A stretch of DNA of 64,000 nucleotides from Oscillibacter valericigenes (GTDB lineage Bacteria > Bacillota > Clostridia > Oscillospirales > Oscillospiraceae), in assembly GCF_021531315.1 (NCBI RefSeq), contig NZ_JAFBIQ010000001.1:186001-250000 (forward strand), written 5' to 3'. The number at the start of each line of letters is the position of its first letter. Within the stretch, counting starts at the first letter, position 1. Positions 1-64,000 of the stretch are shown here, in pieces. A program made the position numbers and the translations under genes. The notes under the pieces are model-generated. The model was not told the origin of the DNA. It searched no databases and saw only the letters and a list, made by a program, of their open reading frames with translations.

Positions 1-543
1 GCCGAGCACATCCAGCAGCGCGGCTGTTGAGAGATGCTCCGGCAGCGCCAGCGCGCGCAGCAGAGCGGCGCGCTTCGTGCGGCTCCCCGGCCCGATCAGT
101 CCGAGGTCAAACAGGTCTGCGTGTGTGACGGATTTCCCCTTTACAGTCTTTTCTTCCCCTTCAAAAGTGGCGCCCGCCGTGCAGAGCGCATCAAGCAAAA
201 CTTCGGGGCGCATCCCCTCCACGCCGAGCTTGCCCTCCTTCCCCGCCGTGCGCTTGCGCCGCTCCTTGCCGTACACATCGGGGATATAGGCGTGGAGCAC
301 ACGCCCACTTTGAATCGCACCCTTGAGATGGTTGCGGATCACAAAGCCCGCGCCGTCCGAGTCGGTAAAGAGAATGATGCCGCGCGTTTCGGCGAGACGG
401 CGCAGCAGCGCCGTCCTCTCGCGGTCGTTGAAGATACCGAAGCCGCCCAGCTCGATGATGGAGGCATCCACGATCTGAGAGAGCGTGTTTTTGTCGTAGC
501 GGCCCTCGACCACGATGACCTCACGGATTTTTGGCTTTTCCAT
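1..543 (-). CDS. rnmV: Ribonuclease M5 (C-terminus cut by window edge)
   Basis: Toprim-domain endonuclease that matures the 5' end region of 5S rRNA precursors in Gram-positive bacteria. The start reads MEKPKIREVIVVEGRYDK. The Toprim glutamate is E13 in VVEGR, and the metal-binding aspartates are D61 and D63 in FTDSDGAG. A typical M5 linker (IPDVYGKERRKRTAGKEGK) follows. All 181 codons visible are open, and the family is only about 180-190 residues, so little is missing. It is the last visible gene of an operon running from the XRE gene through comEC and holA. Its ATG lies two bases after the holA stop codon, which suggests translational coupling. Identification is from motifs and is firm. 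Confidence 0.92.
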   Translation of the reverse strand, partial: MEKPKIREVIVVEGRYDKNTLSQIVDASIIELGGFGIFNDRERTALLRRLAETRGIILFTDSDGAGFVIRNHLKGAIQSGRVLHAYIPDVYGKERRKRTAGKEGKLGVEGMRPEVLLDALCTAGATFEGEEKTVKGKSVTHADLFDLGLIGPGSRTKRAALLRALALPEHLSTAALLDVLG

Positions 544-545
544 CG

Positions 546-1589
546 TCACACCCTCTGCGCAAGCTGCATGAGCAGCAGCTTCAGCTCGCCCTCGCGGTCG
601 ATGCCCTTCTCGCTTTTCATGCGGCGGTCGAGCCTCTGGCAGAGCAAAAGACTCTCCGCGCACCATTCATGCGTCGTTTTCTTCGCCGCGTCGAGCAGCA
701 GCCGCGCGGGATAGTCTGAGCGCATATTCCACAGGTCCATCAGCCAGAGCTTATCCTTGCCCGAATCGAGCGCAAGCCGCGCGGTGTAGAGCCGCCGCAG
801 TTCCTTGGAAATGACGCCGAGGATCATGATGGGCTCCTCCTGCTTTTTGAGAAGCTGACCCAAAAGCTCGCTCGCGCGGTCATAGTTGCCCTTGGTGACC
901 GCGCTCGTCATGTCGAACACCACCGCGTCGAGCACAGGATCGGCGACCGCGTTGATGTCCTCGACCGTTACGGTCCTTCCCTTGGCGTAGGCGCTGATCT
1001 TCTCGATCTCCGGCACAAGGCCGGTCATAAGGCTGCCGCAGGTGAACATCAAATGCTCCGCCGTGCGCGCGTCGATGTCGTGCCCCGCCGCGCGGAAGCG
1101 GCGGGCGATCCAGTTGATGAGGTCGCCCCGCTCCTGCGGCTCGAATTTGACCTCCTGCGCCCGCTCCGAGAGCGCGGCATAGAGCTTCTTGTAGGTCTTG
1201 TTCGGCTTGTATTCCAGAAGGTCGTAAACGAAGATCAGACAGCAGTATTCAGGGAAATCGTCCAGCAGAGCAATGAGTCTTGTCCGCTGCTCCTCGCCGA
1301 GCTTGTAGAGGTCGCAGTCCGTGACGACGATGAGCGTGCGCTCGGCCATCATCGGCATCGCCTCGGTCATCTCGCCAAGCTCCTCCATCGTCAGGCCCTT
1401 GCCCGCGACGCGGTGGAGATTGAACTCCTCAAAGCCCGCGGGGACAAGCTTTTTCTGCACCTCCTTGAGATAATACTCGCGCAGGTAGCTCTCCTCGCCG
1501 TAGAAAATATAGACCCGCCCGACCTCGCCCGCAGCAAGGTCGGCCTTCAGTTTCTGATAGCCCTTGGTTATTGTTTTCTTCTCCGCCAT
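546..1589 (-). CDS. holA: DNA polymerase III subunit delta
   Basis: Delta subunit of the clamp-loader complex, which opens the sliding clamp and loads it on DNA. The protein is 347 residues, normal for the family. The N-terminal part has the usual GRVYIFYGEESYL start, where delta keeps a degenerate nucleotide-binding fold, followed by VTDCDLYKL and the helical collar region with DPVLDAVVFDMTSAV. I chose the ATG at MAEKK. Four extra codons upstream are possible, but the conserved part begins after MAEKK. It lies 8 bases after the comEC stop, inside the XRE-comEC-holA-rnmV operon. The comEC-holA order is common in Firmicutes. Confidence 0.93.
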   Translation of the reverse strand: MAEKKTITKGYQKLKADLAAGEVGRVYIFYGEESYLREYYLKEVQKKLVPAGFEEFNLHRVAGKGLTMEELGEMTEAMPMMAERTLIVVTDCDLYKLGEEQRTRLIALLDDFPEYCCLIFVYDLLEYKPNKTYKKLYAALSERAQEVKFEPQERGDLINWIARRFRAAGHDIDARTAEHLMFTCGSLMTGLVPEIEKISAYAKGRTVTVEDINAVADPVLDAVVFDMTSAVTKGNYDRASELLGQLLKKQEEPIMILGVISKELRRLYTARLALDSGKDKLWLMDLWNMRSDYPARLLLDAAKKTTHEWCAESLLLCQRLDRRMKSEKGIDREGELKLLLMQLAQRV

Positions 1590-1597
1590 AGTCCGCC

Positions 1598-3844
1598 TCA
1601 ATTCACTGTGATATGGATATTTCCCTGCAAATCCGTCCGGTAGACCGAAACGCCCGCGTCGGTCAGGCGCAGCAGCGCGTCCCGCGTCGGATGTCCGTAG
1701 CTGTTGCTGCCCACGCTTACCACACCGACCTCCGGCATCACGGCGCTCAGCAGTTCTCCGCTCGTGGAGTAGCGCGAGCCGTGGTGGCCGACGAGCAGCA
1801 CCTCAATGTCCGGCAGCGGATAGCTGCTCACGAGCACGCGCTCGGTCCTGCTGTCCATGTCGCCGGTGATGAGCGTATCAAAGTCGCCCGCCGAGCAGAG
1901 GATCGTCAGCCCCAGCTCGTTTTCTCCGCCCTCGCCCACCGGCGGATAGAGCGTCAGTGCCGCCTTGCCGACAACGACCTGTGTTTCCGCAGTCACATAG
2001 CGGACCTCCACGCCGTAGCGCTCCGAGAGCGCGAGCACGGCGGTCTTTTCGCCGTTTTCCTCCGCAATGTTGGGCAGATACAGCGTATCCACGCCGACAC
2101 GCGCGAGCAGCAGGGCGAGTCCGTTGGCATGGTCGGCGTGATAGTGCGTGAGCACCACCGCGTCGAGCCGCCGTATCCCTGCGCTGAGAAAATAGTCCGC
2201 AGCGACATCGCCCGCGCTGATGTAGGAATTGCTGCTGCCGCAATCCACGAGCACACCATGGCGCTTGGAGAGCAGCGCGACGCTCTCGCCCTGTCCGACA
2301 TCGAGTGCCGTGACATGCAGGCTCCCGCGCTCAAATTGCAGCGCGTTGAAGCGCGCGGTCGCAAGGAGCATCGTCACCGCCAGCGCACCGGCGATCCACC
2401 AGCGGTACCGCCCCCGCCGCGCGATAGCGCAGACGGCAAAGAGCGCATAGACGTACACGAGCCACAGCACGGAGAGCGTGGTGTTGAAATAGAGCGCATG
2501 GAGCGGCAGATCCTCCAGCAGCCCTGAAATGAAGAGCACATAGCGCACACCGAGCGATACGAGTGGCACGAAGGCCGCGCCGAGCGCCGGAACGGCCATG
2601 CTCAGCAGCAATCCGAGCAGACCCGCGCCGAAGACAAGGCTCACCATCCACAGGCACAGGAGGTTGCTCAAAAGCGAAACGACGGAGAAGGAGCCGAAAT
2701 AATATGCCCCCAGCGGCGTAGAGAACGCCAGCGCACCGAGCGTCGTCGCAAACGAGGTCAGCACGAAGCGCACAAGGCGGCTCTCGGTGTGGATGGCTCC
2801 CGTCATCTTCGGTGTCAGCCACACAAGGCCCGCCACCGCCGAGAAGGAGAGCTGTAAGCTGATGCTCGCAATGGCGTAGGGATTTTTGAGCAAAATGAGC
2901 AGCAATGCAAGGCCGAGCGCCGTGGGCGGGTCCTTCTCCCGCCGAAAGAGCGGCGCAAGCTGTGTCATCGAGAGCATCACGCAGGCGCGCAGGATGCTCG
3001 GCGACGCGCCGACCGTCACCGCGTAGAGAAACAGCAGCGGGATCGTCACCGCGCAGCGTATGCGCCGATGCGACGCGCGCAGCAGCAGCTCGAGCAGCTC
3101 GACAAGGAACATACAGTGCAGGCCCGAGACGGCGGTGATGTGGTAGATGCCCGCCTCGCTCAGGTTCGACGAGTCCTCCACATCGAGATAGCGCTTGTCG
3201 CCGAGGAGCAGGGCGCGCAGAAAGCCGCCCTCCCGCTCGCCGTAGACCGCCTCGATCGTCTCTCCGAGCCTTTTGGCGATGCGCTGCGGCGCATAGCGCA
3301 GCGCACCAGCGTTTCCCGCCTCATGCGTCGGCTCTCCGCGGCTGTAAAGCAGCAGGTGGACGCCCTTGGCGGTGAAATTGCGGATGTGGCTGCCATCGTC
3401 CGACGGGTCGGCGGCGCTGTTGAAAAACACCGTATCCCGCACACGCTCGCCCGGCTCGAGGCCGAGCAGGCCGCGGCCGCCGTAGTAGACGGCTCGCCCA
3501 TGCAATCCGCGGTTCAAAATTCGCACCGTCGCCTTCGCGCCGTAATTGGTCTCCACCGCGTAGGTGCAAAGCTCCAACTCGACCTCATCGGTCTGTCCGA
3601 CAAGCGCCTCGTTCGGTGCGGCGATGAAATGCGCGTAAACGGCGCTCCAGCCGAAGGCGAACGCCATGCCCAGCGCGCACAAAAGCACGCGCCGCCGCAT
3701 TTCGCCGCGCAGAAAAAGACCGAGCGCGGCGAGCGAGAGCATGACGCCGGCGGCGAGCAGCCACAGCGTGGGCGCGAGCAGATACTGCGCCGCGGCGCAG
3801 CCGAGCGCGAAGGCGACGCAAACGCAGGCAAGCGGGCGCGTCAC
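1598..3844 (-). CDS. comEC: DNA internalization-related competence protein ComEC/Rec2
   Basis: Polytopic membrane channel that carries single-stranded DNA into the cell during natural transformation. The protein is 748 residues. The N-terminal part has membrane segments and an OB-like region. The ComEC competence domain follows, with LLGDKRYL and ITAVSGLHCMF. The C-terminal metallo-beta-lactamase domain has the metal motif THYHADHANG near residue 565 and LLVGHHGSRYS later. All core parts are present. The start is a GTG whose last bases overlap the stop codon of the upstream XRE gene (GTGA), so the two should be translationally coupled. No other com genes are in the window, so competence itself is not established. 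Confidence 0.93.
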   Translation of the reverse strand: MTRPLACVCVAFALGCAAAQYLLAPTLWLLAAGVMLSLAALGLFLRGEMRRRVLLCALGMAFAFGWSAVYAHFIAAPNEALVGQTDEVELELCTYAVETNYGAKATVRILNRGLHGRAVYYGGRGLLGLEPGERVRDTVFFNSAADPSDDGSHIRNFTAKGVHLLLYSRGEPTHEAGNAGALRYAPQRIAKRLGETIEAVYGEREGGFLRALLLGDKRYLDVEDSSNLSEAGIYHITAVSGLHCMFLVELLELLLRASHRRIRCAVTIPLLFLYAVTVGASPSILRACVMLSMTQLAPLFRREKDPPTALGLALLLILLKNPYAIASISLQLSFSAVAGLVWLTPKMTGAIHTESRLVRFVLTSFATTLGALAFSTPLGAYYFGSFSVVSLLSNLLCLWMVSLVFGAGLLGLLLSMAVPALGAAFVPLVSLGVRYVLFISGLLEDLPLHALYFNTTLSVLWLVYVYALFAVCAIARRGRYRWWIAGALAVTMLLATARFNALQFERGSLHVTALDVGQGESVALLSKRHGVLVDCGSSNSYISAGDVAADYFLSAGIRRLDAVVLTHYHADHANGLALLLARVGVDTLYLPNIAEENGEKTAVLALSERYGVEVRYVTAETQVVVGKAALTLYPPVGEGGENELGLTILCSAGDFDTLITGDMDSRTERVLVSSYPLPDIEVLLVGHHGSRYSTSGELLSAVMPEVGVVSVGSNSYGHPTRDALLRLTDAGVSVYRTDLQGNIHITVN

Positions 3845-4044
3845 GGCTCGTCCTTCAGTCCGAGCAGATAGTCGGTGCTGACGCCATAGTACTGCGCGAG
3901 CTTGACGACTGCCCAAACGGGAATCTCCCGCTCGCCCTTTTCATAACGCCAGTAGACATTGCGATTCATGTTGAGATATTCCGCAATTTCGATCTGCGTT
4001 TTGTCGTGGTCAACGCGCAAATCCTCCAGCCGTTTGAAGTACAT
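3841..4044 (-). CDS. Small XRE-family HTH transcriptional regulator
   Basis: A 67-residue protein that is almost only a helix-turn-helix of the Cro/CI (XRE) type. It reads KTQIEIAEYLNMNRNVYWRYEKGEREIP, interrupted here by no insertion, with the recognition helix around NRNVYWRYE, and ends YYGVSTDYLLGLKDEP. I chose the ATG at 4044, which has an AGGTG ribosome site. The TTG one codon earlier is less likely. It is the first gene of the comEC-holA-rnmV operon and overlaps comEC by four bases. Two CCATTTGG-centred dyads lie at its promoter, so autoregulation is likely. The regulated genes beyond its own operon are unknown. Confidence 0.85.
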   Translation of the reverse strand: MYFKRLEDLRVDHDKTQIEIAEYLNMNRNVYWRYEKGEREIPVWAVVKLAQYYGVSTDYLLGLKDEP

Positions 4045-4066
4045 CAAATCACCTCTGGATTCATGC

Positions 4067-4078
4067 TACCATTTGGTA
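4067..4078. promoter_or_regulatory. Perfect dyad TACCATTTGGTA, candidate XRE operator
   Basis: The 12-bp dyad has five-base arms TACCA and TGGTA around TT. It lies in the 5' leader of the XRE-comEC operon, between the promoter and the XRE start. The core CCATTTGG recurs at 4139-4148. Size and symmetry fit a Cro/CI-type operator. That the adjacent XRE protein binds it is inference. Confidence 0.5.
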
Positions 4079-4121
4079 ACATTCCCAAGTGATTCTTCAC
4101 CCATACGGTTGAATTTCACTT

Positions 4122-4150
4122 ATTATACGACAACAGCCGCCATTTGGCAA
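4122..4150 (-). promoter_or_regulatory. Promoter of the XRE-comEC-holA-rnmV operon
   Basis: On the minus strand the -35 is TTGCCA (4145-4150), then 17 bases, then -10 TATAAT (4122-4127). It lies about 80 bases upstream of the XRE start. The -35 overlaps the GCCATTTGGC dyad. Confidence 0.7.
4139..4148. promoter_or_regulatory. Dyad GCCATTTGGC overlapping the -35 box
   Basis: Ten-base dyad (GCCA-TT-TGGC) that shares the CCATTTGG core with the element at 4067-4078. It overlaps the -35 of the operon promoter, where a bound repressor would block RNA polymerase. Function is inferred from position and from the repeated core. Confidence 0.45.
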
Positions 4151-4215
4151 TGGCGGGATTTTGCACCGCGCGACAGCATGGAGGTGGGGGCTTCCATACC
4201 GATGCACTTTCGCAT

Positions 4216-4262
4216 TAAAGAGAGAAAAATGCCCAGCCATCTTTTCGGATGGCTGGGCATTT
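4216..4262 (-). terminator. Rho-independent terminator of rplS
   Basis: A perfect 13-bp stem (4229-4241 with 4248-4260) is followed on the minus strand by TTTTTCTCTCTTT. It lies about 50 bases after the rplS stop codon. Confidence 0.9.
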
Positions 4263-4309
4263 CGGCCGCTATCTCTAATGATATTGCCTTGATGGGATGC
4301 GCTTTGCTC

Positions 4310-4651
4310 TTACAGCTTCTCGCGGATCTTGGCAGCCTTACCAACGCGGTCACGCAGATAGTAGAGCTTCGCGCGGCGGACAAAGCCAGTGCGCACAGTC
4401 TCGATCTTCTCGATCGAGGGGGAGTGCAGCGGGAAAACCTTCTCGACGCCGACGCCATAGGCCAAACGGCGGACGGTGATGGTCTCCTCGATGCCGCCGT
4501 GCTTCTTGGCGATCACGATGCCCTCGAAGACCTGGATACGCTCGCGGGAGCCTTCCTTGATCTTGACGTGGACGCGGACGGTGTCGCCGACATTGGCAAC
4601 GGGCTTTTCAGCCTTCATCTGCTGGCTTTCGAGTTCCTTGATGAGATCCAT
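4310..4651 (-). CDS. rplS: 50S ribosomal protein L19
   Basis: L19 sits at the 30S-50S interface of the ribosome. The protein is 113 residues, normal length. Diagnostic stretches are [42 protein letters not shown] and the C-terminal [18 protein letters not shown]. It is a single-gene unit here, with a good promoter about 105 bases upstream, a structured leader and a strong terminator. The usual neighbours rimM and trmD are absent. AGGAGG lies just upstream of the ATG. Confidence 0.97.
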
Positions 4652-4697
4652 GGATATATCCTCCTAATTTATAGGCGTTCATGACCGTTTTTCCATG

Positions 4698-4723
4698 GCG
4701 CATCGGGGTGCTTTCACCCGCGC
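4698..4723 (-). promoter_or_regulatory. Nested hairpin in the rplS leader (possible L19 leader)
   Basis: The roughly 100-base leader of rplS contains GCGC...GCGC enclosing GGTG-AAAG-CACC on the minus strand. An L19 leader family exists upstream of rplS in Firmicutes, thought to mediate autoregulation. I can see the hairpin but cannot confirm that it matches that family. Confidence 0.35.
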
Positions 4724-4755
4724 ACGGCAGAGGACCGCCCTTTTCAAGCTCGGAT

Positions 4756-4784
4756 AGAATATCACACTGTGCGGGGAAATGCAA
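4756..4784 (-). promoter_or_regulatory. Promoter of rplS
   Basis: Minus strand -35 TTGCAT (4779-4784), 17-base spacer, -10 TATTCT (4756-4761). It lies in the gap between the addA stop codon and rplS. Confidence 0.75.
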
Positions 4785-4837
4785 GCGTTTTTTGCATTTT
4801 TGCAAAGTTTTTTCGTGTTTTTCCGTCAAAGGCAGTT

Positions 4838-7800
4838 TTACAGTGTGATCTGCTCTCCCGCGCGGAGAAAATACAGCACCCTTTCCTTCACGGGCTTACC
4901 GATCACCTGCGAGAGCGCGAGCGAATAGGTCTCAAGCTGCGGCCGGTAGTGCTCCGCGCGGTCGGCGAGCGCGGTGGGCGCGACGCGGTCGGTCTTGAAG
5001 TCCACGATGACCAGCGCGCCGTCCTCCTCAAAAAAGCAGTCTGCCACGCCCTGCAAGAGAATTTCGTCCCCCGCCCTCGCGCCCGCCGCGAAGGTCTCCG
5101 CGTCCTGCAGCAGCGAAAAGCGATACTCCCTCTCGACATTTTTCCCCGCGCGGATGCGCGCGCAGAGCGGGCCTTGCAAAAAGCGCACCAGCGCGGATAT
5201 ATCCACCGCCTGCGCCTGCTCGTGTGTGAGCAAACGGCGCGTTGCCATGTCCGCAATGGCCGCGCAGACGCTTTCCTCGTCCGACGGGGTGGAAAAATCA
5301 AGGAATTGCAGCGCCGCGTGCATCGCGGTGCCCTGCTCGGCGGGCGTGAGCGCGCGCTCCGGCGACAAAAAACGCGGCTTTGCGAGGCTGCGCAGGCGCG
5401 GCGGCAGCGGCGCATTCTCCGCGATCTCCTCGTCGAGCGCGCGGCCCTTGAGCTGCGTCGCGGTCAGCTTGGCACTGAGCGTCGTTTCGAGCGCATAGGG
5501 ATACTGCCACTCCAGCGCCGCCGTATCAAGCGGCAGCTCGGGCGCGGTCTCCGCCGCGCTCTTCTCTGTCACACGCTCGGCAGGCGTGAAGTCGTAGCCG
5601 TTGTGGACCTCCACGCGCCACGGCGTATCGTTTGCCATGACCGTCGCCGCCTCCGCACCCGCCAAGGAGCGCAGCGGCTCGGCCTCCGGCCGGCAAAGGA
5701 GCGGCAATAAGATCCAGTCTGCCATGCACTTCTGCTCCTCCACCGTTTCCGGCCGCACAGGGCAGGAGGTCACGGCGCAGAGGTCGGCAAGGTGCTTGGC
5801 CGCGCCCGCGCGGGCGCAGACCATGACGAGCTTTTCCTTCGCGCGCGTCATGGCGACATACAGCACGCGCAACTCCTCCGCCTTGGCCTCGCGGCGCAGC
5901 TGCCGCTCGAGCGCGAGGCGCGCGACAGTGGGATATTTGATTGACCGCCTTGTGTCCACGCAGACCGCCCCGAGGCCATATTCCGGATGGACGAGCACAG
6001 AGCTTTGAAAATCCATGCGGCTGAATTGCCGCGCAAGGTCGGCGAGGATGACGACCGGAAATTCCAGTCCCTTCGACTTGTGGATGCTCATGATGCGCAC
6101 GCCCTGCGCAGCGTGCGTGGTCTGCGGTACGGGCGGCTCGCCGCCCTCAAGCAGCTCGCGCAGGCGCTTGACGAAGGCGAACAGCCCCCGCCCGCCGCTG
6201 CGCTCAAATTCCTCCGCGAGCGAGAAAAACGCCCGCAGATTTTCCCGCCGCGCATCGCCGCCGCGCATCGCGCCGAAGATGGCGGGGATGTGGCAGCGCT
6301 CATAGAGCGCCGCGACCAGCTCGGTGAGCGTGAGCGTCCGCGCGCTCTCGCGCAGCTCGCCCAGCAGCGTGAGGAACCGCGCGGCGTCCTCTCCCCCGTC
6401 GGCGCGGAGTGCGTCGTAGAAGTCGCCCGTCGGCGTCTTGGCGCGCAGCTCTGCGAGCCGATCTGGCGTAAAGCCGAACAGCGGAGAGCGCAGCACGGAG
6501 ATGAGCGGCACATCCTGACGCGGATTATCCAAAATCTCGAGCAGCGCGAAGGTCACGGCGACCTCCATCGTCTCGTAGAACCCGCCGTCGCTCTCGGCGG
6601 CGCAGTGCAGCCCCCGCGCCTCCAGCGCGCGTCGATATTCGGAAAGCCTCGTGCGGGGGCTGCGCATGAGGATCACAACATCCTCCTCGCGCACCGCTCG
6701 CGGCGCGCGCGTCTGATCGTCCTGCACGGTAAAGCCGTCGGCGATCAGCCTTTGGATGTAGTCCGCGACAAAGTTTGCCTCGGCATGGGCGGCGCGGAGC
6801 TTTTCCGCGTCGCTCTCCTGCGCGGACATCTCGACGAGGTGAAATTCCGTGCGGCACTCAGGGTTTTCGGGATAGCTCGCCCCAACATGCAGCGCCTCGT
6901 CCTCGCCGTAGTCCAGCTCGCCCATTTCCCGGGAAAGGACATTGGAGAAGACAAAATTCGCCGCGTCGAGAACCGTGTCGCGCGAGCGGAAGTTCTTGGA
7001 AAGCAGCAGCTTCGCGCTCTCGCCCTCCGCCGCGTCGGCGGCGTGCGGATAGCGCAGATAGTGGTCAAGGAAGATGCGCGGGTCGGCGAGCCGAAAGCGG
7101 TAGATGCTCTGCTTGACATCGCCGACGGTAAAGAGGTTTTTCCCCTCACGCGAAATGGCGGAGAAGATGCAGTTCTGCACCTCATTCGTATCCTGATACT
7201 CGTCCACCATGATCTCGCGGTAGCGCTGCGCGACGGTGCGCGCAAGGTCGGTCGGCTGTCCGTCCGCGCCCACGAGCAGCTCGATAGCCTCATGCTCCTG
7301 ATCAGAGAAGTCCGCCGCGTTGCGCCGCCGCTTTTCTTCCTGATGGGCGCGGGAGAAGTCCGCCGTCAGCTTTAAGAGCGCGAGCATGGCGGGCGCCATC
7401 GCGCGCAGGTCCTCCATCGCCTCAGCGGAGGTGACGGAGAATACCTCGTCAAAGTTCTTCGCCGTTTTTTTGCAGCCGTTCCACACGCCCTGCATCTTCG
7501 CCTTGAGCGCCTCGTCCTCGCACTTGCGCACCGGCGTCAGGCGCGGAAAGTCTACGCGGCGCTTTGCCGCCGCGTCCCAGTCCTCTTCCGCCTCGGCGGC
7601 GAGCAGCCCGAACTGCTCCGCCACGCCGAGAAAGAACGGCGCATACTTGTCCGCGATGGCCTTATCCGCCGCCATCTCCTCAGCCGCGCCGCGCAGCAGC
7701 GCGGCGCAGTGGAGCGCCTTGCGCCGCACCGTCGAAAGCAGCAGCTCGCCGTAGACCGTATCCTCTACGCGTGGCGGCAGGTCGTGCCAAAGCTGCTCCT

Positions 7801-8404
7801 GCGAAGCAAGCCAGCGGTCCATGTAGGGCTGAGCCTGCAGCTTTCCGTGCAGCTCAAGCACCAGCGCGCCGAGCGCGCGGTCATCCCGCCCCGCACCGAG
7901 GGTGTCGGCAAGAAGCGACGCGCCGTCGCCATCGCGCATGATTTCATAAAATTCGTCCAGCGTACGCGCGAGCACCCGCTCGCGCAGAAGCTGCGCCTCA
8001 TTTTCGTCTAGCACGCGGAAGTCCGGCCGCAGCACGTGACCGCGCGCGTCCTCGCGCAGCAGATGGCAATTCTCGCGCAAAAGCGCCGTGCAGAAGGCGT
8101 CTACGGTCTTGATGTCCGCGCGGTAAACGCGCAGCAGCTGGCGCTGTAAATGTGTGTTGGCGGGGTCCTCCCGCAGCTTTTCGCCGAGAACCTTGGCGAT
8201 CTTGCCGCGCAGCTCCGCCGCCGCGGCGCGGGTGTAGGTGATGATAAGGAAGTCGTCAAGGTTCGCCTCGCCGCTCTCAACATAGGAAAAGAGCCGCTCG
8301 ACGAGCACCTTCGTCTTGCCGCTGCCCGCCGCCGCGGACACCAGCAGGCTCCGCCCGCGGTTTTCCACCGCCGCCCTTTGCTCGGCGGTCAGAATGTCAG
8401 CCAT
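4838..8404 (-). CDS. addA: ATP-dependent helicase-nuclease subunit A (AddA)
   Basis: Catalytic helicase/nuclease subunit of AddAB, the Gram-positive counterpart of RecBCD for double-strand break repair and chi-dependent resection. The protein is 1,188 residues. The UvrD-type Walker A is AAAGSGKT (residues 24-31). Other helicase motifs include IMVDEYQDTNEVQ, TVGDVKQSIYRFR and VRIMSIHKSKGLEFPVV. The C-terminal RecB-family nuclease motif is IVDFKTDR near residue 1,130. The frame is open 249 bases further upstream, but homology begins at MADILTAEQ, and that start overlaps the end of addB by eight bases. It forms an operon with addB. Confidence 0.97.
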   Translation of the reverse strand: MADILTAEQRAAVENRGRSLLVSAAAGSGKTKVLVERLFSYVESGEANLDDFLIITYTRAAAAELRGKIAKVLGEKLREDPANTHLQRQLLRVYRADIKTVDAFCTALLRENCHLLREDARGHVLRPDFRVLDENEAQLLRERVLARTLDEFYEIMRDGDGASLLADTLGAGRDDRALGALVLELHGKLQAQPYMDRWLASQEQLWHDLPPRVEDTVYGELLLSTVRRKALHCAALLRGAAEEMAADKAIADKYAPFFLGVAEQFGLLAAEAEEDWDAAAKRRVDFPRLTPVRKCEDEALKAKMQGVWNGCKKTAKNFDEVFSVTSAEAMEDLRAMAPAMLALLKLTADFSRAHQEEKRRRNAADFSDQEHEAIELLVGADGQPTDLARTVAQRYREIMVDEYQDTNEVQNCIFSAISREGKNLFTVGDVKQSIYRFRLADPRIFLDHYLRYPHAADAAEGESAKLLLSKNFRSRDTVLDAANFVFSNVLSREMGELDYGEDEALHVGASYPENPECRTEFHLVEMSAQESDAEKLRAAHAEANFVADYIQRLIADGFTVQDDQTRAPRAVREEDVVILMRSPRTRLSEYRRALEARGLHCAAESDGGFYETMEVAVTFALLEILDNPRQDVPLISVLRSPLFGFTPDRLAELRAKTPTGDFYDALRADGGEDAARFLTLLGELRESARTLTLTELVAALYERCHIPAIFGAMRGGDARRENLRAFFSLAEEFERSGGRGLFAFVKRLRELLEGGEPPVPQTTHAAQGVRIMSIHKSKGLEFPVVILADLARQFSRMDFQSSVLVHPEYGLGAVCVDTRRSIKYPTVARLALERQLRREAKAEELRVLYVAMTRAKEKLVMVCARAGAAKHLADLCAVTSCPVRPETVEEQKCMADWILLPLLCRPEAEPLRSLAGAEAATVMANDTPWRVEVHNGYDFTPAERVTEKSAAETAPELPLDTAALEWQYPYALETTLSAKLTATQLKGRALDEEIAENAPLPPRLRSLAKPRFLSPERALTPAEQGTAMHAALQFLDFSTPSDEESVCAAIADMATRRLLTHEQAQAVDISALVRFLQGPLCARIRAGKNVEREYRFSLLQDAETFAAGARAGDEILLQGVADCFFEEDGALVIVDFKTDRVAPTALADRAEHYRPQLETYSLALSQVIGKPVKERVLYFLRAGEQITL

Positions 8405-11400
8405 CGCGGCTCCCTCCTTCCTCAATCGTTTGGTCGATGTGCTCCCAGAGCTGCTCTGCTCCGGTCGCGCGGATGTATTCGATGCGGTCGCCGCCGCAGC
8501 CGTTTTCAAAGTGGCAGGCTGGCGCGAACTCGCAGTAAGTGCAGGCGCTGTCCTGCTCGCTGCGCGCCCATGGGTCGGCGTCAATGTTGCCTGCGGAAAG
8601 CTCGCGCACCATGCGCCGCAGCTGCTCCTCGACATACAGCCCCAGCTTGCCAAGCTGTGCGCTCGTGGCGATGCTGCCGGCGATCTCCGTCTCTCCGTCT
8701 TTGCTCTTTTTCACGCGCACCGGGAGATAGCACGGCGCTTCCAGCGCACTGTGCTCCATCGCGTGCAGCACGGCGGGATCGTTCAGCACCAGTCCGCTGC
8801 GCTGCAGCTCCTTGTGCATCGCGTGCTCGACCTCTTCATCCGAGGCGCTGCGCGGCAAATTCAGCAGCTTTTCCCGCGCAGGGAGATAAAGAACGCCCGC
8901 AGGCTCGATGGGATGGCCGCCGAAGAGCGCGCCGCCCTTGTCACGCAGGGCAAAGAGGTAGAGCAGCATTTGCAGCCCCAGCCCGTAGCGCAGCTCGGCA
9001 AGGTCAAAGCGCTTTGCACCGGTCTTGTAGTCCACCACGCGCAGATACAGCTTACCGTCCTTGAGCCAGCCGTCCACGCGATCGACCTTGCCGACCACGC
9101 GCAGCTCCTCCCCTGCCTCGCGGATGGTCACGGCGGGGAGCTGTCCGTCCGCGCCGAAGGCCAGCTCGAAGGCCAGCGGCTCGAAATCGGAGTCGGCAAG
9201 CTCCGCCACGGTCGAATCCATGATGCGGTAGACCGACGCGCACAGCCGCCGGAAGAGATAGCGGAAGCGCGCGTTCTTCTCGTCAAGGTCGGGCAGGTTT
9301 TTCTCGATATAATCCTCAATGGCGCGCCGCACGAGCGCGTGCAGCGCCGGACGGTCGAGCGTTTTAAGTCCCCTGCGCTCCGTGGCCGCGCGGAGCGTGT
9401 GCTCCATCACGTCGTGGACAAAGGTGCCGACCTGCGGCGCGTCAAAGCCCGCGGTCGTGCGCTCCTTCGCGCGCAGACCGTACTGCATAAAGTAGGCGAA
9501 ATGGCAGCTTCTTGCCTTGTCCATGCGCGAGGCGCTGAGCGTGATGCTGCGCCCGTAGAGCGTGTGGACTGCCTCACGCGAGAGCCGCCCGCGCGTGTAG
9601 CGCGAGGCGTCGCGCATGGCGGCAAGCGCCGCGTCAAAATCGCCGCGCTGCTCAAGATAGCGCCACACCGCCCCGCCGATGTGCGCGCCGGCATAGTCGA
9701 GCGCACCGCTTTTTGTTGTAAGGTGATATGCCTTGTCAGCATCTTCTGTTTCGATCTTCACCGTCGGGCAGAGCGTCTGCACACGCCCGACGACAAAGCT
9801 CGGACGCAGCTCGGCTCCCGCGTTATCAAAGCGCGGATAGGAAATGTAGAGCCGGTCGGTCGGCTGGGCGAGCGCGGCGTAGAGATTTTGCAGCTCCAGC
9901 CGGAACTGTGCCATACCGTAAGGCGCAAGGCGCACATCGAGCGCTTCGAGCGCCGCGCGGTCCTCGTCCTTCAGGATGCCGCTGCTGCCGCCCACGGCGG
10001 GCAGCACATGATCGTTTGCGCCCATGAGAAAGAGCACGCGCACGGCGTGGCGGTCGTTGCGCGTCATCTCGGCAAGGCTCACCTGATCGAGTGAAACGGG
10101 AATCGTGCCCACCGAATACTGTGTGAGCACCAGCCGCATCAGTCTTGCAAATTCCTCCGCGTCAAGGCTCGTGCCGCCGAGCATCTCCACAAACTGGTCG
10201 AGCACGCCACAAAGAACATTCCAAAGCTGCGCAAGCTCCTCCGCGCTCTGCGTTTCGCCGCGCTGCCAGAGCGTCTCCGTCTGCCACTGCAGCTGCTCGG
10301 GCAGCGCTATCTCGGTCAGATAATTATAAAGCGTTTCTACTTTACACCTAACCGTTCCGATGCCGCGCACGCCGTCGTAGAGGTGAGCGAGCGGCGCTCT
10401 CACCTTCTCCCGTGCGGCGTTCACCCGCGCAAGCGCTTCCTCGTGCTCCGCGCGCCACGGCACACCGTAGCCCTCGGGATGAGCCGTCCACGGGACGTCG
10501 CGCGTCCACATCGCGCCGCGAACATCCCACTTGATGGCGTAGTTTTCCAGCAGGTCGCACTCCTCCGCTTCAAGCCCCGCAAGGCCGGTCTTGAGGCAGC
10601 GGAACACATCCTCGTATTCAAAGCCGCCGCTCACCGCGTCGAGCGCGCCGAGCAGGAGCGAGGGCATGTTGCGGCGCAGAATGTCGCTGCGCCGCGCGCA
10701 GTAGAGCGGGATGCCGCAGCGCGCGAACACCGTGCGCAGCATCGGCTCCGCCGCGTCCATATCGCGCGAGGTCACGGTGATGTCGCGGTAGCGATAGCCC
10801 TCCGAGTGCACAAGGCGCAGGATCTCCGCGGCGATCCACTCCGCCTCGGCATAGGAGGTGGACGCCTCGTACAGCCGCAGCTGCTCCGTCGGCGCGTCTC
10901 GGCGGACATTTCCGCCGAAAAAGTGCTTTTCCAAATGCTCCAGCGCATCGCACGGCTCACCGCCGTGCAACACCTCCTCCGCGCAGGACACGCCCGCATC
11001 CCGCGCGAGGTCATGGAGCTGTGCGCGCACGCGCAGACCTTCCGCAAAAAGCTCGCTGTCACTGCCGTCGCCGAGCAGCGTCACCGTGACGCTCTTCGCG
11101 CGGCGCAGCAGGATGCGCAAAATATTCCTCTCGCGCCCCGTAAAGTAGGAAAAGCCGTCGAGAAAAATGTCCTTATCGTCTGCGTAGCCGGACGCGGCAA
11201 GATTTTCCTCCAGCTTTTCCAGCCTGTCGCGCGCGTCGCGCCCGTCCTCGTGGAGCTTGGCAAGGTAGGCACCGTAGAGCAGCGCTACATCGCGCAGGCG
11301 CTCGCCGCTCTCGCCCGCGATGTCCTCGGCCTTCTCTGCCAAGGTCTCCGGTGCGACGGCGTAGGCCTGCAATTCCTCGATGAGCGCGAGCAGGCTTTCC

Positions 11401-11744
11401 AAAAAGGCCGCGCGCTGCGAGGGACGGCGATAGACACGCAGGCTCGGCGCGAGCGACACCAACACCCGCTGGAGCAGCAGAAGCTTTCCGCCGTTATCAA
11501 GCGTCACTTCCGCCGCGCCACCGGTGAGCGTGAGCACGCGCGAGGCAAGCAGCTTGAAGGTCAACACCTCCGCATGGCGGCTCGCAGTCGGGCCGCAGGC
11601 GCGGCACACATCTACCTCCGCAACATGCGAGGCGTGCTCCGGCACGAGCAGAATCTGCTTTGACGCGTCGCCCAGTGCGCGGATCTCGTCGAGCACCCGC
11701 GCGGATTTGCCCGTTCGGGCACGGCCGAGCAGAATACGCAGCAT
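8397..11744 (-). CDS. addB: ATP-dependent nuclease subunit B (AddB)
   Basis: Second subunit of the AddAB end-resection complex. The protein is 1,115 residues. The N-terminus carries a Walker A, GRARTGKS (residues 7-14). The C-terminal nuclease has VVDYKTGAKRFDL. Four cysteines (C747, C1068, C1071, C1077; the last three as CTYCEFAPAC) match the 4Fe-4S cluster known to staple the AddB nuclease domain. Everything expected for an active subunit is present. It is the first gene of the addB-addA operon, with its own promoter about 30 bases upstream. Confidence 0.97.
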   Translation of the reverse strand: MLRILLGRARTGKSARVLDEIRALGDASKQILLVPEHASHVAEVDVCRACGPTASRHAEVLTFKLLASRVLTLTGGAAEVTLDNGGKLLLLQRVLVSLAPSLRVYRRPSQRAAFLESLLALIEELQAYAVAPETLAEKAEDIAGESGERLRDVALLYGAYLAKLHEDGRDARDRLEKLEENLAASGYADDKDIFLDGFSYFTGRERNILRILLRRAKSVTVTLLGDGSDSELFAEGLRVRAQLHDLARDAGVSCAEEVLHGGEPCDALEHLEKHFFGGNVRRDAPTEQLRLYEASTSYAEAEWIAAEILRLVHSEGYRYRDITVTSRDMDAAEPMLRTVFARCGIPLYCARRSDILRRNMPSLLLGALDAVSGGFEYEDVFRCLKTGLAGLEAEECDLLENYAIKWDVRGAMWTRDVPWTAHPEGYGVPWRAEHEEALARVNAAREKVRAPLAHLYDGVRGIGTVRCKVETLYNYLTEIALPEQLQWQTETLWQRGETQSAEELAQLWNVLCGVLDQFVEMLGGTSLDAEEFARLMRLVLTQYSVGTIPVSLDQVSLAEMTRNDRHAVRVLFLMGANDHVLPAVGGSSGILKDEDRAALEALDVRLAPYGMAQFRLELQNLYAALAQPTDRLYISYPRFDNAGAELRPSFVVGRVQTLCPTVKIETEDADKAYHLTTKSGALDYAGAHIGGAVWRYLEQRGDFDAALAAMRDASRYTRGRLSREAVHTLYGRSITLSASRMDKARSCHFAYFMQYGLRAKERTTAGFDAPQVGTFVHDVMEHTLRAATERRGLKTLDRPALHALVRRAIEDYIEKNLPDLDEKNARFRYLFRRLCASVYRIMDSTVAELADSDFEPLAFELAFGADGQLPAVTIREAGEELRVVGKVDRVDGWLKDGKLYLRVVDYKTGAKRFDLAELRYGLGLQMLLYLFALRDKGGALFGGHPIEPAGVLYLPAREKLLNLPRSASDEEVEHAMHKELQRSGLVLNDPAVLHAMEHSALEAPCYLPVRVKKSKDGETEIAGSIATSAQLGKLGLYVEEQLRRMVRELSAGNIDADPWARSEQDSACTYCEFAPACHFENGCGGDRIEYIRATGAEQLWEHIDQTIEEGGSRDG

Positions 11745-11774
11745 GACCGTCGCCCCCTTTCCCCGTTTTTTCTG

Positions 11775-11803
11775 ATTTTACCATCTTTTTCGCCGTTCGA
11801 CAA
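11775..11803 (-). promoter_or_regulatory. Promoter of addB-addA
   Basis: Minus strand -35 TTGTCG (11798-11803), 17 bases, -10 TAAAAT (11775-11780). The divergent marR promoter begins about 50 bases away. Confidence 0.6.
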
Positions 11804-11851
11804 CAGGAGAAATCCCACGATACTTCTTTGGTACACGCGAAGCTTTTTTAC

Positions 11852-11880
11852 TTGACAATTCCTGCGCGTCGTGCTATCTT
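11852..11880 (+). promoter_or_regulatory. Promoter of marR-tauE
   Basis: Consensus -35 TTGACA (11852-11857), 17-base spacer, -10 TATCTT (11875-11880). A dyad begins four bases after the -10. Confidence 0.8.
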
Positions 11881-11883
11881 TAA

Positions 11884-11895
11884 TTCAATTTTGAA
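11884..11895. promoter_or_regulatory. Dyad TTCAATTTTGAA, candidate MarR operator
   Basis: Perfect 12-bp dyad (TTCAA-TT-TTGAA) at the expected transcription start. The half CAATTTTG is repeated directly at 11901-11908. This is the usual position and style of a MarR autorepression site. Binding by the adjacent MarR protein is inference. Confidence 0.5.
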
Positions 11896-11933
11896 CAATC
11901 CAATTTTGTATAATTAAAAAAGGAGGACTTCAA

Positions 11934-12368
11934 ATGAACGCCAGCATGGAGTTTGCTCGCAAATTGGCACGGGCCTATGCCGCGGTCTGCAAGCCGCTGT
12001 GCCGTGAGCTGAAGCTGCCGCAAACGGCCTTTGACATTCTGATGTTCCTTGCCAACAACCCAAGCTATCAAACAGCAGGCGACATTGTAGAGATCCGGCG
12101 CATCAAGGCCAATCTCGTCTCTGTAAACGTCGATAAGCTCGTGCGCGAGGGGTATCTGCGGCGCGAAGCGGTCGAGGGCGACCGCCGAAAGACCCTGCTC
12201 GTCTGCACCGAGCAGGCGCAGCCGGTCATCGTGCGGGGGCGCGCGGTCCAATCCGCTTTTTTTGAGCGCCTCTTCGCCCACACGGACGATGAAATGCGCG
12301 CAAGCTTTTTCAAAACGCTCGCGATCATGGATGCCGATCTCGATGCAATGTTAGAAAAGGAGTCCTGA
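11934..12368 (+). CDS. MarR-family transcriptional regulator
   Basis: A 144-residue winged-helix regulator of the MarR type. The recognition region is TAGDIVEIRRIKANLVSVNV. The wing follows with LVREGYLRREAVEGDRRKTLL, which is the diagnostic D-x-R segment of MarR proteins. The C-terminal helices for dimerisation are present. A strong AGGAGG precedes the ATG. It is transcribed with the TauE/SafE exporter gene, which starts one base after its stop codon, so it probably controls that exporter and itself through the dyad at its start site. The ligand cannot be told from sequence. Confidence 0.88.
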   Translation: MNASMEFARKLARAYAAVCKPLCRELKLPQTAFDILMFLANNPSYQTAGDIVEIRRIKANLVSVNVDKLVREGYLRREAVEGDRRKTLLVCTEQAQPVIVRGRAVQSAFFERLFAHTDDEMRASFFKTLAIMDADLDAMLEKES

Positions 12369-12369
12369 A

Positions 12370-13146
12370 ATGGAATTTTTTACCACACTATGCGTCACCT
12401 TTTTTGCGGGCATGGGCGCGGGCCTCGGCACCGGCTTTGCCGGCATGAGCGCCGCGGCGGTCATCAGCCCCATGCTCATCACCTTTCTCGGCATGGATCC
12501 CTACATGGCCGTCGGTATTGCGCTCTCCTCCGATGTGCTGGCGAGCGCCGTATCCGCCTACACCTATGGAAAAAATAAAAATCTCGATATCCGCAACGGT
12601 CTCATTATGATGGCGAGCGTGCTGACCTTCACCGTGGTCGGCAGCTACATTGCAAGCCTTGTCCCCTCGGCCACGATGGGTGGATTCTCGGTCTTTATGA
12701 CCTTTCTGCTCGGCGTGAAGTTTATCGTCAAGCCCGTCATGACAACCAAGGAGGCCATGACAGGCGTAAGCGCGAAAAAGCGCGCCGTGCAGTCGGTCGT
12801 CTGCGGTGTGATGATCGGCTTTATCTGCGGCTTTGTCGGTGCGGGCGGCGGCATGATGATGCTGCTCATTCTGACCTCTGTGCTCGGCTACGAGCTCAAA
12901 ACCGCTGTCGGCACCAGCGTTTTTATCATGGCCTTCACCGCGTTCACCGGCGCACTCTCGCACTTTGCCATCGGCGGTGCGCCTGACCGGACGGTTTTTG
13001 TGCTGTGTGTGCTCTTCACCCTGCTTTGGGCGCGCATCGCTGCCGTATTCGCGAACCGCGCAACGCCCAAGACCCTCAACCGTGCGACCGGCGTGGTGCT
13101 CGTCGTTCTCGGCGCGGTCATTATGCTCTTCAAGCTTCCGGCATAG
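12370..13146 (+). CDS. TauE/SafE-family permease
   Basis: Integral membrane protein of the TauE/SafE (DUF81) family. Members export sulfite, organosulfonates or related anions. The protein is 258 residues with about eight hydrophobic segments. Two glycine-rich repeats are visible: FFAGMGAGLGTGFAGMSAA near the N-terminus and GFICGFVGAGGGMMMLLIL around residues 150-170. Such paired repeats are typical of the family. It starts one base after the marR stop codon and ends inside a strong bidirectional terminator. The substrate is not determinable. Sulfite or taurine-derived sulfonates are the family default. Confidence 0.85.
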   Translation: MEFFTTLCVTFFAGMGAGLGTGFAGMSAAAVISPMLITFLGMDPYMAVGIALSSDVLASAVSAYTYGKNKNLDIRNGLIMMASVLTFTVVGSYIASLVPSATMGGFSVFMTFLLGVKFIVKPVMTTKEAMTGVSAKKRAVQSVVCGVMIGFICGFVGAGGGMMMLLILTSVLGYELKTAVGTSVFIMAFTAFTGALSHFAIGGAPDRTVFVLCVLFTLLWARIAAVFANRATPKTLNRATGVVLVVLGAVIMLFKLPA

Positions 13147-13177
13147 GAAAAAGCCGCCCGCGGCGGCTTTTTCCTAT
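13143..13177. terminator. Bidirectional terminator between tauE and the spoIIR remnant
   Basis: Perfect 16-bp stem (13143-13158 with 13162-13177) with a three-base loop and runs of A and T on both sides. The stop codons of the two convergent frames lie inside the arms. Confidence 0.9.
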
Positions 13178-13380
13178 GAAAACATTTTTCCGACCAGCTC
13201 TGCAAAGAAGGAGCGGAATACGACCTCGCCCCCGCCGCCCTCGGCGGTGAGCACGCCGTCGCACAGCGGCTCGAAGGCCGCACCCCACCAGCTCAGCAGA
13301 AAATGTGGCTCCAATGCGCACCAAACGAGCGCGCAGAGCAGACCGACCGCAAGGGAAATTTCAAGCTTCGTGTATTTCAT
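13174..13380 (-). pseudogene. spoIIR: Internally deleted spoIIR-like remnant
   Basis: The 68-residue frame starts MKYTKLEISLAVGLLCALVW, a membrane anchor, then runs into SWWGAAFEPLC and GEVVFRSFFAELVGKMFS. Full SpoIIR proteins (about 200 residues, the forespore signal that triggers pro-sigma-E processing) have the same order of parts: an N-terminal anchor, a WWCVxFPPLC motif and an EVKFxxxEW tail. Here the roughly 110-130 residues between anchor and WW motif are absent, and the WWC cysteine is glycine. No ribosome site precedes the ATG, because the ispE terminator ends right before it. A TTG at 13440, overlapping the ispE stop, would give an 88-residue product read through that terminator. 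Assignment is from remembered family sequence and is moderate. It could instead be an unrelated small membrane protein. Confidence 0.5.
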
Positions 13381-13382
13381 CG

Positions 13383-13430
13383 AAAAAACCGTCCGTTTCA
13401 AGAAGTCATCTTGAGTATGGACGGTTTTTT
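13383..13430 (-). terminator. Terminator after ispE
   Basis: The 12-bp outer stem AAAAAACCGTCC / GGACGGTTTTTT encloses a second TCAAG / CTTGA stem. On the minus strand it ends in six T, directly upstream of the spoIIR-like frame. Confidence 0.85.
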
Positions 13431-13436
13431 CATTGT

Positions 13437-14297
13437 TCAAACAAATTCCGTACAGAAGGTCTGCAGGCGTTCGCTTTGCAGCGCCTCACAGGCTGCTCTG
13501 CACGCGCTCTCTTCGCGGAAGAGGCCGAACACCGCACTGCCGGAGCCTGTCATGGCGGCGCTCTCCGCGCCGTGGGCAAGCAATCCGCGCTTGATGGTCT
13601 CGATGCGTCCGCGCTGCTCCTCGCTCAGCACCTGCTCAAAGACATTTTTGACGCTTGCGCACATGGCCGCCGCGTCGTTTTTCTCGATGGCAGCGAGCAT
13701 CGCCGCCGTGTCGGGGCGGTCGGTGAGCGTCACGCCGTCCGCGCGGGCGAAGAGCGCGGGCGTGGAGATGGGAAAGTCCGGCTTGCAGACCGCGGCGAAG
13801 AGTCGCGGCGCGGCCCTGAGGACCGTCAGCACCTCTCCCCTGCCCTCGGCAAGCTGTGTGCCGCCGCGCACGCAGAACGGCACATCGCTGCCGACCGCCG
13901 CGCCGATGCGCTCCAACTCCTTGTCCATGAGCGCGGGGGCGGTCAGTTCACGCAGTGCGCGCAGCACAGCCGCGGCGTCCGCGCTGCCGCCTGCCATGCC
14001 CGCCTCGGAGGGAATGCGCTTGGTCAGCTCGATGCTCACACCAGCTATCTCGAGTCCCAGCGCCGCATAAAACACCCGCGCCGCCCTGACGGCAAGATTG
14101 TGCTCGTCGCAGGGAAGGTCCGCGCCCGTGACGCGGCAGGTGATGCCGCCGCGCTCAGTGAGCGTGACGCTTACATGGTCGCAGAGTGAAACGGTCTGCA
14201 TGACCATGCGCAGCTCATGGTAGCCGTCGGGGCGCCTGCCCAAAATATCCAGCGTCAGGTTAAGCTTGGCGTGAGCGGAAAGCGTCAGCGTCTTCAT
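13437..14297 (-). CDS. ispE: 4-diphosphocytidyl-2-C-methyl-D-erythritol kinase
   Basis: GHMP-family kinase of the non-mevalonate (MEP) isoprenoid pathway. It phosphorylates CDP-methylerythritol at the 2-hydroxyl. The protein is 286 residues. Family motifs are AHAKLNLTLDILGRRPDGYH at the N-terminus, the ATP-binding GHMP loop PSEAGMAGGSADAAAVLRAL, and MTGSGSAVFGLF near the C-terminus. The start at MKTLTLS is chosen because conservation begins there and because the ATG overlaps the upstream zinc-ribbon gene stop (ATGA). It ends in a clear terminator. Confidence 0.95.
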   Translation of the reverse strand: MKTLTLSAHAKLNLTLDILGRRPDGYHELRMVMQTVSLCDHVSVTLTERGGITCRVTGADLPCDEHNLAVRAARVFYAALGLEIAGVSIELTKRIPSEAGMAGGSADAAAVLRALRELTAPALMDKELERIGAAVGSDVPFCVRGGTQLAEGRGEVLTVLRAAPRLFAAVCKPDFPISTPALFARADGVTLTDRPDTAAMLAAIEKNDAAAMCASVKNVFEQVLSEEQRGRIETIKRGLLAHGAESAAMTGSGSAVFGLFREESACRAACEALQSERLQTFCTEFV

Positions 14298-14581
14298 CTT
14301 TTTTTCTTCTTGTGCTGAACCTTTTTCTTCTCCTCCGGCTCCGGCTCGTCGCCGAGCCACGCGCCGCAGTGCGGGCAATGCTTCGGATTACCGCGTCCGA
14401 GGCTCTCATGGCACTGCGGGCAGCGGTAGTACAGCCACCATACGAGGACGGACAGCAGCACCATAAACAGCCCCGCGAGCGCCACAAAGTCGCTCTTGAG
14501 GCCCCACGCGCCGATCGTTGCGACGATGCCGCCGCCGAAAAGGAAAATATCCTGCCATTTTCTGGCTGCTTTGTAGCTCAT
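14294..14581 (-). CDS. Small membrane protein with a zinc ribbon
   Basis: The 95-residue protein has two predicted hydrophobic segments (about residues 12-50, including FLFGGGIVATIGAWGL and LAGLFMVLLSVLVWWLYY). These are followed by a double-CxxC zinc ribbon (CPQCHESLGRGNPKHCPHC) and a lysine-rich tail. I do not recognise a named family beyond this architecture. It is translationally coupled to ispE by a four-base overlap. A GGAG site precedes its ATG. The function is unknown. Confidence 0.7.
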   Translation of the reverse strand: MSYKAARKWQDIFLFGGGIVATIGAWGLKSDFVALAGLFMVLLSVLVWWLYYRCPQCHESLGRGNPKHCPHCGAWLGDEPEPEEKKKVQHKKKKR

Positions 14582-14603
14582 AGCTCGCTCCTTGTCAAAA
14601 TCA

Positions 14604-14633
14604 GAAAAAGCGCCCGCCGCGGGGCGCTTTTTC
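14604..14633 (-). terminator. Terminator after the DUF1015 gene
   Basis: Twelve-base stem GAAAAAGCGCCC / GGGCGCTTTTTC ending in a T run on the minus strand, ten bases after the DUF1015 stop codon. Confidence 0.85.
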
Positions 14634-14643
14634 CGTTGTGTCT

Positions 14644-15927
14644 TTATCTGATCTTGCGGGCCTCGATGTAGTAGCGCTTATCCTGCGCATGACCCATCGA
14701 GAAGGTCTTGCGGGGCAGCACACCATCGGCCATAACGGTCTTGAAGAGCTGCTCCTTGCCCATCGCGGGCAGCAGGAAGCCCATGTTGCCCTCCTTGGAG
14801 CCGAGCTCGCGGGTGACCTCGTCACCGTGGATGTAGTCCACCTCGCCGCCGAACTTCTTGAGATACTCGTCGATGAACGCCTGAAGCGTGCCGACCGCGA
14901 GCTGCACCTTGGGGTCGGGAACAGTGATGAAATCGTCATGACCGGCCCAGCAAACCTCGATCACATGGCCCTCACCCTTGCCCTCGTGGGTGTTGGGGTA
15001 GAACTTCTTGAACTCCTCCATGAACTTCTCATGGTCCACGCCGAAGAGCACGCGGTGGATGGGCTCGAACTGCAGCGCATCGTCGTGGTTGTTGACGACC
15101 TCGACGAGGGCATAGCGGGCGGGCAGGGCAAGGTATTCCTCGGGCGTCTTGCCCTTCTTCTGCTCCTCATAGCAAGCCTTGGCGGTGGCGAGGGAGTGGT
15201 TGCCGTCGCCCACGGCGAAGAGCAGCGGAGCCACGCCGGACACGCCGTACTTGCTCTTCATCGCCTCGTCGGCGGTGAGACCGGTGAGGGCCTCGGCGAC
15301 TGCGTCGATCTGCGCGTCGGAGAGCTTGAAGCCCTTGATGTGACCGCCGTTCTCCATCAGGTCGAAGTCATAGACCTTCTCCATACCGCTCGCGGCGGCG
15401 GTCAGCGGCTCGATGACGGTCTTTGCGGGGTCATCGATGAGCAGCATGACATGGGGCAGCTCAATGGGTGCGTTGCGGCGCACGCGGGCGCGCGGGGGGA
15501 TGCGGTCGAGCACCGTACCCTCGGTGGCGCGGATCAGCGCGCCGGAGCCGGGGGTAAAGTCGTACTGATCGAGATCGACCATGCCGATCAGGCCGTGGCG
15601 GATCTTGCCGTCGCTCTGGCCGCGCTCGATGTAGATAAGGGAATCCTTGAGCGTTTCAAAGATATTCTCCTTGAGATACTTGTCCATCGAGGCGTTGATG
15701 TCGGCGATGAACTCATCGACATTGGGGGCCTTGAGGTTGGCCTCGGGCAGAATGAGGCGCAGGGTGGACGGCGCGTCGCCGACGGTCTTTTCCACGCGCT
15801 CCCAATACTCGGGCTCGGATGTGAACTGGTCGCAGGCAACGACGGCCCACTTCTCCATATCGACGCTCTTGTTGGGCAGCAGGATGTCGGCGGGATAGAA
15901 GCCGAGCTTAGCGAATTTTTCGTTCAT
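14644..15927 (-). CDS. DUF1015 family protein
   Basis: The 427-residue protein belongs to the DUF1015 family, whose biochemical role is not established. Typical stretches are VVACDQFTSEPEYWERVEKTV at the N-terminus, VMLLIDDPAKTVIEPL in the middle and LLFAVGDGNHSLATAKACYE, a strongly conserved family motif, further on. The start at MNEKFAKLGF has an AGGAGG upstream. The 35 extra open codons before it are not conserved. It is a single-gene unit with its own promoter and terminator. Confidence 0.88.
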   Translation of the reverse strand: MNEKFAKLGFYPADILLPNKSVDMEKWAVVACDQFTSEPEYWERVEKTVGDAPSTLRLILPEANLKAPNVDEFIADINASMDKYLKENIFETLKDSLIYIERGQSDGKIRHGLIGMVDLDQYDFTPGSGALIRATEGTVLDRIPPRARVRRNAPIELPHVMLLIDDPAKTVIEPLTAAASGMEKVYDFDLMENGGHIKGFKLSDAQIDAVAEALTGLTADEAMKSKYGVSGVAPLLFAVGDGNHSLATAKACYEEQKKGKTPEEYLALPARYALVEVVNNHDDALQFEPIHRVLFGVDHEKFMEEFKKFYPNTHEGKGEGHVIEVCWAGHDDFITVPDPKVQLAVGTLQAFIDEYLKKFGGEVDYIHGDEVTRELGSKEGNMGFLLPAMGKEQLFKTVMADGVLPRKTFSMGHAQDKRYYIEARKIR

Positions 15928-15997
15928 GGTTGTTTCCTCCTGATGTTTGTTGTTGAAACGGGGCGCCGCGCCCCTGACTCGCCATTGTATCAGATGA

Positions 15998-16027
15998 ATT
16001 ATACAATATCCCCACCGCAAAAAGCAA
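15998..16027 (-). promoter_or_regulatory. Promoter of the DUF1015 gene
   Basis: Minus strand -35 TTGCTT (16022-16027), 18-base spacer, consensus -10 TATAAT (15998-16003). Confidence 0.65.
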
Positions 16028-16151
16028 TCCATAGCGGCAAATTTTCACCAATCTTTTCTCCGCTTTTGCAAAAATTTTTAAGGGTGCATAGTTTTTTTCC
16101 ATTTGCAGACACTATGCTCGGCCAATCAAACACGATCAAGGAGGGAATCCC

Positions 16152-16370
16152 ATGCTCATGGACAAGATCGCCCTGACGCTCACCGTCATCGGCGCGCTCA
16201 ACTGGGGCAGCATCGGCATCTTCGGCTTTGACATCGTTGCCTTTCTCTGCGGCGGGCAGATGGGCACGGTCAGCCGCGTGATCTACACGCTCGTGGGGCT
16301 TGCCGGCGTGTGGTGCATCACGATGCTCTTCCGCGAGACGGAGCCGATCGAGGGCGAGGCGAAGACATAA
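16152..16370 (+). CDS. DUF378 family small membrane protein
   Basis: The 72-residue protein has two membrane segments and the DUF378 signature LTVIGALNWGSIGIFGFDIV, followed by VSRVIYTLVGLAGVWCI. These proteins are widespread small membrane proteins of unknown role. GGAGGG precedes the ATG. It stands alone on the plus strand between two minus-strand units and ends in a shared terminator. I found no convincing promoter. TTGCAA and TAGTTT spaced 17 bases around 16,065-16,095 is the best candidate. Confidence 0.85.
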   Translation: MLMDKIALTLTVIGALNWGSIGIFGFDIVAFLCGGQMGTVSRVIYTLVGLAGVWCITMLFRETEPIEGEAKT

Positions 16371-16372
16371 GG

Positions 16373-16402
16373 AAAAAAGAGGGCGGTTCAGCCCTCTTTT
16401 TC
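16373..16402. terminator. Bidirectional terminator between the DUF378 gene and rqcH
   Basis: AAAAAAGAGGGC (16373-16384) pairs with GCCCTCTTTTT (16391-16401). It serves both convergent genes. Confidence 0.85.
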
Positions 16403-18154
16403 TTACTTATTTTTCTTTTCAAGGCGCCTCACGCTCTCCTCGTCCGGCGTGACATAAACAGTGCGGTAAGGCTCGTAGACCACCATGCCGGGCTTGGCGT
16501 TCGCGGGCTTTTTGACAAATTTCACGCTCGTATAGTCCACAGGGACATTGCTGCCGTCCCTCGCCTGAGAATAGTAAGCCGCAAGCAGCGCGGCTTCGTG
16601 CAGGCTCGCGTCGTCATACGCGCCGTTTTCCGTGCAGAGGATGACATGGCTGCCGTGAATTTTCTGCGTATGGAGCCAGAGGTCGCGCTTGTCCGCCTTA
16701 CGCGTGAGCGCATCGTTCTGCACATTGCTGCGCCCGACGAGGATATGCAGGCCGCTCGACGAGCGGAACTCGCGCGGGGCGACGGGCTTTTCGCGGCCGC
16801 GCTTCTCCTTCCCGCTGCGGCGGAGATAGCCGGTCTCCTGCAATTCGCGGCGCAGCTCGGCAAACTCCGATTCGGTCTGCGAGAGTGCGATCTCGCCCTG
16901 CACGCTCTCAAGATAGTCGCGCTCGGCGATGGCCTTGTCGATCTGCTCGCGCAGGTGCTTTTCGGCGGTCTTTGCCTTGGTGTATCTCTTGTAGTATTTC
17001 GCCGCGTTCTGCTGCGGTGTGAGCAGCGGGTCGAGCGGAATGTCGATCTCCGCGCCGTTTTCATCGTAGTAATTCTGCGCCGTGAGCCGCGCCGCGCCGC
17101 GCTCCATGCGGTAGAGGTTCGCGGTGATAAGGTCGCCGCAGAGCCGGAGAGCGTCGCGGTCCTGCGCGGCGGCGTATTCCTTTTCGAGCATACCGAGCTT
17201 GCGCACCACGCGCTCGTGCGCGGAGTTGACCGTGCGCGTCAGCTCGCGCCCACGCCGCTGTGCCGCCTCCTGCCGGTCGCGCTCGGTGTAGAAAGCATCG
17301 AGCAGCGCGGAAAAGCTTGGAAAGCTCGTCTGCGCGGTCTCCGCGCCGTACTGCGTGATGGGGCAGTAGGTGAAATCCACAGGCTTTCCCTCACGCGAGA
17401 GCATCGTCGGTGTAAAGCGGTTTTCCTGCACCCGCTCCGCGAGCCGCTCGATCTCCGCGGCAAGGCGCTCGCAGCCGCCGGGATGGTCAGCAAAGCGGGC
17501 GTCCGACGCGCCGAAGGCGCGATGGGACAGCTCGCGCGCGATGAGCGGCGAGATACCGAGATAGTGGTCGAGCAGAAAGCGCTCGACGCTCTCCTCCGCT
17601 CCCCCGCCGCGGCGGGCAAGCTCAGCCGCGCCCGCGGGATCGTCGAGCAGCGACACCTTCTCAAGCGGCGCGGGGAGCTGGTAGAACAGCCCCGGCAGCA
17701 GCGCCCGCGCGCTGGAGGTCTCAAGCTCCACGCGGCGCATACAGTCTAAAATGCGGCCGTCCTCATCGAGCAGCAGGAGGTTCGAGCGGCGCCCCATCGC
17801 CTCGAGCACCAGCCTTCGTGTGCCCGACTCGCCCAGCTCGTTGACATTCCGAACCGTGAAGGTCACGATGCGCTCGAGCCCGCTCTGCTCAATATCTGTA
17901 ATGCGTGCGCCGACCAAGTGCTTGCGCAGCAGCATACAAAGCATCGGCGGCTCGGCGGGATTCTCGCGCAAAACCTCCGTAAGCTGCACGCGCGGCTGGT
18001 TCGGCCCCGCGTTCAAAAGCAAGCGCAGATTGCCGCGCAGCAGCAGCACGACCTGGTCGCGCGCGGGCTGCTGCACCTTGTCGATGCGCGCGCCGAGGAG
18101 CTGCCCTTTTAATTCATTTGTCAGTGCCCGCAGGCAGATCGCGTCAAGCGGCAT
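16403..18154 (-). CDS. rqcH: Rqc2-type ribosome quality control protein RqcH (NFACT family)
   Basis: RqcH binds obstructed 50S subunits and recruits alanyl-tRNA to add C-terminal alanine tails to stalled chains. It was formerly annotated as fibronectin-binding protein. The protein is 583 residues. The order is NFACT-N domain (start MPLDAICLRALTNEL), helix-hairpin and coiled-coil middle, then the NFACT-R domain (SGLHILVGRSNVQND, DLWLHTQKIHGSHVIL). At the position of the conserved Asp-Arg pair known from Bacillus (D97-R98), this protein has Glu94-Arg95 in SGLERIV, a conservative change. Its start overlaps the end of mrnC by 11 bases. Confidence 0.93.
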   Translation of the reverse strand: MPLDAICLRALTNELKGQLLGARIDKVQQPARDQVVLLLRGNLRLLLNAGPNQPRVQLTEVLRENPAEPPMLCMLLRKHLVGARITDIEQSGLERIVTFTVRNVNELGESGTRRLVLEAMGRRSNLLLLDEDGRILDCMRRVELETSSARALLPGLFYQLPAPLEKVSLLDDPAGAAELARRGGGAEESVERFLLDHYLGISPLIARELSHRAFGASDARFADHPGGCERLAAEIERLAERVQENRFTPTMLSREGKPVDFTYCPITQYGAETAQTSFPSFSALLDAFYTERDRQEAAQRRGRELTRTVNSAHERVVRKLGMLEKEYAAAQDRDALRLCGDLITANLYRMERGAARLTAQNYYDENGAEIDIPLDPLLTPQQNAAKYYKRYTKAKTAEKHLREQIDKAIAERDYLESVQGEIALSQTESEFAELRRELQETGYLRRSGKEKRGREKPVAPREFRSSSGLHILVGRSNVQNDALTRKADKRDLWLHTQKIHGSHVILCTENGAYDDASLHEAALLAAYYSQARDGSNVPVDYTSVKFVKKPANAKPGMVVYEPYRTVYVTPDEESVRRLEKKNK

Positions 18155-18557
18155 CGTTGGCCTCCATCATCAGGTTGAATAGTTCGTTGATGCGCTCCCT
18201 CCGCCCCCGTAGATAGAGCCAGCCGAAAAGCGCCTCGAGCGCCGTGGCTTTCTGGTACTGGGCGCGGTCGGCGCTGTGCGGAATGGTGTGGACATTGGCA
18301 TTGCGCCCCCGGCGAAAGACATTATGCTCCTCCTCCGTCAGCTTCTCCAAGATGAAGTCGGCAAGCTCCGCCTGCTTCGGCGCGCGCACCAGCTCCACCG
18401 TTGCGCGGTGCAGCCCCTTGCCGGTCGCTTTGCCGTGCGCGCAAAGATAGGTGCGCACGAGCAGCTCGTACACGGCGTCGCCGAGGTGCGCGAGGCCGAT
18501 GCTGCTGATGGCGCGGATGGCGTCGGGGTCAAGGGTGTAGGAAAAATAATCGGTCAT
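18144..18557 (-). CDS. mrnC: Mini-ribonuclease 3
   Basis: Ribonuclease III-like enzyme without the double-stranded RNA binding domain. It matures 23S rRNA ends in Firmicutes. The protein is 137 residues. The catalytic core has IGLAHLGDAVYELLVRTYL and, near the end, ATALEALFGWLYLRG. The start at MTDYFSYTL is chosen because the 19 codons before it are not conserved and a GGAG site precedes it. It forms an operon with rqcH, overlapping by 11 bases, and has a consensus promoter. The common partner cysS is absent. Confidence 0.94.
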   Translation of the reverse strand: MTDYFSYTLDPDAIRAISSIGLAHLGDAVYELLVRTYLCAHGKATGKGLHRATVELVRAPKQAELADFILEKLTEEEHNVFRRGRNANVHTIPHSADRAQYQKATALEALFGWLYLRGRRERINELFNLMMEANDAA

Positions 18558-18585
18558 AGACTTCTCCCGTTTCGGTTTTGCCGCT

Positions 18586-18614
18586 ATTATATCCCCCTTT
18601 CGCGCGAAACGCAA
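18586..18614 (-). promoter_or_regulatory. Promoter of mrnC-rqcH
   Basis: Minus strand -35 TTGCGT (18609-18614), 17 bases, -10 TATAAT (18586-18591). Confidence 0.65.
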
Positions 18615-18687
18615 CGGTCAATGCATCTCTCGTCCTGCTCTTTCTTATGCTAATGTGCTATCGTGATGCTCTGCAAGCAAATAGGGC

Positions 18688-18716
18688 TTGACATTTTCCT
18701 TGTAAACTTATACAAT
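18688..18716 (+). promoter_or_regulatory. Promoter of hisS
   Basis: Consensus -35 TTGACA (18688-18693), 17-base spacer, -10 TACAAT (18711-18716). The leader to hisS is only about 50 bases, too short for a T-box. Confidence 0.85.
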
Positions 18717-18774
18717 AGCTTATCATTCATTTTGGCAAATTCGTATATGACCAATCTACGGAGGATAAGAAGCT

Positions 18775-20133
18775 ATGGATCGAATCAAACCCCGGACACT
18801 TTCCGGCTTTATGGAGCTTTTGCCCGCACAGCAGCAGCAGATGGAGCGTGTGATGGACATTCTGCGCACCACCTACGGCCGCTACGGCTTCACCCCGCTC
18901 GACACGCCCATCATCGAGGCCAGCGAGATCCTGCTTGCCAAGGGCGGCGGCGAGACCGAAAAGCAGATCTACCGCTTCACCAAGGGCGAGAGCGACCTCT
19001 CGCTTCGCTTTGACCTCACCGTACCGCTGGCGAAGTATGTCGCCCTGCACTACAACGAACTCGCCTTCCCCTTCCGCCGCTTCCAGATCGGCAAGGTCTA
19101 CCGCGGCGAGCGCGCACAGCGCGGCCGCTTCCGCGAGTTCTATCAGGCGGACATCGATGTCATCGGCGACGGAGAGTTGGACATCATGAACGATGCCGAG
19201 ATCCCCGCCATCATCTACGATGTCTTCTCCGCGATGGGCCTCAAGCGCTTCCAGATCCGCATCAACAACCGCCGCGTGCTCAACGGCTTCTACTCCATGC
19301 TCGGCCTCACTGAGCAAAGCGGCGAGATCATGCGCACGGTGGATAAGATCGAGAAGATCGGCCCCGACATGGTGCGCGCCATCCTCACGGACGATGTCAA
19401 GCTCACCGGTGAGCAGGCCGATGAAATTCTCAAGTTCATCGCCATCGCCGGCACGAACGAGGAGGTCCTTGCGGCGCTCGGCGGCTACCGTGGCCGCGAC
19501 CCGATGTTCGATCAGGGCTATGATGAGCTCTCCACCGTCGTAAAGTATCTCGGCGGCTTCGGCGTCCCGCAGGAGAATTTCAAGGTCGATCTCACCATCG
19601 CGCGCGGTCTCGACTACTACACAGGAACGGTCTATGAGACCGCCCTGCTTGACTATCCGCAGATCGGCTCGGTCTGCTCCGGCGGCCGCTTTGACAACCT
19701 TGCCGAGTATTATACCGACCGCTCTCTGCCCGGCGTCGGCATCTCCATCGGCGTGACGCGCCTTTTCTATGTGCTCGGCGAGCAGGGCCTGCTCAATGAC
19801 GCGATCAACACCGCGCCCGCCGATGTGCTGCTGCTGCCCATGACCGAGGATATGAGCTTCGCCGTTTCCCTCGCCACCAAGCTGCGTGAGCGCGGCCTGC
19901 GCACACAGCTCTACACCGAGAACAAGAAGTTCAAGGCCAAGATGAACTACGCCGACAAGACGAAGATCCCCTATGTCATCTTCCTCGGCGAGGACGAGGT
20001 CACCTCCGGCGTCGTCACCTGCAAGGACATGGTCAGCGGCGAGCAAACCAAGGGCGCGCCCGACGAGGTCATCGCGCGCATCTACGCCGCCATCCGTGAA
20101 AAGAACGCGCAGAAGGTCATCGTGGAGAAATAA
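18775..20133 (+). CDS. hisS: Histidine-tRNA ligase
   Basis: Class II aminoacyl-tRNA synthetase that charges tRNA-His. The protein is 452 residues. Class II motif 2 is around FQIGKVYRGERAQRGRFREF. The histidine-specific motif is ARGLDYYTGTVYE. Motif 3 is around GVGISIGVTRLF. The C-terminal anticodon-binding domain starts near ADVLLLPMTED. It is a monocistronic plus-strand gene with a consensus promoter, a GGAGG site and a strong terminator. The usual downstream partner aspS is not here. Confidence 0.97.
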   Translation: MDRIKPRTLSGFMELLPAQQQQMERVMDILRTTYGRYGFTPLDTPIIEASEILLAKGGGETEKQIYRFTKGESDLSLRFDLTVPLAKYVALHYNELAFPFRRFQIGKVYRGERAQRGRFREFYQADIDVIGDGELDIMNDAEIPAIIYDVFSAMGLKRFQIRINNRRVLNGFYSMLGLTEQSGEIMRTVDKIEKIGPDMVRAILTDDVKLTGEQADEILKFIAIAGTNEEVLAALGGYRGRDPMFDQGYDELSTVVKYLGGFGVPQENFKVDLTIARGLDYYTGTVYETALLDYPQIGSVCSGGRFDNLAEYYTDRSLPGVGISIGVTRLFYVLGEQGLLNDAINTAPADVLLLPMTEDMSFAVSLATKLRERGLRTQLYTENKKFKAKMNYADKTKIPYVIFLGEDEVTSGVVTCKDMVSGEQTKGAPDEVIARIYAAIREKNAQKVIVEK

Positions 20134-20148
20134 CGCACACAACACAAG

Positions 20149-20178
20149 GGAGACAGGCTCTGCCTGTCTCCTTTTTTT
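20149..20178 (+). terminator. Terminator of hisS
   Basis: Ten-base stem GGAGACAGGC / GCCTGTCTCC with a three-base loop and seven T. Confidence 0.92.
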
Positions 20179-20180
20179 GC

Positions 20181-20209
20181 TTGTCATCGGGCGAAAACTG
20201 TGCTACACT
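20181..20209 (+). promoter_or_regulatory. Promoter of the coiled-coil gene
   Basis: -35 TTGTCA (20181-20186), 17 bases, -10 TACACT (20204-20209), directly after the hisS terminator. Confidence 0.7.
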
Positions 20210-20241
20210 GTCAAAAAGAGTACAAATAAGGTGGGATCAGG

Positions 20242-20865
20242 ATGGAAAACAATACCTTCAAGGGCTCCCTGTTCGGCGGCTTCAACCGCGAGGATGTCAT
20301 TGACTATATCACCAAGACCTCGGCGGAGAGCACCGCGCGCATCGAGTCGCTGGAGAGCGATGTTGACAAGCTCACCGCGCAGGAGAATGAGCTGCGCGCA
20401 CAGATCACCTCCCTGCGTGAAGAAAACGACCGTCTTGTCTGCGCGTCAACGGCTGCGGCAGAGGAACGCGACACCCTGCGCACCGCGTTGGACAGCGCCA
20501 ATGCGGAACTGACCGTCCTGCGCGCCGAGGCTGAGGCCCTGCGTGCCGAGAACGCCGCGCTGCGCGCCGAAAATGATAAGCTCCGCCCTATGGCCGAGCA
20601 GTATTCCACCGTCAAGGATCATCTCGCAGGCATCGAGCTTGATGCTCACCAGCGCGCCGAGGAGTATGAGCGCAGTGTCCGCGAGCGTCTTGCTGCGCTG
20701 CTCGGCGACTGCCGCGCGCACTGTGACGAGGTGCTCTCCTCGCTCAGCAACACCTGCATCGGCGTGACGGGTGAGCTGCGCCGCGCGGAAAACAGCATCT
20801 CCTCCCTGCCCGCCGCCTTCAACGCGCTGCGCGAGGGACTGGAAAAGCTGGAAGAAGAAAAATAA
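20242..20865 (+). CDS. DivIVA-like coiled-coil protein
   Basis: The 207-residue protein is almost entirely coiled coil (about residues 25-115, rich in alanine, glutamate, leucine and arginine heptads). It begins FKGSLFGGFNREDVIDYI, a short N-terminal motif resembling the membrane- or partner-binding head of DivIVA/GpsB-type proteins. No enzymatic motif is visible. It has its own promoter and terminator and no functional neighbours. A role in cell division or envelope organisation is inferred only from this layout. Confidence 0.6.
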   Translation: MENNTFKGSLFGGFNREDVIDYITKTSAESTARIESLESDVDKLTAQENELRAQITSLREENDRLVCASTAAAEERDTLRTALDSANAELTVLRAEAEALRAENAALRAENDKLRPMAEQYSTVKDHLAGIELDAHQRAEEYERSVRERLAALLGDCRAHCDEVLSSLSNTCIGVTGELRRAENSISSLPAAFNALREGLEKLEEEK

Positions 20866-20875
20866 CATCACTGCA

Positions 20876-20915
20876 AAAAAGGGAGCTTTGCGCGCTGCGC
20901 GAAGCTCCCTTTTTC
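20876..20915. terminator. Bidirectional terminator
   Basis: Stem GGGAGCTTTGCGCG / CGCGAAGCTCCC with one wobble pair, flanked by runs of A and T. It serves the coiled-coil gene and the converging cytidylate kinase-like gene. Confidence 0.85.
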
Positions 20916-20926
20916 TGTTCGTTTCC

Positions 20927-21535
20927 TCACTTCATGCCCTTGAGCTTCACAAGCTCTTCAAGCAGCGTGACCGTACCCTCGATGCCGAGCAGCGACGAAT
21001 CCACGCACAGATCGTAGCTCGCGGCCTCGCCCCAGTCCTTGCCGGAGTAGTAGTTATAGTACGATGCGCGGGACTTGTCGGTCTTCTTGATGCGATCCTT
21101 CGCCTCGCTCTCGGAGATGTCGTTGCGCGCGGCGACGCGCTTGATGCGTCCCTCGAGCGGCGCGTAGATGAAGAGGTTGATCACATCGTCGCGATCCTTG
21201 AGCGCATAGTCCGCGCAGCGGCCGATGAGGACGCAAGGTCCCTTGTCCGCCAGCTTTTTGATGGTGTCATAGGTCGCCAGATACACCTGCTGCTCGATGC
21301 TGCCCTTGGGCGTCACATGGTGCATGGTGAAGGAATAGGGGTCCATCGCGATGGAATAGAGAAAACTCTTGGGCCGCTCGTCGAAGCTGTGGAACAGCTC
21401 CTCACAAAGGCCGCTCTCCTCCGCCGCCGCCTTAAGCAGCATATCGTCGTAGTAGGCGATGCCAAGCTTATTTGCCAGCGCCGTACCGATCTCGCGGCCA
21501 CCGCTTCCGTACTGTCTTCCAACGGTAATGACCAT
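20927..21535 (-). CDS. Cytidylate kinase-like family protein
   Basis: P-loop protein of the Cytidylate_kin2 family, 202 residues. The nucleotide-binding loop is GRQYGSGGREIG (about residues 6-17), followed by the CMP-kinase-like ALANKLGIAYYDDMLL. ADKGPCVLIGRCADYAL holds the core strand. A late segment SYDLCVDSSLLGIEG is typical of this family, whose substrate is not established. The start MVITVG follows a GGAGG site. It has its own promoter, which sits inside the terminator hairpin of the upstream xdhD operon, so it is separately transcribed. Confidence 0.85.
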   Translation of the reverse strand: MVITVGRQYGSGGREIGTALANKLGIAYYDDMLLKAAAEESGLCEELFHSFDERPKSFLYSIAMDPYSFTMHHVTPKGSIEQQVYLATYDTIKKLADKGPCVLIGRCADYALKDRDDVINLFIYAPLEGRIKRVAARNDISESEAKDRIKKTDKSRASYYNYYSGKDWGEAASYDLCVDSSLLGIEGTVTLLEELVKLKGMK

Positions 21536-21560
21536 AAGGAGTCCTCCTTTTACGCAAAAC

Positions 21561-21593
21561 AAAATGGTGCTATGGTAATTATAGCACCATTTT
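21561..21593 (-). terminator. Terminator of the molybdenum-hydroxylase operon
   Basis: Perfect 13-bp inverted repeat AAAATGGTGCTAT / ATAGCACCATTTT with a seven-base loop. On the minus strand it ends TTTTGTTTT, about 35 bases after the xdhD stop. The same repeat contains the -10 of the next promoter. Confidence 0.8.
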
Positions 21594-21606
21594 GTTTTCG
21601 GTTCAA
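21578..21606 (-). promoter_or_regulatory. Promoter of the cytidylate kinase-like gene
   Basis: Minus strand -35 TTGAAC (21601-21606), 17 bases, -10 TATAAT (21578-21583). The -10 falls within one arm and the loop of the xdhD terminator. Confidence 0.7.
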
Positions 21607-21629
21607 TCTTTTTTTGAAGGAGCTGCTGT

Positions 21630-24509
21630 TCAGATCTTGCCAAGCTCGTGGAGCAGCTTCTCCGGCGTCATCGGCCAGGAGCGCATCCACACGCCGCAGG
21701 CGTCGTGAATGGCGATGCCGATGGCAGGCGCCGCGCCGTTGCAGGCGATCTCGGAGATGGACTTTGCGCCGAAGGGGCCGAACTCGTCGTTGACATCGAT
21801 GAGCACTGCCTTGAAGTCCTCGGGCGCCTCGCCGATCATCGGCACACCGTAATCGGTGAGGTTCGCGTTGACGCATCTGCCGTTCTCGTCGAGCTTCATA
21901 TCCTCGTAGAGCGTGTGGCCGATGGACTTCATCGCCGCGCCGTACATCTGGCACAGGGCGATCTCAGGATTGATGGGCGTGCCGGCATCCTGCAGAGCGT
22001 AGAATTTCTGCACCTTGATCTCACCGGTTTTGACATTGACAGCGACCTGCGCGAAGTGCGCGCCGTAGGGCACGGAGGAGGCCGTGGTGACATAGCTGCC
22101 GTGCGCGACCATCTGGCCGCGGCCGTCGCCCGCGATCGCCGCGTGAGACAGCTCGCCGTAGCTGAGCGCCTTGCCGCTCGCCTTGGAGTAGACCTCACCG
22201 GGGGCGCGGACCTCAAGATCCTCGACCTTTTCATTCATTTGCAGCGCGGCCTCCGCCAAAATCTTCTCCTTGAGCTCTTTCGCCGCCAGCAGCGAGGCAT
22301 TGCCGCTGAAGAAGGTGCCGGAGGAGGCATATGCGCCGGTATCGAACACGCAGGAGTCGGTGTCGCCGGAGACGACCGTGATCTTCTCCATCGGGAGCTT
22401 GAGGACCTCCTTGACCGCCTTGGCGGAGATGGTGTCGAGACCCGTGCCGAGGTCGGCGCCGCCGCTGTTGAGGATGACCGTGCCGTCTGTTTCCAGCTTG
22501 GCGATGGCCTCGGCATGGTCGAGGCCGGGCAGACCGCTGCCCTGCATGATCATGGCGAAGCCCTTGCCGATCCTCCAGTCGGGATCGTCGGAGGTCTCCT
22601 TTTTGCCCCACTCGATCATCTCGCAGCCCTTGGCGATGGCCTCATCCAGTCCGCAGGAGCCGACGGGCACGACATTGCCCTCGCGCCCCTCACCGAGGCC
22701 CTTGAGAATTTCGAGCATATAGCCCTCGCTGACATGGTTCTTCTCGACCATCGTGCGGTAATCGACGCCGAGCTTGTCTGCCAGCTCAGCCATCGCCATC
22801 ATGATGCCGTAGGTACCCTTCGGCGTGCCGTAGCCCTGATACGCGCCCGCGGGCGGCGTGTTGGTGTAAAAGACCTTGAGGTCGTAGGCCATGTTGTCCA
22901 CGGCGAAGAGCGGCAGCGTCTTGGAGCAGCTGTTCATCGGAACGGTCAGGCAGTGGTTGCCGAACGGGCCGGTGTTGGCGCAGACCTCCATAAAGAGCGC
23001 GGTGATGGTGCCGTCCTTCTTGCCGCCCATCTTCACGCGCACACGCATGGGGTGACGGGTGGAGTTGGCGTAGAACTCCTCGGCGCGGGTGTTGCGGTAG
23101 TAGACCGGCTTTCCCGTGACCCACGCGGCGTAGCCGGTCAGGTCCTCGACGAGAATATCCTGCTTGCTGCCGTAGCCGCCGCCGACACGCTCCTTGACGA
23201 CATGAATTTTATTTTCGGGAATGCCGCACACCCAACTCACGATGCGGCGGACATGGTAGGGCACCTGCGTGGCGCAGTTGAGCACCAGACGCCCGCCCTC
23301 AATGTGCGCATAGCAGACATGGGGCTCGAGCGGCGTGTGCTGGATCTGACTGGTCTGATAGGTGCGGTCCACGATGGCGTCCGCCTCGGCAAAGCCCTTT
23401 TCCACATCGCCGATGCCGCCCTTGTTGGACGCCGCGATGTTTTTGTGAATGTCCGCGCCCAGCGGGAACTGGTAGACGACCTTGCCCTCGCGCTCGTCGC
23501 CCGCAAGCGCGTTGTACGCCGCGAGGTCGGCGGGCGCGCCCGCATTGTAGACGACCTCGCCGTTGTGGACGAGCGGCGCACCCTCCGCCATGGCCTCCTC
23601 GACCGTATAGACCGCGCCCTGCGGCTCGTACTCGACCTTGATGAGCGCGGCGGCACGGTCGGCGATCTCCGGTGTGCGGGCAATGATGCCTGCCACACGG
23701 TCGCCGACGTGGCGAACCTTCAGATTGAAGAGGCGGCGGTCATGCGGAGACGGCTCGGGGTTGCCCTGACCCGCCTGCATATAGTGCGTTTCGGGCGTGT
23801 TGTAGGCGGTGAGAACGGCGGCGACGCCGGGCAGCTTTTCTGCCTCACTCGCGTCGATAGACTTGATATACGCGCTGGCGAAGGGGCTGCGCAGAACATG
23901 CAGGCACCATGCGTTCTCAGGCACCTTATCCTCCACAAACACCGGCTCGCCGGAGACCAGCGCCGCGCCGTCGACCTTGCCGCAGGGCTTGCCGACGACT
24001 TCGAGGTTGGGGCGGAAGGACGGGGCGATCTCGCTGCGAAATTCGCCGAAATCGCGCAACTCGGTGGCGAGCTTGACCGCCAGATAGTAGTGCTCATAGC
24101 CCGCGTCGCGGACGAAGATGCTCGTGAGCACGTTTTTGATGTCTTTTCTGGTGGGATTGGGATTTTGCTCCAGCAGCCAGGTCAAAATGAGCGCGGCGGC
24201 GGGCGCGTTGTATGCGCTCTGCACGATGCCCGCAGCAACCATGGCCTTTTGCACATAATTCAGCTCGCGCCCGTTCAGCAAGCCCTCGGCGGTGCGGATG
24301 TCCGCGCCCTCGGCCTGATAGAACAGGATAAAATTCGCATACCTGAGCTTGCCGTTAAAGATGATGGTGTCGCTGCCGGCAAAGCCCTCGGCATCGTCGC
24401 TGTCGCGGACACTGCGATAGCCCGCGCGATAGAGCACCTCACGGAGCCTTGCGGTGGGTTCGGCGCAGAGGACGACCTCCTCGCCGTTGATTTTGCATTT
24501 CAATTCCAT
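21630..24509 (-). CDS. xdhD: XdhD-like molybdenum hydroxylase with a cysteine-less ferredoxin domain
   Basis: The 959-residue member of the xanthine dehydrogenase family closely resembles Escherichia coli XdhD, a probable hypoxanthine/xanthine oxidase. Residues 1-150 keep the fold of a 2Fe-2S small subunit, but all eight ligands are lost. VRDSDDAEGFAGSDTIIFNG replaces the first cluster motif, and VQSAYNAP and FVRDAGYEHYY replace the second. The rest is the molybdopterin domain, with VGGGYGSKQDI, AYQGYGTPKG (Gln where xanthine oxidases have the substrate Arg of FRGFG) and GAKSISEIACNG carrying the probable catalytic Glu. The ATG follows an AGGAG site and lies five bases after ygfM. It is the last gene of the operon. 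Electrons probably leave through partner Fe-S or FAD subunits. Confidence 0.88.
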   Translation of the reverse strand: MELKCKINGEEVVLCAEPTARLREVLYRAGYRSVRDSDDAEGFAGSDTIIFNGKLRYANFILFYQAEGADIRTAEGLLNGRELNYVQKAMVAAGIVQSAYNAPAAALILTWLLEQNPNPTRKDIKNVLTSIFVRDAGYEHYYLAVKLATELRDFGEFRSEIAPSFRPNLEVVGKPCGKVDGAALVSGEPVFVEDKVPENAWCLHVLRSPFASAYIKSIDASEAEKLPGVAAVLTAYNTPETHYMQAGQGNPEPSPHDRRLFNLKVRHVGDRVAGIIARTPEIADRAAALIKVEYEPQGAVYTVEEAMAEGAPLVHNGEVVYNAGAPADLAAYNALAGDEREGKVVYQFPLGADIHKNIAASNKGGIGDVEKGFAEADAIVDRTYQTSQIQHTPLEPHVCYAHIEGGRLVLNCATQVPYHVRRIVSWVCGIPENKIHVVKERVGGGYGSKQDILVEDLTGYAAWVTGKPVYYRNTRAEEFYANSTRHPMRVRVKMGGKKDGTITALFMEVCANTGPFGNHCLTVPMNSCSKTLPLFAVDNMAYDLKVFYTNTPPAGAYQGYGTPKGTYGIMMAMAELADKLGVDYRTMVEKNHVSEGYMLEILKGLGEGREGNVVPVGSCGLDEAIAKGCEMIEWGKKETSDDPDWRIGKGFAMIMQGSGLPGLDHAEAIAKLETDGTVILNSGGADLGTGLDTISAKAVKEVLKLPMEKITVVSGDTDSCVFDTGAYASSGTFFSGNASLLAAKELKEKILAEAALQMNEKVEDLEVRAPGEVYSKASGKALSYGELSHAAIAGDGRGQMVAHGSYVTTASSVPYGAHFAQVAVNVKTGEIKVQKFYALQDAGTPINPEIALCQMYGAAMKSIGHTLYEDMKLDENGRCVNANLTDYGVPMIGEAPEDFKAVLIDVNDEFGPFGAKSISEIACNGAAPAIGIAIHDACGVWMRSWPMTPEKLLHELGKI

Positions 24510-24514
24510 CGCTG

Positions 24515-25207
24515 TCACCTCCCGCTTGCAAAAACAATGCCTGCCAGATACTTCTTATAGGCCGCGCTGCCGGTCAGATCGTCAATGTAACCGGCCTTGT
24601 CGGCAATGTCCGGTGAGGCGCCGTAGACAAGGGCGCTGCCCTGCACGCTGAGCGCATAGACGCCCTCGCTCTCGGCGGCAATGAGCGCCGCGTGGCTGGC
24701 GCTGGTGTTGCCGAAGCGCTTGACGCTTCCCTTGCGGTCACGGTCGACCACAATGTATTCGATCAGGCGCAGGCAGTCGCTTTGCAGATACTCGCCGACG
24801 GGCTTTTCCCGCTCGCCGTGCGGCGTGACAGACTTTATCACCGCCTCCGCCGCGGTCAGCGCGGCGGCAAGATAGCTGTCGGAGCGGCGCAGACCAAGGT
24901 TGCCGCCGACCGTCGCGCTGTTGCGCCTCGCAAAGGAGGCGCAGAAGAGCGCCGCCTCGCGGATAAACGACGGGACCAGCTCGCTTTCGGCCACATCCTG
25001 CAAGGTACACAGCGCGCCGATATAGACCTTGCCGTCCTTTTCGGTGATGGTGTTGAAATCGAAGCCCGTGATGTCGATGAGGTCCTTGCCCTCGGCATCT
25101 CCGCCGAGGCGGAGGTCATCGGTACCGCCGGCAAGGTAGACCGCCGTGTCGGCGTGCTCCTTACGCAGGTTCACCGCCTCCTGCGGCGTTTTGGGATGGT
25201 AGATCAT
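24515..25207 (-). CDS. ygfM: YgfM-like FAD-binding subunit
   Basis: The 230-residue protein of the FAD-binding (CoxM/YgfM) family functions as the flavin subunit of molybdenum hydroxylases. Two FAD-contact glycine stretches are visible: VYLAGGTDDLRLGG (residues 23-36) and NSATVGGNLGL around residue 95. It ends SAAYKKYLAGIVFASGR, like Escherichia coli YgfM, which is encoded next to xdhD there as well. It is shorter than the other FAD subunit in this operon (291 residues), because much of the usual C-terminal domain is lacking. It sits 18 bases after that gene and five bases before xdhD. Pairing with XdhD is inferred from this conserved order. Confidence 0.82.
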   Translation of the reverse strand: MIYHPKTPQEAVNLRKEHADTAVYLAGGTDDLRLGGDAEGKDLIDITGFDFNTITEKDGKVYIGALCTLQDVAESELVPSFIREAALFCASFARRNSATVGGNLGLRRSDSYLAAALTAAEAVIKSVTPHGEREKPVGEYLQSDCLRLIEYIVVDRDRKGSVKRFGNTSASHAALIAAESEGVYALSVQGSALVYGASPDIADKAGYIDDLTGSAAYKKYLAGIVFASGR

Positions 25208-25225
25208 GGCGTTGCCTCCCTTCTC

Positions 25226-26101
25226 TTATTCCGAAATGTCCACGCGGCCGGGTGCATGGCCGGCTTCGAGCGCGTCGATGAAGAACGCCAACATCCTGCG
25301 CGTGGTGTTTCTGCGGTATTCGGGCATGGCGTGCGGGCTGATGACCGCATTCCATGCGTCAAGGAATTCCTCTTTACAGATATGAAGCTCGCTCGTTTTC
25401 TTGCCGATCAGCAATTCCTCCGCCTTGCGGGAGCGGGCGACCTTGGGGCCCGCCGCGCCGGAGGAGGCGCGGAAGTCGACGACCACACCGTCGCGGATCG
25501 TGGCGGCGGCGGAAAGCGTCAGCTTCGAGATGGCATTGGCGCGGCGCATACCGACCTTGCGGTAGAAAATGTGGGTGAAGTCCTGCTTGGGAATGATGAC
25601 CTTCGTAATGAGCTCGTCGTCGTGCAGGGCGGTCTTCTTGCTGGCGATGATGTAGTCGTCCACGAGCATACGGCGCTCTCCGTCCGCACTCGTGAGCACC
25701 ACCTCCGCATCCATGAGGATGAGTGGCTGGGGCATATCGCCCTTGGGGGATGCGTTGCCGATGTTGCCGCCGATGGTCGCGCTGTTGCGCAGCGCGATCG
25801 CACCCATGCGGGACGCCGCCTCGCGCAGCAGCTCGGGTACGAGGGGAGAGGCCGCGATCTCTGCCGAGGTCGTGCCCGCGCCGATCTCCACGCTGCCGTC
25901 CGGCAGCGTGCGGATGCCTTTGAGCTCCTTGAGCCCCGCAATGATCATCACATCGTTTCGGAAGGCGGGGGTGACGCCCGCGCCCATGCTGTTTGCGACC
26001 ATGAGGTCCGAGCCGCCTGCAAGGACGGTCGCGCCGGTCTCCTTGCGGATGCGCAGCGCCTCCTCGAGCGTTTCGGGAATGAAGCACTTTACCTGTTCCA
26101 T
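25226..26101 (-). CDS. Xanthine dehydrogenase-type FAD-binding subunit
   Basis: The 291-residue CoxM-like flavin subunit of a heterotrimeric molybdenum hydroxylase passes electrons from the 2Fe-2S clusters to the external acceptor. FAD motifs are TVLAGGSDLMV (residues 24-34) and NSATIGGNIGNASPKGDM around residue 110. The C-terminal CO dehydrogenase flavoprotein domain is complete (DDELITKVIIP, GMRRANAISKLTLSA). The ATG at 26101 lies inside the end of the 2Fe-2S gene, overlapping by 13 bases, so the two are translationally coupled. With the Mo and Fe-S genes upstream it completes a Mo/Fe-S/FAD set. Confidence 0.92.
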   Translation of the reverse strand: MEQVKCFIPETLEEALRIRKETGATVLAGGSDLMVANSMGAGVTPAFRNDVMIIAGLKELKGIRTLPDGSVEIGAGTTSAEIAASPLVPELLREAASRMGAIALRNSATIGGNIGNASPKGDMPQPLILMDAEVVLTSADGERRMLVDDYIIASKKTALHDDELITKVIIPKQDFTHIFYRKVGMRRANAISKLTLSAAATIRDGVVVDFRASSGAAGPKVARSRKAEELLIGKKTSELHICKEEFLDAWNAVISPHAMPEYRRNTTRRMLAFFIDALEAGHAPGRVDISE

Positions 26102-26571
26102 AAAGCCGCTCCTTTCTTCGCCGCAAGCTTGATGCACTCGACGATCAGGTCGTAGCCTGTGCAGCGGCAGATGTTGCCGCTGATGCCGACGCGGATCTCC
26201 TCCTCGGTGGGGTCGGGGTTCTTGCTCAGCAGCACATAGGTCGCCATGACCATGCCCGGGATGCAGAAGCCGCACTGCACCGCGCCGCCCTCGGCGTAAG
26301 CGTCGATGATGCACCTGCCCTTTTCCGTGTCGCGGATGCCCTCGATGGTCGTCAGCGCGCAGCCGTTGACCGCGCCGACAGGCAGGATGCAGCTTGTGAC
26401 CAGCTCGCTGTCCTTGATGATGGAGCAGGCACCGCACTCGCCCTCGCCGCAGCCCTCCTTGCTGCCGGTGAGACCGTAGTCCTCACGCAGCACATCGATG
26501 AGCCGCCGCAGCGGGTCGCCTCGGTAGAGCTTTTGCTCACCGTTCAATGTAAAACGAACCTCAGTGTACAT
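26089..26571 (-). CDS. 2Fe-2S subunit of xanthine dehydrogenase-type hydroxylase
   Basis: The 160-residue small subunit carries two 2Fe-2S clusters. The plant-type N-terminal cluster uses C41, C46, C49 and C61 (CGEGECGAC...C). The helical C-terminal cluster uses C100, C103, C135 and C137 (QCGFCIPGM and NICRCTGY). All eight ligands are present. The gene overlaps the Mo subunit by 11 bases and the FAD subunit by 13. It is the only free-standing Fe-S subunit in the island, so it may also serve the cysteine-less XdhD protein downstream. That sharing is inference. Confidence 0.95.
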   Translation of the reverse strand: MYTEVRFTLNGEQKLYRGDPLRRLIDVLREDYGLTGSKEGCGEGECGACSIIKDSELVTSCILPVGAVNGCALTTIEGIRDTEKGRCIIDAYAEGGAVQCGFCIPGMVMATYVLLSKNPDPTEEEIRVGISGNICRCTGYDLIVECIKLAAKKGAALWNR

Positions 26572-28729
26572 ATTTCATCGCCTCCTCAATATCCTCCGGC
26601 GGGATGGGAATGGAAGTAAAGCGCGTATTGAGCGCCCGCTCGACCGCGTCCACATAGGCCGCGGAGGCGCCGTTGAACACCAGCTCGCCCATGCCCTTGG
26701 CGCCGTAGGGCCCCCACGGATAAGGGTTTTCCTGAATGTGATAGAACTGCTTCGGGAAGTCCATCGAGGTCGGGATCACATAGTCGGACATGCTCTTCTG
26801 CTTGAAGTGTCCGTTCTTGACCTCTAACTTTTCCATCGCGCCGTAGCCGAGGGACTGGAGGATGCCGCCGTTGATCTGCCCGTGGACGATCAGCTCGTCG
26901 ATGGCCTTGCCGATCTCGTGCGACGACCAAATGCCGACGGTCTTGACCTCGTTCGTCAGGCGGTCCACCTCGACCTCGACGCAGGCAACGCCCCAGCCGT
27001 AGCCGAGGTAGGCGTCGCCGCGGAAGGTGTCCTGATCCCACGGATAGCCGTCTGGGTGCTCGTACTCGACCTCGGTGGTGAAGTCGCCCTCGTCCCATCG
27101 CGCCTTCATCTCCTGCGCGGCGCGCTCAACGAGGCGGCCGACGACCATGGTGGAGCGGGAGGCGGCGGTCGGGCCGGAGTCAACGACCTTGGAGGTGTCG
27201 GGATCGAGGTATTCGATCTGATCGATGCTCACGCCGAGCGTCGCGGCGCAGATCTTGCGCAGACTCGTCTTGAAGCCCTGGCCCATCTCGGTGGAGCCGA
27301 CCTGGATGCTGACCCTGTCGCCGGTCTTGACCAGCCGCGCGTGCGCCTTGATGATAGCCTGCTCGCCGTTGCCGGTGAATGCACCGCCGTGGTTGTACAT
27401 GGCGATGCCGATGCCCCTGCCGCAGCCGGGCTTATATTCCTTCGCCTTGCGCCAGTAGTCGGACTCGCGGGTGACGACCTCCAACATCTCGGGCAGCTTG
27501 ACCTCCTCGATGATGTGGCCGTTGGTCGTGGTCTCGTCGCCGCGCTTGGCGATGTACTGCATCTTGAACTCCAGCGGATCGACACCGAGGTGGCGCGCCA
27601 GATGGTCAAGGTGCGTTTCGATGGCGAAGATCGTCTGCGGCGCACCGAAGCCGCGGAACGCGCAGGACGGGAACATATTGGTGCCCATGCCCTCGCCCTT
27701 GAGATAGGTGTTGTCGAAGGTATAGACGCCGTTTCCGTGGAACACGCCGCGCTGCAAAACGACATAAGATGAGGAAAGGTACGCGCCGCAATTATAGTAG
27801 ATGTGGCCGTAGACGCCGGTGATCTTGCCGTCCTTCACAGCGGTCTTGTAGATGCACTTGGACGGGTGGCGCTTGACGGAGAACTGCGTGTCCTCCTCGC
27901 GGTCAAAGACCAGCTTGATGGGCTTGCGGAGCTTATTCTCCGCGACCAGCAGAGCGCCGCAGAGCACATCGGGGAAATGCTCCTTGCCGCCGAACGCGCC
28001 GCCGGTGGTACACTGGCGGACGATAATGTCCTCATAAGGAATACCCAGCAGGCCCGCGACGGACTTGCGGATGTAGAACGGGCACTGGGCGGAGGCGTAG
28101 AAAACGAACTTACCGTCCTCCATGTCCGCAATGGCGCTGTTGGTCTCTAAGTGGACGTGCTCCTGATAGGGCGTTTCGATGGTCTCCTCAAAGACCTCGT
28201 CCGCCTCGGCGAACACCTCGTCCATAGGTCTGCCCTTCTCGCAGAAGAGCTCACACATCACATTGCTGTTTTTCTCCGGGAACATGGGGCCGCCGACGCA
28301 TTGAATGGCGTCGTCTATGGTGACGGCGGGCGTCTGCTCCTCATAGTCGACCTTGATCTGCGCCTTGAGCCGCTTCAAAACGCCGCGGTCGGGACCGACC
28401 ACAAGACCGATCGTTTCGCCGACATAGAGCACATAGTCCTCGGCGAAGCAGCGCCAGTCCTTGGCGATCATCCACAGCTCGTTCTTGCCCTGCGCAGGAA
28501 TATCCTTCGCGGAGATGAAGTGGTACCCCGCCGGCAGCTCCGGCACATGGATCGCCTTGATCCTTCCGCGGGCGATGGTCGAGCGCACCATATAGGCGTA
28601 CTGCATATCGGGCAGCGTCATGTCGCAGACATACTTCGCCTCGCCTCTCGCCTTCTGCACTGCGTCCACACGGACGATGCGATCGTCGATCCCTGTCGGA
28701 CAGTTCGGCTTGCTGCATACTTCAGACAT
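26561..28729 (-). CDS. Xanthine dehydrogenase family molybdopterin-binding subunit
   Basis: The 722-residue catalytic subunit is the large Mo protein of a three-subunit hydroxylase, probably acting on xanthine or a related purine or N-heterocycle. Features are the aldehyde oxidase hammerhead domain near the N-terminus, the Mo-cofactor loop TTGGAFGGKEHF, the substrate Arg359 in FRGFGAPQ, and the probable catalytic base Glu682 in KGMGELVFNG. The start MSEVCSKPNC follows AGGAGG. The 26 open codons before it are leader. It is the first gene of the operon, reading on to Fe-S, FAD, ygfM and xdhD. The exact substrate is not settled by sequence. Confidence 0.92.
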   Translation of the reverse strand: MSEVCSKPNCPTGIDDRIVRVDAVQKARGEAKYVCDMTLPDMQYAYMVRSTIARGRIKAIHVPELPAGYHFISAKDIPAQGKNELWMIAKDWRCFAEDYVLYVGETIGLVVGPDRGVLKRLKAQIKVDYEEQTPAVTIDDAIQCVGGPMFPEKNSNVMCELFCEKGRPMDEVFAEADEVFEETIETPYQEHVHLETNSAIADMEDGKFVFYASAQCPFYIRKSVAGLLGIPYEDIIVRQCTTGGAFGGKEHFPDVLCGALLVAENKLRKPIKLVFDREEDTQFSVKRHPSKCIYKTAVKDGKITGVYGHIYYNCGAYLSSSYVVLQRGVFHGNGVYTFDNTYLKGEGMGTNMFPSCAFRGFGAPQTIFAIETHLDHLARHLGVDPLEFKMQYIAKRGDETTTNGHIIEEVKLPEMLEVVTRESDYWRKAKEYKPGCGRGIGIAMYNHGGAFTGNGEQAIIKAHARLVKTGDRVSIQVGSTEMGQGFKTSLRKICAATLGVSIDQIEYLDPDTSKVVDSGPTAASRSTMVVGRLVERAAQEMKARWDEGDFTTEVEYEHPDGYPWDQDTFRGDAYLGYGWGVACVEVEVDRLTNEVKTVGIWSSHEIGKAIDELIVHGQINGGILQSLGYGAMEKLEVKNGHFKQKSMSDYVIPTSMDFPKQFYHIQENPYPWGPYGAKGMGELVFNGASAAYVDAVERALNTRFTSIPIPPEDIEEAMKYVH

Positions 28730-28840
28730 GGAAAAACCTCCTTCAGCGTTCCCCTCCGTCGTGGGACGCTTATTTCGGTAAATTTGAGCTTTGGGAAATT
28801 CTAACAAAATAGCGCTCGAAAAAGTTGGTTTGTTGCTGCA

Positions 28841-28869
28841 ATTTTAACACCAAATCTCTCTCTTGTACA
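28841..28869 (-). promoter_or_regulatory. Candidate promoter of the Mo/Fe-S/FAD-ygfM-xdhD operon
   Basis: Minus strand -35 TGTACA (28864-28869), 17 bases, -10 TAAAAT (28841-28846). The -35 is weak (4 of 6), which fits a promoter that needs an activator. The conserved 25-bp element begins six bases upstream. Confidence 0.5.
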
Positions 28870-28875
28870 GAGACA

Positions 28876-28900
28876 GCGTGATACTACTTCAGAAATAGCG
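28876..28900. promoter_or_regulatory. Conserved 25-bp element, copy A
   Basis: GCGTGATACTA, eight bases, ATAGCG. An inner imperfect dyad CTAcTTcagAAaTAG occupies 28884-28898. It lies between the divergent promoters of the Mo-hydroxylase operon and mocA. An element with the same two blocks at identical spacing occurs at 33382-33406 before the second hydroxylase unit. It is probably a shared transcription factor site. Confidence 0.65.
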
Positions 28901-28913
28901 TGTGTATTTTCGC

Positions 28914-28943
28914 TTGCCTTGGGAAGACTCTTTGTGGTAAAGT
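28914..28943 (+). promoter_or_regulatory. Candidate promoter of mocA
   Basis: -35 TTGCCT (28914-28919), 18 bases, -10 TAAAGT (28938-28943), about 30 bases before the mocA start and 13 bases after the conserved element. Confidence 0.5.
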
Positions 28944-28974
28944 ATCCGCAAAAAGGAAAGTGAGATGATCTTTT

Positions 28975-29565
28975 ATGAAGCAGCAGCTCACCATCGGCTG
29001 CCTCATCATGGCCGCCGGCAATGCGAGCCGCTTCGGCTCCAACAAGCTCGCCGCCGAGGTAGACGGCAAAATGCTCATCGAGCACGCGCTTGAGGCCGTG
29101 CCGATCGAGGAATTTGCCCGCGTGAGCGTTGTCACGCAGTATGACGAGGTGGCGTCGCTTGTCAAGTGCTTTGGCTTTACAGTCCTTTTCAATGCGTTCC
29201 CCGAACGGGGCGCAAGCTATACCATCCGACTCGGCACCGAGGCGATGGCGGATTGCGGTGCCATCCTCTATCAGGTCGCCGACCAGCCGCTGCTGCGGCG
29301 CGAAAGCGTACGCGCCGAGGTCGGGTTTTTCCGTCGGCACCCCGACCGCATCGTTGCGATGGGGCACGGCAGCGTGCGCGGCAACCCCTGCATCTTTCCT
29401 GCCCGCTTCTTCCCCGAGCTGATGTCGCTCGAGGGCGATCACGGCGGCAGCGCCGTCATTCGCCGCCATGAGGACGCGCTGACGCTCTTCGAGGTCTCCC
29501 CCGACGAGCTGCGCGATGTCGATACGCCGATGGCGCTCGCCGCGCTGCGCGATACGCTCGCGTGA
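28975..29565 (+). CDS. mocA: MocA-like molybdenum cofactor cytidylyltransferase
   Basis: The 196-residue nucleotidyltransferase of the MobA/MocA family joins CMP to molybdopterin to make the cytosine dinucleotide cofactor used by xanthine dehydrogenase-family enzymes. The nucleotide-binding start is LIMAAGNASRFGSNKL. QVADQPLL holds the metal-binding Asp. GNPCIFPARFFPEL and LEGDHGGSAVI match the conserved MocA C-terminal part. It is divergent from the Mo-hydroxylase operon across a 245-base control region and convergent with the asparaginase gene. The location argues that it charges the cofactor for the enzymes on both sides. Confidence 0.88.
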   Translation: MKQQLTIGCLIMAAGNASRFGSNKLAAEVDGKMLIEHALEAVPIEEFARVSVVTQYDEVASLVKCFGFTVLFNAFPERGASYTIRLGTEAMADCGAILYQVADQPLLRRESVRAEVGFFRRHPDRIVAMGHGSVRGNPCIFPARFFPELMSLEGDHGGSAVIRRHEDALTLFEVSPDELRDVDTPMALAALRDTLA

Positions 29566-29566
29566 G

Positions 29567-30580
29567 TTAGGGCGCAGTCATCTCGCCGCAGAGGTCCTCC
29601 TCCATTTTCCGCTTGACGGTCTCCTTGTCATACCCACAGGAGAAGAGGTAGTAGAGCTTGGCGACGGCTGCCTCGGTCGTCATGTCGAGTCCGCTGACCG
29701 CACCAGCTCTTTTCAGCGCGTTCGAGGTCTCGTAGGTACCGAGCGCCACCGCGCCCTGCGGGCATTGAGAGCAGACGGTCAGCACCGTACCGTTGCAAAA
29801 CGCCTTTTCAATGATCGGCAGCAGTGCCCCGCCGTCGCCGGGGATATTGCCCGCGCCGAAGGTCTCGATGACGATGCCGCGCAGCTTCTCGGTCATGATC
29901 TGCTCAAAGAGCGAGAACTGGATGCCCGGAAAGACCTTCAGCACCCCGATGGGAACATTTTCCAATAATTGCAGTTGCAAAGCGCCTTTCGGCTTCGGCA
30001 GGAGGGCGCTTTCGTTGTAGCGGATGGTGATGCCCGCCTCGGCAAGGCTTGGGTAATTGGGCGAAATGAAAGCGATCAGCCCGTCGGCGGAGTATTTCGT
30101 CGCGCGGTTGCCGCGCAGGAGCTTGCCGCCGAAGTACAGACAAACCTCGTTCACCCGTCCCGCGCCCGCGATGAGCAGCGAGGTGATGATGTTGTCGCGC
30201 CCGTCGCTGCGCACCTCGCACAGCGGGATCTGCGAGCCGGTCAGCACGACTGGCTTTCCAAGGTTTCCGAGCATGAACGAGAGGGCGCTGGCGGTATAGG
30301 CCATCGTATCCGTGCCGTGAAGGATCACAAAGCCGTCGTAGCGGTCGTACTGCTCCGCCACCGCGCGGGCGATCTTGTTCCACTCGTGCACGGTCATGTT
30401 GGAGGAGTCGAGCAGCGGCTCCAGCTCCGTCAGCTCCCACACCGGAAGCTCCGACGCGCGCAGGTCGGAAATTTCATCGAGCGCGGCGCGGAAACGCCCG
30501 CTTTGCGGGGCGTAGCCGTTTTCCGTGCGCGTCATGCCGATGGTGCCGCCGGTATAGAGAATAAGGACCTTCTTTTTCAT
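29567..30580 (-). CDS. ansA: Type I L-asparaginase
   Basis: The 337-residue cytoplasmic asparaginase hydrolyses L-asparagine to aspartate and ammonia. The first catalytic threonine is in LYTGGTIGM at the N-terminus. The second is in HGTDTMAYTASAL near residue 90, with the family lysine segment VLTGSQIPL after it. It lies 15 bases after the fused xanthine dehydrogenase gene and has an AGGAGG site, so it is the second gene of that operon. Its stop codon is one base from that of the convergent mocA gene. Why an asparaginase accompanies a purine hydroxylase is not clear. A shared role in nitrogen scavenging is inference. Confidence 0.93.
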   Translation of the reverse strand: MKKKVLILYTGGTIGMTRTENGYAPQSGRFRAALDEISDLRASELPVWELTELEPLLDSSNMTVHEWNKIARAVAEQYDRYDGFVILHGTDTMAYTASALSFMLGNLGKPVVLTGSQIPLCEVRSDGRDNIITSLLIAGAGRVNEVCLYFGGKLLRGNRATKYSADGLIAFISPNYPSLAEAGITIRYNESALLPKPKGALQLQLLENVPIGVLKVFPGIQFSLFEQIMTEKLRGIVIETFGAGNIPGDGGALLPIIEKAFCNGTVLTVCSQCPQGAVALGTYETSNALKRAGAVSGLDMTTEAAVAKLYYLFSCGYDKETVKRKMEEDLCGEMTAP

Positions 30581-30595
30581 GCTGCATTCCTCCTG

Positions 30596-33283
30596 TTACC
30601 ACCAGTAGCGCGGCATCTTGGGCCGCTCGTAGGGCGTTTTCATCAGCGGAAGGCTCGTGCGCATCTCGCCGTCGAGCGCGAAGTACGCGCCCGCTACGGC
30701 GGGGGCGGTGGGAATGGTCGTGATCTCGCCGATGCCGATGGCGCCGAAGGCCATGTCCTGCCCCTCCTTCTCCACCAGAATACTATGGATAGGCGGCACC
30801 TGATCGGCGCGGAAGAGCCCAAGCGTACCGAATTTCGCGCTTGGGATGCAGTCGTAGAGCGGGTAGTGCTCTGTAAGCGTGAAGCCGAGTGCCATCGTGA
30901 CGCCGCCCTCGATCTGCCCCTCGCAGGAGAGTGGATTGATGGCCTTGCCGACATAGTGCGCCGCGTCGATCTCTCGGATCGTCCCGTCGTCGTTGAGGAC
31001 ACATACATGGGTGGCGTAGCCGTAGGCGACATGGCTGACGGGATTTTCCACCTCCTGCGTGCCGAGCGGGTCGGTCTTGGCGAGGTATTCGCCGTAGAAC
31101 TCCCGTCCCTCAAGCACCTTCCAATCGACGCTCGCGCCCGCGGGCAGTTCCGTGCCGACGCTGCCGCTGCCGTTGCTGCCGGGAAGCGTCTCCATGCCCT
31201 GTCGGTGCGCGATGCCGGAATAATCGGACACCCTCACATCGGCGCCCGCCGCCGCGAGCAGCTTCTGACACGCCCGCCGGCATGCTTCGCCGGTCACGAG
31301 CGTCTGGCGCGAGCCGGAGGTCGTGCCGGAATCCGGCGCGTTCACCGTGTTGGCAGCCTCGTAGACAACCTCCTCGCGCCCACAGTGCAGCATCGTGCAG
31401 ACGATCTGCGTGAGCACCGTGCCGAGACCCTGCCCGATGCAGGACGCGCCCGAGCGGATATGGAGCTTGCCGTCCTTCACCGCCACGATGCACCTGCCGG
31501 TATCGGGAATGCCCACGCCGACGCCCGCGTTCTTCATCGCGCAGGCGATGCCGACATTTTTGTTCTGCTCGCAGAGCTCCTTCACCGCCTCGAGCGTTTC
31601 GACAAGGCCCGTGGAGGGCGGCGCGATCTGTCCGTTCGGCAGCACCTGTCCGGGGCGGATGGCGTTGCGGTAGCGGATCTCCCACGGGGAGATGCCCAGC
31701 TCGTGCGCCATCTTTGTGAGCGTCATTTCCATGGCGTAGCAGGTCTGCGTCACGCCGAAGCCGCGGAACGCGCCCGCGGGCGGGTTGTTCGTATAGTACG
31801 CCTTGCCGGTAATTTCAAAGTTTTCGTAGTGATACGGCCCCGCGGCGTGCGTGCAGGCGCGCTCAAGCACCGGACCGCCGAGCGAGGCATACGCGCCTGT
31901 GTCGGCGACGACCTCCGCCTTGACGCCCTGAATGAGCCCGTCGCGGCTGCACCCCATCGTGATCGTCACCTTCATCGGGTGGCGCTTGGGGTGGACGAGC
32001 ATACTCTCCTTGCGGCTGAGCCTGACCTTGACGGGGCGGCCCGTAAGATAGGCGGCGAGCGCCGCGTGGTGCTGCACCGTCATATCCTCCTTGCCGCCGA
32101 AGCCGCCGCCGACGAGCAGGTTGGTCACATGGACCTTCTCCTGCGCAAGGCCCAGCATACGCGAGACCTCCCGCGCCGTGTCGTAGGTGCCCTGATCGGC
32201 GGAAAGGATGCTCACGCCGTCGCCGTCGGGATAGGCGACCGCGCACTCCGGCTCCAAAAAGGCGTGCTCGGTGTAGGGCGTTTCATAGTGATACATCAGC
32301 ACATAGTCCGCGTCGCGGATGGCCTGATCGGCGTTTCCGCGGCTGACGTGCTTTTCGCACAGCAGGTTCCCCGACTCATGCACGAGCGGCGCGAAGGGCT
32401 GCATGGCGTAGGTCGGGCTGAACACAGGCTTGAGCGGCTCGTAGTCGATCTCGACGAGGGCCTTCGCCTGCTCTAAAGTTTCACGGCTCTCCGCCGCCAC
32501 AAGGCAGATGGCGTCGCCGAGGTAGTGCGTGATCTTGCCGACGGGGATCATCGTGTCCCAGTCCTGCTGCAAATGGCCGACCTTGTTTTCGCCGGGAATA
32601 TCCTCGGCGGTGTAGACGCCGACCACGCCGGGCAGTGCCTCCGCCTTTTCCTTGCGGATCGCCAGCACCCGCGCGCGGGGATACTTGCTGCGCACGGCGC
32701 TCGCGTAGAGCATTCCGTCCAGATACACATCGTCTGGGTATTTGCCGCTCCCGCGCACCTTTTCCGCTGCGTCCACGCGCACGGCGCGCGCGCCGACGGC
32801 ATAGCTCTGCTCTTCCTCTTCGGGCAGAGCACCGCTGCGGAAAATTTCCGCAGCGAGCAAAATCGCGTCGATGATCTTCACATAGCCCGTACAGCGGCAG
32901 ATGTTGTTGCGGATGGCAAAGGCCGCCTCCTCTCGCGTCGGCGCGCTGTTCGTGTCCAGCAGTGCCTTGGCGGAGATCACCATGCCCGGGATACAAAAGC
33001 CGCACTGCACCGCACCCGCCTTGCCGAAGGCGTAGGTGTAGACCGCCTTCTCCCAATCGGAGAGGCCCTCCACCGTGAGAACGGTTTTGCCCTCCAGCTT
33101 ATCCGTCGAGGGTACGCAGGCCTTGGTCGCCTTGCCGTCGATGAGCACATGGCAGGTGCCGCAGGCACCCTCGCTGCATCCGTCTTTCACGCTGGTGAGG
33201 CGCAGCTCGTCTCGCAGAAAGCGGAGGAGCTTTTGATTTTTCTCCACGCTCATGCGCTGTCCGTTCACGGTAAAAGTTGCCAT
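30596..33283 (-). CDS. Fused 2Fe-2S/molybdopterin xanthine dehydrogenase, selenium-dependent type
   Basis: The 895-residue enzyme has the small 2Fe-2S subunit fused to the Mo subunit. Cluster ligands are C36, C41, C44 and C56 (CSEGACGTC...C), then C94, C97, C129 and C131 (QCGFCIPGM, NICRCTGY). The Mo part has VGGGFGGKEDMT, substrate Arg in AFRGFGVTQ, and catalytic Glu in GAIGIGEITT. This fused layout is that of the selenium-dependent xanthine dehydrogenase family of Clostridia. No selD or selenium-insertion gene is in the window, so selenium use is unproven. No FAD partner is in its operon. The start MATFTVNGQ follows GGAGAG. It is the first gene, with asparaginase second. Confidence 0.9.
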   Translation of the reverse strand: MATFTVNGQRMSVEKNQKLLRFLRDELRLTSVKDGCSEGACGTCHVLIDGKATKACVPSTDKLEGKTVLTVEGLSDWEKAVYTYAFGKAGAVQCGFCIPGMVISAKALLDTNSAPTREEAAFAIRNNICRCTGYVKIIDAILLAAEIFRSGALPEEEEQSYAVGARAVRVDAAEKVRGSGKYPDDVYLDGMLYASAVRSKYPRARVLAIRKEKAEALPGVVGVYTAEDIPGENKVGHLQQDWDTMIPVGKITHYLGDAICLVAAESRETLEQAKALVEIDYEPLKPVFSPTYAMQPFAPLVHESGNLLCEKHVSRGNADQAIRDADYVLMYHYETPYTEHAFLEPECAVAYPDGDGVSILSADQGTYDTAREVSRMLGLAQEKVHVTNLLVGGGFGGKEDMTVQHHAALAAYLTGRPVKVRLSRKESMLVHPKRHPMKVTITMGCSRDGLIQGVKAEVVADTGAYASLGGPVLERACTHAAGPYHYENFEITGKAYYTNNPPAGAFRGFGVTQTCYAMEMTLTKMAHELGISPWEIRYRNAIRPGQVLPNGQIAPPSTGLVETLEAVKELCEQNKNVGIACAMKNAGVGVGIPDTGRCIVAVKDGKLHIRSGASCIGQGLGTVLTQIVCTMLHCGREEVVYEAANTVNAPDSGTTSGSRQTLVTGEACRRACQKLLAAAGADVRVSDYSGIAHRQGMETLPGSNGSGSVGTELPAGASVDWKVLEGREFYGEYLAKTDPLGTQEVENPVSHVAYGYATHVCVLNDDGTIREIDAAHYVGKAINPLSCEGQIEGGVTMALGFTLTEHYPLYDCIPSAKFGTLGLFRADQVPPIHSILVEKEGQDMAFGAIGIGEITTIPTAPAVAGAYFALDGEMRTSLPLMKTPYERPKMPRYWW

Positions 33284-33338
33284 AGTGGGCTCTCCTTTCC
33301 AAACTTTTTGTTTGGGTTGCTTACTATTTTTCATTTTC

Positions 33339-33366
33339 ATTGTATCACATTCGTGCGAAATTGCAA
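33339..33366 (-). promoter_or_regulatory. Promoter of the fused xanthine dehydrogenase-asparaginase operon
   Basis: Minus strand -35 TTGCAA (33361-33366), 16 bases, extended -10 TGA-TACAAT (33339-33344 for the hexamer). The conserved 25-bp element starts 15 bases upstream. Confidence 0.7.
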
Positions 33367-33381
33367 GAAAAAGACGCGCGC

Positions 33382-33406
33382 GCGTGATACTATTTGTAAG
33401 ATAGCG
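33382..33406. promoter_or_regulatory. Conserved 25-bp element, copy B
   Basis: GCGTGATACTA, eight bases, ATAGCG, with the inner dyad CTATTTgtaAGATAG at 33390-33404. It has the same two blocks and spacing as the element at 28876-28900. It lies just upstream of the -35 of the fused xanthine dehydrogenase promoter, a typical activator position. Confidence 0.65.
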
Positions 33407-33415
33407 ATATAAACG

Positions 33416-33448
33416 AAAAAGAGGAACGGGCACGCCCGTTCCTCTTTT
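33416..33448 (-). terminator. Terminator of the membrane XRE regulator gene
   Basis: Stem AAAAGAGGAACGGGC / GCCCGTTCCTCTTTT with a two-base loop, a few bases after the stop codon. Confidence 0.9.
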
Positions 33449-33452
33449 CTTT

Positions 33453-34346
33453 TTACTTCACGCGCTCCTGCCGCCGGCTGCGCCATAGCGCGACGGTGAG
33501 GACAAGGAGCACGACGAGGGCAAGGTTATTGAGCGAATCGAGCGTACCGCTCAGCGCGAGCTTCCAAGTGTAGCCCGTCAGGTCGCCGTGTCCTGCATTC
33601 ACGATGTACCGCACCCAAAGTGCAAGCGCCTGACGGATGCCGAGCTGCGCAATCCAGCCGATGGTGAGCAGCGCAATGCTCCTTCGCTCCCAGCGGAGCG
33701 TCAGCGTGCGGTAGGAGCGCAGCGTGCAGGCGACCAGCGTGAGCAGCACCAGCGCGACCGACCAACTTATGGCAAGTCTCAGAGGATTCAACCGGAACAG
33801 ACGCGAAAATGTCAGAAAGATATTTCCTGCAACGACACCTGCGGCAAAGCGCATATACAGCGCAAAGCATACATACAGCGCCCACGCGCAGCAAAGCCCC
33901 GTGCGCCGCCTCACCGTCAGGCAGATGGTCCCACAGACAAACAGGGGCAGCGCCAAGAGAAAGCCCGCGAGCGTCCCGCCGAGGAGCGCAATGAGTACTC
34001 CGATCAGCGCGCCGAAGCACAGCAGGATAATGCCGGCGATTTGCCGCGTCTCCCGTCGTGCCGCGGGCGCGGCGGCGGTGTACGCCCCCGCTGCTTCTGT
34101 CGGGGCAGCAGTCTCCGCGCACGCCCTGTCCGCCGCGGCGCCTTGTGCGCTCTCCCCTTTTACCAGCTCGTCGAGCGTCACGCCGAACAGCTCCGCAAGA
34201 CGCAGGAGCTTGTCAAGCTCCGGGATGCTGGCGTCGGTCTCCCACTTGCTCACCGACTGGCGGCTGATGTCCAGCGCGTCGGCAAGGTCGCCCTGCGATA
34301 GATTTTTCTGTGTGCGCAGCCGCGCGATATTCTGTCCAAGCGTCAT
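33453..34346 (-). CDS. XRE-family regulator with a C-terminal membrane domain
   Basis: The 297-residue protein has an N-terminal helix-turn-helix of XRE type (residues 5-60; NIARLRTQKNLSQGDLADAL and SRQSVSKWETD). An alanine-rich linker follows, then about six hydrophobic segments from residue 100 on. Such fusions are common in Firmicutes and are thought to sense the envelope or be membrane-tethered. No ligand motif is seen. It is a single-gene unit with its own promoter and terminator. It lies next to the molybdenum island, but nothing in the sequence ties it to the conserved element there. Confidence 0.85.
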   Translation of the reverse strand: MTLGQNIARLRTQKNLSQGDLADALDISRQSVSKWETDASIPELDKLLRLAELFGVTLDELVKGESAQGAAADRACAETAAPTEAAGAYTAAAPAARRETRQIAGIILLCFGALIGVLIALLGGTLAGFLLALPLFVCGTICLTVRRRTGLCCAWALYVCFALYMRFAAGVVAGNIFLTFSRLFRLNPLRLAISWSVALVLLTLVACTLRSYRTLTLRWERRSIALLTIGWIAQLGIRQALALWVRYIVNAGHGDLTGYTWKLALSGTLDSLNNLALVVLLVLTVALWRSRRQERVK

Positions 34347-34374
34347 TCGTGTTCTCCTTTGCTTTGATGGCTTG

Positions 34375-34403
34375 AGTATAGTGAAAATCCGAGAAAAAGT
34401 CCA
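34375..34403 (-). promoter_or_regulatory. Promoter of the membrane XRE regulator gene
   Basis: Minus strand -35 TGGACT (34398-34403), 17 bases, -10 TATACT (34375-34380). Confidence 0.55.
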
Positions 34404-34457
34404 CCAAGCGGGCTTTGAACTTTAGCAACTGACGGTTGCAGCCCTTCGATTTTACCG

Positions 34458-34483
34458 AAAAAGCGGGGTGTCCCCCGCTTTTA
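34458..34483 (-). terminator. Terminator of the MGMT-family gene
   Basis: AAAAGCGGGG pairs with CCCCGCTTTT around a short loop, directly at the stop codon of the methyltransferase gene. Confidence 0.85.
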
Positions 34484-34804
34484 TTCCACGACATACGGCA
34501 GCGCCCTCACGCAAAAGCGCGCCATGTCCACATGGCTCGCATCGATAAACTCCACGCCCTCGTTTTGCAGCAGTTCGACCTGTCGGTTCGCGCCGCCGAA
34601 GGCAAAGGCGCTCGACACCGCCCCGTCACGCTTGACGACGCGGTGACAAGGGATCACGCCCGGCTCGGGATTACCGTGCAGGGCGTAGCCCACCACGCGG
34701 GCAAGCCGTGGATTTCCGATGGCACGGGCGACCTGTCCGTAGGTCGCAACGCTCCCGCGCGGAATGAGCCGCACCGCGGCGTAAACTTTTTCAAATGTCG
34801 TCAT
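34481..34804 (-). CDS. MGMT-family O6-alkylguanine-DNA alkyltransferase-like protein
   Basis: The 107-residue protein consists only of the DNA-binding and methyl-acceptor domain of methylated-DNA-cysteine methyltransferases. GSVATYGQVARAIGNPR forms the helix-turn-helix. VIPCHRVVK carries the acceptor cysteine, so it is not one of the alkyltransferase-like proteins in which that Cys is Trp. The N-terminal domain of full Ogt is missing. The ATG at MTTFEKV overlaps the end of the DMT transporter gene by 14 bases, so the two form an operon. It probably repairs O6-alkylguanine. Confidence 0.85.
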   Translation of the reverse strand: MTTFEKVYAAVRLIPRGSVATYGQVARAIGNPRLARVVGYALHGNPEPGVIPCHRVVKRDGAVSSAFAFGGANRQVELLQNEGVEFIDASHVDMARFCVRALPYVVE

Positions 34805-35687
34805 GGGCGTCCTCATCCTTTTTCCGCAGTGCGGGCAGCTCCAGCTCCATGATGAACAGGCTTATGAGCATCAGCGCCGCGCCGAGATAGCCGCGCACCG
34901 TCAGCCGCTCGCTGAGCAGAAAGTATGCGAAGATGGCGGAAAATACAGGCTCAAGCGTGAAGATCAGGCTTGCATGGCTCGCCGTAGTGAACTGCTGCTC
35001 AACGCTCTGAATGATGAAGCAGATGCCCGAGCAGAAAATGCCGAGGAACAGCGCCGCCGCCCAAACCTTGGGCGAGCCGGGCAGGCTCGGCGTTTCCAGC
35101 AGGAACGACAACACCAGCATCACCACGCCGACCACCACCGTCTGGCACACGCCGAGCGCGAGCGGATCGACCTCTGGCTTGGCGACCGCCCGTTCCGTGA
35201 TCATCAGATCGATCGCGTAAAAGACCGGCACGAGCAGGCAGATGATGTCGCCCAGCGCGGGACGGAGCGCCTCGTTGAGCGTCAGCATCGCCATGCCGAT
35301 CAAGCACAGCACCAGCGCAAAGCCCAGCTTCTTCCCCGGCTTTTTGTGGTAAATAACAAACTCGAAAAGCGGCGTAAAGATGACCGTCATCGCGCCGATA
35401 AAGCCCGCGTTGGACACGCTCGTATAGAGGATGCCGTAGGTCGCGCCGATATAGATGGCGATGAGCGACAATCCGACAAGGACGCTGTATTTCAAGGTTT
35501 CGCGGCTTGCGTGCAATACCCGCTTATGAAAGATCGTTCCAAGCACAAGAAAGGCCGAGAGAAAGCGGAACGCATTGAGCATCAGAGGCTGCATATCCCC
35601 AAGACAGATGGCGACCAAACAGTTTGAGATGCCCCAAAAGCCGGTGGCCAGCACCAGCATCATATCGGCTTTTCTCTGACGGTTCAT
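34791..35687 (-). CDS. DMT superfamily (EamA) transporter
   Basis: The 298-residue protein has about ten membrane segments arranged as two EamA repeats. The first repeat starts LVLATGFWGISNCLVAI and contains YIGATYGILYTSVSNAGFIG. The second ends HASLIFTLEPVFSAIFAYFLLSERLTVRG, a very typical DMT signature. These proteins usually export amino acids or other metabolites. The substrate is not determinable. It has its own promoter with a 17-base spacer and is followed by the overlapping MGMT-family gene. Confidence 0.9.
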   Translation of the reverse strand: MNRQRKADMMLVLATGFWGISNCLVAICLGDMQPLMLNAFRFLSAFLVLGTIFHKRVLHASRETLKYSVLVGLSLIAIYIGATYGILYTSVSNAGFIGAMTVIFTPLFEFVIYHKKPGKKLGFALVLCLIGMAMLTLNEALRPALGDIICLLVPVFYAIDLMITERAVAKPEVDPLALGVCQTVVVGVVMLVLSFLLETPSLPGSPKVWAAALFLGIFCSGICFIIQSVEQQFTTASHASLIFTLEPVFSAIFAYFLLSERLTVRGYLGAALMLISLFIMELELPALRKKDEDAHDDI

Positions 35688-35738
35688 AGAAATCCCTCCA
35701 GGCTTATCAAAAATGCCCGCAGTGCAGACAGCAAATGG

Positions 35739-35767
35739 ATTTTACCATGAAAGTCATCGGAACGCAA
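35739..35767 (-). promoter_or_regulatory. Promoter of the EamA-MGMT operon
   Basis: Minus strand -35 TTGCGT (35762-35767), 17 bases, -10 TAAAAT (35739-35744). Confidence 0.55.
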
Positions 35768-35792
35768 GGGCAAAGCATCCCCCGATCCATGC

Positions 35793-35827
35793 AAAAAGCA
35801 GCAGCTCTTGCGAGCTGCTGCTTTTTC
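35793..35827 (-). terminator. Terminator of rplJ-rplL
   Basis: Perfect 15-bp stem AAAAAGCAGCAGCTC / GAGCTGCTGCTTTTT with a four-base loop, 17 bases after the rplL stop codon. Confidence 0.95.
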
Positions 35828-35843
35828 AAACGGCAGGGTGAAA

Positions 35844-36215
35844 TTACTTGATCTCGACCTTCGCGCCGGCTTCCTCAAGCTGCTTCTTGAGTGCCTCGGC
35901 ATCGTCCTTGGAGATACCCTCCTTGACGGCCTTGGGAGCAGCCTCGACAAAGCCCTTGGCCTCGGCCAGGCCCAGACCGGTGATCTCGCGGACGACCTTG
36001 ATGACCTTGATCTTGGCAGCGGCGTCGAAACCGGCGAGAACGACATCGAACTCGGTCTTCTCCTCAGCAGCGGGAGCGGCAGCGCCGGCAGCGGGAGCGG
36101 CCATGGCGGCGGCGGAAACGCCGAACTCTTCCTCGAGCGCATGGACGAGCTCAGAGAGCTCCAGAACGGTAAGGCCCTTGATCTCTTCGATCATAGCAGT
36201 GATCTTTTCAGACAT
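35844..36215 (-). CDS. rplL: 50S ribosomal protein L7/L12
   Basis: The 123-residue stalk protein recruits translation GTPases. The N-terminal dimerisation part ([20 protein letters not shown]) is followed by an alanine-rich hinge and the C-terminal domain ([26 protein letters not shown], with [16 protein letters not shown] after it). It is the second gene of the rplJ-rplL unit, 54 bases after rplJ, and ends in a strong terminator. The rpoB gene normally follows but is not here, so the operon has been split in this genome. Confidence 0.98.
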
Positions 36216-36269
36216 TGTAATATCCTCCTAATTTCGTATATTGGTTGTTTTTGTTGTGTGGGTGCCGAA

Positions 36270-36797
36270 TTACTCGGCAGCGGCTTCCGCCGCCTCGGCA
36301 GGAGCGCCGTTCTTCTCGGCGATCTGCTTGAGGACGCAGGCAAGGCCGCTGATGGGCGCGAGCATGGTGCCGAGCACCTGAGCCTGCAGGACAGGCAGTG
36401 CGGGGATCGCGGCGAGCGCGTTGATGGTGGCGAGGTCGACGACCTTGCCGTCCATGAAGCCGCCCTTGATCTCAAACTTGCCGTTGAGCTTCTTGGCGTA
36501 ATCGGCGATCACGCGAGCGGGAGCGACAGGATCGCTCGCGACGGCGAGAGCCGTGGTGCCGTTGAGCTGCTCATCGAGCTCGTTGAGACCGACATTGTTG
36601 AAAGCGAAGCGAAGGAGCGTGTTCTTGACGACGGCATAATCGACTTCGTTCTTGCGGCACTCGGCGCGAAGAGCAGTGTCCTCAGCGACGGTGATGCCCT
36701 TGTAGTCGACGATGATACCGGCGGCAGCGCCCTGCAGCTTCTCGGTCAGAGAGGCCACGATCGCCTGCTTTTCAGACAGGACTTTTGCGTTAGGCAT
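36270..36797 (-). CDS. rplJ: 50S ribosomal protein L10
   Basis: The 175-residue base of the ribosomal stalk binds 23S rRNA and the L7/L12 dimers. Motifs are VDYKGITVAEDTALRAECRK, VVKNTLLRFAF and PARVIADYAKKLNGKFEIKG. The GTG four codons upstream lies within the ribosome site, so the ATG at MPNAKV is preferred. It follows a long structured leader and a consensus promoter, so L10 autoregulation as in other bacteria is likely. Confidence 0.98.
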   Translation of the reverse strand: MPNAKVLSEKQAIVASLTEKLQGAAAGIIVDYKGITVAEDTALRAECRKNEVDYAVVKNTLLRFAFNNVGLNELDEQLNGTTALAVASDPVAPARVIADYAKKLNGKFEIKGGFMDGKVVDLATINALAAIPALPVLQAQVLGTMLAPISGLACVLKQIAEKNGAPAEAAEAAAE

Positions 36798-36814
36798 TCT
36801 TGTTTTCACCTCCG

Positions 36815-36975
36815 TTAGATTTGCGGCATAGCTCCCTATGCCCGGGGAAAGAGGCGTTCGAAAAGGAAACCGTCCTCATGCCGAAAGACACAAGGACGGT
36901 GTAAGCAATCATAACGATTTGCCATCCTCGGCAGGACTTACGAGGTGTGACCCTCCCCTGCTGTCTTTGGAACGC
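36815..36975 (-). promoter_or_regulatory. L10 leader (rplJ 5' UTR autoregulatory element)
   Basis: The roughly 180-base leader between promoter and rplJ is rich in pairing. It includes a long-range stem ACCGTCCT / AGGACGGT (36869-36876 with 36893-36900) followed on the minus strand by TTTCCTTTT, which looks attenuator-like. L10 leaders bound by the L10-L12 complex are known in this position in Firmicutes. Exact family match was not tested. Confidence 0.6.
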
Positions 36976-36981
36976 TCTGCT

Positions 36982-37010
36982 ATTATATTCAAGGCCCAAG
37001 CAAATGTCAA
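36982..37010 (-). promoter_or_regulatory. Promoter of rplJ-rplL
   Basis: Minus strand consensus -35 TTGACA (37005-37010), 17 bases, -10 TATAAT (36982-36987). It lies just after the rplA stop codon, so rplJ-rplL can be made apart from the nusG cluster. Confidence 0.9.
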
Positions 37011-37036
37011 GCCCTAAATATTGATTTTGCGCGCTC

Positions 37037-37726
37037 TTAGAGCTTCGCGGTGCTCATCTTGACGCCGGGGCCCATGGTGGAGGCGACGACGCAGGACTTG
37101 ATATACTGGCCCTTGGCGGCGGCTGGCTTGGCCTTGACGATGGCGCCCATGATCGCGTTGAAGTTTTCGGTGAGCTTCTCGGGGCCGAAGGAGACCTTGC
37201 CGATGGGGCAGTGGATGATGTTGGTCTTGTCGAGACGATACTCGACCTTACCAGCCTTGACTTCCTTGACAGCCTTGGCAACATCGGGGGTGACGGTACC
37301 TGCCTTGGGGGAAGGCATCAGGCCCTTGGGGCCGAGGACCTTACCGAGGCGGCCGACCACGCCCATCATGTCGGGAGAAGCGACGACGACATCGAAATCG
37401 AACCAGTTTTCCTTCTGGATCTTCTCGACGAGGTCCATCTCGCCGACATAATCCGCGCCGGCTTCCTTGGCGGCGTCCGCCTTGTCGCCCTTGGCGAAAA
37501 CGAGGACGCGCGCGGTCTTGCCGGTACCGTTGGGCAGGACGATCGCGCCGCGGACCTGCTGGTCGGCGTGACGGGAGTCAACGCCAAGCTTGACATGCAG
37601 CTCGACGGTCTCGTCGAACTTCGCGGAAGCGGTCTTGCAGATCAGGCCGAAGCCCTCTGCGGCATCATACTGGGTGTTCTTTTCGATCTGCTTGGCAGCA
37701 TCCTGATACTTTTTACCTCTGAACAT
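37037..37726 (-). CDS. rplA: 50S ribosomal protein L1
   Basis: The 229-residue protein of the mobile L1 stalk also acts as a translational repressor of its own operon in other bacteria. Signatures are [39 protein letters not shown] and [20 protein letters not shown]. It is the last gene of the rpmG-secE-nusG-rplK-rplA cluster, 15 bases after rplK. No strong terminator separates it from rplJ. Confidence 0.98.
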
Positions 37727-37741
37727 TTCCGTATACCTCCC

Positions 37742-38167
37742 TTACTCTTCGACCACGACGCCCATGGAGCGCGCGGTGCCGGCGATCATGCTCATCGCGG
37801 CCTCGAGAGACGCGGCGTTGAGGTCGCGCATCTTCAGCTCGGCGATCTTCTGCACGGAGGCCTTGGAAATGGTGGCGACCTTGGTCTTGTTGGGGACGCC
37901 GGAACCGGACTCGATGTTGCACTCCTTCTTGATCAGGACCGCAGCGGGAGGAGTCTTGGTGATGAAGCTGAAGGAACGGTCGGCATACACCGTGATAACG
38001 ACGGGGATGATAAGACCCATATCGTTCTTGGTGCGCTCGTTGAATTCCTTCGTGAAAGCCGCGATGTTGATGCCGTGCTGACCGAGCGCGGGACCGACAG
38101 GGGGCGCGGGAGTTGCTTTACCAGCGGGGATCTGCAGCTTAACAAAGCCGACTACTTTCTGTGCCAT
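37742..38167 (-). CDS. rplK: 50S ribosomal protein L11
   Basis: The 141-residue protein of the GTPase-associated centre binds 23S rRNA and is needed for stringent response signalling through RelA. The start is [18 protein letters not shown], then [19 protein letters not shown], the proline-rich L11 hallmark. The upstream 13 open codons are leader. AGGAGG lies just before the ATG. It is preceded by a folded intergenic segment after nusG. Confidence 0.98.
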
Positions 38168-38194
38168 GTTTGGCACCTCCTTGATTATAAATGT

Positions 38195-38266
38195 GGTAAC
38201 GGGCACCCGAACGGCGCTCCGCCCTTGGCGAGACGCACAGCGTCTCTCCCACTTTGCCGGGTTACC
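38195..38266 (-). promoter_or_regulatory. Structured nusG-rplK intergenic segment (possible L1/L11 leader)
   Basis: An outer six-base pairing GGTAAC / GTTACC (38195-38200 with 38261-38266) encloses a GAGACGC / GCGTCTC hairpin (38230-38236 with 38240-38246). L1-responsive leaders upstream of rplK are known in bacteria. This fold sits in that position, but the protein-binding site was not verified. Confidence 0.4.
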
Positions 38267-38292
38267 GGCTCATCGCTTTTGGCGATTCTTGC

Positions 38293-38820
38293 TCAGTTGT
38301 TGACCACTTCGACCTGATCGAGCTCCAGCTCGACGGGCGTTTCGCGGCCGAACATGGAAACGACCACGCACACGCGGTTCTTCTCCGGCTCGATCTCCTC
38401 GACCGTGCCGAGGAACGAGGCGAGAGGGCCGTCCGTGATCTTGACCTGGTCGCCGACATTGTAAGCCACGACAATCTCGCGGCGCTCCATGCCGAGGGCC
38501 AGTACCTCATCCTCCGTGAGGGGGATGGCATTGTTGGCGCTGCCGACAAAGCCGGTCACGCCGCGGATATTGCGGATCAAATGCCAGGTGTCGTCCGTCA
38601 TGACCATCTTTACCATCACATAGCCGGGGAAAGTCTTGCGCTCGACCTCCTTCACCGCGCCGGATTCCGTGACTTCGGTCACAGTCTCCATCGGGATCTG
38701 GATGTCGAGGATCATATCCTCCAAATGACGGTTCGTCACGAATTTCTCGATGGCGGTCTTGACGGCATTCTCATAACCGGAATAGGTATGGGCCACATAC
38801 CACTTCGCGTTATCAGCCAT
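38293..38820 (-). CDS. nusG: Transcription termination/antitermination protein NusG
   Basis: The 175-residue RNA polymerase-associated elongation factor couples transcription to translation. The NGN domain begins KWYVAHTYSGYENAVKTAIE and includes VERKTFPGYVMVKMVM and RGVTGFVG. The C-terminal KOW domain is DQVKITDGPLASFLGTVEEI. It lies 13 bases after secE in the conserved secE-nusG-rplK-rplA order. Confidence 0.98.
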   Translation of the reverse strand: MADNAKWYVAHTYSGYENAVKTAIEKFVTNRHLEDMILDIQIPMETVTEVTESGAVKEVERKTFPGYVMVKMVMTDDTWHLIRNIRGVTGFVGSANNAIPLTEDEVLALGMERREIVVAYNVGDQVKITDGPLASFLGTVEEIEPEKNRVCVVVSMFGRETPVELELDQVEVVNN

Positions 38821-38833
38821 TTCCTGCTCCCTC

Positions 38834-39043
38834 TCAGCCGGCGAACACGCCGATCAGGGACTTGACGGCCAGCATGGCGACCGCGTCAAAGATCCAGATG
38901 CAGGCGCCCACGCAAAGCGAGCACAGAAGCACCGTACCGGTGTTCTTCGCCGTATCCTTGCCGCTGGGCCAAACGACCTTCTTCAGTTCGCTTTTCATTT
39001 CGCGGAACCACTTGCCGCGATCCTTTTTCTTCTCTTCTGCCAT
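38834..39043 (-). CDS. secE: Preprotein translocase subunit SecE
   Basis: The 69-residue single-span form of SecE is the clamp of the SecYEG channel. The cytoplasmic amphipathic helix RGKWFREMKSELKKVVWPSG carries the family W-P motif. The membrane segment (about residues 40-65, GTVLLCSLCVGACIWIF) follows. It lies between rpmG and nusG as usual. Firmicutes SecE proteins are normally this short. Confidence 0.95.
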   Translation of the reverse strand: MAEEKKKDRGKWFREMKSELKKVVWPSGKDTAKNTGTVLLCSLCVGACIWIFDAVAMLAVKSLIGVFAG

Positions 39044-39064
39044 TGTTACACTACCTTTCCTAAC

Positions 39065-39214
39065 TTACTTCGTTTCGGTATGAACGGTGTGCTTTTTGCA
39101 GAAGCGGCAATACTTGTTCAGCTCAAGCTTATCCGGGGTATTCTTCTTGTTCTTCATCGTATTGTAGTTTCTCTGCTTGCACTCGTTACATCTCAGAGTG
39201 ACCTTCACGCGCAT
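39065..39214 (-). CDS. rpmG: 50S ribosomal protein L33
   Basis: The 49-residue protein starts [19 protein letters not shown] and ends [15 protein letters not shown]. The two CxxC pairs show the zinc-binding form of L33. It is the first gene of the cluster leading to secE, nusG, rplK and rplA. AGGAGG lies upstream of the ATG at 39214. It is easy to miss because of its length, but its position and sequence leave little doubt. Confidence 0.97.
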
Positions 39215-39360
39215 AACGGCACCTCCTTATTATGACGGCTCCCGACTCGGCGGGACCGCCGATTGCCTCCCTGCTCTTGAAATTTAGAGTAGCTCTCTTT
39301 CGTGACACGAAAAGCGAAAAAAGCGCACAAAAAGAAAGCCCTCTTTCACAGGTAAATAGA

Positions 39361-39389
39361 ATAGTAACACAAGGCAAGTCTCCCGTCAA
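39361..39389 (-). promoter_or_regulatory. Promoter of the rpmG-secE-nusG-rplK-rplA cluster
   Basis: Minus strand -35 TTGACG (39384-39389), 17 bases, -10 TACTAT (39361-39366). The leader to rpmG is about 145 bases. The ruvX promoter starts 12 bases away in the other direction. Confidence 0.7.
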
Positions 39390-39400
39390 GCATAAATTGC

Positions 39401-39428
39401 TTGAAAATCGAGAAATTTTTTATATAAT
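39401..39428 (+). promoter_or_regulatory. Promoter of ruvX
   Basis: -35 TTGAAA (39401-39406), 16 bases, -10 TATAAT (39423-39428). Confidence 0.7.
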
Positions 39429-39459
39429 GGTATCACTACGAACTTTGAGAGGTTTTTGT

Positions 39460-39882
39460 ATGAAGATCATGGCCATCGACTACGGCGACGCGCATACCGG
39501 TGTCGCCATCTCCGACGCGCTTTTGATGCTCGCGGGCTTCACCACCGTCATCACTGCCTACCGTCCTGACGCGGTCGCCGCGGAGATCAAAAAGCTCATC
39601 GCCGCCCACGGCGTCACCGAGCTGGTGCTCGGCCACCCGCTCAATATGGACGGCACACGCGGTCCGCGCGCGGAAAAGGCCGAGAGCTTTGCTGCGCTCC
39701 TGCGCGAAACCACCGGCCTCCCCGTCACGCTCTGGGACGAGCGGCGCACGACCATCGACGCGCACAACATCCTCATGGCCGGCGGCAAGAACGCCAAGCA
39801 GCGCAAAAAGACCGTGGATGCGGTCGCCGCGAGCCTGATGCTCGAGGGCTACCTGACCTTCAAAAAGCGGCAGAACGGATAA
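39460..39882 (+). CDS. ruvX: YqgF/RuvX-family RNase H-fold nuclease
   Basis: The 140-residue RNase H-like protein is implicated in 16S rRNA processing and possibly Holliday junction resolution. The first catalytic Asp is in MAIDYGDAHTGVAIS. LVLGHPLNMDGTRGPRA and LWDERRTTIDAHNIL follow, with DAVAASLMLEGYL holding the last acidic residue. The start MKIMAIDYGD follows a GAGAGG site about eight bases upstream. Upstream open codons are leader. It is monocistronic, ending in a bidirectional terminator. Confidence 0.93.
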   Translation: MKIMAIDYGDAHTGVAISDALLMLAGFTTVITAYRPDAVAAEIKKLIAAHGVTELVLGHPLNMDGTRGPRAEKAESFAALLRETTGLPVTLWDERRTTIDAHNILMAGGKNAKQRKKTVDAVAASLMLEGYLTFKKRQNG

Positions 39883-39894
39883 ATGCCCAGGCAG

Positions 39895-39932
39895 AAAAAG
39901 CACCACCACCCGCTAACGGGTGGTGGTGTTGT
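39895..39932. terminator. Bidirectional terminator between ruvX and the CD1247-type gene
   Basis: Perfect 12-bp stem CACCACCACCCG / CGGGTGGTGGTG with a four-base loop. T runs are found on both strands. Confidence 0.9.
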
Positions 39933-39946
39933 TTCTTTTGCGGTTT

Positions 39947-40384
39947 TTAGTCTTCGTCCTCGTCCTCTTCCATGGCGTTGGCCAAATCGGAGAGGTCAAA
40001 CTCCAGCTTAGCGCCGCAGTTCGGGCAGAGGATCTCACCCTCCTCGAGCATACTGTCGTCGAAGAAGATCTCCTCCTCGCACTCGGGGCAGGTGGTGGCG
40101 TAGCACTCCTCTTCCTCGTCATCCTCGTCATCCTCGTCATCATCGTCGTCGTCATCGTCCCACTCGTCGTAGACGATGTCCTCCACATCGGAGAGGTCGT
40201 CGCTGATGACATCCAGCCCGTCGCCGAGCTCCATGACCTCGTCGGTCAGGTCCTCGACCTCAAGCGCGATCTCGTCAAGCACATCGGCGATGGCGGCAAA
40301 GAGCTTGCCCTCGTTGGACTCAGCGTCCAAATTCATGCCCTCCATCAGGCCCTTGAGGTAAGCGATCTTTTCAGAAATACCCAT
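39947..40384 (-). CDS. CD1247-type N-terminal domain, very acidic zinc-ribbon protein
   Basis: The 145-residue protein has an N-terminal helical part MGISEKIAYLKGLMEGMNLD, as in the Clostridia-wide CD1247 N-terminal family. An acidic run of about 20 Asp/Glu follows (around residues 75-95), then a zinc ribbon made of two CxxC pairs (CPEC and CPNC). The function is unknown. It lies 54 bases after efp on the same strand with no promoter between them, so it is probably cotranscribed with efp. The start is the ATG preceded by GGAG. Confidence 0.8.
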   Translation of the reverse strand: MGISEKIAYLKGLMEGMNLDAESNEGKLFAAIADVLDEIALEVEDLTDEVMELGDGLDVISDDLSDVEDIVYDEWDDDDDDDDEDDEDDEEEECYATTCPECEEEIFFDDSMLEEGEILCPNCGAKLEFDLSDLANAMEEDEDED

Positions 40385-40438
40385 AATACTTCTCCTTTCA
40401 GATAAGCGCAAACGGTTTCCTGCTGTAAATAACTGATT

Positions 40439-41005
40439 TTACTTGGCGCGGCCCATGTACTCGCCGGTGCGGGTGTCGATCTGGATCTTGTCGCCCTCGT
40501 TGATGAACAGGGGCACCTTGATCTCCGCGCCGGTCTCGACGACGGCGGGCTTGGTCACGTTGGTGGCGGTGTCGCCCTTGGCGCCCGGCTCGGACTTGGT
40601 GACGACCAGCTCAACAAAGTTGGGCGGCTCGATGCCGAACACACGGCCCTTGACGGACAGGACCTTGCACATGGTATTCTCCTTGACGAAGCGGAAAGCG
40701 TCGCCGAGCATATCGCGGTTCAGCGGGACCATATCATAGGTCTCCTGATCCATGAAGTAGTAAAGGTCGCCGTCGCTGTAGCTGTACTCCATGTCCTTGC
40801 GCTCCACGAAGGCCTCGTCGAACTTCGCGGTGGGGTTGAACGAGGTCTCGGTGACGGCACCGGTCTCAACATTGCGCATCTTGGTGCGGACAAAGGCCGC
40901 GCCCTTGCCGGGCTTGACGTGCTGGAACTCGACGACCTGATAGACCTTGCCGTCCATCTCAAAGGTCTTGCCGTTTCTGAAATCACCGGCGGTAATGGTT
41001 GCCAT
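40439..41005 (-). CDS. efp: Elongation factor P
   Basis: The 188-residue factor relieves ribosome stalling at proline runs. Domain I has [19 protein letters not shown] and the loop [14 protein letters not shown], whose lysine is the modification site. Domains II and III follow, ending [20 protein letters not shown]. The start MATITAG has a strong SD (GGAGGAAAT), but that site lies in one arm of an inverted repeat in the leader. It has a consensus promoter about 80 bases upstream, and the CD1247-type gene follows. Confidence 0.97.
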
Positions 41006-41009
41006 AGCT

Positions 41010-41050
41010 ATTTCCTCCATATTCCCGAGGAAATCACCGTGGACTTCCTC
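41010..41050 (-). promoter_or_regulatory. efp leader with mutually exclusive hairpins at the ribosome site
   Basis: In the minus-strand transcript the order is GAGGAA (41045-41050), ATTTCCTC (41027-41034), GAGGAAAT (41010-41017), then the start codon. The middle block can pair with either flanking block. The last block contains the Shine-Dalgarno sequence. This layout could act as a translational switch. No ligand or protein is known. Confidence 0.45.
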
Positions 41051-41083
41051 AAATTCATAAAATTTCGGTTTTGAACCGATGGT

Positions 41084-41112
41084 ATTTTACCGCATATAGC
41101 GCCTTATTGCAA
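41084..41112 (-). promoter_or_regulatory. Promoter of efp
   Basis: Minus strand -35 TTGCAA (41107-41112), 17 bases, -10 TAAAAT (41084-41089). Confidence 0.7.
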
Positions 41113-41149
41113 GCACTTTTCTCTATCTTGTGCTCATTTTTCCAAAATA

Positions 41150-41665
41150 TTACCGCCGTGCCGTGCGCTCGTCGTGCGCACAGCCGCGCTTGAACGGCTC
41201 CTGCAGGGTGTGGAGCACCTTCTGCCACGCCGTGTGCGCGCCGCCCTTCGGCTCCACCATCAGCGCGAGCACACCGCTGCGCTTGGCGCCGAGCATATCC
41301 GTGAGCAGCTTGTCGCCGAGCATCGCCGTGTGCTCGGGCGGCGTTTTGAACTTCTCCAGCGCGCGGCGGTAGCCCTTTCTCGACGGCTTTTGCGCATGGC
41401 CGACAAAGTCGATTTCCAGCCCCGCGCAGAAGCGCTCCACACGCGCGGGACTGCGGTTGTTGGATAAGACCGCGACGGTGATCCCCGCCGCCTTCAGCGA
41501 CGCGAGCCATGCGCGCACACCGTCGTCCGGTTCGCGGACAGATTTGGGCGCAAGCGTGTAGTCGAGGTCAGTCAGCAGCAGCGTGATACCGTGCGCGCGC
41601 AGAAAGTCCGGCGTCACGGCGGCATAGTCGTCAAAAACCCAATGAGGTGTCAAAAGCATCGGCAT
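41150..41665 (-). CDS. yqeG: YqeG-family HAD IIIA-type phosphatase
   Basis: The 171-residue HAD-superfamily phosphatase of the YqeG family has an unsettled substrate. The nucleophile motif is LLLTDLDYTLAP (Asp29 and Asp31 region). Motif II is VAVLSNNRSPARVERF. The lysine is in HAQKPSRKGY, and motif IV is MLGDKLLTDMLGAKRSG. A GGA site precedes the first ATG. It has its own promoter. It lies upstream of efp on the same strand but efp has a separate promoter. Confidence 0.92.
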   Translation of the reverse strand: MPMLLTPHWVFDDYAAVTPDFLRAHGITLLLTDLDYTLAPKSVREPDDGVRAWLASLKAAGITVAVLSNNRSPARVERFCAGLEIDFVGHAQKPSRKGYRRALEKFKTPPEHTAMLGDKLLTDMLGAKRSGVLALMVEPKGGAHTAWQKVLHTLQEPFKRGCAHDERTARR

Positions 41666-41696
41666 GGTTTCCTTTCAAGGCGCATATCTATGGGAT

Positions 41697-41725
41697 AGTT
41701 TACCAACTTTTCCCGTTTTCTGCAA
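41697..41725 (-). promoter_or_regulatory. Promoter of yqeG
   Basis: Minus strand -35 TTGCAG (41720-41725), 17 bases, -10 TAAACT (41697-41702). It overlaps the ribosome site of the divergent plus-strand gene. Confidence 0.6.
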
Positions 41726-41738
41726 GGGGGTATCGCCT

Positions 41739-42497
41739 GTGTCTCTCTTTCTCGCGGTCACGCCGGCGGAGGCGGCGGACTGCCGCGGCTATCGCGTGCC
41801 GCTCTGCCATATCGCTTATGCTCTCACCGACGGCGGACGGCTCGCGCGCAGCCCCCTGCCGCGCGGCGTGCAGGGCGGGCTGATGGGACTCTCCGACCGC
41901 TGCGCCGGTCCCCTGCCCTGCTCCGATGCGCTCTGCCGCACCATCGTGCGGGAATGCGCCGCGCATCGCTTTGGCGGCGTGCTGGCGGATTTTGAGGGCA
42001 CAGTGGCGGACGACCGCTCCGCCTTCCTCTCGCGCCTCGGCGCGATGCTTGTGCAGAGCGGACGGCGGCTTTATGTGCCGGAGCGCTTTGCCGTACCCGA
42101 GGCGAGCGTGCTCATCTGCACCGCCATCTCTGGCGGGACGCTGCGCGAGCGGCTGAGCGACGCCGCCGCGCGCTACGGCGCGCAGCGCGTCGCGCTCGAC
42201 TGCCAGCGCCTTGCAATGGACTTTTCCCTTCCCTGCCGCAGCGGCGAGGGGACGCCGCTCACGCCCGAGGAGCTATCTTCCCTGCGCGAGCGCTGCGGCG
42301 CGTCGGTCTTTTTCTCCGAGGAGCTGTGCGCGAATTACTTCAGCTATCGCTCAGACGCTCAGGCGCACTTCGTCCTCTTCGACACTGCCGAGACCCTGCG
42401 GCGCAAGCGGCAGCTCGGATGCGAACGCGGCATCGAGACCGCTTTTCTGATGTATCCCGAGGTCAGCGACCTCCTGCCAGAGCTTATTGGCGCTTAG
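41739..42497 (+). CDS. Hypothetical protein, possibly TIM-barrel
   Basis: The 252-residue protein is not one I recognise. The start is a GTG preceded by AAGGGGG eight bases upstream. The in-frame codons further up overlap the yqeG start and are unlikely to be coding. Visible features are an N-terminal LAVTPAEAADCRGYRVPLCH, an acidic strand GGVLADFEGTVADDRS near residue 95, and a C-terminal ETAFLMYPEVSDLL. Alternating strands and helices with an acidic strand end resemble a TIM-barrel glycosidase-like fold, but this is a weak impression. It converges with the DUF3783 gene and overlaps it by 14 bases. No clear promoter was found. Confidence 0.6.
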   Translation: MSLFLAVTPAEAADCRGYRVPLCHIAYALTDGGRLARSPLPRGVQGGLMGLSDRCAGPLPCSDALCRTIVRECAAHRFGGVLADFEGTVADDRSAFLSRLGAMLVQSGRRLYVPERFAVPEASVLICTAISGGTLRERLSDAAARYGAQRVALDCQRLAMDFSLPCRSGEGTPLTPEELSSLRERCGASVFFSEELCANYFSYRSDAQAHFVLFDTAETLRRKRQLGCERGIETAFLMYPEVSDLLPELIGA

Positions 42498-42864
42498 CTC
42501 TCTGCGCCATCGCCGCGTGCTCCCTTTGCAGCTCGGCAAAAAGCGCCGCGGGCTTCCAGCCGCGGTTCTCCGCCGTCAGCATCGCCTTATAGGGGATGCG
42601 CAGCCCCGTGCGGCGCATGGCGTTCAAGGCCTGCTCCATGCGGTCGCCGTAAAAGCCGCAGAACACCAGCATCGGCTCTGTGAGCGGCGTGCCGGCATAG
42701 ACCTCCTCCGTGCGCACACAGCCTGCCGCACCCGCCAGCACGCCGATGGTCTGTGCATAATCTTCAATTGGCACGGCCTTTACCGCCATTTTGCGCGGCG
42801 CAAAGGTCCGCGTCAGCAGCGGCACGATCCCCTCGCAGCCGAAGGCGAGGATCTGCTCCTTCAT
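42484..42864 (-). CDS. DUF3783 domain protein
   Basis: The 126-residue protein carries the Clostridia DUF3783 domain in its C-terminal half (EPMLVFCGFYGDRMEQALNA, then PYKAMLTAENRGWKPAALFAEL). The role of the family is unknown. The start MKEQILAFG follows a GGAG site. The ten preceding open codons overlap the rpsU terminator. It overlaps the convergent hypothetical gene by 14 bases at the 3' end. Being downstream of rpsU's terminator, it may depend on read-through or an unseen promoter. Confidence 0.78.
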   Translation of the reverse strand: MKEQILAFGCEGIVPLLTRTFAPRKMAVKAVPIEDYAQTIGVLAGAAGCVRTEEVYAGTPLTEPMLVFCGFYGDRMEQALNAMRRTGLRIPYKAMLTAENRGWKPAALFAELQREHAAMAQRAKRQ

Positions 42865-42885
42865 GGTCTCAACTCCTTTTGGCAA

Positions 42886-42917
42886 AAGAAGCACATCACA
42901 TAAGTGATGTGCTTCTT
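42886..42917 (-). terminator. Terminator of rpsU
   Basis: Perfect 14-bp stem AAGAAGCACATCAC / GTGATGTGCTTCTT with a four-base loop, 12 bases after the rpsU stop codon. The following T run on the minus strand is short (CTTTTGCC), so some read-through is possible. Confidence 0.75.
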
Positions 42918-42928
42918 CTTTGATCTGC

Positions 42929-43114
42929 TTAGTAGTAACGCTTATTGCGGTTCTTGCGGGCAGCCTCGCTCTTCTTGCGGCGCTTCACACTCGGGCTTTC
43001 ATAGCACTCGCGCTTGCGGACCTCCGCCAAAACGCCGGCCTTGGCGCAGCTTCTCTTGAATCTCTTCAGAGCGCTGTCCAGGCTCTCGCCTTCCTTGACA
43101 TGAACTTCGGACAT
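42929..43114 (-). CDS. rpsU: 30S ribosomal protein S21
   Basis: The 61-residue basic protein of the small subunit platform starts [20 protein letters not shown] and ends with an arginine- and lysine-rich tail ([20 protein letters not shown]). It is monocistronic, with a perfect consensus promoter and a 78-base leader containing a GCTCT / AGAGC hairpin. GGAGGGAGG is its ribosome site. Confidence 0.97.
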
Positions 43115-43192
43115 TTATGTTTTCCCTCCCTCCGATGCACCCGGCTATTTCCAGAGTGCTCTTTAAGAGCCATTGATATGACTAACACGGGT

Positions 43193-43221
43193 ATTATATT
43201 GAAAAGCAAAAGGCTTGTCAA
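43193..43221 (-). promoter_or_regulatory. Promoter of rpsU
   Basis: Minus strand consensus -35 TTGACA (43216-43221), 17 bases, consensus -10 TATAAT (43193-43198). Confidence 0.92.
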
Positions 43222-43253
43222 TACGATTTTTTATTTTTTTCGCAAAATTTTGC

Positions 43254-45758
43254 TCACTGCGCCTTGACGATCAGGTTGATGAGCTTATTCTTGACGAAAA
43301 TGACCTTGACGATCTGCATGCCGTCAAGCGCCTTGGCGACTCTCTCGACCTGACGGGCGGCCTCGATGACGCTCTCCTGCTCACTGTCCATCGCCACGGT
43401 GACGGTGCCTCTGAGCTTGCCGTTCACCTGCACCGCCATCTCGGTGTGCGCGGCGACAGTCTTGCTCTCGTCATACTCGGGCCAGGGCATCTGCATCGCC
43501 ATTTTTCCGTGCTCACTCGCGCAGCCGAGCAGCTCCCACATCTCCTCGACCATGTGCGGCGCGAAGGGAGAGAGCAGAAGCAGCAGCGCCTCAAGGTCGC
43601 CGCGGCTGACGCCGTTGGCGTAGAACTCGTTGACCATGGCCATGAGCGCGGCGATGGCGGTGTTGAGCTTGAGCGAGTCGATGTCGTCTGTGACCTTCTT
43701 GATGGTCTTGTGGATGATCGGCTCGTTCTTTTCGGACACGGCCTTGTCCGCACTCGCCATGTCCATGAGGTTCCACACGCGGTCGAGGAAGCGCTTGCAG
43801 CCCTTCACCGCGTCGTCGGACCAGGTGGCGACCTTCTCGAAGTCGCCGATGAACATGATGTAGAGACGCATCGTGTCCGCGCCGTAGGCCTTGACCACAT
43901 CGTCGGGGTTGACGACATTGCCGAGGGATTTCGACATCTTGACCGCCGGACGCAGCGCCTGATTGCCGTACTTGGCGATCAGCGCCTCCTTCTCCTCCTC
44001 GGTCTTGGCGTTGCCGACATAGTGCGGGTTTTGGCCGAGGATCATACCGTGGCTCGTGCGCTTGGCGTAGGGCTCCTTGGTGTGGACGACGCCGATGTCA
44101 TAGAGGAACTTGTGCCAGAAGCGGGAGTAGAGCAGGTGGAGCGTGGTGTGCTCCATGCCGCCGTTGTACCAGTCCACGGGGCCCCAGTAGCTCTCTGCCT
44201 CGTGGGAGACGAGCTCTTTATCGTTGTGCGGGTCCATGTAGCGCAGGAAGTACCACGACGAGCCAGCCCACTGGGGCATGGTGTCCGTTTCGCGCTTGGC
44301 GGCGGCGCCGCACTTCGGGCACTTGGTGTTCACCCAGTCGGTCATCTTGGAGATGGGGCTCTCGCCGTCGTCGGTCGGCTCGTAGCTCTCGACCTGCGGC
44401 AACACGAGCGGCAGCTCCTCCTCGGGAACGGGCACCCAGCCGCACTTCGGGCAGTTGACCAGCGGGATCGGCTCGCCCCAGTAGCGCTGGCGGGAGAACA
44501 CCCAGTCGCGCAGCTTGTAGTTGACCTTCTCATGGCCCCAGCCCTGCTCGATGGCATACTGCTTCATCGCGGGGATGGCGTCCTTGACAGTCATGCCGTT
44601 GAGGAAGCCGGAGTTGACCATGATGCCGGTATCGTCCTTGAGCGTGAAAGCCTCCTTGGTGATGTCGCCGCCCTCGACGACCTCGACGATGGGCAGGCCG
44701 AAGGCCGTGGCAAAGTCCCAGTCGCGCTGGTCGTGGCCGGGAACGCCCATGACGATGCCCGTGCCGTAGCCCATGAGAACATAGTCGGAGACGAACATCG
44801 GCACGACCTTGCCGGTGGCGGGGTTGACGACCTCGATGCCCTCGAGGCGCACACCTGTCTTTTCCTTGTTCAGCTCGCCGCGCTCAAAGTCGCTCTTGCG
44901 GGCGGCGGCCTCCTGATAGGCGGCTACCGCGTCCCAATTCCTGATGAGGGGCTGCCACTTCTTGAGCAGCGGATGCTCGGGCGAGATGACGGTATAGGTC
45001 ACGCCGAAGAGCGTATCGACGCGGGTAGTATACACGGTGATGTCGTCGCCGGTATTGGTCTTGAAGGTGACCTCGGTACCCGTGGAGCGGCCGATCCAGT
45101 TGCGCTGCTGCGTCTTGACGCGCTCGATGAAGTCCACATCGTCCAGATCGTCGATGAGGCGGTCGGCGTACTTCGTAATGCGCAGCATCCACTGGCTCTT
45201 TTCCTTGCGGATGACCTCGCTGCCGCAGCGCTCGCACACGCCCTCAACGACCTCCTCGTTCGCCAGCACGCACTTGCAGCTCGTGCACCAGTTGACGGGC
45301 ATGGTGGTCTTGTAGGCGAGGTCGTGCTTGAACATTTGCAGGAAGATCCACTGCGTCCACTTGTAGTAGCTCGGGTCGGTGGTGTCCACCACGCGGTCCC
45401 AGTCGAAGCCATAGCCGAGCATCTTGAGCTGACGGGTGAAGTTCCTGATGTTCTGCTGCGTGACGATGGCAGGATGGACGTGGTTCTTGATGGCAAAGTT
45501 CTCCGTCGGCAGACCGAAGGCGTCAAACCCGATGGGGTTGAGCACATTGTAGCCCTGCATCCGCTTCTTGCGGCAGATAATGTCCATCGCCGTAAAGGGG
45601 CGCGGATGGCCGACATGCAATCCGGCCGCGGAGGGGTACGGGAACTCGATCAGGCCGTAGAACTTCGGTCTGGAGTCGCCGGTCACCGCCGCGTAGGGCT
45701 TGCTCTCCTCCCACTTTTCCTGCCATTTCTTTTCGATGGCTTCAAAATCGTACTTCAT
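43254..45758 (-). CDS. leuS: Leucine-tRNA ligase
   Basis: The 834-residue class I synthetase charges tRNA-Leu. The HIGH motif is [14 protein letters not shown] near residue 45, and the KMSKS loop is [16 protein letters not shown]. The CP1 editing domain lies between (around [19 protein letters not shown] to [13 protein letters not shown], where the D is the editing aspartate). The C-terminal tail ends [16 protein letters not shown]. It lies after rsfS on the same strand. The 72-base gap contains a hairpin but no T-box leader. Confidence 0.98.
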
Positions 45759-45830
45759 GACTTTCTCCTTCTATTTCCATAGGTACTTCTATTTTTCCGT
45801 CCGCGCACCGCGGCGGACGCTATGCGTTTT

Positions 45831-46202
45831 TTATTTGGCGGAGTCGGGCGTCAGCACACCGGCGAGGTCCAGCTCGTGGCCGTCGCTCCAAAGGCGCTCA
45901 AGACCGTAGAACGCGCGCGCCTCCTCGTTGAACACATGGACGGCGACACAGCCGTAGTCCAGCAGCACCCATGTGCCGCCGCGATAGCCCTCGCGGTGGA
46001 GCGGCTGCTCGCCGAGTGCGGAAAGCTCTTTTTCCACCTCGTCGCACAGCGCGTTGATCTGCGTGTTGCTGCCGCCGGAGCAGATGACGAAGTAATCCGC
46101 CAGCGTGGTGATCTTGTCGATGCCGATGACCTTGATGTCGCGGCCCTTCTTGCTGTCAAGCGCCTTGGCTGCCGCGAGCGCCATTTCCTTTGCGTTTACC
46201 AT
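45831..46202 (-). CDS. rsfS: Ribosomal silencing factor RsfS
   Basis: The 123-residue protein binds L14 and blocks subunit joining during starvation. DUF143 motifs are GRDIKVIGIDKITTLADYFV, then CSGGSNTQINAL and GTWVLLDYGCVAVHVFNEEA. Two nearby ATGs exist. The one at 46202 is preferred because the AAGG site is about nine bases upstream, while it is only three bases from the one at 46208. It follows the LCP gene and completes the nadD-yqeK-LCP-rsfS order usual in Firmicutes. Confidence 0.95.
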   Translation of the reverse strand: MVNAKEMALAAAKALDSKKGRDIKVIGIDKITTLADYFVICSGGSNTQINALCDEVEKELSALGEQPLHREGYRGGTWVLLDYGCVAVHVFNEEARAFYGLERLWSDGHELDLAGVLTPDSAK

Positions 46203-46221
46203 TCTCATTTTCCTTTCGTTC

Positions 46222-47616
46222 TTATTCGTTTCCCGTCGCCTCACCGATGACCGTCAGGTCTCCCGCGGTCACCTCGGGCACAGGCCCGTTTTCTCCGTTT
46301 CCATTTTCGCTTTCGCCGCTCGTCCCGCCCGAAATCTTCCCCGTATAGGGGTCGATATGCACCGGCGGCGCGGCCGCCGCCTTGCTGTCCTCCACCCGTC
46401 CGGTGGAAGAGGCGAGTGAGCCGTCGTCGTTGACGGACATGATGTCCAGATCGCGCAGCGTGAATTTTTCCGTGAACGGGCTGAGCGAGTTGTTCACAAG
46501 GTCCAGCAGCGCGCTTGCCTTCGGCACCACATAATCGAGCTTCATGGGCTTGCCGTAGGATGCGCTGAGCGAGCGGCTGTAAACATACACACCGTACCAT
46601 GGCATGGTCGTAAAGCTCACATTCTCCGTTGACAGGCCGCCGAACACCGCCTGCTTGCCGAACCACAGGATATTTTCAAAGCTGAGGTCTGTCTCCACAT
46701 TCTCCTCAAACACCTTGGCGATCTTGCCGATGTTCGCCACATTCTTGAGCTGCAAAAGCTGCTTGAGGACTGCCTTGAGGAAGTCCTGCTGGATCTTCAT
46801 GCGCCCGCTGTCGCCGATCTCCGGGTTTCCGTAGGGGCTGTTTCTATCGTTTTTGCGCCAGCGGATGACCTGCATGGCATCGTTGCCGCTGAGCTTGCGG
46901 TAGCCCTTTGCCTGCTCGATAACAAGATCCTGATACTTGTCGTGGTAGTCCATATCATAGGGCACATCGAAATATACGCCGCCGATGGCCTCCACGATGG
47001 CGCCGACGGCCTCCCACTCCACGACCACCTGATAGTCCGGCTCAAAGCCGACGAGCTGGGAGATCTCCTTATAAAGCGACTTGATGCCCTTCTCTCCCCC
47101 GCCGTAGTAGTTGTAGACGGAATTGATCTTCTTCACATCCCACGGGACGTTCACCATCGTGTCGCGCGGAATGGACATGACCGTCGCCTTCTGGTTGGTC
47201 ACATCGTAGCTTGCAAGCAGCATCGTGTCGGTGTTTCCGCCGCCGCCCGTATCCCGTCCGAGCACGAGCACCGTGTAGAAGTCCTTGCTCTTGCGCTCGC
47301 CGCTCACGCGCGGGCGCACACCGTCGCCGTAGTCGATCTCATCGACCTGCGGCCGGTTGGGATCCTTCTGCGCATTGTCCTTGTTCGGCAGCTCCGGCGC
47401 GCGGATCTTCAAAAGGTAGCTGCCGCCGACGATCACCCCGATGAGCACCACTGCCGCCAGCACGGTGAGGATCAGCCTTTTGGGATGGGCAAAAATGCCC
47501 TTGATCTTCTCCCACGCCTCGTCGCCGTGCTCGTCAAAGGTCTCGTCTACACGGCTTTGCAGCGCCTCAAGCTTCTCAAATTTCCAGTTATTTTCTGCCT
47601 CACGCTTTCCCTTCAT
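46222..47616 (-). CDS. LytR-CpsA-Psr family cell wall transferase
   Basis: The 464-residue membrane-anchored enzyme of the LCP family attaches glycopolymers (teichoic acids or capsule) to peptidoglycan. It has an N-terminal cytoplasmic tail, one membrane segment (LILTVLAAVVLIGVIVGGSY, about residues 48-67), and then the extracellular LCP domain with VLVLGRDTGGGGNTDTMLL and VMSIPRDTMVNVPW. DRNSPYGNPEIGDSGRMKIQ carries the lipid-phosphate-binding Arg. A low-complexity Gly/Ser/Glu tail ends the protein. It overlaps the nadD-yqeK fusion by 17 bases. Confidence 0.93.
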   Translation of the reverse strand: MKGKREAENNWKFEKLEALQSRVDETFDEHGDEAWEKIKGIFAHPKRLILTVLAAVVLIGVIVGGSYLLKIRAPELPNKDNAQKDPNRPQVDEIDYGDGVRPRVSGERKSKDFYTVLVLGRDTGGGGNTDTMLLASYDVTNQKATVMSIPRDTMVNVPWDVKKINSVYNYYGGGEKGIKSLYKEISQLVGFEPDYQVVVEWEAVGAIVEAIGGVYFDVPYDMDYHDKYQDLVIEQAKGYRKLSGNDAMQVIRWRKNDRNSPYGNPEIGDSGRMKIQQDFLKAVLKQLLQLKNVANIGKIAKVFEENVETDLSFENILWFGKQAVFGGLSTENVSFTTMPWYGVYVYSRSLSASYGKPMKLDYVVPKASALLDLVNNSLSPFTEKFTLRDLDIMSVNDDGSLASSTGRVEDSKAAAAPPVHIDPYTGKISGGTSGESENGNGENGPVPEVTAGDLTVIGEATGNE

Positions 47617-48817
47617 TTTCTTTTCCTCTCAGATAATCGCGTGCCGTCAAGGTATTGACATGAATGGGGCTTCCCATTTCCTGCATCTCCTCGACCGTCA
47701 TTTCAAGCCCCATCAAAAGGCCGCGGTCCAGATCCTCCCACACAGTCCTCCGCAGCGTGTCCACACCCGGAAAATCGCGCGTCGGCTCAATGAAGTCTGC
47801 AAGGTAAATAACCTTTTCCAGCACTGTCATATTCGGCTTTCCGGTCGTATGCCAGAGGATCGCATTGTATATCTCATCGTCTACGCCGAACACATCGCGC
47901 GCGAGCGCCGCGCCGGTCTTGGCGTGGAGCAGCTTGAGTGCCTTTTTCTCCAGCTCGTCGAGCACGATGCCGTACCTTTCGCACAGCGCGAGCTGCTCAG
48001 CCATCGAGAGCTTTTTCGTGCAGTCGTGCAGCAGCCCCGCGACCTCCGCGCGGTGCGCGTCTGCGCCGTATTTTTCCGCGAGCTTCACCGCCGTCGCCGC
48101 CGTGCCGAGCACATGGGCGCAGCGCTTAGCCTTGAGATAGCTGAGCGCAATAGGGCGCAGCTGCGGGATAGTCAGGTGCTTGAGGTCAAGATTTGTTCCA
48201 TATAAATGCTCGCGCAGGATGTAGCCGTAGACCTGCGGGGCGAGCATTTTTTCGCTCTCGCCGCTCACCATACCCGCGCGCAGCTCGGTCGAAGAGATCT
48301 CAACGAGATTGGGAAGCGTCATCGTCACGATGCGGCAGCCTGGGAATTTTTCGCCGAGAAAGGCCCGCTGCGGGGCAAACACCTCCTCACCGTCCCGCTC
48401 GGTGCGGCCGAAGGCGCAAAGTCCCGCATGGCGCACGATCTCCTCCGGCGCGTGCCAGAGGTGGAAGGTGAGGAACATATCCGTTCCCATCAGCAGCCAC
48501 AGCTCCGCGTCGGGATAGCGCTCGTGCAAAAGGCGCAGAGTATCCGAGGTATAGCTCTTTCCCTCGCGTGTGAGCTCCATATCCGACACCTCGACGGGGA
48601 TGAGCGTATCCAGCTCGATCTGCGCGCCCATGAGCCTCGTCATCGCAAGGCGATGCACCGGCGCGGGCGCGTCGGCGGAGAGCTGCTTGTGCGGCGGGAT
48701 GCCGGCGGGAATGAGCATGAGCCGGTCAAGCTCCAGATAGCGCGCGGCGCTCTCCGCCGCGGCCAGATGTCCTAAATGCGGCGGGTTAAAGCTGCCGCCG
48801 TAAATTCCGATCTTCAA
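47600..48817 (-). CDS. nadD: Fused NadD nicotinate-nucleotide adenylyltransferase and YqeK HD phosphohydrolase
   Basis: The 405-residue protein combines two usually separate neighbours. The N-terminal half is NadD (NaMN to NaAD in NAD synthesis), with IGIYGGSFNPPHLGHLAAAE and EISSTELRAGMVSG. The C-terminal half is a YqeK-type HD domain (bis(5'-nucleosyl)-tetraphosphatase) with the metal residues in CAHVLGTAATAV, VAGLLHDCTKK and ILWHTTGKPNM. The joint is around residue 205 (ILREHLYGTNLDLKHL). The start is a TTG at 48817, seven bases after GAGAGGG. No ATG is available near the conserved start. It lies 23 bases after yhbY in the smc-ftsY strand group. Confidence 0.9.
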   Translation of the reverse strand: MKIGIYGGSFNPPHLGHLAAAESAARYLELDRLMLIPAGIPPHKQLSADAPAPVHRLAMTRLMGAQIELDTLIPVEVSDMELTREGKSYTSDTLRLLHERYPDAELWLLMGTDMFLTFHLWHAPEEIVRHAGLCAFGRTERDGEEVFAPQRAFLGEKFPGCRIVTMTLPNLVEISSTELRAGMVSGESEKMLAPQVYGYILREHLYGTNLDLKHLTIPQLRPIALSYLKAKRCAHVLGTAATAVKLAEKYGADAHRAEVAGLLHDCTKKLSMAEQLALCERYGIVLDELEKKALKLLHAKTGAALARDVFGVDDEIYNAILWHTTGKPNMTVLEKVIYLADFIEPTRDFPGVDTLRRTVWEDLDRGLLMGLEMTVEEMQEMGSPIHVNTLTARDYLRGKENEGKA

Positions 48818-48840
48818 TAAAAAGCCCTCTCTATCGTCTC

Positions 48841-49167
48841 TCAGACGGTCTTTTTCTTCTTGTCCTTCACCAGCGCGATGCGCTTTTCCTTTGGCTTTGC
48901 GTGCGTTTCGCGGTAGAGCACGAACTTCGTACCGATGACCTGCACCTGCTCGGCGCGGGTGAGCCTGCTCAGCTCGTCGCAGGCCTCGCGGGCGGTGAGC
49001 ATACTGTTGTCGAGCACGCGGCACTTGATGAGTTCACGCGCCTCGAGCGCATCGTTCGCCTGCTTGACAAGGTTTTCGCCGATGCCGTCCTTGCCGATGT
49101 GGACGATGGGCTCAAGCTCGTTTGCCATAGCGCGCAGCTGTGCGCGCTGCTTTCCGGTCAGTTCCAT
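48841..49167 (-). CDS. yhbY: YhbY-family (CRM domain) RNA-binding protein
   Basis: The 108-residue protein with a CRM RNA-binding domain is associated with pre-50S ribosome assembly. It begins MELTGKQRAQLRAMANELEP and has VHIGKDGIGENLVKQANDAL, the GxxG-like loop of the family, and ends in a lysine-rich tail. Its ATG follows the rdgB stop codon with no gap. Neighbours nadD and yqeK match the common Firmicutes order. Confidence 0.94.
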   Translation of the reverse strand: MELTGKQRAQLRAMANELEPIVHIGKDGIGENLVKQANDALEARELIKCRVLDNSMLTAREACDELSRLTRAEQVQVIGTKFVLYRETHAKPKEKRIALVKDKKKKTV

Positions 49168-49764
49168 TTATTTCTTTCCTTTCAGATAATCGTCGAGTGC
49201 GGCGGCAAAGGCGCGCAGCGCCTTTCCGCGGTGCGAAACGGCAGCCTTTTCCTCCGCCGTGAGCTGGCCGAAGGTCTTGCGCAGCTCGGGCACGAAGAAC
49301 ACGGGGTCATAGCCGAAGCCGCCCTCGCCCATCGGCGCAAAGGCAATGGTGCCCGGGCAGTCGCCCTCACACACCAGCTCGCCGCCGTCTGGAAACGCGC
49401 AGACGATGGAGGTGTGGAAGTGCGCGGCGCGGCTCGTCTGCCCGCGCAGCATCTCAAGGAGCAGCATGTAGCGTCCCCTGTCGTCCAGCCCCTCGCCGCC
49501 GAAGCGCGCGCTGAATACGCCCGGGCCTCCGTTGAGCGCGTCCACGCACAATCCCGAGTCGTCCGCCACGGCGGGAAGGCCCGTCGCGCGCATCACCGCC
49601 TCAGCTTTCAGGCGCGCATTATCGGTGAAGGTCTCGCCGGTCTCCTCGACCTCGACCTTCACGCCCAGCTCCGCCTCGCTCACGACCTCAACACCGAGGT
49701 GGCGGAGAATTTCGTCCATTTCCTTCAGTTTCTTTGGGTTCTGCGTTGCCAGCACCAGCTTCAT
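49168..49764 (-). CDS. rdgB: XTP/dITP diphosphatase (RdgB/HAM1 family)
   Basis: The 198-residue housecleaning enzyme removes non-canonical purine nucleotides such as dITP and XTP. It starts MKLVLATQNPKKLKEMDEIL, with GLPAVADDSGLCVDALNGGP as the metal-binding site and GEGGFGYDPVFFVPEL and SHRGKALRAF as nucleotide-binding parts. The length is normal. It sits between the zinc-ribbon gene and yhbY, with abutting ends on both sides. Confidence 0.97.
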   Translation of the reverse strand: MKLVLATQNPKKLKEMDEILRHLGVEVVSEAELGVKVEVEETGETFTDNARLKAEAVMRATGLPAVADDSGLCVDALNGGPGVFSARFGGEGLDDRGRYMLLLEMLRGQTSRAAHFHTSIVCAFPDGGELVCEGDCPGTIAFAPMGEGGFGYDPVFFVPELRKTFGQLTAEEKAAVSHRGKALRAFAAALDDYLKGKK

Positions 49765-49765
49765 G

Positions 49766-50137
49766 CTATACCTCCCACGGATCCTTTTTCCGTCTTTCTT
49801 CTCTCTTTCGCTCCGCCTGTTCCTCTTCGCGGCACTCCGACGCCCGATCTATTTTCTCGCCGAGCGAGCCGAGCGTTTTGTCCAGCCATTTGCCGGCCCT
49901 GTCTGTGAAGGTCTCGATCTCCGGCACGGGCACGATCACCACACGGCAGCTCTCGCAGTATCGTGCGGACGCATAGACGCCTCCGAGCACAGGCGTCTTG
50001 CTCAGCCGAACGGGTTCCCCCTCCACGATGCCGCCCTGCTCATTGCGCGGACACCATGCAAGCGGATACTTGTATGCGGGGAGCGCACCGTCCCGCATTT
50101 CTCCTCCACAGTAGGGACATTTCGCCGTGATCTCCAT
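49766..50137 (-). CDS. PF20097-type zinc-ribbon protein
   Basis: The 123-residue protein has an N-terminal treble zinc ribbon: MEITAKCPYCGGEM, a second WCPRNE element, and YCESCRVVIVPV around residue 60. The C-terminus is a charged, lysine- and glutamate-rich helix. It resembles the PF20097/DUF6487 group of Clostridia zinc-ribbon proteins, whose role is unknown. It lies between ftsY and rdgB, one base from rdgB, so it is cotranscribed with both. Confidence 0.75.
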   Translation of the reverse strand: MEITAKCPYCGGEMRDGALPAYKYPLAWCPRNEQGGIVEGEPVRLSKTPVLGGVYASARYCESCRVVIVPVPEIETFTDRAGKWLDKTLGSLGEKIDRASECREEEQAERKREERRKKDPWEV

Positions 50138-50165
50138 ACCGCACCTCCCTCTCTGCCGCCCTCGG

Positions 50166-51035
50166 TCAAATGAGCGCGTTCACATACTCCTTCGCGTCAA
50201 AGGGCTGCAGGTCGTCGATGCCCTCGCCGAGGCCGACGAATTTCACTGGAACACCCAACTCCTGCGCGATGGCGACACAGATGCCGCCCTTGGCCGTGCC
50301 GTCGAGCTTGGTTAAAATGATGCCGGTCAGGCCCGCCGTTTCGCGGAACACCTTCGCCTGCTGGAGACCGTTCTGCCCCGTAGTCGCGTCGAGCACGAGC
50401 AGCGTCTCCTTCGCCGCGTCGGGCACCTCGCGGTCGATGATCTTGCGGAGCTTTGCAAGCTCGCTCATGAGGTTTGCCTTGTTGTGCAGGCGCCCCGCCG
50501 TGTCGCAGAACACAACATCGACGCTTCTCGCCTTTGCCGCGGCAAGAGAATCGAACAGCACCGCGCCGGGATCGGCTCCCTCACGACTGCGCACGATCTC
50601 CACGCCCGCGCGCTCCGCCCAAATTTCGAGCTGATCCGCCGCCGCCGCGCGGAAGGTATCCGCTGCGCACAGCAGCACGCGCTTGCCCTGCTCCTTGTAA
50701 CGGTGGGCGAGCTTGCCGATGCTCGTGGTCTTGCCCACGCCGTTCACGCCGATGACAAGCACGATGCTCGGCGTTGTGGAGAGGTCAAGGCTCGTGTCGC
50801 CGACCTCCAGCTTCTTTTCCAAAATGTCGCGCAGCGCCTGCTTGACCTCGTCGCCGCGCTGAATGCTCTTTTCATACACGACCCTGCGCAGCTCGCTCAC
50901 GGCCTCCGCCGCGACCGCCGCGCCGAGGTCGGCCATGATCAGGCTCTCCTCCAACTCGTCGTAAAAATTCTCGTCGATGGTTTCCCATACGATGCTCTCG
51001 TACCACGCCTTTTTGATCCTTGCAAAAATACCCAT
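50166..51035 (-). CDS. ftsY: Signal recognition particle receptor FtsY
   Basis: The 289-residue SRP-family GTPase docks ribosome-SRP complexes at the membrane. The NG domain only is present, without the long acidic A domain of Gram-negatives, as is usual in Clostridia. Motifs are the G1 loop GVNGVGKTTSIGKLAH, AADTFRAAAADQL, VFCDTAGRLHNKANLM, LTKLDGTAKGG and VGLGEGIDDLQPFDA at the end. It lies four bases after smc, the conserved smc-ftsY pair. Confidence 0.98.
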   Translation of the reverse strand: MGIFARIKKAWYESIVWETIDENFYDELEESLIMADLGAAVAAEAVSELRRVVYEKSIQRGDEVKQALRDILEKKLEVGDTSLDLSTTPSIVLVIGVNGVGKTTSIGKLAHRYKEQGKRVLLCAADTFRAAAADQLEIWAERAGVEIVRSREGADPGAVLFDSLAAAKARSVDVVFCDTAGRLHNKANLMSELAKLRKIIDREVPDAAKETLLVLDATTGQNGLQQAKVFRETAGLTGIILTKLDGTAKGGICVAIAQELGVPVKFVGLGEGIDDLQPFDAKEYVNALI

Positions 51036-51039
51036 TGTC

Positions 51040-54000
51040 TTACCCCTTGATGTTCAATTCCTTCGCCATATCGTTCATGTTGATCGTCAGCACCTTGCTC
51101 ACGCCGCGCTCCTGCATTGTGACGCCGTAGAGCACATCGGCGGCCTCCATCGTGCCGCGGCGGTGGGTGATGACGATGAACTGCGTTTTGTCGCAGATGC
51201 GGCGCATATAGTGCGCCACGCGGATGACATTCGGCTCGTCGAGCGCCGCCTCGATCTCGTCCATCACGCAAAACGGTGTGGGATGGACCTTTAAGATGGC
51301 GAAGTACAGCGCGATGGCGACGAATGCCTTTTCGCCGCCTGAGAGCAGCGAGAGCGTCTTGAGCGCCTTGCCCGGCGGCTGCACCTTGATCTCGATGCCG
51401 CAGTCGAGCACGGCGGTCTCATCCTCCAGCTCGAGCGTGGCTTTGCCGCCGCCGAAGAGCTCCAGAAAGGTCTCCTGAAAGCTCTCGCGGATGAGGGTGA
51501 ACTGCTCTTTGAAGATGCTCGTCATCTCGCCCGTGATGCTCTCGATGATGCCCAGCAGTTCCTCCTTGGCCTTGTCCACATCGTCACGCTGGCCGGTGAG
51601 GTAGGTGTAGCGCGTGTTCACGCGGTCAAATTCCTCAATGGCGCCGACATTGACATTGCCGAGGCCGCTGATCTCGCGCTTCAATTCGTTGATGCGGCGG
51701 CTCGCCTTGGGAACGCTCTCCAGCTCGATCCTCTGCTCCTGCGCCGCCGAGTGGGACAGCTCATAGTTCTCCCACAAACGGTCGAGGAGCTGCTTTTCCT
51801 CCATCGCGGCGGCCGCGCGCTTTTGTTCGAGCTTGCTTGCGGAGAGCTGTGTCTGAATGACCAGATCGTTGCACTCGCGGCTGCGGCGGTCATTTGCGCC
51901 GCGCTCGGCCTCAAGCGTGAGCTTGGCCTCTGCCAGCTCCGCGAGCTGCGCCTTGCGCCCCTCCGCGTCGGCGCGCAGCGCGGCAATCGCCGCGTCATGC
52001 TGCGCGATCTCCTCCTCCGCGGCCTTGATCTTCGCGCGGTAGCCCTCAATGAGCGCCCTGCGCCCATCCTCGTCGCCGCGCATCTGCTGCGCAAGTCCTT
52101 CGAGGTCGCCGAGCGCGCGCTCGGTCGCCTCCCGCTCGGCGGTAAAGCCAGCGAGTGTGCTCCTGCGCGCGGCGATCTCATCGCCAAGCTGTGCGCTGTC
52201 GCGCTGCAATTCGCCCTGTCCTGCGAGCTTTTCCTCACACGCGGCGCGGTGCTGCGCAGCCTCGGCCTCATGCTTCTTGATTATTTCTTCCTGCGCGGCG
52301 ATAGAACGCTTCAGCTCCGCCGTGCGCGCACTGATGGTCTCCAGCTCGGCGGCGATGCCGCTCTCACGAGAGCGCAGCGACTCGAGCAGCATATCATACT
52401 GCTTTTTCTCGCCCGTACGCTTGAGGACCTCGTCCTCCGCGCCGCGCTGCTGCTCGCGCGCCACCTCCAGCTCATACTGCGCGGCGGTCAGATCGCGCTT
52501 GGCCTCCTCCGCCTCGCGGAGCGCCGCGTCAAGCTTCTCTGTTAAGGTTTTTTGCTTTGCAGTCAGCTCTTTCAGTTCGTTCGCGCGGCTCAGGATGCCC
52601 GCGCTGCGGCTCACCGAGCCGCCGGTCATGCTGCCGCCGCGGTTCAGGACCTGTCCGTCGAGCGTGACGATGCGGAAGCGGTTATTGTACTTGCGCGCGA
52701 TGGCAATGCCGCAGTCCATATCCTCGACCACGACGGTGCGGCCGAGCAGATTGTTGAAAATTTCGCTGTATTTTTCATCAAATCGCACAAGCTGCGACGC
52801 GACGCCGACATAGCCGTACTCGCGCTCCACGCCTGTCTCGCGCAGCACATCGCCGCGGATGGCGGTCAGCGGCAGGAAGGTCGCGCGGCCGCCGTCGCGC
52901 TGCTTTAGGAAGTTAATGGCGCTTTTGGCGTCCTCCTCGCGGTCCACGACCACATTCTGCATCCCCGCGCCGAGCGCGATCTCGATGGCGACAGCGCAGC
53001 GTTTATCGGTCGTCATCAGATTGGCCACCGGCCCGTGGACGCCGCGCAGCGCGTTTTTCTCCGCCGCCTGCATCACAAGGCGCACGGCCTTGTTAAAGCC
53101 CTCATACTCCTTCTCCATCTCGCTCAAAAGGCGGACGCGGGAGTCGAGGTTGTTTTTTTCCATGGTGAGGTCGATGCTCTTCTGGCGCGCGGTCGCCTCC
53201 CGCTTTTCCTTGCCCTCAAGCTTGAGGCTGTGGCCGGAGATGATGTTGCGCACGGCATCGGCCTCCTCCTGCGCCTCCTCAAGAGCGCAGCGGGACGCGG
53301 ACGCAGCCCTGCGCGTCTCAGTAAGCTGGGCGTCCAAGCCCTCCGCCTCCGCTTCAAGCGCGGTGCGGCGCTCGGCCATCTCGGCAAGCCCCGCGTTGAG
53401 CGCGCTCACCTCCGCGCGGCCGTCCGCCGCGGCGGAGAGCGAAAGCGCCTCCTTTGCGCGCAGCGCATCTACCTCGCCGCCGGCCTCGCCGGCGCTCTGG
53501 GCAAGCTGCTCCGCCCGCGCAAGGAGGGAGCAAAGCTCCTCCTCGACCGCCGCTGTCTGCGCGCTCAGCGCCTCGATGCGCTCGCGCTTTGCGGCAAGCT
53601 GTGCGCTCAGATTTTCCGCGCGCCCCGACTGGTCGCGCAGCTCGTCCTCCACGCGCCCGATGTTCGCGCGGTGGTGCTCGATGTCTGTGCGCAGCACGGC
53701 GACTGCGGCATCCTGCTCGCTGCGCCTCGCGTCCAGCTCGGCGCACTCGGCGCGCAGGCGCTCCTGCTCCAGATCGTTTTCGCGGACCCTTTCGCCAAAC
53801 TGCTCGGCCGCGGCGTACAGCTCGTCCATCGCGGCGTTCGCGCGCTCCAGCTCCTGCTTGGCGATGGCATAGTCGGTGTCCAGCTTAATGGAATCGGTCC
53901 TGATCCTGTCCAAATTCTCCAGCCAGACGGAGATCTCCAGTGTGCGCAGCTCATCGCGGAAAATGAGGTACTTTTTCGCCTTCTCCGCCTGGGCGCGCAG

Positions 54001-54615
54001 CGGCTCGACCTGCAGCTCCAGCTCGGCGATCTTGTCGTTGATGCGCACAAGGTTTTCCTCGGTGCGCTCGAGCTTGCGCTCGGTCTCCTCCTTGCGGTGG
54101 CGGAATTTGGAGATGCCTGCCGCCTCCTCGAAGATCTCGCGGCGGTCGGCGCTCTTGACCGACAAAATTTCATCGATCTTTCCCTGCCCGACGATGGAAT
54201 AGCCCTCGCGCCCCATACCGGTATCCATAAAGAGCTCGTTCACATCGCGCAGGCGCACGCTTTGCTTGTTGATGTAGTATTCGCTCTCGCCGCTGCGGTA
54301 ATACCGGCGGGTGACAGCGACCTCGTTCTCCTCCATCTGCGGGAAGATATGCTCGGTGTTGTCAAGCACGAGCGTGACCTGCGCAAAGCCCATTTGGCTG
54401 CGCTTCTCCGTGCCGCCGAAGATGACATCCTCCATTTTCGCGCCGCGCAGCGACTTGCTCGACTGCTCGCCCATGACCCAGCGGATCGCGTCCGACACAT
54501 TGGACTTGCCGCTGCCGTTCGGACCCACGATGGCGGTGACATCCGAGCCGAAGTTCAATACGGTTTTATCGGGAAAGCTCTTGAAGCCTTGAATTTCGAG
54601 CGCTTTTAAGTACAT
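51040..54615 (-). CDS. smc: Chromosome segregation protein SMC
   Basis: The 1,191-residue condensin ATPase has an N-terminal head with Walker A VGPNGSGKSNVSDAIRW, a long coiled coil, a hinge around residues 515-640 (GVHGPVANLMTTDKRCAVAI, GGSMTGGSVSRSAG), a second coiled coil, and a C-terminal head with signature LSGGEKAFVAIALYF and Walker B FCVMDEIEAALDEPNV. All parts are intact. It is the first gene of a long strand group, with its own promoter. The rnc gene, often upstream, is absent here. Confidence 0.98.
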   Translation of the reverse strand: MYLKALEIQGFKSFPDKTVLNFGSDVTAIVGPNGSGKSNVSDAIRWVMGEQSSKSLRGAKMEDVIFGGTEKRSQMGFAQVTLVLDNTEHIFPQMEENEVAVTRRYYRSGESEYYINKQSVRLRDVNELFMDTGMGREGYSIVGQGKIDEILSVKSADRREIFEEAAGISKFRHRKEETERKLERTEENLVRINDKIAELELQVEPLRAQAEKAKKYLIFRDELRTLEISVWLENLDRIRTDSIKLDTDYAIAKQELERANAAMDELYAAAEQFGERVRENDLEQERLRAECAELDARRSEQDAAVAVLRTDIEHHRANIGRVEDELRDQSGRAENLSAQLAAKRERIEALSAQTAAVEEELCSLLARAEQLAQSAGEAGGEVDALRAKEALSLSAAADGRAEVSALNAGLAEMAERRTALEAEAEGLDAQLTETRRAASASRCALEEAQEEADAVRNIISGHSLKLEGKEKREATARQKSIDLTMEKNNLDSRVRLLSEMEKEYEGFNKAVRLVMQAAEKNALRGVHGPVANLMTTDKRCAVAIEIALGAGMQNVVVDREEDAKSAINFLKQRDGGRATFLPLTAIRGDVLRETGVEREYGYVGVASQLVRFDEKYSEIFNNLLGRTVVVEDMDCGIAIARKYNNRFRIVTLDGQVLNRGGSMTGGSVSRSAGILSRANELKELTAKQKTLTEKLDAALREAEEAKRDLTAAQYELEVAREQQRGAEDEVLKRTGEKKQYDMLLESLRSRESGIAAELETISARTAELKRSIAAQEEIIKKHEAEAAQHRAACEEKLAGQGELQRDSAQLGDEIAARRSTLAGFTAEREATERALGDLEGLAQQMRGDEDGRRALIEGYRAKIKAAEEEIAQHDAAIAALRADAEGRKAQLAELAEAKLTLEAERGANDRRSRECNDLVIQTQLSASKLEQKRAAAAMEEKQLLDRLWENYELSHSAAQEQRIELESVPKASRRINELKREISGLGNVNVGAIEEFDRVNTRYTYLTGQRDDVDKAKEELLGIIESITGEMTSIFKEQFTLIRESFQETFLELFGGGKATLELEDETAVLDCGIEIKVQPPGKALKTLSLLSGGEKAFVAIALYFAILKVHPTPFCVMDEIEAALDEPNVIRVAHYMRRICDKTQFIVITHRRGTMEAADVLYGVTMQERGVSKVLTINMNDMAKELNIKG

Positions 54616-54678
54616 TCCGTGATCTCCTTTGTGCAGGGGAGTAAAAATGAAGACAATAAGACATATTTTAACTCATGT

Positions 54679-54707
54679 ACTATATCATTTTCCCCCTCGC
54701 TTTTCAA
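54679..54707 (-). promoter_or_regulatory. Promoter of the smc-ftsY operon
   Basis: Minus strand -35 TTGAAA (54702-54707), 17 bases, -10 TATAGT (54679-54684). Confidence 0.7.
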
Positions 54708-54727
54708 GAGCGAATGATGAACAGAGT

Positions 54728-54760
54728 GTAAAAAAGACGCCCCGCGGGCGTCTTTTTTAC
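54728..54760 (-). terminator. Terminator of the TepA-like gene
   Basis: Perfect 15-bp stem GTAAAAAAGACGCCC / GGGCGTCTTTTTTAC around GC, overlapping the stop codon of the peptidase gene. Confidence 0.9.
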
Positions 54761-55512
54761 TTCGATTTTCCCCGCGGCGGCCTGCCCCGCCGCGGCTTCG
54801 CCGCTGCGCGCTGCGCGGCGATGAGCGCGTAGAGTTCCTCATAGGCGTCGGCGAGCGTGCCGACGCGGTCGATGAGCCCGTCCGCCACCGCCTCCTCGCC
54901 GTAAAGGATGCTGCCGACATCGGCTGCCATGTCCTCGGCGGCGAACATACGCGCGAGCAGCCTTTCCTCGGAAATGCCGGAGTTTTTCGTCACAAAGCGC
55001 ACAATGCGCTCCTGCAGGCGGTCAAAATAGTGGTAGGTCTGCGGCGCGGCGATGAGCGTACCGTTCGTGCGGATCGGGTGGATGGTCATGGAGGCGCTTG
55101 GTGCGATGAGTGAACGCTTCGGCGCGACGGCGAGCGGCACGCCGATGGAGTGTCCCCCGCCGAGCACGAGCGAGACCGTCGGCTTTTTCATGCCTGCGAT
55201 CAGCTCGGCGATGGCAAGTCCAGCCTCCACATCTCCGCCGCAGGTGTTAAGGAGCAGCAGCACGCCGTCGATCTCCCCGCTCTCGTCGAGCGCCGCAAGC
55301 AGCGGGAGAATGTGCTCATATTTTGTTGTTTTCACGGTATTCGGCAGCAGGCTGTGTCCCTCGATCTGCCCGATGATCGTCAGACAGTAAACAGTTCCCC
55401 GCGCGGTGCGCGTGGTCGCGGCTCCCATGTCCACAATGGGCTGGAAAGGCGGCGTCTGCTCCGGCGTTGTCTTTTGTTCCTCCTGCCCGTTCGGCTTGCT
55501 TGGATCGTGCAT
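54757..55512 (-). CDS. tepA: ClpP-fold peptidase of the TepA/YmfB type
   Basis: The 251-residue serine peptidase-like protein has the crotonase/ClpP fold. After a proline-rich N-terminus come LTIIGQIEGHSLLPNTVKTT and GVLLLLNTCGGDVEAGLAIA. The probable catalytic Ser is in VLGGGHSIGVPLAVAPK, and the His is in SMTIHPIRTNGT. The C-terminus is basic. TepA-type proteins of Firmicutes are associated with translocation and membrane proteostasis. The long open frame upstream runs antisense-like through degV and is not coding. AGGAGG precedes the ATG at 55512. No promoter of its own was found. Confidence 0.88.
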   Translation of the reverse strand: MHDPSKPNGQEEQKTTPEQTPPFQPIVDMGAATTRTARGTVYCLTIIGQIEGHSLLPNTVKTTKYEHILPLLAALDESGEIDGVLLLLNTCGGDVEAGLAIAELIAGMKKPTVSLVLGGGHSIGVPLAVAPKRSLIAPSASMTIHPIRTNGTLIAAPQTYHYFDRLQERIVRFVTKNSGISEERLLARMFAAEDMAADVGSILYGEEAVADGLIDRVGTLADAYEELYALIAAQRAAAKPRRGRPPRGKSK

Positions 55513-55546
55513 GGCGATCTCCTCCTTTTTCAAGGTAGGATTTGCA

Positions 55547-55590
55547 GAAAAAGAGAAAGCATACGGCGCGCCGTATGCTTTCTCTTTCTG
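55547..55590 (-). terminator. Terminator of degV
   Basis: Perfect 17-bp palindromic arms (55552-55568 with 55569-55585), AT-rich at the base, eight bases after the degV stop codon. On the minus strand CTCTTTTTC follows. Confidence 0.85.
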
Positions 55591-55597
55591 TATTTCC

Positions 55598-56458
55598 TTA
55601 TTTTTCCGTGCCGATGAAAAAGAGCGCCACTGTGCCGGGGCCGACATGGCTGCCCGTGACCGGCTCGTAGTAGACCTCCAGGCACTCGCCCGTGAAGCCC
55701 CTCTCGCGCAGAAGGCCCATGAGATAGTCTGTACCCGCCTGATTGTCCGCGTGGGCGATACCGATGCGCGCGGACTTGTCCAGTGCGCGCTTGTCGAAAT
55801 AGTCTGCCAGCTCCGCGTAAGCCTTTTTATTGCCGCGCACCTTGCCGCAGGAAACGATGTGGCCCGTTTCGTCGCCGCGCAGAAGCGGCTTGATGCCCAG
55901 CATCGTGCCGACCAGCGCCGCCGCGCCGGAAATGCGCCCGCCGCGCTTGAGGTAGGCAAGGTCGTCCACCGTGAAGAACTGGCACATGTGGGGCCGCAGC
56001 TCCAAAATGCGGCTGCTGACCGCCTCGATGCTCTCGCCCGCGCGCAGCAGCTCCGCCGCCTCGAGCACCAGCAGCCCTTCGCCAAGCGAGGCGGCGTAGG
56101 TGTCGATGGTCACGATCTTTGACTCGGGATAGCGCTCGCGCAGCTCCTCCGCAGCCAGCGCGGCGGCATGCGCCGTGCCGCTGATGCCGCCTGACATCCC
56201 GATGTAGAGCACATCATCGCCCTGCGCGAGCGCGCGCTCGAAAAATACAGCCGCCGTGGCGGGGTTGACCATCGAGGTCTTGACCTCGTCCCCCTCGCGC
56301 ATCGCGTTGTAGAAGGCCTTGCCGTCGAAGTCCGTCTCCTCGTTGTATGCCTGTGTCACGCCGTTGACCGTGTAGGAAAACGGAACGACCGTAATATCAT
56401 ACTCACGCAGCAGCGTAAGGGGCAGGTTGGCTGAGGTGTCGGTAAAGAGCTTCGTCAT
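55598..56458 (-). CDS. DegV family fatty-acid-binding protein
   Basis: The 286-residue DegV protein belongs to a family that binds single fatty acids (FakB role in the fatty acid kinase system). It has KLFTDTSANLPLTLLREYDI, a conserved KTSMVNPATAA, IGMSGGISGTAHAA, and FTVDDLAYLKRGGRI, the typical lipid-pocket segment. Near the end AHADNQAGTDYL is present. The start MTKLFTD follows a GGAAA site. A candidate promoter TTGTTT-17-TACACT lies just upstream. No fakA is in the window. Confidence 0.93.
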   Translation of the reverse strand: MTKLFTDTSANLPLTLLREYDITVVPFSYTVNGVTQAYNEETDFDGKAFYNAMREGDEVKTSMVNPATAAVFFERALAQGDDVLYIGMSGGISGTAHAAALAAEELRERYPESKIVTIDTYAASLGEGLLVLEAAELLRAGESIEAVSSRILELRPHMCQFFTVDDLAYLKRGGRISGAAALVGTMLGIKPLLRGDETGHIVSCGKVRGNKKAYAELADYFDKRALDKSARIGIAHADNQAGTDYLMGLLRERGFTGECLEVYYEPVTGSHVGPGTVALFFIGTEK

Positions 56459-56543
56459 GGCAGAATTTCCTTTCCGCTGATTTCTAAGCAGTGTATCACG
56501 CCGCGCGCGCGGAAACAAGGGAGGTTGCGGAATCTTTACAGGA

Positions 56544-56596
56544 AACTGACAAAATGGCAACAGCGAGGCAAAATGCCCCGCTGTTTTTTGTCAGTT
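56544..56596. terminator. Long two-tier hairpin between the M18 peptidase gene and degV
   Basis: Outer arms AACTGACAAAA / TTTTGTCAGTT (56544-56554 with 56586-56596) enclose AACAGCG / CGCTGTT and GGCA / TGCC stems. The M18 stop codon lies in the outer arm. It is probably the terminator of the prfA-tsaC-M18 group, though the T run is better on the plus strand. Confidence 0.6.
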
Positions 56597-57991
56597 CTGC
56601 TCAAAGATCGCGCGCATGGTCTTGTAGGTCATATAGCAGTCGAGCTTAGCGACCGTTTCATAGGGCGCGTGCATGGACAGTACCGGAACGCCCGCATCGA
56701 GCGTGTCGATGTTGCGCTGCGCCATGAATTTGGCCACCGTGCCGCCGCCGCCCGCGTCGGTCTTGCCGAGCTCCGCCATCTGCCAGAACACACCGTTGTC
56801 GTTCAAGAGCTTGCGCACGCGGCCGACGACCTCGGCGGAGGCGTCGGAGGCGCCGGACTTGCCGCCCGCGCCGGTGTACTTGCAAAGCCCCACGCCGTAG
56901 TTGACGAAAGCGGCGTTGCGCTTATCGTAGACGTCGGCAAAGTTCGGGTCATAGGCGGCGGTCACATCCGCGCTCAGGCAGAAGGAATTGGCAAAACAGT
57001 CGGCAAGCGACACGCCCTGCACGCGGCACATATCGCCCATGAACCACTCGAATGCCTGCGAGAGCATACCGGAAACACCCTCGGAGCCGATCTCCTCCTT
57101 GTCGGCGAAGATGCACACCGCCGTGCGCTTGGGGCTCTTCGCGTCGAAGATGCCGGCAAGCTCGGCATAGGCGCACACGCGGTCGTCGTGACCGTAGGAG
57201 GCGATGAAGCTGCGGTCAAAGCCGATGTCGCGCGCCCGCCCTGCGGGCACGACCTCCAGCTCGGCAGAGATGAAGTCCTCCTCCACGATGCCGTATTTCT
57301 CGTTGAGGAGCTTGAGGACATTGAGCTTGAAGCGGTCGGAGCAGTCCTCGCCCTCGAGCGGGCGGCCGCCGACGAGCAGATTCAGACTCTCGCTCGGAAT
57401 GGCCTCGTTGAGGGGCTTTTTGCCCTGCTCGCGGCCGAGGTGCGGGAGCAGGTCGTTGATGATGAACTGCGGTTCTCCCTCGTCCGCGCCGATGTGGACG
57501 GCGACCGTCGAGCCGTCGCCGCGCACGACCACGCCGTGCAGCTCAAGCGGGATGGTCACCCACTGGTACTTGCGGATACCGCCGTAGTGGTGCGTCTTAA
57601 AGTACGCCAGCTCGGACTCTTCGTAGAGCGGGCGGGGCTTGAGGTCGAGGCGGGGCGCGTCGGTGTGCGCCGCGCCGATGTTCGCGCCGTGGCTGAGGTC
57701 CTGCTCGCCGATGACGGCAAGCATAATCGCTTTCCCCCTGTTGTTATAATAGACCTTGTCGCCGGTCTTAAGCGCCATGCCCTTCTCGTAGGGCACAAAG
57801 CCGCGCGCGGCTGCCAGCTCGATGCAGTGCTCCACGCACAGGCGCTCGGTCTTGCCGTGGTCGAGGAAGGACTTATAGTCCTCGCAGTAGGCGTTCATCG
57901 CCCGCTCCTCCTCGGCACTCAAGCGCTCGTAGCCGTTTTTCGGCGCGTAGGCAAGCTTTTCCGCCCACTCGTTTTTTTTCTTCTCCGCCAT
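56591..57991 (-). CDS. apeB: M18-family aminopeptidase
   Basis: The 466-residue zinc aminopeptidase of family M18 (aspartyl aminopeptidase type) removes N-terminal residues from peptides in the cytoplasm. Metal and catalytic motifs are IGAAHTDAPRLDLKPRPLYE, IFADKEEIGSEGVSGM, and the C-terminal AGVPVLSMHAPYE with its zinc His. DAGGGGTVAKFMAQRNIDTL is also conserved. All ligands are present. It starts three bases after the tsaC-coaE stop codon. Confidence 0.94.
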   Translation of the reverse strand: MAEKKKNEWAEKLAYAPKNGYERLSAEEERAMNAYCEDYKSFLDHGKTERLCVEHCIELAAARGFVPYEKGMALKTGDKVYYNNRGKAIMLAVIGEQDLSHGANIGAAHTDAPRLDLKPRPLYEESELAYFKTHHYGGIRKYQWVTIPLELHGVVVRGDGSTVAVHIGADEGEPQFIINDLLPHLGREQGKKPLNEAIPSESLNLLVGGRPLEGEDCSDRFKLNVLKLLNEKYGIVEEDFISAELEVVPAGRARDIGFDRSFIASYGHDDRVCAYAELAGIFDAKSPKRTAVCIFADKEEIGSEGVSGMLSQAFEWFMGDMCRVQGVSLADCFANSFCLSADVTAAYDPNFADVYDKRNAAFVNYGVGLCKYTGAGGKSGASDASAEVVGRVRKLLNDNGVFWQMAELGKTDAGGGGTVAKFMAQRNIDTLDAGVPVLSMHAPYETVAKLDCYMTYKTMRAIFEQN

Positions 57992-57994
57992 GGT

Positions 57995-59635
57995 TCAGTC
58001 CTCCTTGGATTTTTTGATGATGGTATCCACAAACTCCTCCGCGGCAAGCGCTGCCTGCGCGGGAGTCGGGTAGTTGTTTTCAAAGACCGCGCCGCAGTCC
58101 GCGCGGAAGTCCTCCTCGCTGCGCTGCGCGCGAACGCGCGCGCGGGCGTAGTCCTCGGAGATGCCGTCGCGCGCCATGATGCGCCGCACACGGACCTCCT
58201 CCGGCGCGGTGACCGCGACGGTCACATCGCAGAGCGTGCCGAGACCGCTCTCAATGAGCTTGATCGCGTCGAGCGCGATGAGCCTCGCGCCGCTCGCCTC
58301 CATGCGCCGCGCGAGCGCGCGGGGCAGGTGACGGAAGATGATGCCGTCGAGCCGCGCGAGCGCGGCATCGTCGCCGAAGACTATTTTGCCCAGCTTTTGC
58401 CGGTCCAATCCGCCGTCTGGGGCAAAGACCTCGCCGAAGGCGGCGGTCAGGTCGGCGCGGAGCGGCGCGTCGGACCGGAGCATTTCGTGATACACCGCGT
58501 CGCAGTCGAGCACCAGCGCGCCATGCCGCTCCAGCGCGCGCAGAAGCGTGGTTTTGCCCGCGCCCGTGCCGCCCGTGATGCCGAGCACCAGCACGCCCTC
58601 ATCGGCGCTCTCGGTGTGAAAGCCTGCAGCCTTTTTGAGGCGGTTTCCCACCGCGAAGCCAAGTCCCGCACTGTCGGGACACTGCGCCCAGATGGCGGGC
58701 ACCTGCGTTTCATCGAAGGTGCGCAGCGCGTCGAACACGCGCTGCGACTGCGCTAACTTGTCGCCGCTCGCGCCGAGGCGATGGACGATTTGCCCTGCAA
58801 AGAGCGGCGCGAACTCGTCAAAGCAGATCACGCCGTCCCGTTCGCCGAGCGAGGCAAGCAGCCGCCGCGCGCTCGCGCGCGGCGCGCCGGTGACGACCGT
58901 GACGGGCGCCTTGGGCGCATAGTGGCGGTACTTCATGCCCGGCGCGCGGGGCTTCTCCCCCGCCGCCATCGGCTGCGTGACCGCCTTATCCACCGCCACC
59001 TCGCCGAGCACCTCCCGCAAGTCCTCGAGCGGCAGGCCGCCCGGACGCAGCAGGCGCGGCGGCGTGCAGGTGAGGTCAATGATGGTCGATTCCACCCCCA
59101 CGCGGCAGGCGCCTCCGTCCACCACGCCGTCGATCCTGCCGTCCATGTCCTCGCGGACATGCGCGGCGCTCGTGCAGCTCGGCCGGCCCGAGGTGTTGGC
59201 GCTCGGCGCGGCGACCGGCACGCCCGCGGCGGCGATGATCGCGCGCGTGACCGCATGGTCGGGGCAGCGCATCCCGACGGTGTCCAGCCCGCCGGTGGTG
59301 ACGAGCGGCACGCAGTCCGCCTTGGACAGGATCATCGTCAGAGGCCCCGGCCAGAAGCGCTCGGCAAGGCGATATGCCGTCTCCGGCACATTTTTGCAGT
59401 AGCGCGCGAGCCAGCCCGCGTCGGGGATATGTAAAATGAGCGGATTGTCCTGCGGACGGCCCTTGGCCTCGAAAATGTGCCGCACGGCGTCCTCGTTCAG
59501 CCCGTCCGCGCCGAGACCGTAGACCGTCTCGGTCGGGATGGCGAGCAATCCGCCGCGGCGCAGGATCTCCGCCGCCTGTCCGACCGCCGCGCTCTCCCGC
59601 GCGGGATCGGTGATGGTAAAGTATCGGGTGTTCAA
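57995..59635 (-). CDS. Fused threonylcarbamoyl-AMP synthase (TsaC/Sua5) and dephospho-CoA kinase (CoaE)
   Basis: The 546-residue two-enzyme protein has a YrdC/TsaC domain first (residues about 15-205). It makes threonylcarbamoyl-AMP for t6A tRNA modification, with LLAIPTETVYGLGAD and KGRPQDNPLILHI as markers. A Sua5-type C-terminal domain with MKYRHYAPKAPVTVV follows. From about residue 345 a CoaE domain begins, with Walker A GITGGTGAGKTTLL and LDCDAVYHEML, which performs the last step of coenzyme A synthesis. The start is a TTG seven bases after GGGGGAACC. No ATG lies before the first conserved block. It is followed by the M18 gene after three bases. Confidence 0.92.
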   Translation of the reverse strand: MNTRYFTITDPARESAAVGQAAEILRRGGLLAIPTETVYGLGADGLNEDAVRHIFEAKGRPQDNPLILHIPDAGWLARYCKNVPETAYRLAERFWPGPLTMILSKADCVPLVTTGGLDTVGMRCPDHAVTRAIIAAAGVPVAAPSANTSGRPSCTSAAHVREDMDGRIDGVVDGGACRVGVESTIIDLTCTPPRLLRPGGLPLEDLREVLGEVAVDKAVTQPMAAGEKPRAPGMKYRHYAPKAPVTVVTGAPRASARRLLASLGERDGVICFDEFAPLFAGQIVHRLGASGDKLAQSQRVFDALRTFDETQVPAIWAQCPDSAGLGFAVGNRLKKAAGFHTESADEGVLVLGITGGTGAGKTTLLRALERHGALVLDCDAVYHEMLRSDAPLRADLTAAFGEVFAPDGGLDRQKLGKIVFGDDAALARLDGIIFRHLPRALARRMEASGARLIALDAIKLIESGLGTLCDVTVAVTAPEEVRVRRIMARDGISEDYARARVRAQRSEEDFRADCGAVFENNYPTPAQAALAAEEFVDTIIKKSKED

Positions 59636-59677
59636 AAAGGTTCCCCCTTATTCGCGTTCAAAGAAAATGCGGCGCTC

Positions 59678-60748
59678 TCAGCTCTCCGTGCTCTCGCGCA
59701 GCTTTTCCGCCTGCGACTGCATCGTGAGCGCGTCGATGATGGGATCAAGCTCGCCGTTCATCACGGCGTCGATGTTGAAATTCTTGTTCTCTCCCGTCAA
59801 GCGGTGATCGGTCACGCGGTTTTGCGGGAAGTTGTAGGTGCGGATGCGCTCGTTGCGCATTCCTGTGCCGACCTGCGCGCGGCGCTCGCTCGTCACAGCG
59901 CTCTCCACGCGCTCGCGCTCGAGCTCGTAGAGCTTGGAGGCCAGCATCTGCATACACTTCGCGCGGTTCTGCACCTGCGATCTCTCCTCCTGACAGGCGA
60001 CGACGATGCCCGTGGGCTTGTGGATAAGCCGCACGGCGCTGCTCGTTTTGTTGACATGCTGCCCCCCCGCGCCCGAGGCGCGGTAGACCTGCATCTCGAT
60101 GTCCTCGGGCCGAAGGTCCACATCGACCTCCTCCATCTCGGGCAGCACCGCGACCGTGGCGGTCGAGGTGTGGATGCGCCCGCCGGATTCCGTCTCCGGC
60201 ACGCGCTGCACGCGGTGGACGCCGCTTTCAAACTTCAGCCGCGACCATGCGCCCGCGCCGTTGAGGATAAAGTCAGCTTCCTTTACACCGCCCAACTCCG
60301 TGTCGTTGTAGTTCAACAGTTCAAGCTTCCAGCCGTGCTTTTCGGCGTACATGGCATACATGCGGTAGAGGTCCGCGGCAAAAAGTGCGCTCTCCTCGCC
60401 GCCGACGCCGCCGCGCAGCTCCATGATGACATTTTTCCCGTCGTTCGGGTCGCGCGGCAGCAGCAGCACGCGCAGCTCGTCGTAGAGCCGCGCCTTGTCC
60501 TCCTTCGCCCTGCGCAGCTCCTCCTGCGCCATCTCGCGCAGCTCGGGGTCGGAGAGCAGCTCCGTCGCCTCGGCGATGGTCTGCTCCGCACGGCGGTATT
60601 CCTCATAGGCCTGCGCGACCGGCTCGATCTCCCTTTGCTCCTGCGTGAGCTTTCGGAGCTGTGCGGCATCGCCGTAGATCTCCGGCACGGTCAGCAGCTC
60701 CCCGATCTCCGCGCAGCGGCGCGCGATCTGTTCCAGCTTTTCCCACAT
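59678..60748 (-). CDS. prfA: Peptide chain release factor 1
   Basis: The 356-residue class I release factor reads UAA and UAG. The codon-recognition PxT motif is in RVQRVPETESGGRIHTS, and the catalytic GGQ is in SGAGGQHVNKTSSAVRL. The N-terminal coiled segment and the C-terminal ESAVTSERRAQVGTGMRNER are normal. It lies 42 bases before the tsaC-coaE fusion and four bases after the flavodoxin gene. The common partner prmC is absent. Confidence 0.97.
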   Translation of the reverse strand: MWEKLEQIARRCAEIGELLTVPEIYGDAAQLRKLTQEQREIEPVAQAYEEYRRAEQTIAEATELLSDPELREMAQEELRRAKEDKARLYDELRVLLLPRDPNDGKNVIMELRGGVGGEESALFAADLYRMYAMYAEKHGWKLELLNYNDTELGGVKEADFILNGAGAWSRLKFESGVHRVQRVPETESGGRIHTSTATVAVLPEMEEVDVDLRPEDIEMQVYRASGAGGQHVNKTSSAVRLIHKPTGIVVACQEERSQVQNRAKCMQMLASKLYELERERVESAVTSERRAQVGTGMRNERIRTYNFPQNRVTDHRLTGENKNFNIDAVMNGELDPIIDALTMQSQAEKLRESTES

Positions 60749-60752
60749 CGCT

Positions 60753-61250
60753 TCAGTTCTCCGCCGTCATGTAGTTCGTCACATTGCGGACAAACTCGTC
60801 GCGCCAAAAGTGATAGCCCGTCGAGCCGATACGCAGCGAGACCTCCGCAACATGCGGGCGCTCCACATAGCGGTCCATCTGACCGTACACATCTTTATAA
60901 GCCTCCTCGCTGCCGTGCGTGAGCACATAGGCGATGTTCTGTATCTCCAGCCCGCGCCGCTTCAAAAAGCCGCGCGCGATGCTCGAGCAGCGCCCCGCCC
61001 AGATGGGAGTGCCGAGAATGACGAGGCGGTAATCCTGTAAGGCACGGCTGGTCTCATAGGGCTCCATCGCGCGTGTGCGCTTGCGCATGGCATCGAGTCC
61101 GCAGCGCAGATAACCGATGGCGCCGTCGCGGTTCACGCGGTCCTTTATCTCTACGCACTCGCAGTCGAGCGCGGCGGCGATCTCCTCCATGGCAAATTTT
61201 GTGTTCCCCGTGCGAGAGTAATACAAACACAGAATGTCCTTGTTCATCAT
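60753..61250 (-). CDS. Flavodoxin family protein
   Basis: The 165-residue FMN-binding flavodoxin-like protein has the phosphate loop CLYYSRTGNTKFAMEEIA at the N-terminus. YRLVILGTPIWAGRCSSIARGF is the second flavin contact, with the W-A-G typical of flavodoxins, and VLTHGSEEAYKDV the third. It may act as an electron carrier or a quinone-type reductase. The partner is unknown. Its ATG overlaps the YdcF stop codon (ATGA), so the two are translationally coupled. Confidence 0.85.
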   Translation of the reverse strand: MMNKDILCLYYSRTGNTKFAMEEIAAALDCECVEIKDRVNRDGAIGYLRCGLDAMRKRTRAMEPYETSRALQDYRLVILGTPIWAGRCSSIARGFLKRRGLEIQNIAYVLTHGSEEAYKDVYGQMDRYVERPHVAEVSLRIGSTGYHFWRDEFVRNVTNYMTAEN

Positions 61251-62035
61251 TGACCTCCGTAGACAAAATAGGCGGCAAGGCCGAAGGCCTCGCGGATATA
61301 ATAGTTGACGCTCAGGCAGCGAAAATAGAGCGCGGACGGCATGTGCGCCGGCACAGCGGTACTCGCACCGCCCCACATCAGCCTCGCGCGGCAAAGGTGG
61401 TAATCCGAGGTGACGATGGCGACGCGCTGCGTCAGATCGACGCCCAGCCCTTCAAGCATTTCCCGGGAAAAGCGCAGATTTTCCTCCGTGCTGGCCGATC
61501 GTTCCTCAAGATGCAGCTGATCCTCGTCCACGCCGCGGCTGACCAGCGCGCGACGCATACACTCCGCCTCGGTGATGGCCTCGCCCGGCCCCTGTCCACC
61601 GGAGAGGATGACCGGCACATCGGGGTGTCTCGCAAGATATGCCGCCGCCGCGTCGATGCGCGTGCGCAGCGAGAGCGAGGGCGTTTCGCCGTTCACGCCC
61701 GCGCCGAGCACGATGACCGCGCTCACCGGCGCGTCGGACTCGTCTGCGAACGAACCGCGGACGACCATCGTTTCCAGCACGGTAAACAGGGAAAAGCCCA
61801 GTAAAAGCGCAGCGATCAGCGCAAGCTCGCACCACGCCGCGGCGCGGTGCCCGCGCCGTGCAAAATGCTCCAGCAGATAGAAAATGAACAGCACCGCCGC
61901 GGCGCACAGGCAGAGAAGGGCGGAAAAGCGCATCCCCGGAATGAAGCGCAGCAGCACCTCGAGCGCAAGGAAAATGACCGATGCCAAAAGCAGACGGTTT
62001 TCCCGCTTCGTGAGCGCTTTCCATTTTTTCGCCAT
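61247..62035 (-). CDS. YdcF family membrane protein (DUF218)
   Basis: The 262-residue protein has three N-terminal membrane segments (about residues 15-100) followed by a DUF218 domain: SAVIVLGAGVNGETPSLSLR, VPVILSGGQGPGEAITEAEC and VAIVTSDYHLCRARLMW. DUF218 proteins such as SanA and YdcF are linked to envelope functions or S-adenosylmethionine binding. The exact role is unknown. The ATG at MAKKWK follows GGGGAGG. It lies 49 bases after the ABC-F gene and overlaps the flavodoxin gene. Confidence 0.87.
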   Translation of the reverse strand: MAKKWKALTKRENRLLLASVIFLALEVLLRFIPGMRFSALLCLCAAAVLFIFYLLEHFARRGHRAAAWCELALIAALLLGFSLFTVLETMVVRGSFADESDAPVSAVIVLGAGVNGETPSLSLRTRIDAAAAYLARHPDVPVILSGGQGPGEAITEAECMRRALVSRGVDEDQLHLEERSASTEENLRFSREMLEGLGVDLTQRVAIVTSDYHLCRARLMWGGASTAVPAHMPSALYFRCLSVNYYIREAFGLAAYFVYGGQ

Positions 62036-62084
62036 GTTTCGGCCTCCCCGCCCGCGCGTTTCTCTTCTGCTTCCTGCCATTTTC

Positions 62085-63986
62085 TTACTCGCCCGCCTCG
62101 GCAGCAAGCTGCTCCCAGCGCTCCATCAGCGCGGTGAGCGCCTGCTCCTGCGCCTCTTTTTCGGCGTAGAGCGCGCTGTACTTCTCATAGTCTGACGCAG
62201 CCTCCTCCAGCCGCGCGTCCAACGCGGCGAGCGCCTCCTCCTGCTGCGCGATCTCGCGCTCGCAGATGGTGAGCTGGCGGCGAGCCGCCTGCTGCCCCTT
62301 ATTGCCGCGCTGCGGTTTCTCTGTGTTGTGCTTTTCCTTTACACGGCTTTCTGTCTCTGCTTTTTTCGGCGGTTGTTCCGCTTTTAGCCTGCGGTAGCGG
62401 GCAAAGCCCATCGGGTAGTCGGTGATGATACAGTCCTCCAACTCCCACACGCGGGTAGCGAAGCGGTTGATGAAGTAGCGGTCATGGCTGACGAACAAAA
62501 GCGTACCGTCGTAGGCCTCCACCGCCTCCTCGATCCACTCGCGCGAGGCGATGTCGAGGTGGTTGGTCGGCTCGTCAAGAATAAGGAAATTGACCTCGTC
62601 GTCCATCAGCATACAAAGCCGCAGGCGGCTCTGCTCGCCGCCGGAGAGCACGGAGACGGACTTGAAAACATCCTCGCCGCGGAAGTGGAAGGCCGCCAGA
62701 CGGTCGCGCGCCTTCTGCGGCGTGATGTCTCGCTTGGACCAGAGCATCGTGTCCACGAGGTTTCGCTGCGGCACATCGAAGTGAATGATCTGCGGCAGAT
62801 ACGCGGTCTTGACCGCAGGGCCGAGCTTGACGCGCCCTTCGTCGGGATACTCCTCTCCCATGATCATTTTGATGAGCGTGGACTTGCCCGTGCCGTTGTC
62901 GCCGATGAGCGCGATGCGCTCGCCGCCGGTGACCTTGAGGCTCACATCGGAGAAAAGCGTCCGCGCGCCGAAGGACTTGCCGACACCCTTGAGCGTGAGC
63001 ACCTCGTCGCCGAAGAACTCTCCGCTGCGGAACTGCGCGGTCAGCCTGCGCTCGCGCGTGGGCTTGTCCGTCGTGCGCATCCGCTCGATGCGCTTTTCCA
63101 TCGAGAACGCGCGCTTGTGCAGCGCGTCGTTGCCCATGAAAGCCCATAGGTGCAGCTTGTCCGCCGCTGCCTCGAGCTGCTTTATCTTCGCCTGCTCTTT
63201 TTCATATTGCCGCATTTTTTCGAGGTAGCGACGCTCCTTCTCCACGGCATAAAAGCTGTAATTGCCGTTGTAGAGTTCCGCGTGTCCGTCGAGAATTTCG
63301 ATGACGCGGGTGATGGTGCGGTCAAGGAAATAGCGGTCGTGCGAGATGGCGACGACCGTACCCTTGAAGGAGGCGAGGTAATCCTCCAGCCATTCGATGG
63401 CGTGGAGGTCGAGGTGGTTGGTCGGCTCGTCGAGGAGCAGAATATCCGTATCCTCCAAAATGAGGCGGCCGAGGTTCACGCGCGTCTTTTCGCCGCCCGA
63501 GAGCGTGTCAAATAACCGCGTGCGCATATCGGCGGGGATCGAAAGGCCGTTTGCCACCTTGTTGACGGCGGTGGCGGTGTCGTAGCCTCCGAGGCCCTCA
63601 AAGCGGGCGGAGAGCTCGCCGTAGCGGCGCAGCGTTTCCTCCGATTCGTCGCCGCCTGCCATCTGCGCGGAGAGCTTTTCCATCTCGTCCGCCATGTTCC
63701 GCATCCGTGCGAAGGCGGATTGCAGCACATCCTCGACTGTGAAGCCCGCGGGGTAGACCGGTATCTGCGAAATGAGCCCCACGCGGCGGCCTGACGCGAT
63801 GGCGACCTCACCGATGTCGTAGTCGAGCTCATCGGTCAGGATGCGAAAGAGCGTCGTTTTGCCCGCGCCGTTCTTGCCGAGCAGGCCCACGCGCTCGCCG
63901 GAGTTGACCTGAAAGGTCAAGCCGTCGAGTATTTTCTTTTCCAGATCAAAGGACTTCTGAAGCCCCGTTACACTGATCTCGATCAT
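62085..63986 (-). CDS. ABC-F family ATPase
   Basis: The 633-residue protein has two tandem ATP-binding cassettes and no membrane part. It belongs to the ABC-F family of ribosome-associated translation factors. The first cassette has LLGKNGAGKTTLFRIL, LSGGEKTRVNLGRLIL and ILLLDEPTNHLDL. The interdomain linker (about residues 235-310) is charged and helical. The second cassette has IGDNGTGKSTLIKMI, LSGGEQSRLRLCMLM and ILDEPTNHLDIASRE. A C-terminal coiled coil follows (residues 560-630). It resembles the Uup/YdiF type more than antibiotic-resistance members. Only 14 bases precede the ATG in the window, with no ribosome site and no stop, so a start further upstream cannot be excluded. Confidence 0.92.
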   Translation of the reverse strand: MIEISVTGLQKSFDLEKKILDGLTFQVNSGERVGLLGKNGAGKTTLFRILTDELDYDIGEVAIASGRRVGLISQIPVYPAGFTVEDVLQSAFARMRNMADEMEKLSAQMAGGDESEETLRRYGELSARFEGLGGYDTATAVNKVANGLSIPADMRTRLFDTLSGGEKTRVNLGRLILEDTDILLLDEPTNHLDLHAIEWLEDYLASFKGTVVAISHDRYFLDRTITRVIEILDGHAELYNGNYSFYAVEKERRYLEKMRQYEKEQAKIKQLEAAADKLHLWAFMGNDALHKRAFSMEKRIERMRTTDKPTRERRLTAQFRSGEFFGDEVLTLKGVGKSFGARTLFSDVSLKVTGGERIALIGDNGTGKSTLIKMIMGEEYPDEGRVKLGPAVKTAYLPQIIHFDVPQRNLVDTMLWSKRDITPQKARDRLAAFHFRGEDVFKSVSVLSGGEQSRLRLCMLMDDEVNFLILDEPTNHLDIASREWIEEAVEAYDGTLLFVSHDRYFINRFATRVWELEDCIITDYPMGFARYRRLKAEQPPKKAETESRVKEKHNTEKPQRGNKGQQAARRQLTICEREIAQQEEALAALDARLEEAASDYEKYSALYAEKEAQEQALTALMERWEQLAAEAGE

Positions 63987-64000
63987 GTCGTTTTGAGCAA

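Follow-up and report, generated by a model that had tools for sequence, protein, structure and literature searches.

A probable ModE-type operator shared by molybdenum hydroxylase, molybdate uptake and selenium supply genes in Oscillibacter valericigenes

A 25-bp element that precedes two molybdenum-hydroxylase operons of Oscillibacter valericigenes is, judging from sequence comparison, very probably the operator of a ModE-type regulator with a dual regulon, in which molybdenum uptake and selenium supply would be controlled together with the molybdenum hydroxylases. We infer that a ModE-like protein consisting of a DNA-binding domain only, whose gene lies elsewhere in the genome, would most likely bind the 24-bp core as a dimer, and would most likely activate the two hydroxylase operons and mocA and repress modA, yedE and xdhC-yqeC. 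If so, one regulon would couple the Se-dependent molybdenum hydroxylases to molybdate uptake, to the synthesis of the molybdenum cofactor and to selenium supply.

The element and its two loci

The window, by which we mean the whole 64-kb stretch of DNA analysed here, contains the element GCGTGATACTA-N8-ATAGCG at 28876-28900 and again at 33382-33406, with the same spacing, identity at all 17 fixed bases and 20 of 25 bases alike overall. This agrees with the first-pass annotation. Exact copies occur nowhere else in the genome (G000; 2.48 Mb, 122 contigs, 98.9% complete), where four other matches were found, each with 3 mismatches. At up to 3 mismatches the window holds 3 matches against 0.10 expected by chance, the third of which, at 62174, has 3 mismatches and a score of only 9.0 with the matrix described below. 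With gene starts at ATG 33283, ATG 28729 and ATG 28975, both copies are intergenic, and the claim that they are non-coding holds. Mechanically called reading frames with earlier GTG or TTG starts, or on the antisense strand, overlap both copies. A riboswitch reading was set aside: the sole Rfam match in the window is an L10 leader, and both elements precede the predicted promoters. The features of the two loci are as follows.

21630..24518, minus strand: xdhD-like Mo/Fe-S subunit (Se_sel_red_Mo; TIGR03313, 1198.9 bits, cut-off 1101.9)
24515..25207, minus strand: ygfM-like FAD-binding subunit (TIGR03312, 87.9 bits, below cut-off)
25226..26107, minus strand: XdhB-like FAD subunit, start codon unsettled (NF043083, 144.5 bits, below cut-off)
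26089..26571, minus strand: Fe-S subunit (NF041020, 158.8 bits, below cut-off)
26561..28729, minus strand: Mo-binding subunit of a xanthine-dehydrogenase-type hydroxylase, first gene of the cluster (TIGR03196 best, 362.3 bits, below cut-off)
28841..28869, minus strand: predicted promoter of the molybdenum-hydroxylase cluster (-35 TGTACA, -10 TAAAAT, by consensus match)
28877..28900, no strand: predicted operator 1, 24-bp ModE-type, CGTGATAC-N8-AAATAGCG (matrix score 19.3)
28914..28943, plus strand: predicted mocA promoter (-35 TTGCCT, -10 TAAAGT, spacing 18, by consensus match)
28975..29565, plus strand: mocA/ygfJ-like molybdenum cofactor cytidylyltransferase (TIGR03310, 124.2 bits, below cut-off 186.45)
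29567..30580, minus strand: ansA, type I asparaginase, next downstream of the xanthine dehydrogenase on the same strand (NF006998, 395.4 bits, cut-off 376)
30596..33283, minus strand: Se-dependent xanthine dehydrogenase, fused Fe-S and Mo subunit (TIGR03311, 1264.5 bits, cut-off 830.45)
33339..33366, minus strand: predicted sigma-70 promoter of the xanthine dehydrogenase operon (by consensus match and conservation)
33383..33406, no strand: predicted operator 2, 24-bp ModE-type, CGTGATAC-N8-AGATAGCG (matrix score 20.6)

Of the Se-dependent hydroxylase set, TIGR03311 and yqeC are above cut-off in this genome and selD is above cut-off in L189, with yqeB identified only in the relative L072.

A conserved 24-bp palindrome

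Among 300 family genomes, the exact 25-mer is restricted to G000 and G154, and G290 has a copy in flipped orientation with 2 mismatches. When up to 2 mismatches are allowed, it appears in 30 of the 300, and it was rejected as a family-wide pattern because its reversed control matches in many genomes too. What is conserved in orthologous promoters is a 24-bp palindrome, CGTKATWY-N8-RWATMACG. When 12 sites (11 xanthine dehydrogenase promoters and the window mocA site, picked by eye as 24-mers) were compared, the best dyad axis was 12.5, with 79 of 144 pairs matching, against 46 of 120 for the next best axis and 33 of 108 for axis 15.0. The inner dyad CTAyTTnnnArATAG proposed in the first-pass annotation, centred on base 15 of the 24-bp core, has an axis that the relatives do not share.

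The palindrome is as long as the E. coli ModE operator (24 bp), has its axis in the same place, and is centred elsewhere than the inner dyad. A scoring matrix was built from 34 sites in other genomes of the genus, leaving out G000, G154 and G290; its training sites were chosen by pattern and by eye and include 8 of the 11 genus xanthine dehydrogenase sites. The next best score in the 64 kb after the two operators is 10.4. Applied to 3 kb around E. coli modA, the matrix gives a sole match of at least 4, CGTTATATTGTCGCCTACATAACG just before modA, which scores 15.7 (reached by 0 of 60 shuffles) and matches 14 of 16 consensus bases; in 2 kb around E. coli moaA it gives one match, at 9.2, a score that 2 of 60 shuffles reach. 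The motif had at first not been recognised as a ModE site, but both its 24-bp span and this recovery of the modA operator by a matrix made without E. coli data point to one. Direct comparison with the E. coli consensus, a 24-bp inverted repeat CGNTATATA-N6-TATATANCG (PMC545781, PMC2700814), was rejected as proof, since the window copies agree with it at 11 of 16 fixed bases each and four unrelated window positions do equally well; the moaA and xdhC sites of G000 match 8 of 16. This match is weak by itself, so our argument rests on the orthologue-built matrix.

Promoter geometry

Both copies lie where they had been placed relative to promoters. Operator 1 stands between the promoters of mocA and of the molybdenum-hydroxylase cluster, which diverge from it, and its counterparts could be aligned in G154 (12.1) and G290 (14.5). 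Its centre is 42 bp from the -10 of the hydroxylase cluster, as in G290, and 49 bp from that of mocA. Operator 2 lies upstream of the -35 of the xanthine dehydrogenase-ansA operon (TTGCAA, 33366-33361), with 50 bp from its centre to the -10 (TACAAT, 33344-33339), which would put the centre at about -62 to -64. Its counterparts score at least 18.2 in 11 genus genomes, O. valericigenes included, and 17.0 in the MAG L224, and the distance to the -10 is 50-52 bp in those 11 promoters and 52 bp in L224. Thirteen genus genomes carry a close xanthine dehydrogenase (at least 66% identity); in this comparison G311, which has modE, lacks a site at that promoter, and the site of G305 scores only 11.8.

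Since the site is upstream of the -35 at the hydroxylase operons and mocA, activation is most likely there. At modA, yedE and xdhC-yqeC, where the site covers the -10 or closely follows it, repression is most likely.

Further sites at molybdenum and selenium genes

The regulon had been thought confined to the two window loci, but degenerate sites precede modA (21.1), yedE (19.5), moaA (16.9) and, weakly, xdhC-yqeC (12.8) in the same genome, so that there are further sites at molybdenum and selenium genes, where the first-pass annotation had suggested looking. Sites at the modA and moaA promoters are where a ModE regulon would typically have them. In the genus, modA has a site of at least 18.9 in 9 of 12 loci above family cut-off (5 of the 9 being training sites) and yedE in 9 of 10 (6 being training sites); the matrix finds none at modA of G209 or G301 or at yedE of G209, and the modA contig of G306 ends too early. 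Relatives also have sites at yedF and at a selenocysteine-lyase-like gene. The moaA site is 10 bp from the start in O. valericigenes versus 99 bp in G154. No promoter site of at least 9 was found in L225, L226, L227 and L229 among seven named loci scanned.

Searching the 18 genus genomes with the pattern at up to 1 mismatch gave 38 sites, whereas its reversed control gave 13. Flanking genes, read by eye, link 31 of the 38 with molybdenum or selenium; with the 9 promoters that supplied the pattern removed, the count is 22 of 29. As for the rest, 7 of the 38, and 8 of 15 sites in the family, have no recognised molybdenum or selenium gene alongside. Relaxed to 3 mismatches, the pattern gives 92 matches in G000 versus 153 for the control and is therefore useless alone; among the 48 listed of the 90 such matches outside the window, which were scored by matrix, one scores at least 16.9 (18.5, before an rsmD-like gene).

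The earlier interpretation is thus partly supported. An operator common to the three transcripts stands, and that a single regulator acts at all of the sites is something we infer. Neither a scatter of many unrelated copies nor a failure of conservation in orthologous promoters was found outright, the block being absent from some relatives.

A single-domain ModE-like candidate regulator

The genome encodes a 122-aa, single-domain ModE-like protein (G000:C100:79966-80334, minus strand) that matches TIGR00637 at E 1.4e-14 with 53.9 bits, against a cut-off of 98.5, and has 33% identity to E. coli ModE across 79 aa. The family profile matches three PDB entries, 2ijl, 1b9m and 1o7l, all ModE or molybdenum-binding repressor, and is matched at E of 1e-3 or better in 15 of 18 genus genomes, in 0 of 18 above family cut-off. 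Pfam finds HTH_1 only in the 122-aa protein; as it lacks the C-terminal tandem Mop domains, we do not class it as a canonical ModE. A profile search finds Mop in 3 of 18 genus genomes and not in that of O. valericigenes.

In six relatives modE and yqeC are divergently arranged and flank a site, which has up to 2 mismatches in five of them and 3 in G307; G300 has none between these genes. In G305 the yedE site is present and modE was not detected, and among 13 family genomes that carry an exact site modE went undetected in 3. G000 has another, weak ModE match (contig C67, E 2.2e-4, 340-aa frame), and a matrix scan of its region gives no site of at least 10.

The selenium-associated LysR regulator (LysR_Sec_metab), whose gene lies between selD and yedE in this genome (NF040786, 251.9 bits, cut-off 250), might bind the site instead; the selenium genes bear it, and a centre near -63 suits LysR-type activators. 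We consider this very unlikely. LysR boxes are of the form T-N11-A, with an odd axis, whereas the palindrome is even, its best axis of 12.5 falling between bases; modA and moaA have the site too, the matrix that detects it also picks out the E. coli modA operator, and in this genome the LysR_Sec_metab gene does not adjoin the xanthine dehydrogenase, modA or xdhC sites. A selenium-linked LysR subfamily has, however, been proposed earlier (PMC5322559). Binding by an IclR-family regulator seems highly improbable: a gene matching IclR-group families below their cut-offs is divergent from moaA, with similar frames seen by eye in G154, in G209 and beside modA in G307, but the loci inspected show none next to the sites of xanthine dehydrogenase, yedE or xdhC, and the E. 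coli modA match would be left without explanation.

That the element arose by chance, or is a purine-specific operator (PurR or PucR type) of just the two operons, is scarcely credible. Xanthine dehydrogenase acts on purines and the exact copies number just two, but conservation, fixed spacing and the sites at modA, moaA and yedE all speak against it, and the PurR and PucR motifs are probably different from the element. A more serious alternative, though still rather unlikely, grants a ModE-type regulator and denies hydroxylase activation, with repression everywhere or an upstream site that silences or loops. ModE is chiefly known for repressing mod operons, but a site upstream of the -35 that keeps a spacing of 50-52 bp to the -10 in 12 promoters would be hard to explain in this way, and E. 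coli ModE both represses modABCD and activates moaABCDE (PMC2408646, PMC11980592).

Comparison with known systems

The proposed ModE-type regulon resembles that of E. coli in its 24-bp palindrome with CG ends and AT-rich arms, in a homologous DNA-binding domain, and in sites at modA and moaA in both repressor-like and activator-like positions. It differs in a regulator without Mop (TOBE) domains, in arms that read CGTKATWY here and CGNTATATA there, and in sites that also precede selenium genes and xanthine dehydrogenases. Campylobacter jejuni likewise has a ModE-like protein, which is said, in work attributed to Taveirne in 2009, to control molybdate and tungstate transporters and reportedly has no metal-binding domain; we know of no Se-dependent hydroxylase regulon in that species. 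In Desulfovibrio, too, a single-domain ModE without molybdate-binding domains targets mod operons, but its predicted site, CGGTCACG-N14-CGTGACCG, is described as quite unlike that of E. coli (PMC545781), whereas here a single-domain ModE is paired with an E. coli-like operator.

The genes themselves recall the Se-dependent molybdenum hydroxylase set of Haft and Self 2008 (PMC2276186), with yqeC, a ygfJ-type mocA, selD and hydroxylases here and yqeB in relatives; ModE control is not described in the available portion of that paper, whereas several such genes here share a ModE-type operator. Clostridial Se-dependent purine breakdown with yqeB and yqeC is also described in C. difficile, but with a sigma-54 promoter before yqeB and a predicted regulator, DioR, which is control of another kind (PMC11448449). 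Excerpts of PMC6147048 contain no mention of ModE or Mop. ModE control of selenium genes was not encountered in a mostly non-subscription literature where the word "mode" obscures relevant papers, which is weak evidence that it has gone unreported.

Implications

These comparisons offer a candidate regulator and a putative binding site for the Se-dependent molybdenum hydroxylases, which serve purine breakdown in some gut Firmicutes, and would tie selenium supply (yedE, and in relatives yedF and the selenocysteine-lyase-like gene) to molybdenum control. How a ModE without a molybdate-binding domain senses its signal is the question that this raises. We put forward, tentatively, that a one-domain ModE in a genome without a Mop protein may run a joint Mo-Se regulon in Oscillospiraceae, and that its signal may not be free molybdate detected by way of Mop but something else, such as the state of the molybdenum cofactor. 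Such sensing is hinted at by a fusion of the ModE DNA-binding domain to a MocA-like cofactor nucleotidyltransferase in G307, and by long frames (312-383 aa) with ModE-domain matches in five further relatives.

Predicted palindromic operators at molybdenum and selenium genes

The 25-bp element that the first-pass annotation described before both molybdenum-hydroxylase operons is present at 28876-28900 and 33382-33406, with its fixed bases identical (17/17; 20/25 overall), and the exact 25-mer has no further copy in the 2.48-Mb genome. In the genus promoters compared (xanthine dehydrogenase and the mocA region) the recurring unit is a 24-bp block flanked by CG on each side, in the same position and, in relative G290, in opposite orientation. 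When 12 sites are compared, this block has its best dyad axis at 12.5 (79/144 pairs), and the inner dyad proposed earlier, with its axis at 15.0 (33/108 pairs), is not the common one. The window copies are imperfect palindromes (4/12 and 6/12 pairs).

28877-28900: predicted operator 1, between the divergent promoters of the second hydroxylase cluster and mocA
33383-33406: predicted operator 2, upstream of the -35 of the selenium-dependent xanthine dehydrogenase-ansA operon
29567-30580: ansA (asparaginase), after the selenium-dependent xanthine dehydrogenase, as in G154, G290, G209 and G311; the reason is not obvious
33414-33447: terminator-like inverted repeat (read by eye) adjoining operator 2, after a helix-turn-helix gene (33453-34346, minus strand)
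36855-36988, minus strand: ribosomal protein L10 leader (RF00557)

A position-score matrix of 34 training sites, all from genomes other than this one, G154 and G290 and chosen by pattern and by eye (8 of the 11 genus xanthine dehydrogenase sites among them), gives the window copies 20.6 and 19.3; the next best score in the 64 kb is 10.4. Further sites at molybdenum or selenium genes, for which a search had been suggested, are marked by the matrix elsewhere in the genome:

modA site: matrix 21.1, ending 35 bp before the start
yedE site: 19.5, ending 28 bp before the start
moaA site: 16.9, ending 10 bp before the start
xdhC-yqeC site: 12.8, ending 2 bp before the start

A match of 18.5 before an rsmD-like gene counts against this pattern. 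Two other regulators are encoded in the same genome: a selenium-associated LysR protein between selD and yedE (L189:4131-5039, contig C111; NF040786, 251.9 bits, just over the cut-off) and an IclR-family protein divergent from moaA (L191:1176-1934, contig C78), with similar frames in G154 and G209.

In relatives, the relaxed palindrome CGTKATWY-N8-RWATMACG lies upstream of modA and yedE and between modE and yqeC, and also upstream of second-kind ModE-domain genes and of mocA heading a second xanthine dehydrogenase cluster. With up to one mismatch, the 18 genus genomes hold 38 sites versus 13 for a reversed control; by reading of the flanking genes, 31/38 adjoin molybdenum or selenium genes, or 22/29 without the 9 promoters that yielded the pattern. 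A site of at least 18.9 precedes modA in 9/12 genus loci over the family cut-off (5 being training sites), with none in G209, G301 or G306; in G306 the contig stops short. For yedE, 9/10 genus genomes have a site of at least 19.5 ahead of the gene (6 training sites), G209 lacking it. Without mismatches, 13/300 family genomes hold 15 sites versus 6 for the control, and 7/15 precede modA (two), xanthine dehydrogenase, mocA/xanthine dehydrogenase, an xdhC-like gene, a cysteine-desulfurase/selenocysteine-lyase-like gene (TIGR01977) and a ModE-domain gene, the names being read by eye except TIGR01977.

Conservation in orthologous xanthine dehydrogenase promoters, on which the first-pass annotation would have its regulon judged, holds in 11 genus genomes, counting this one, and fails in others. 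The nearest named relative found, Oscillibacter sp. MSJ-31, has a 93% identical xanthine dehydrogenase. Among 13 genus genomes with a close xanthine dehydrogenase, G311 has modE yet lacks the site, and G305 has a weak site (11.8) and no detected modE. Among seven named loci, the metagenome-assembled L224 carries a promoter site (17.0), and L225, L226, L227 and L229 do not. In Geobacter metallireducens, sites are described that have outlasted a lost modE (PMC2700814); by analogy, sites without modE may be explained likewise.

A single-domain ModE-like candidate regulator

G000:C100:79966-80334 (own genome, locus L109): ModE-like protein, 122 aa, candidate regulator

This protein scores 53.9 bits against TIGR00637 (cut-off 98.5) and is 33% identical to E. 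coli ModE across 79 aa; its family profile matches three ModE-type PDB entries. It has no Mop domains; Mop was not found in its genome and was found in only 3/18 genus genomes, where tandem Mop-domain proteins occur (G300:C116:2428-2838, G300:C184, G304:C454, G308:C9), that of G300:C116 near an operator and a ModE-domain gene. In six relatives modE and yqeC are transcribed divergently and a site separates them. Downstream of yqeC, loci L072 and L077 continue with yqeB, selD, yedE and xanthine dehydrogenase (L072 names from family search, its selD read by eye). A ModE-type match occurs in 10/13 family genomes with an exact site (hypergeometric P 0.003 against 111/300 genomes at E <=1e-6, our own count at a threshold chosen afterwards; P 0.025 against all 140/300 at E 1e-3). 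The weaker link between modE and site at the usual E-value cut-off slightly lowers confidence in a ModE-type reading.

The modE promoters of the own genome (L109, upstream of 9335) and of G154 carry a 23-bp palindrome over the -10, in the own genome CGTTATC-N9-GATAACG with arms conserved in G154; the modE promoters of G290, G209 and G311 lack this form. Autoregulation of the own modE through this shorter-spacer palindrome is possible.

Other ModE-domain matches occur in long frames (G253:C19, G300:C116, G302:C113, G308:C44, G310:C4). In L118:277-1296 (G307:C74; likely start 373), the one locus covered by family search for this architecture, one frame joins a MocA/DVU_1551-like nucleotidyltransferase (PF12804) to a ModE DNA-binding domain; a predicted operator lies just upstream and a second xanthine dehydrogenase cluster downstream.

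Site position and comparison with known ModE systems

The xanthine dehydrogenase site is centred 50-52 bp before the -10 hexamer in 11 genus genomes (52 in L224). That puts the centre at roughly -62 to -64, farther upstream than the -35, in a region usually occupied by activators that contact RNA polymerase. The corresponding distances are 49 bp for the own mocA and 42 bp for the second hydroxylase cluster. The own modA site overlaps the best predicted -10, a rather weak one, and those of yedE, moaA and xdhC are centred 20-28 bp downstream of where the -10 begins. The G154 moaA site, 99 bp before its start, counts against a simple position rule. E. coli ModE is annotated as a dual regulator and so described in two papers (PMC2408646, PMC11980592); the positions here are the pattern of such a regulator, from which we infer the sign of regulation.

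Within 3 kb around E. coli modA the matrix has one match of at least 4, just before the gene (15.7; 0/60 shuffles reach it), which we take to be the ModE operator and which agrees with the published ModE consensus at 14/16 bases; 2 kb around E. coli moaA hold one match (9.2; 2/60 shuffles). The motif had not been recognised as a known ModE site, but the genus-derived matrix picks out the E. coli modA operator. Molybdate-binding domains are among the defining features of canonical ModE, and the Oscillibacter candidate lacks them. Desulfovibrio also has single-domain ModE proteins, with a different predicted site (PMC545781). A literature search found no report of ModE-type sites at selenium-supply genes. 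The candidate regulator probably acts in a ModE-like manner, through a ModE-type predicted operator.
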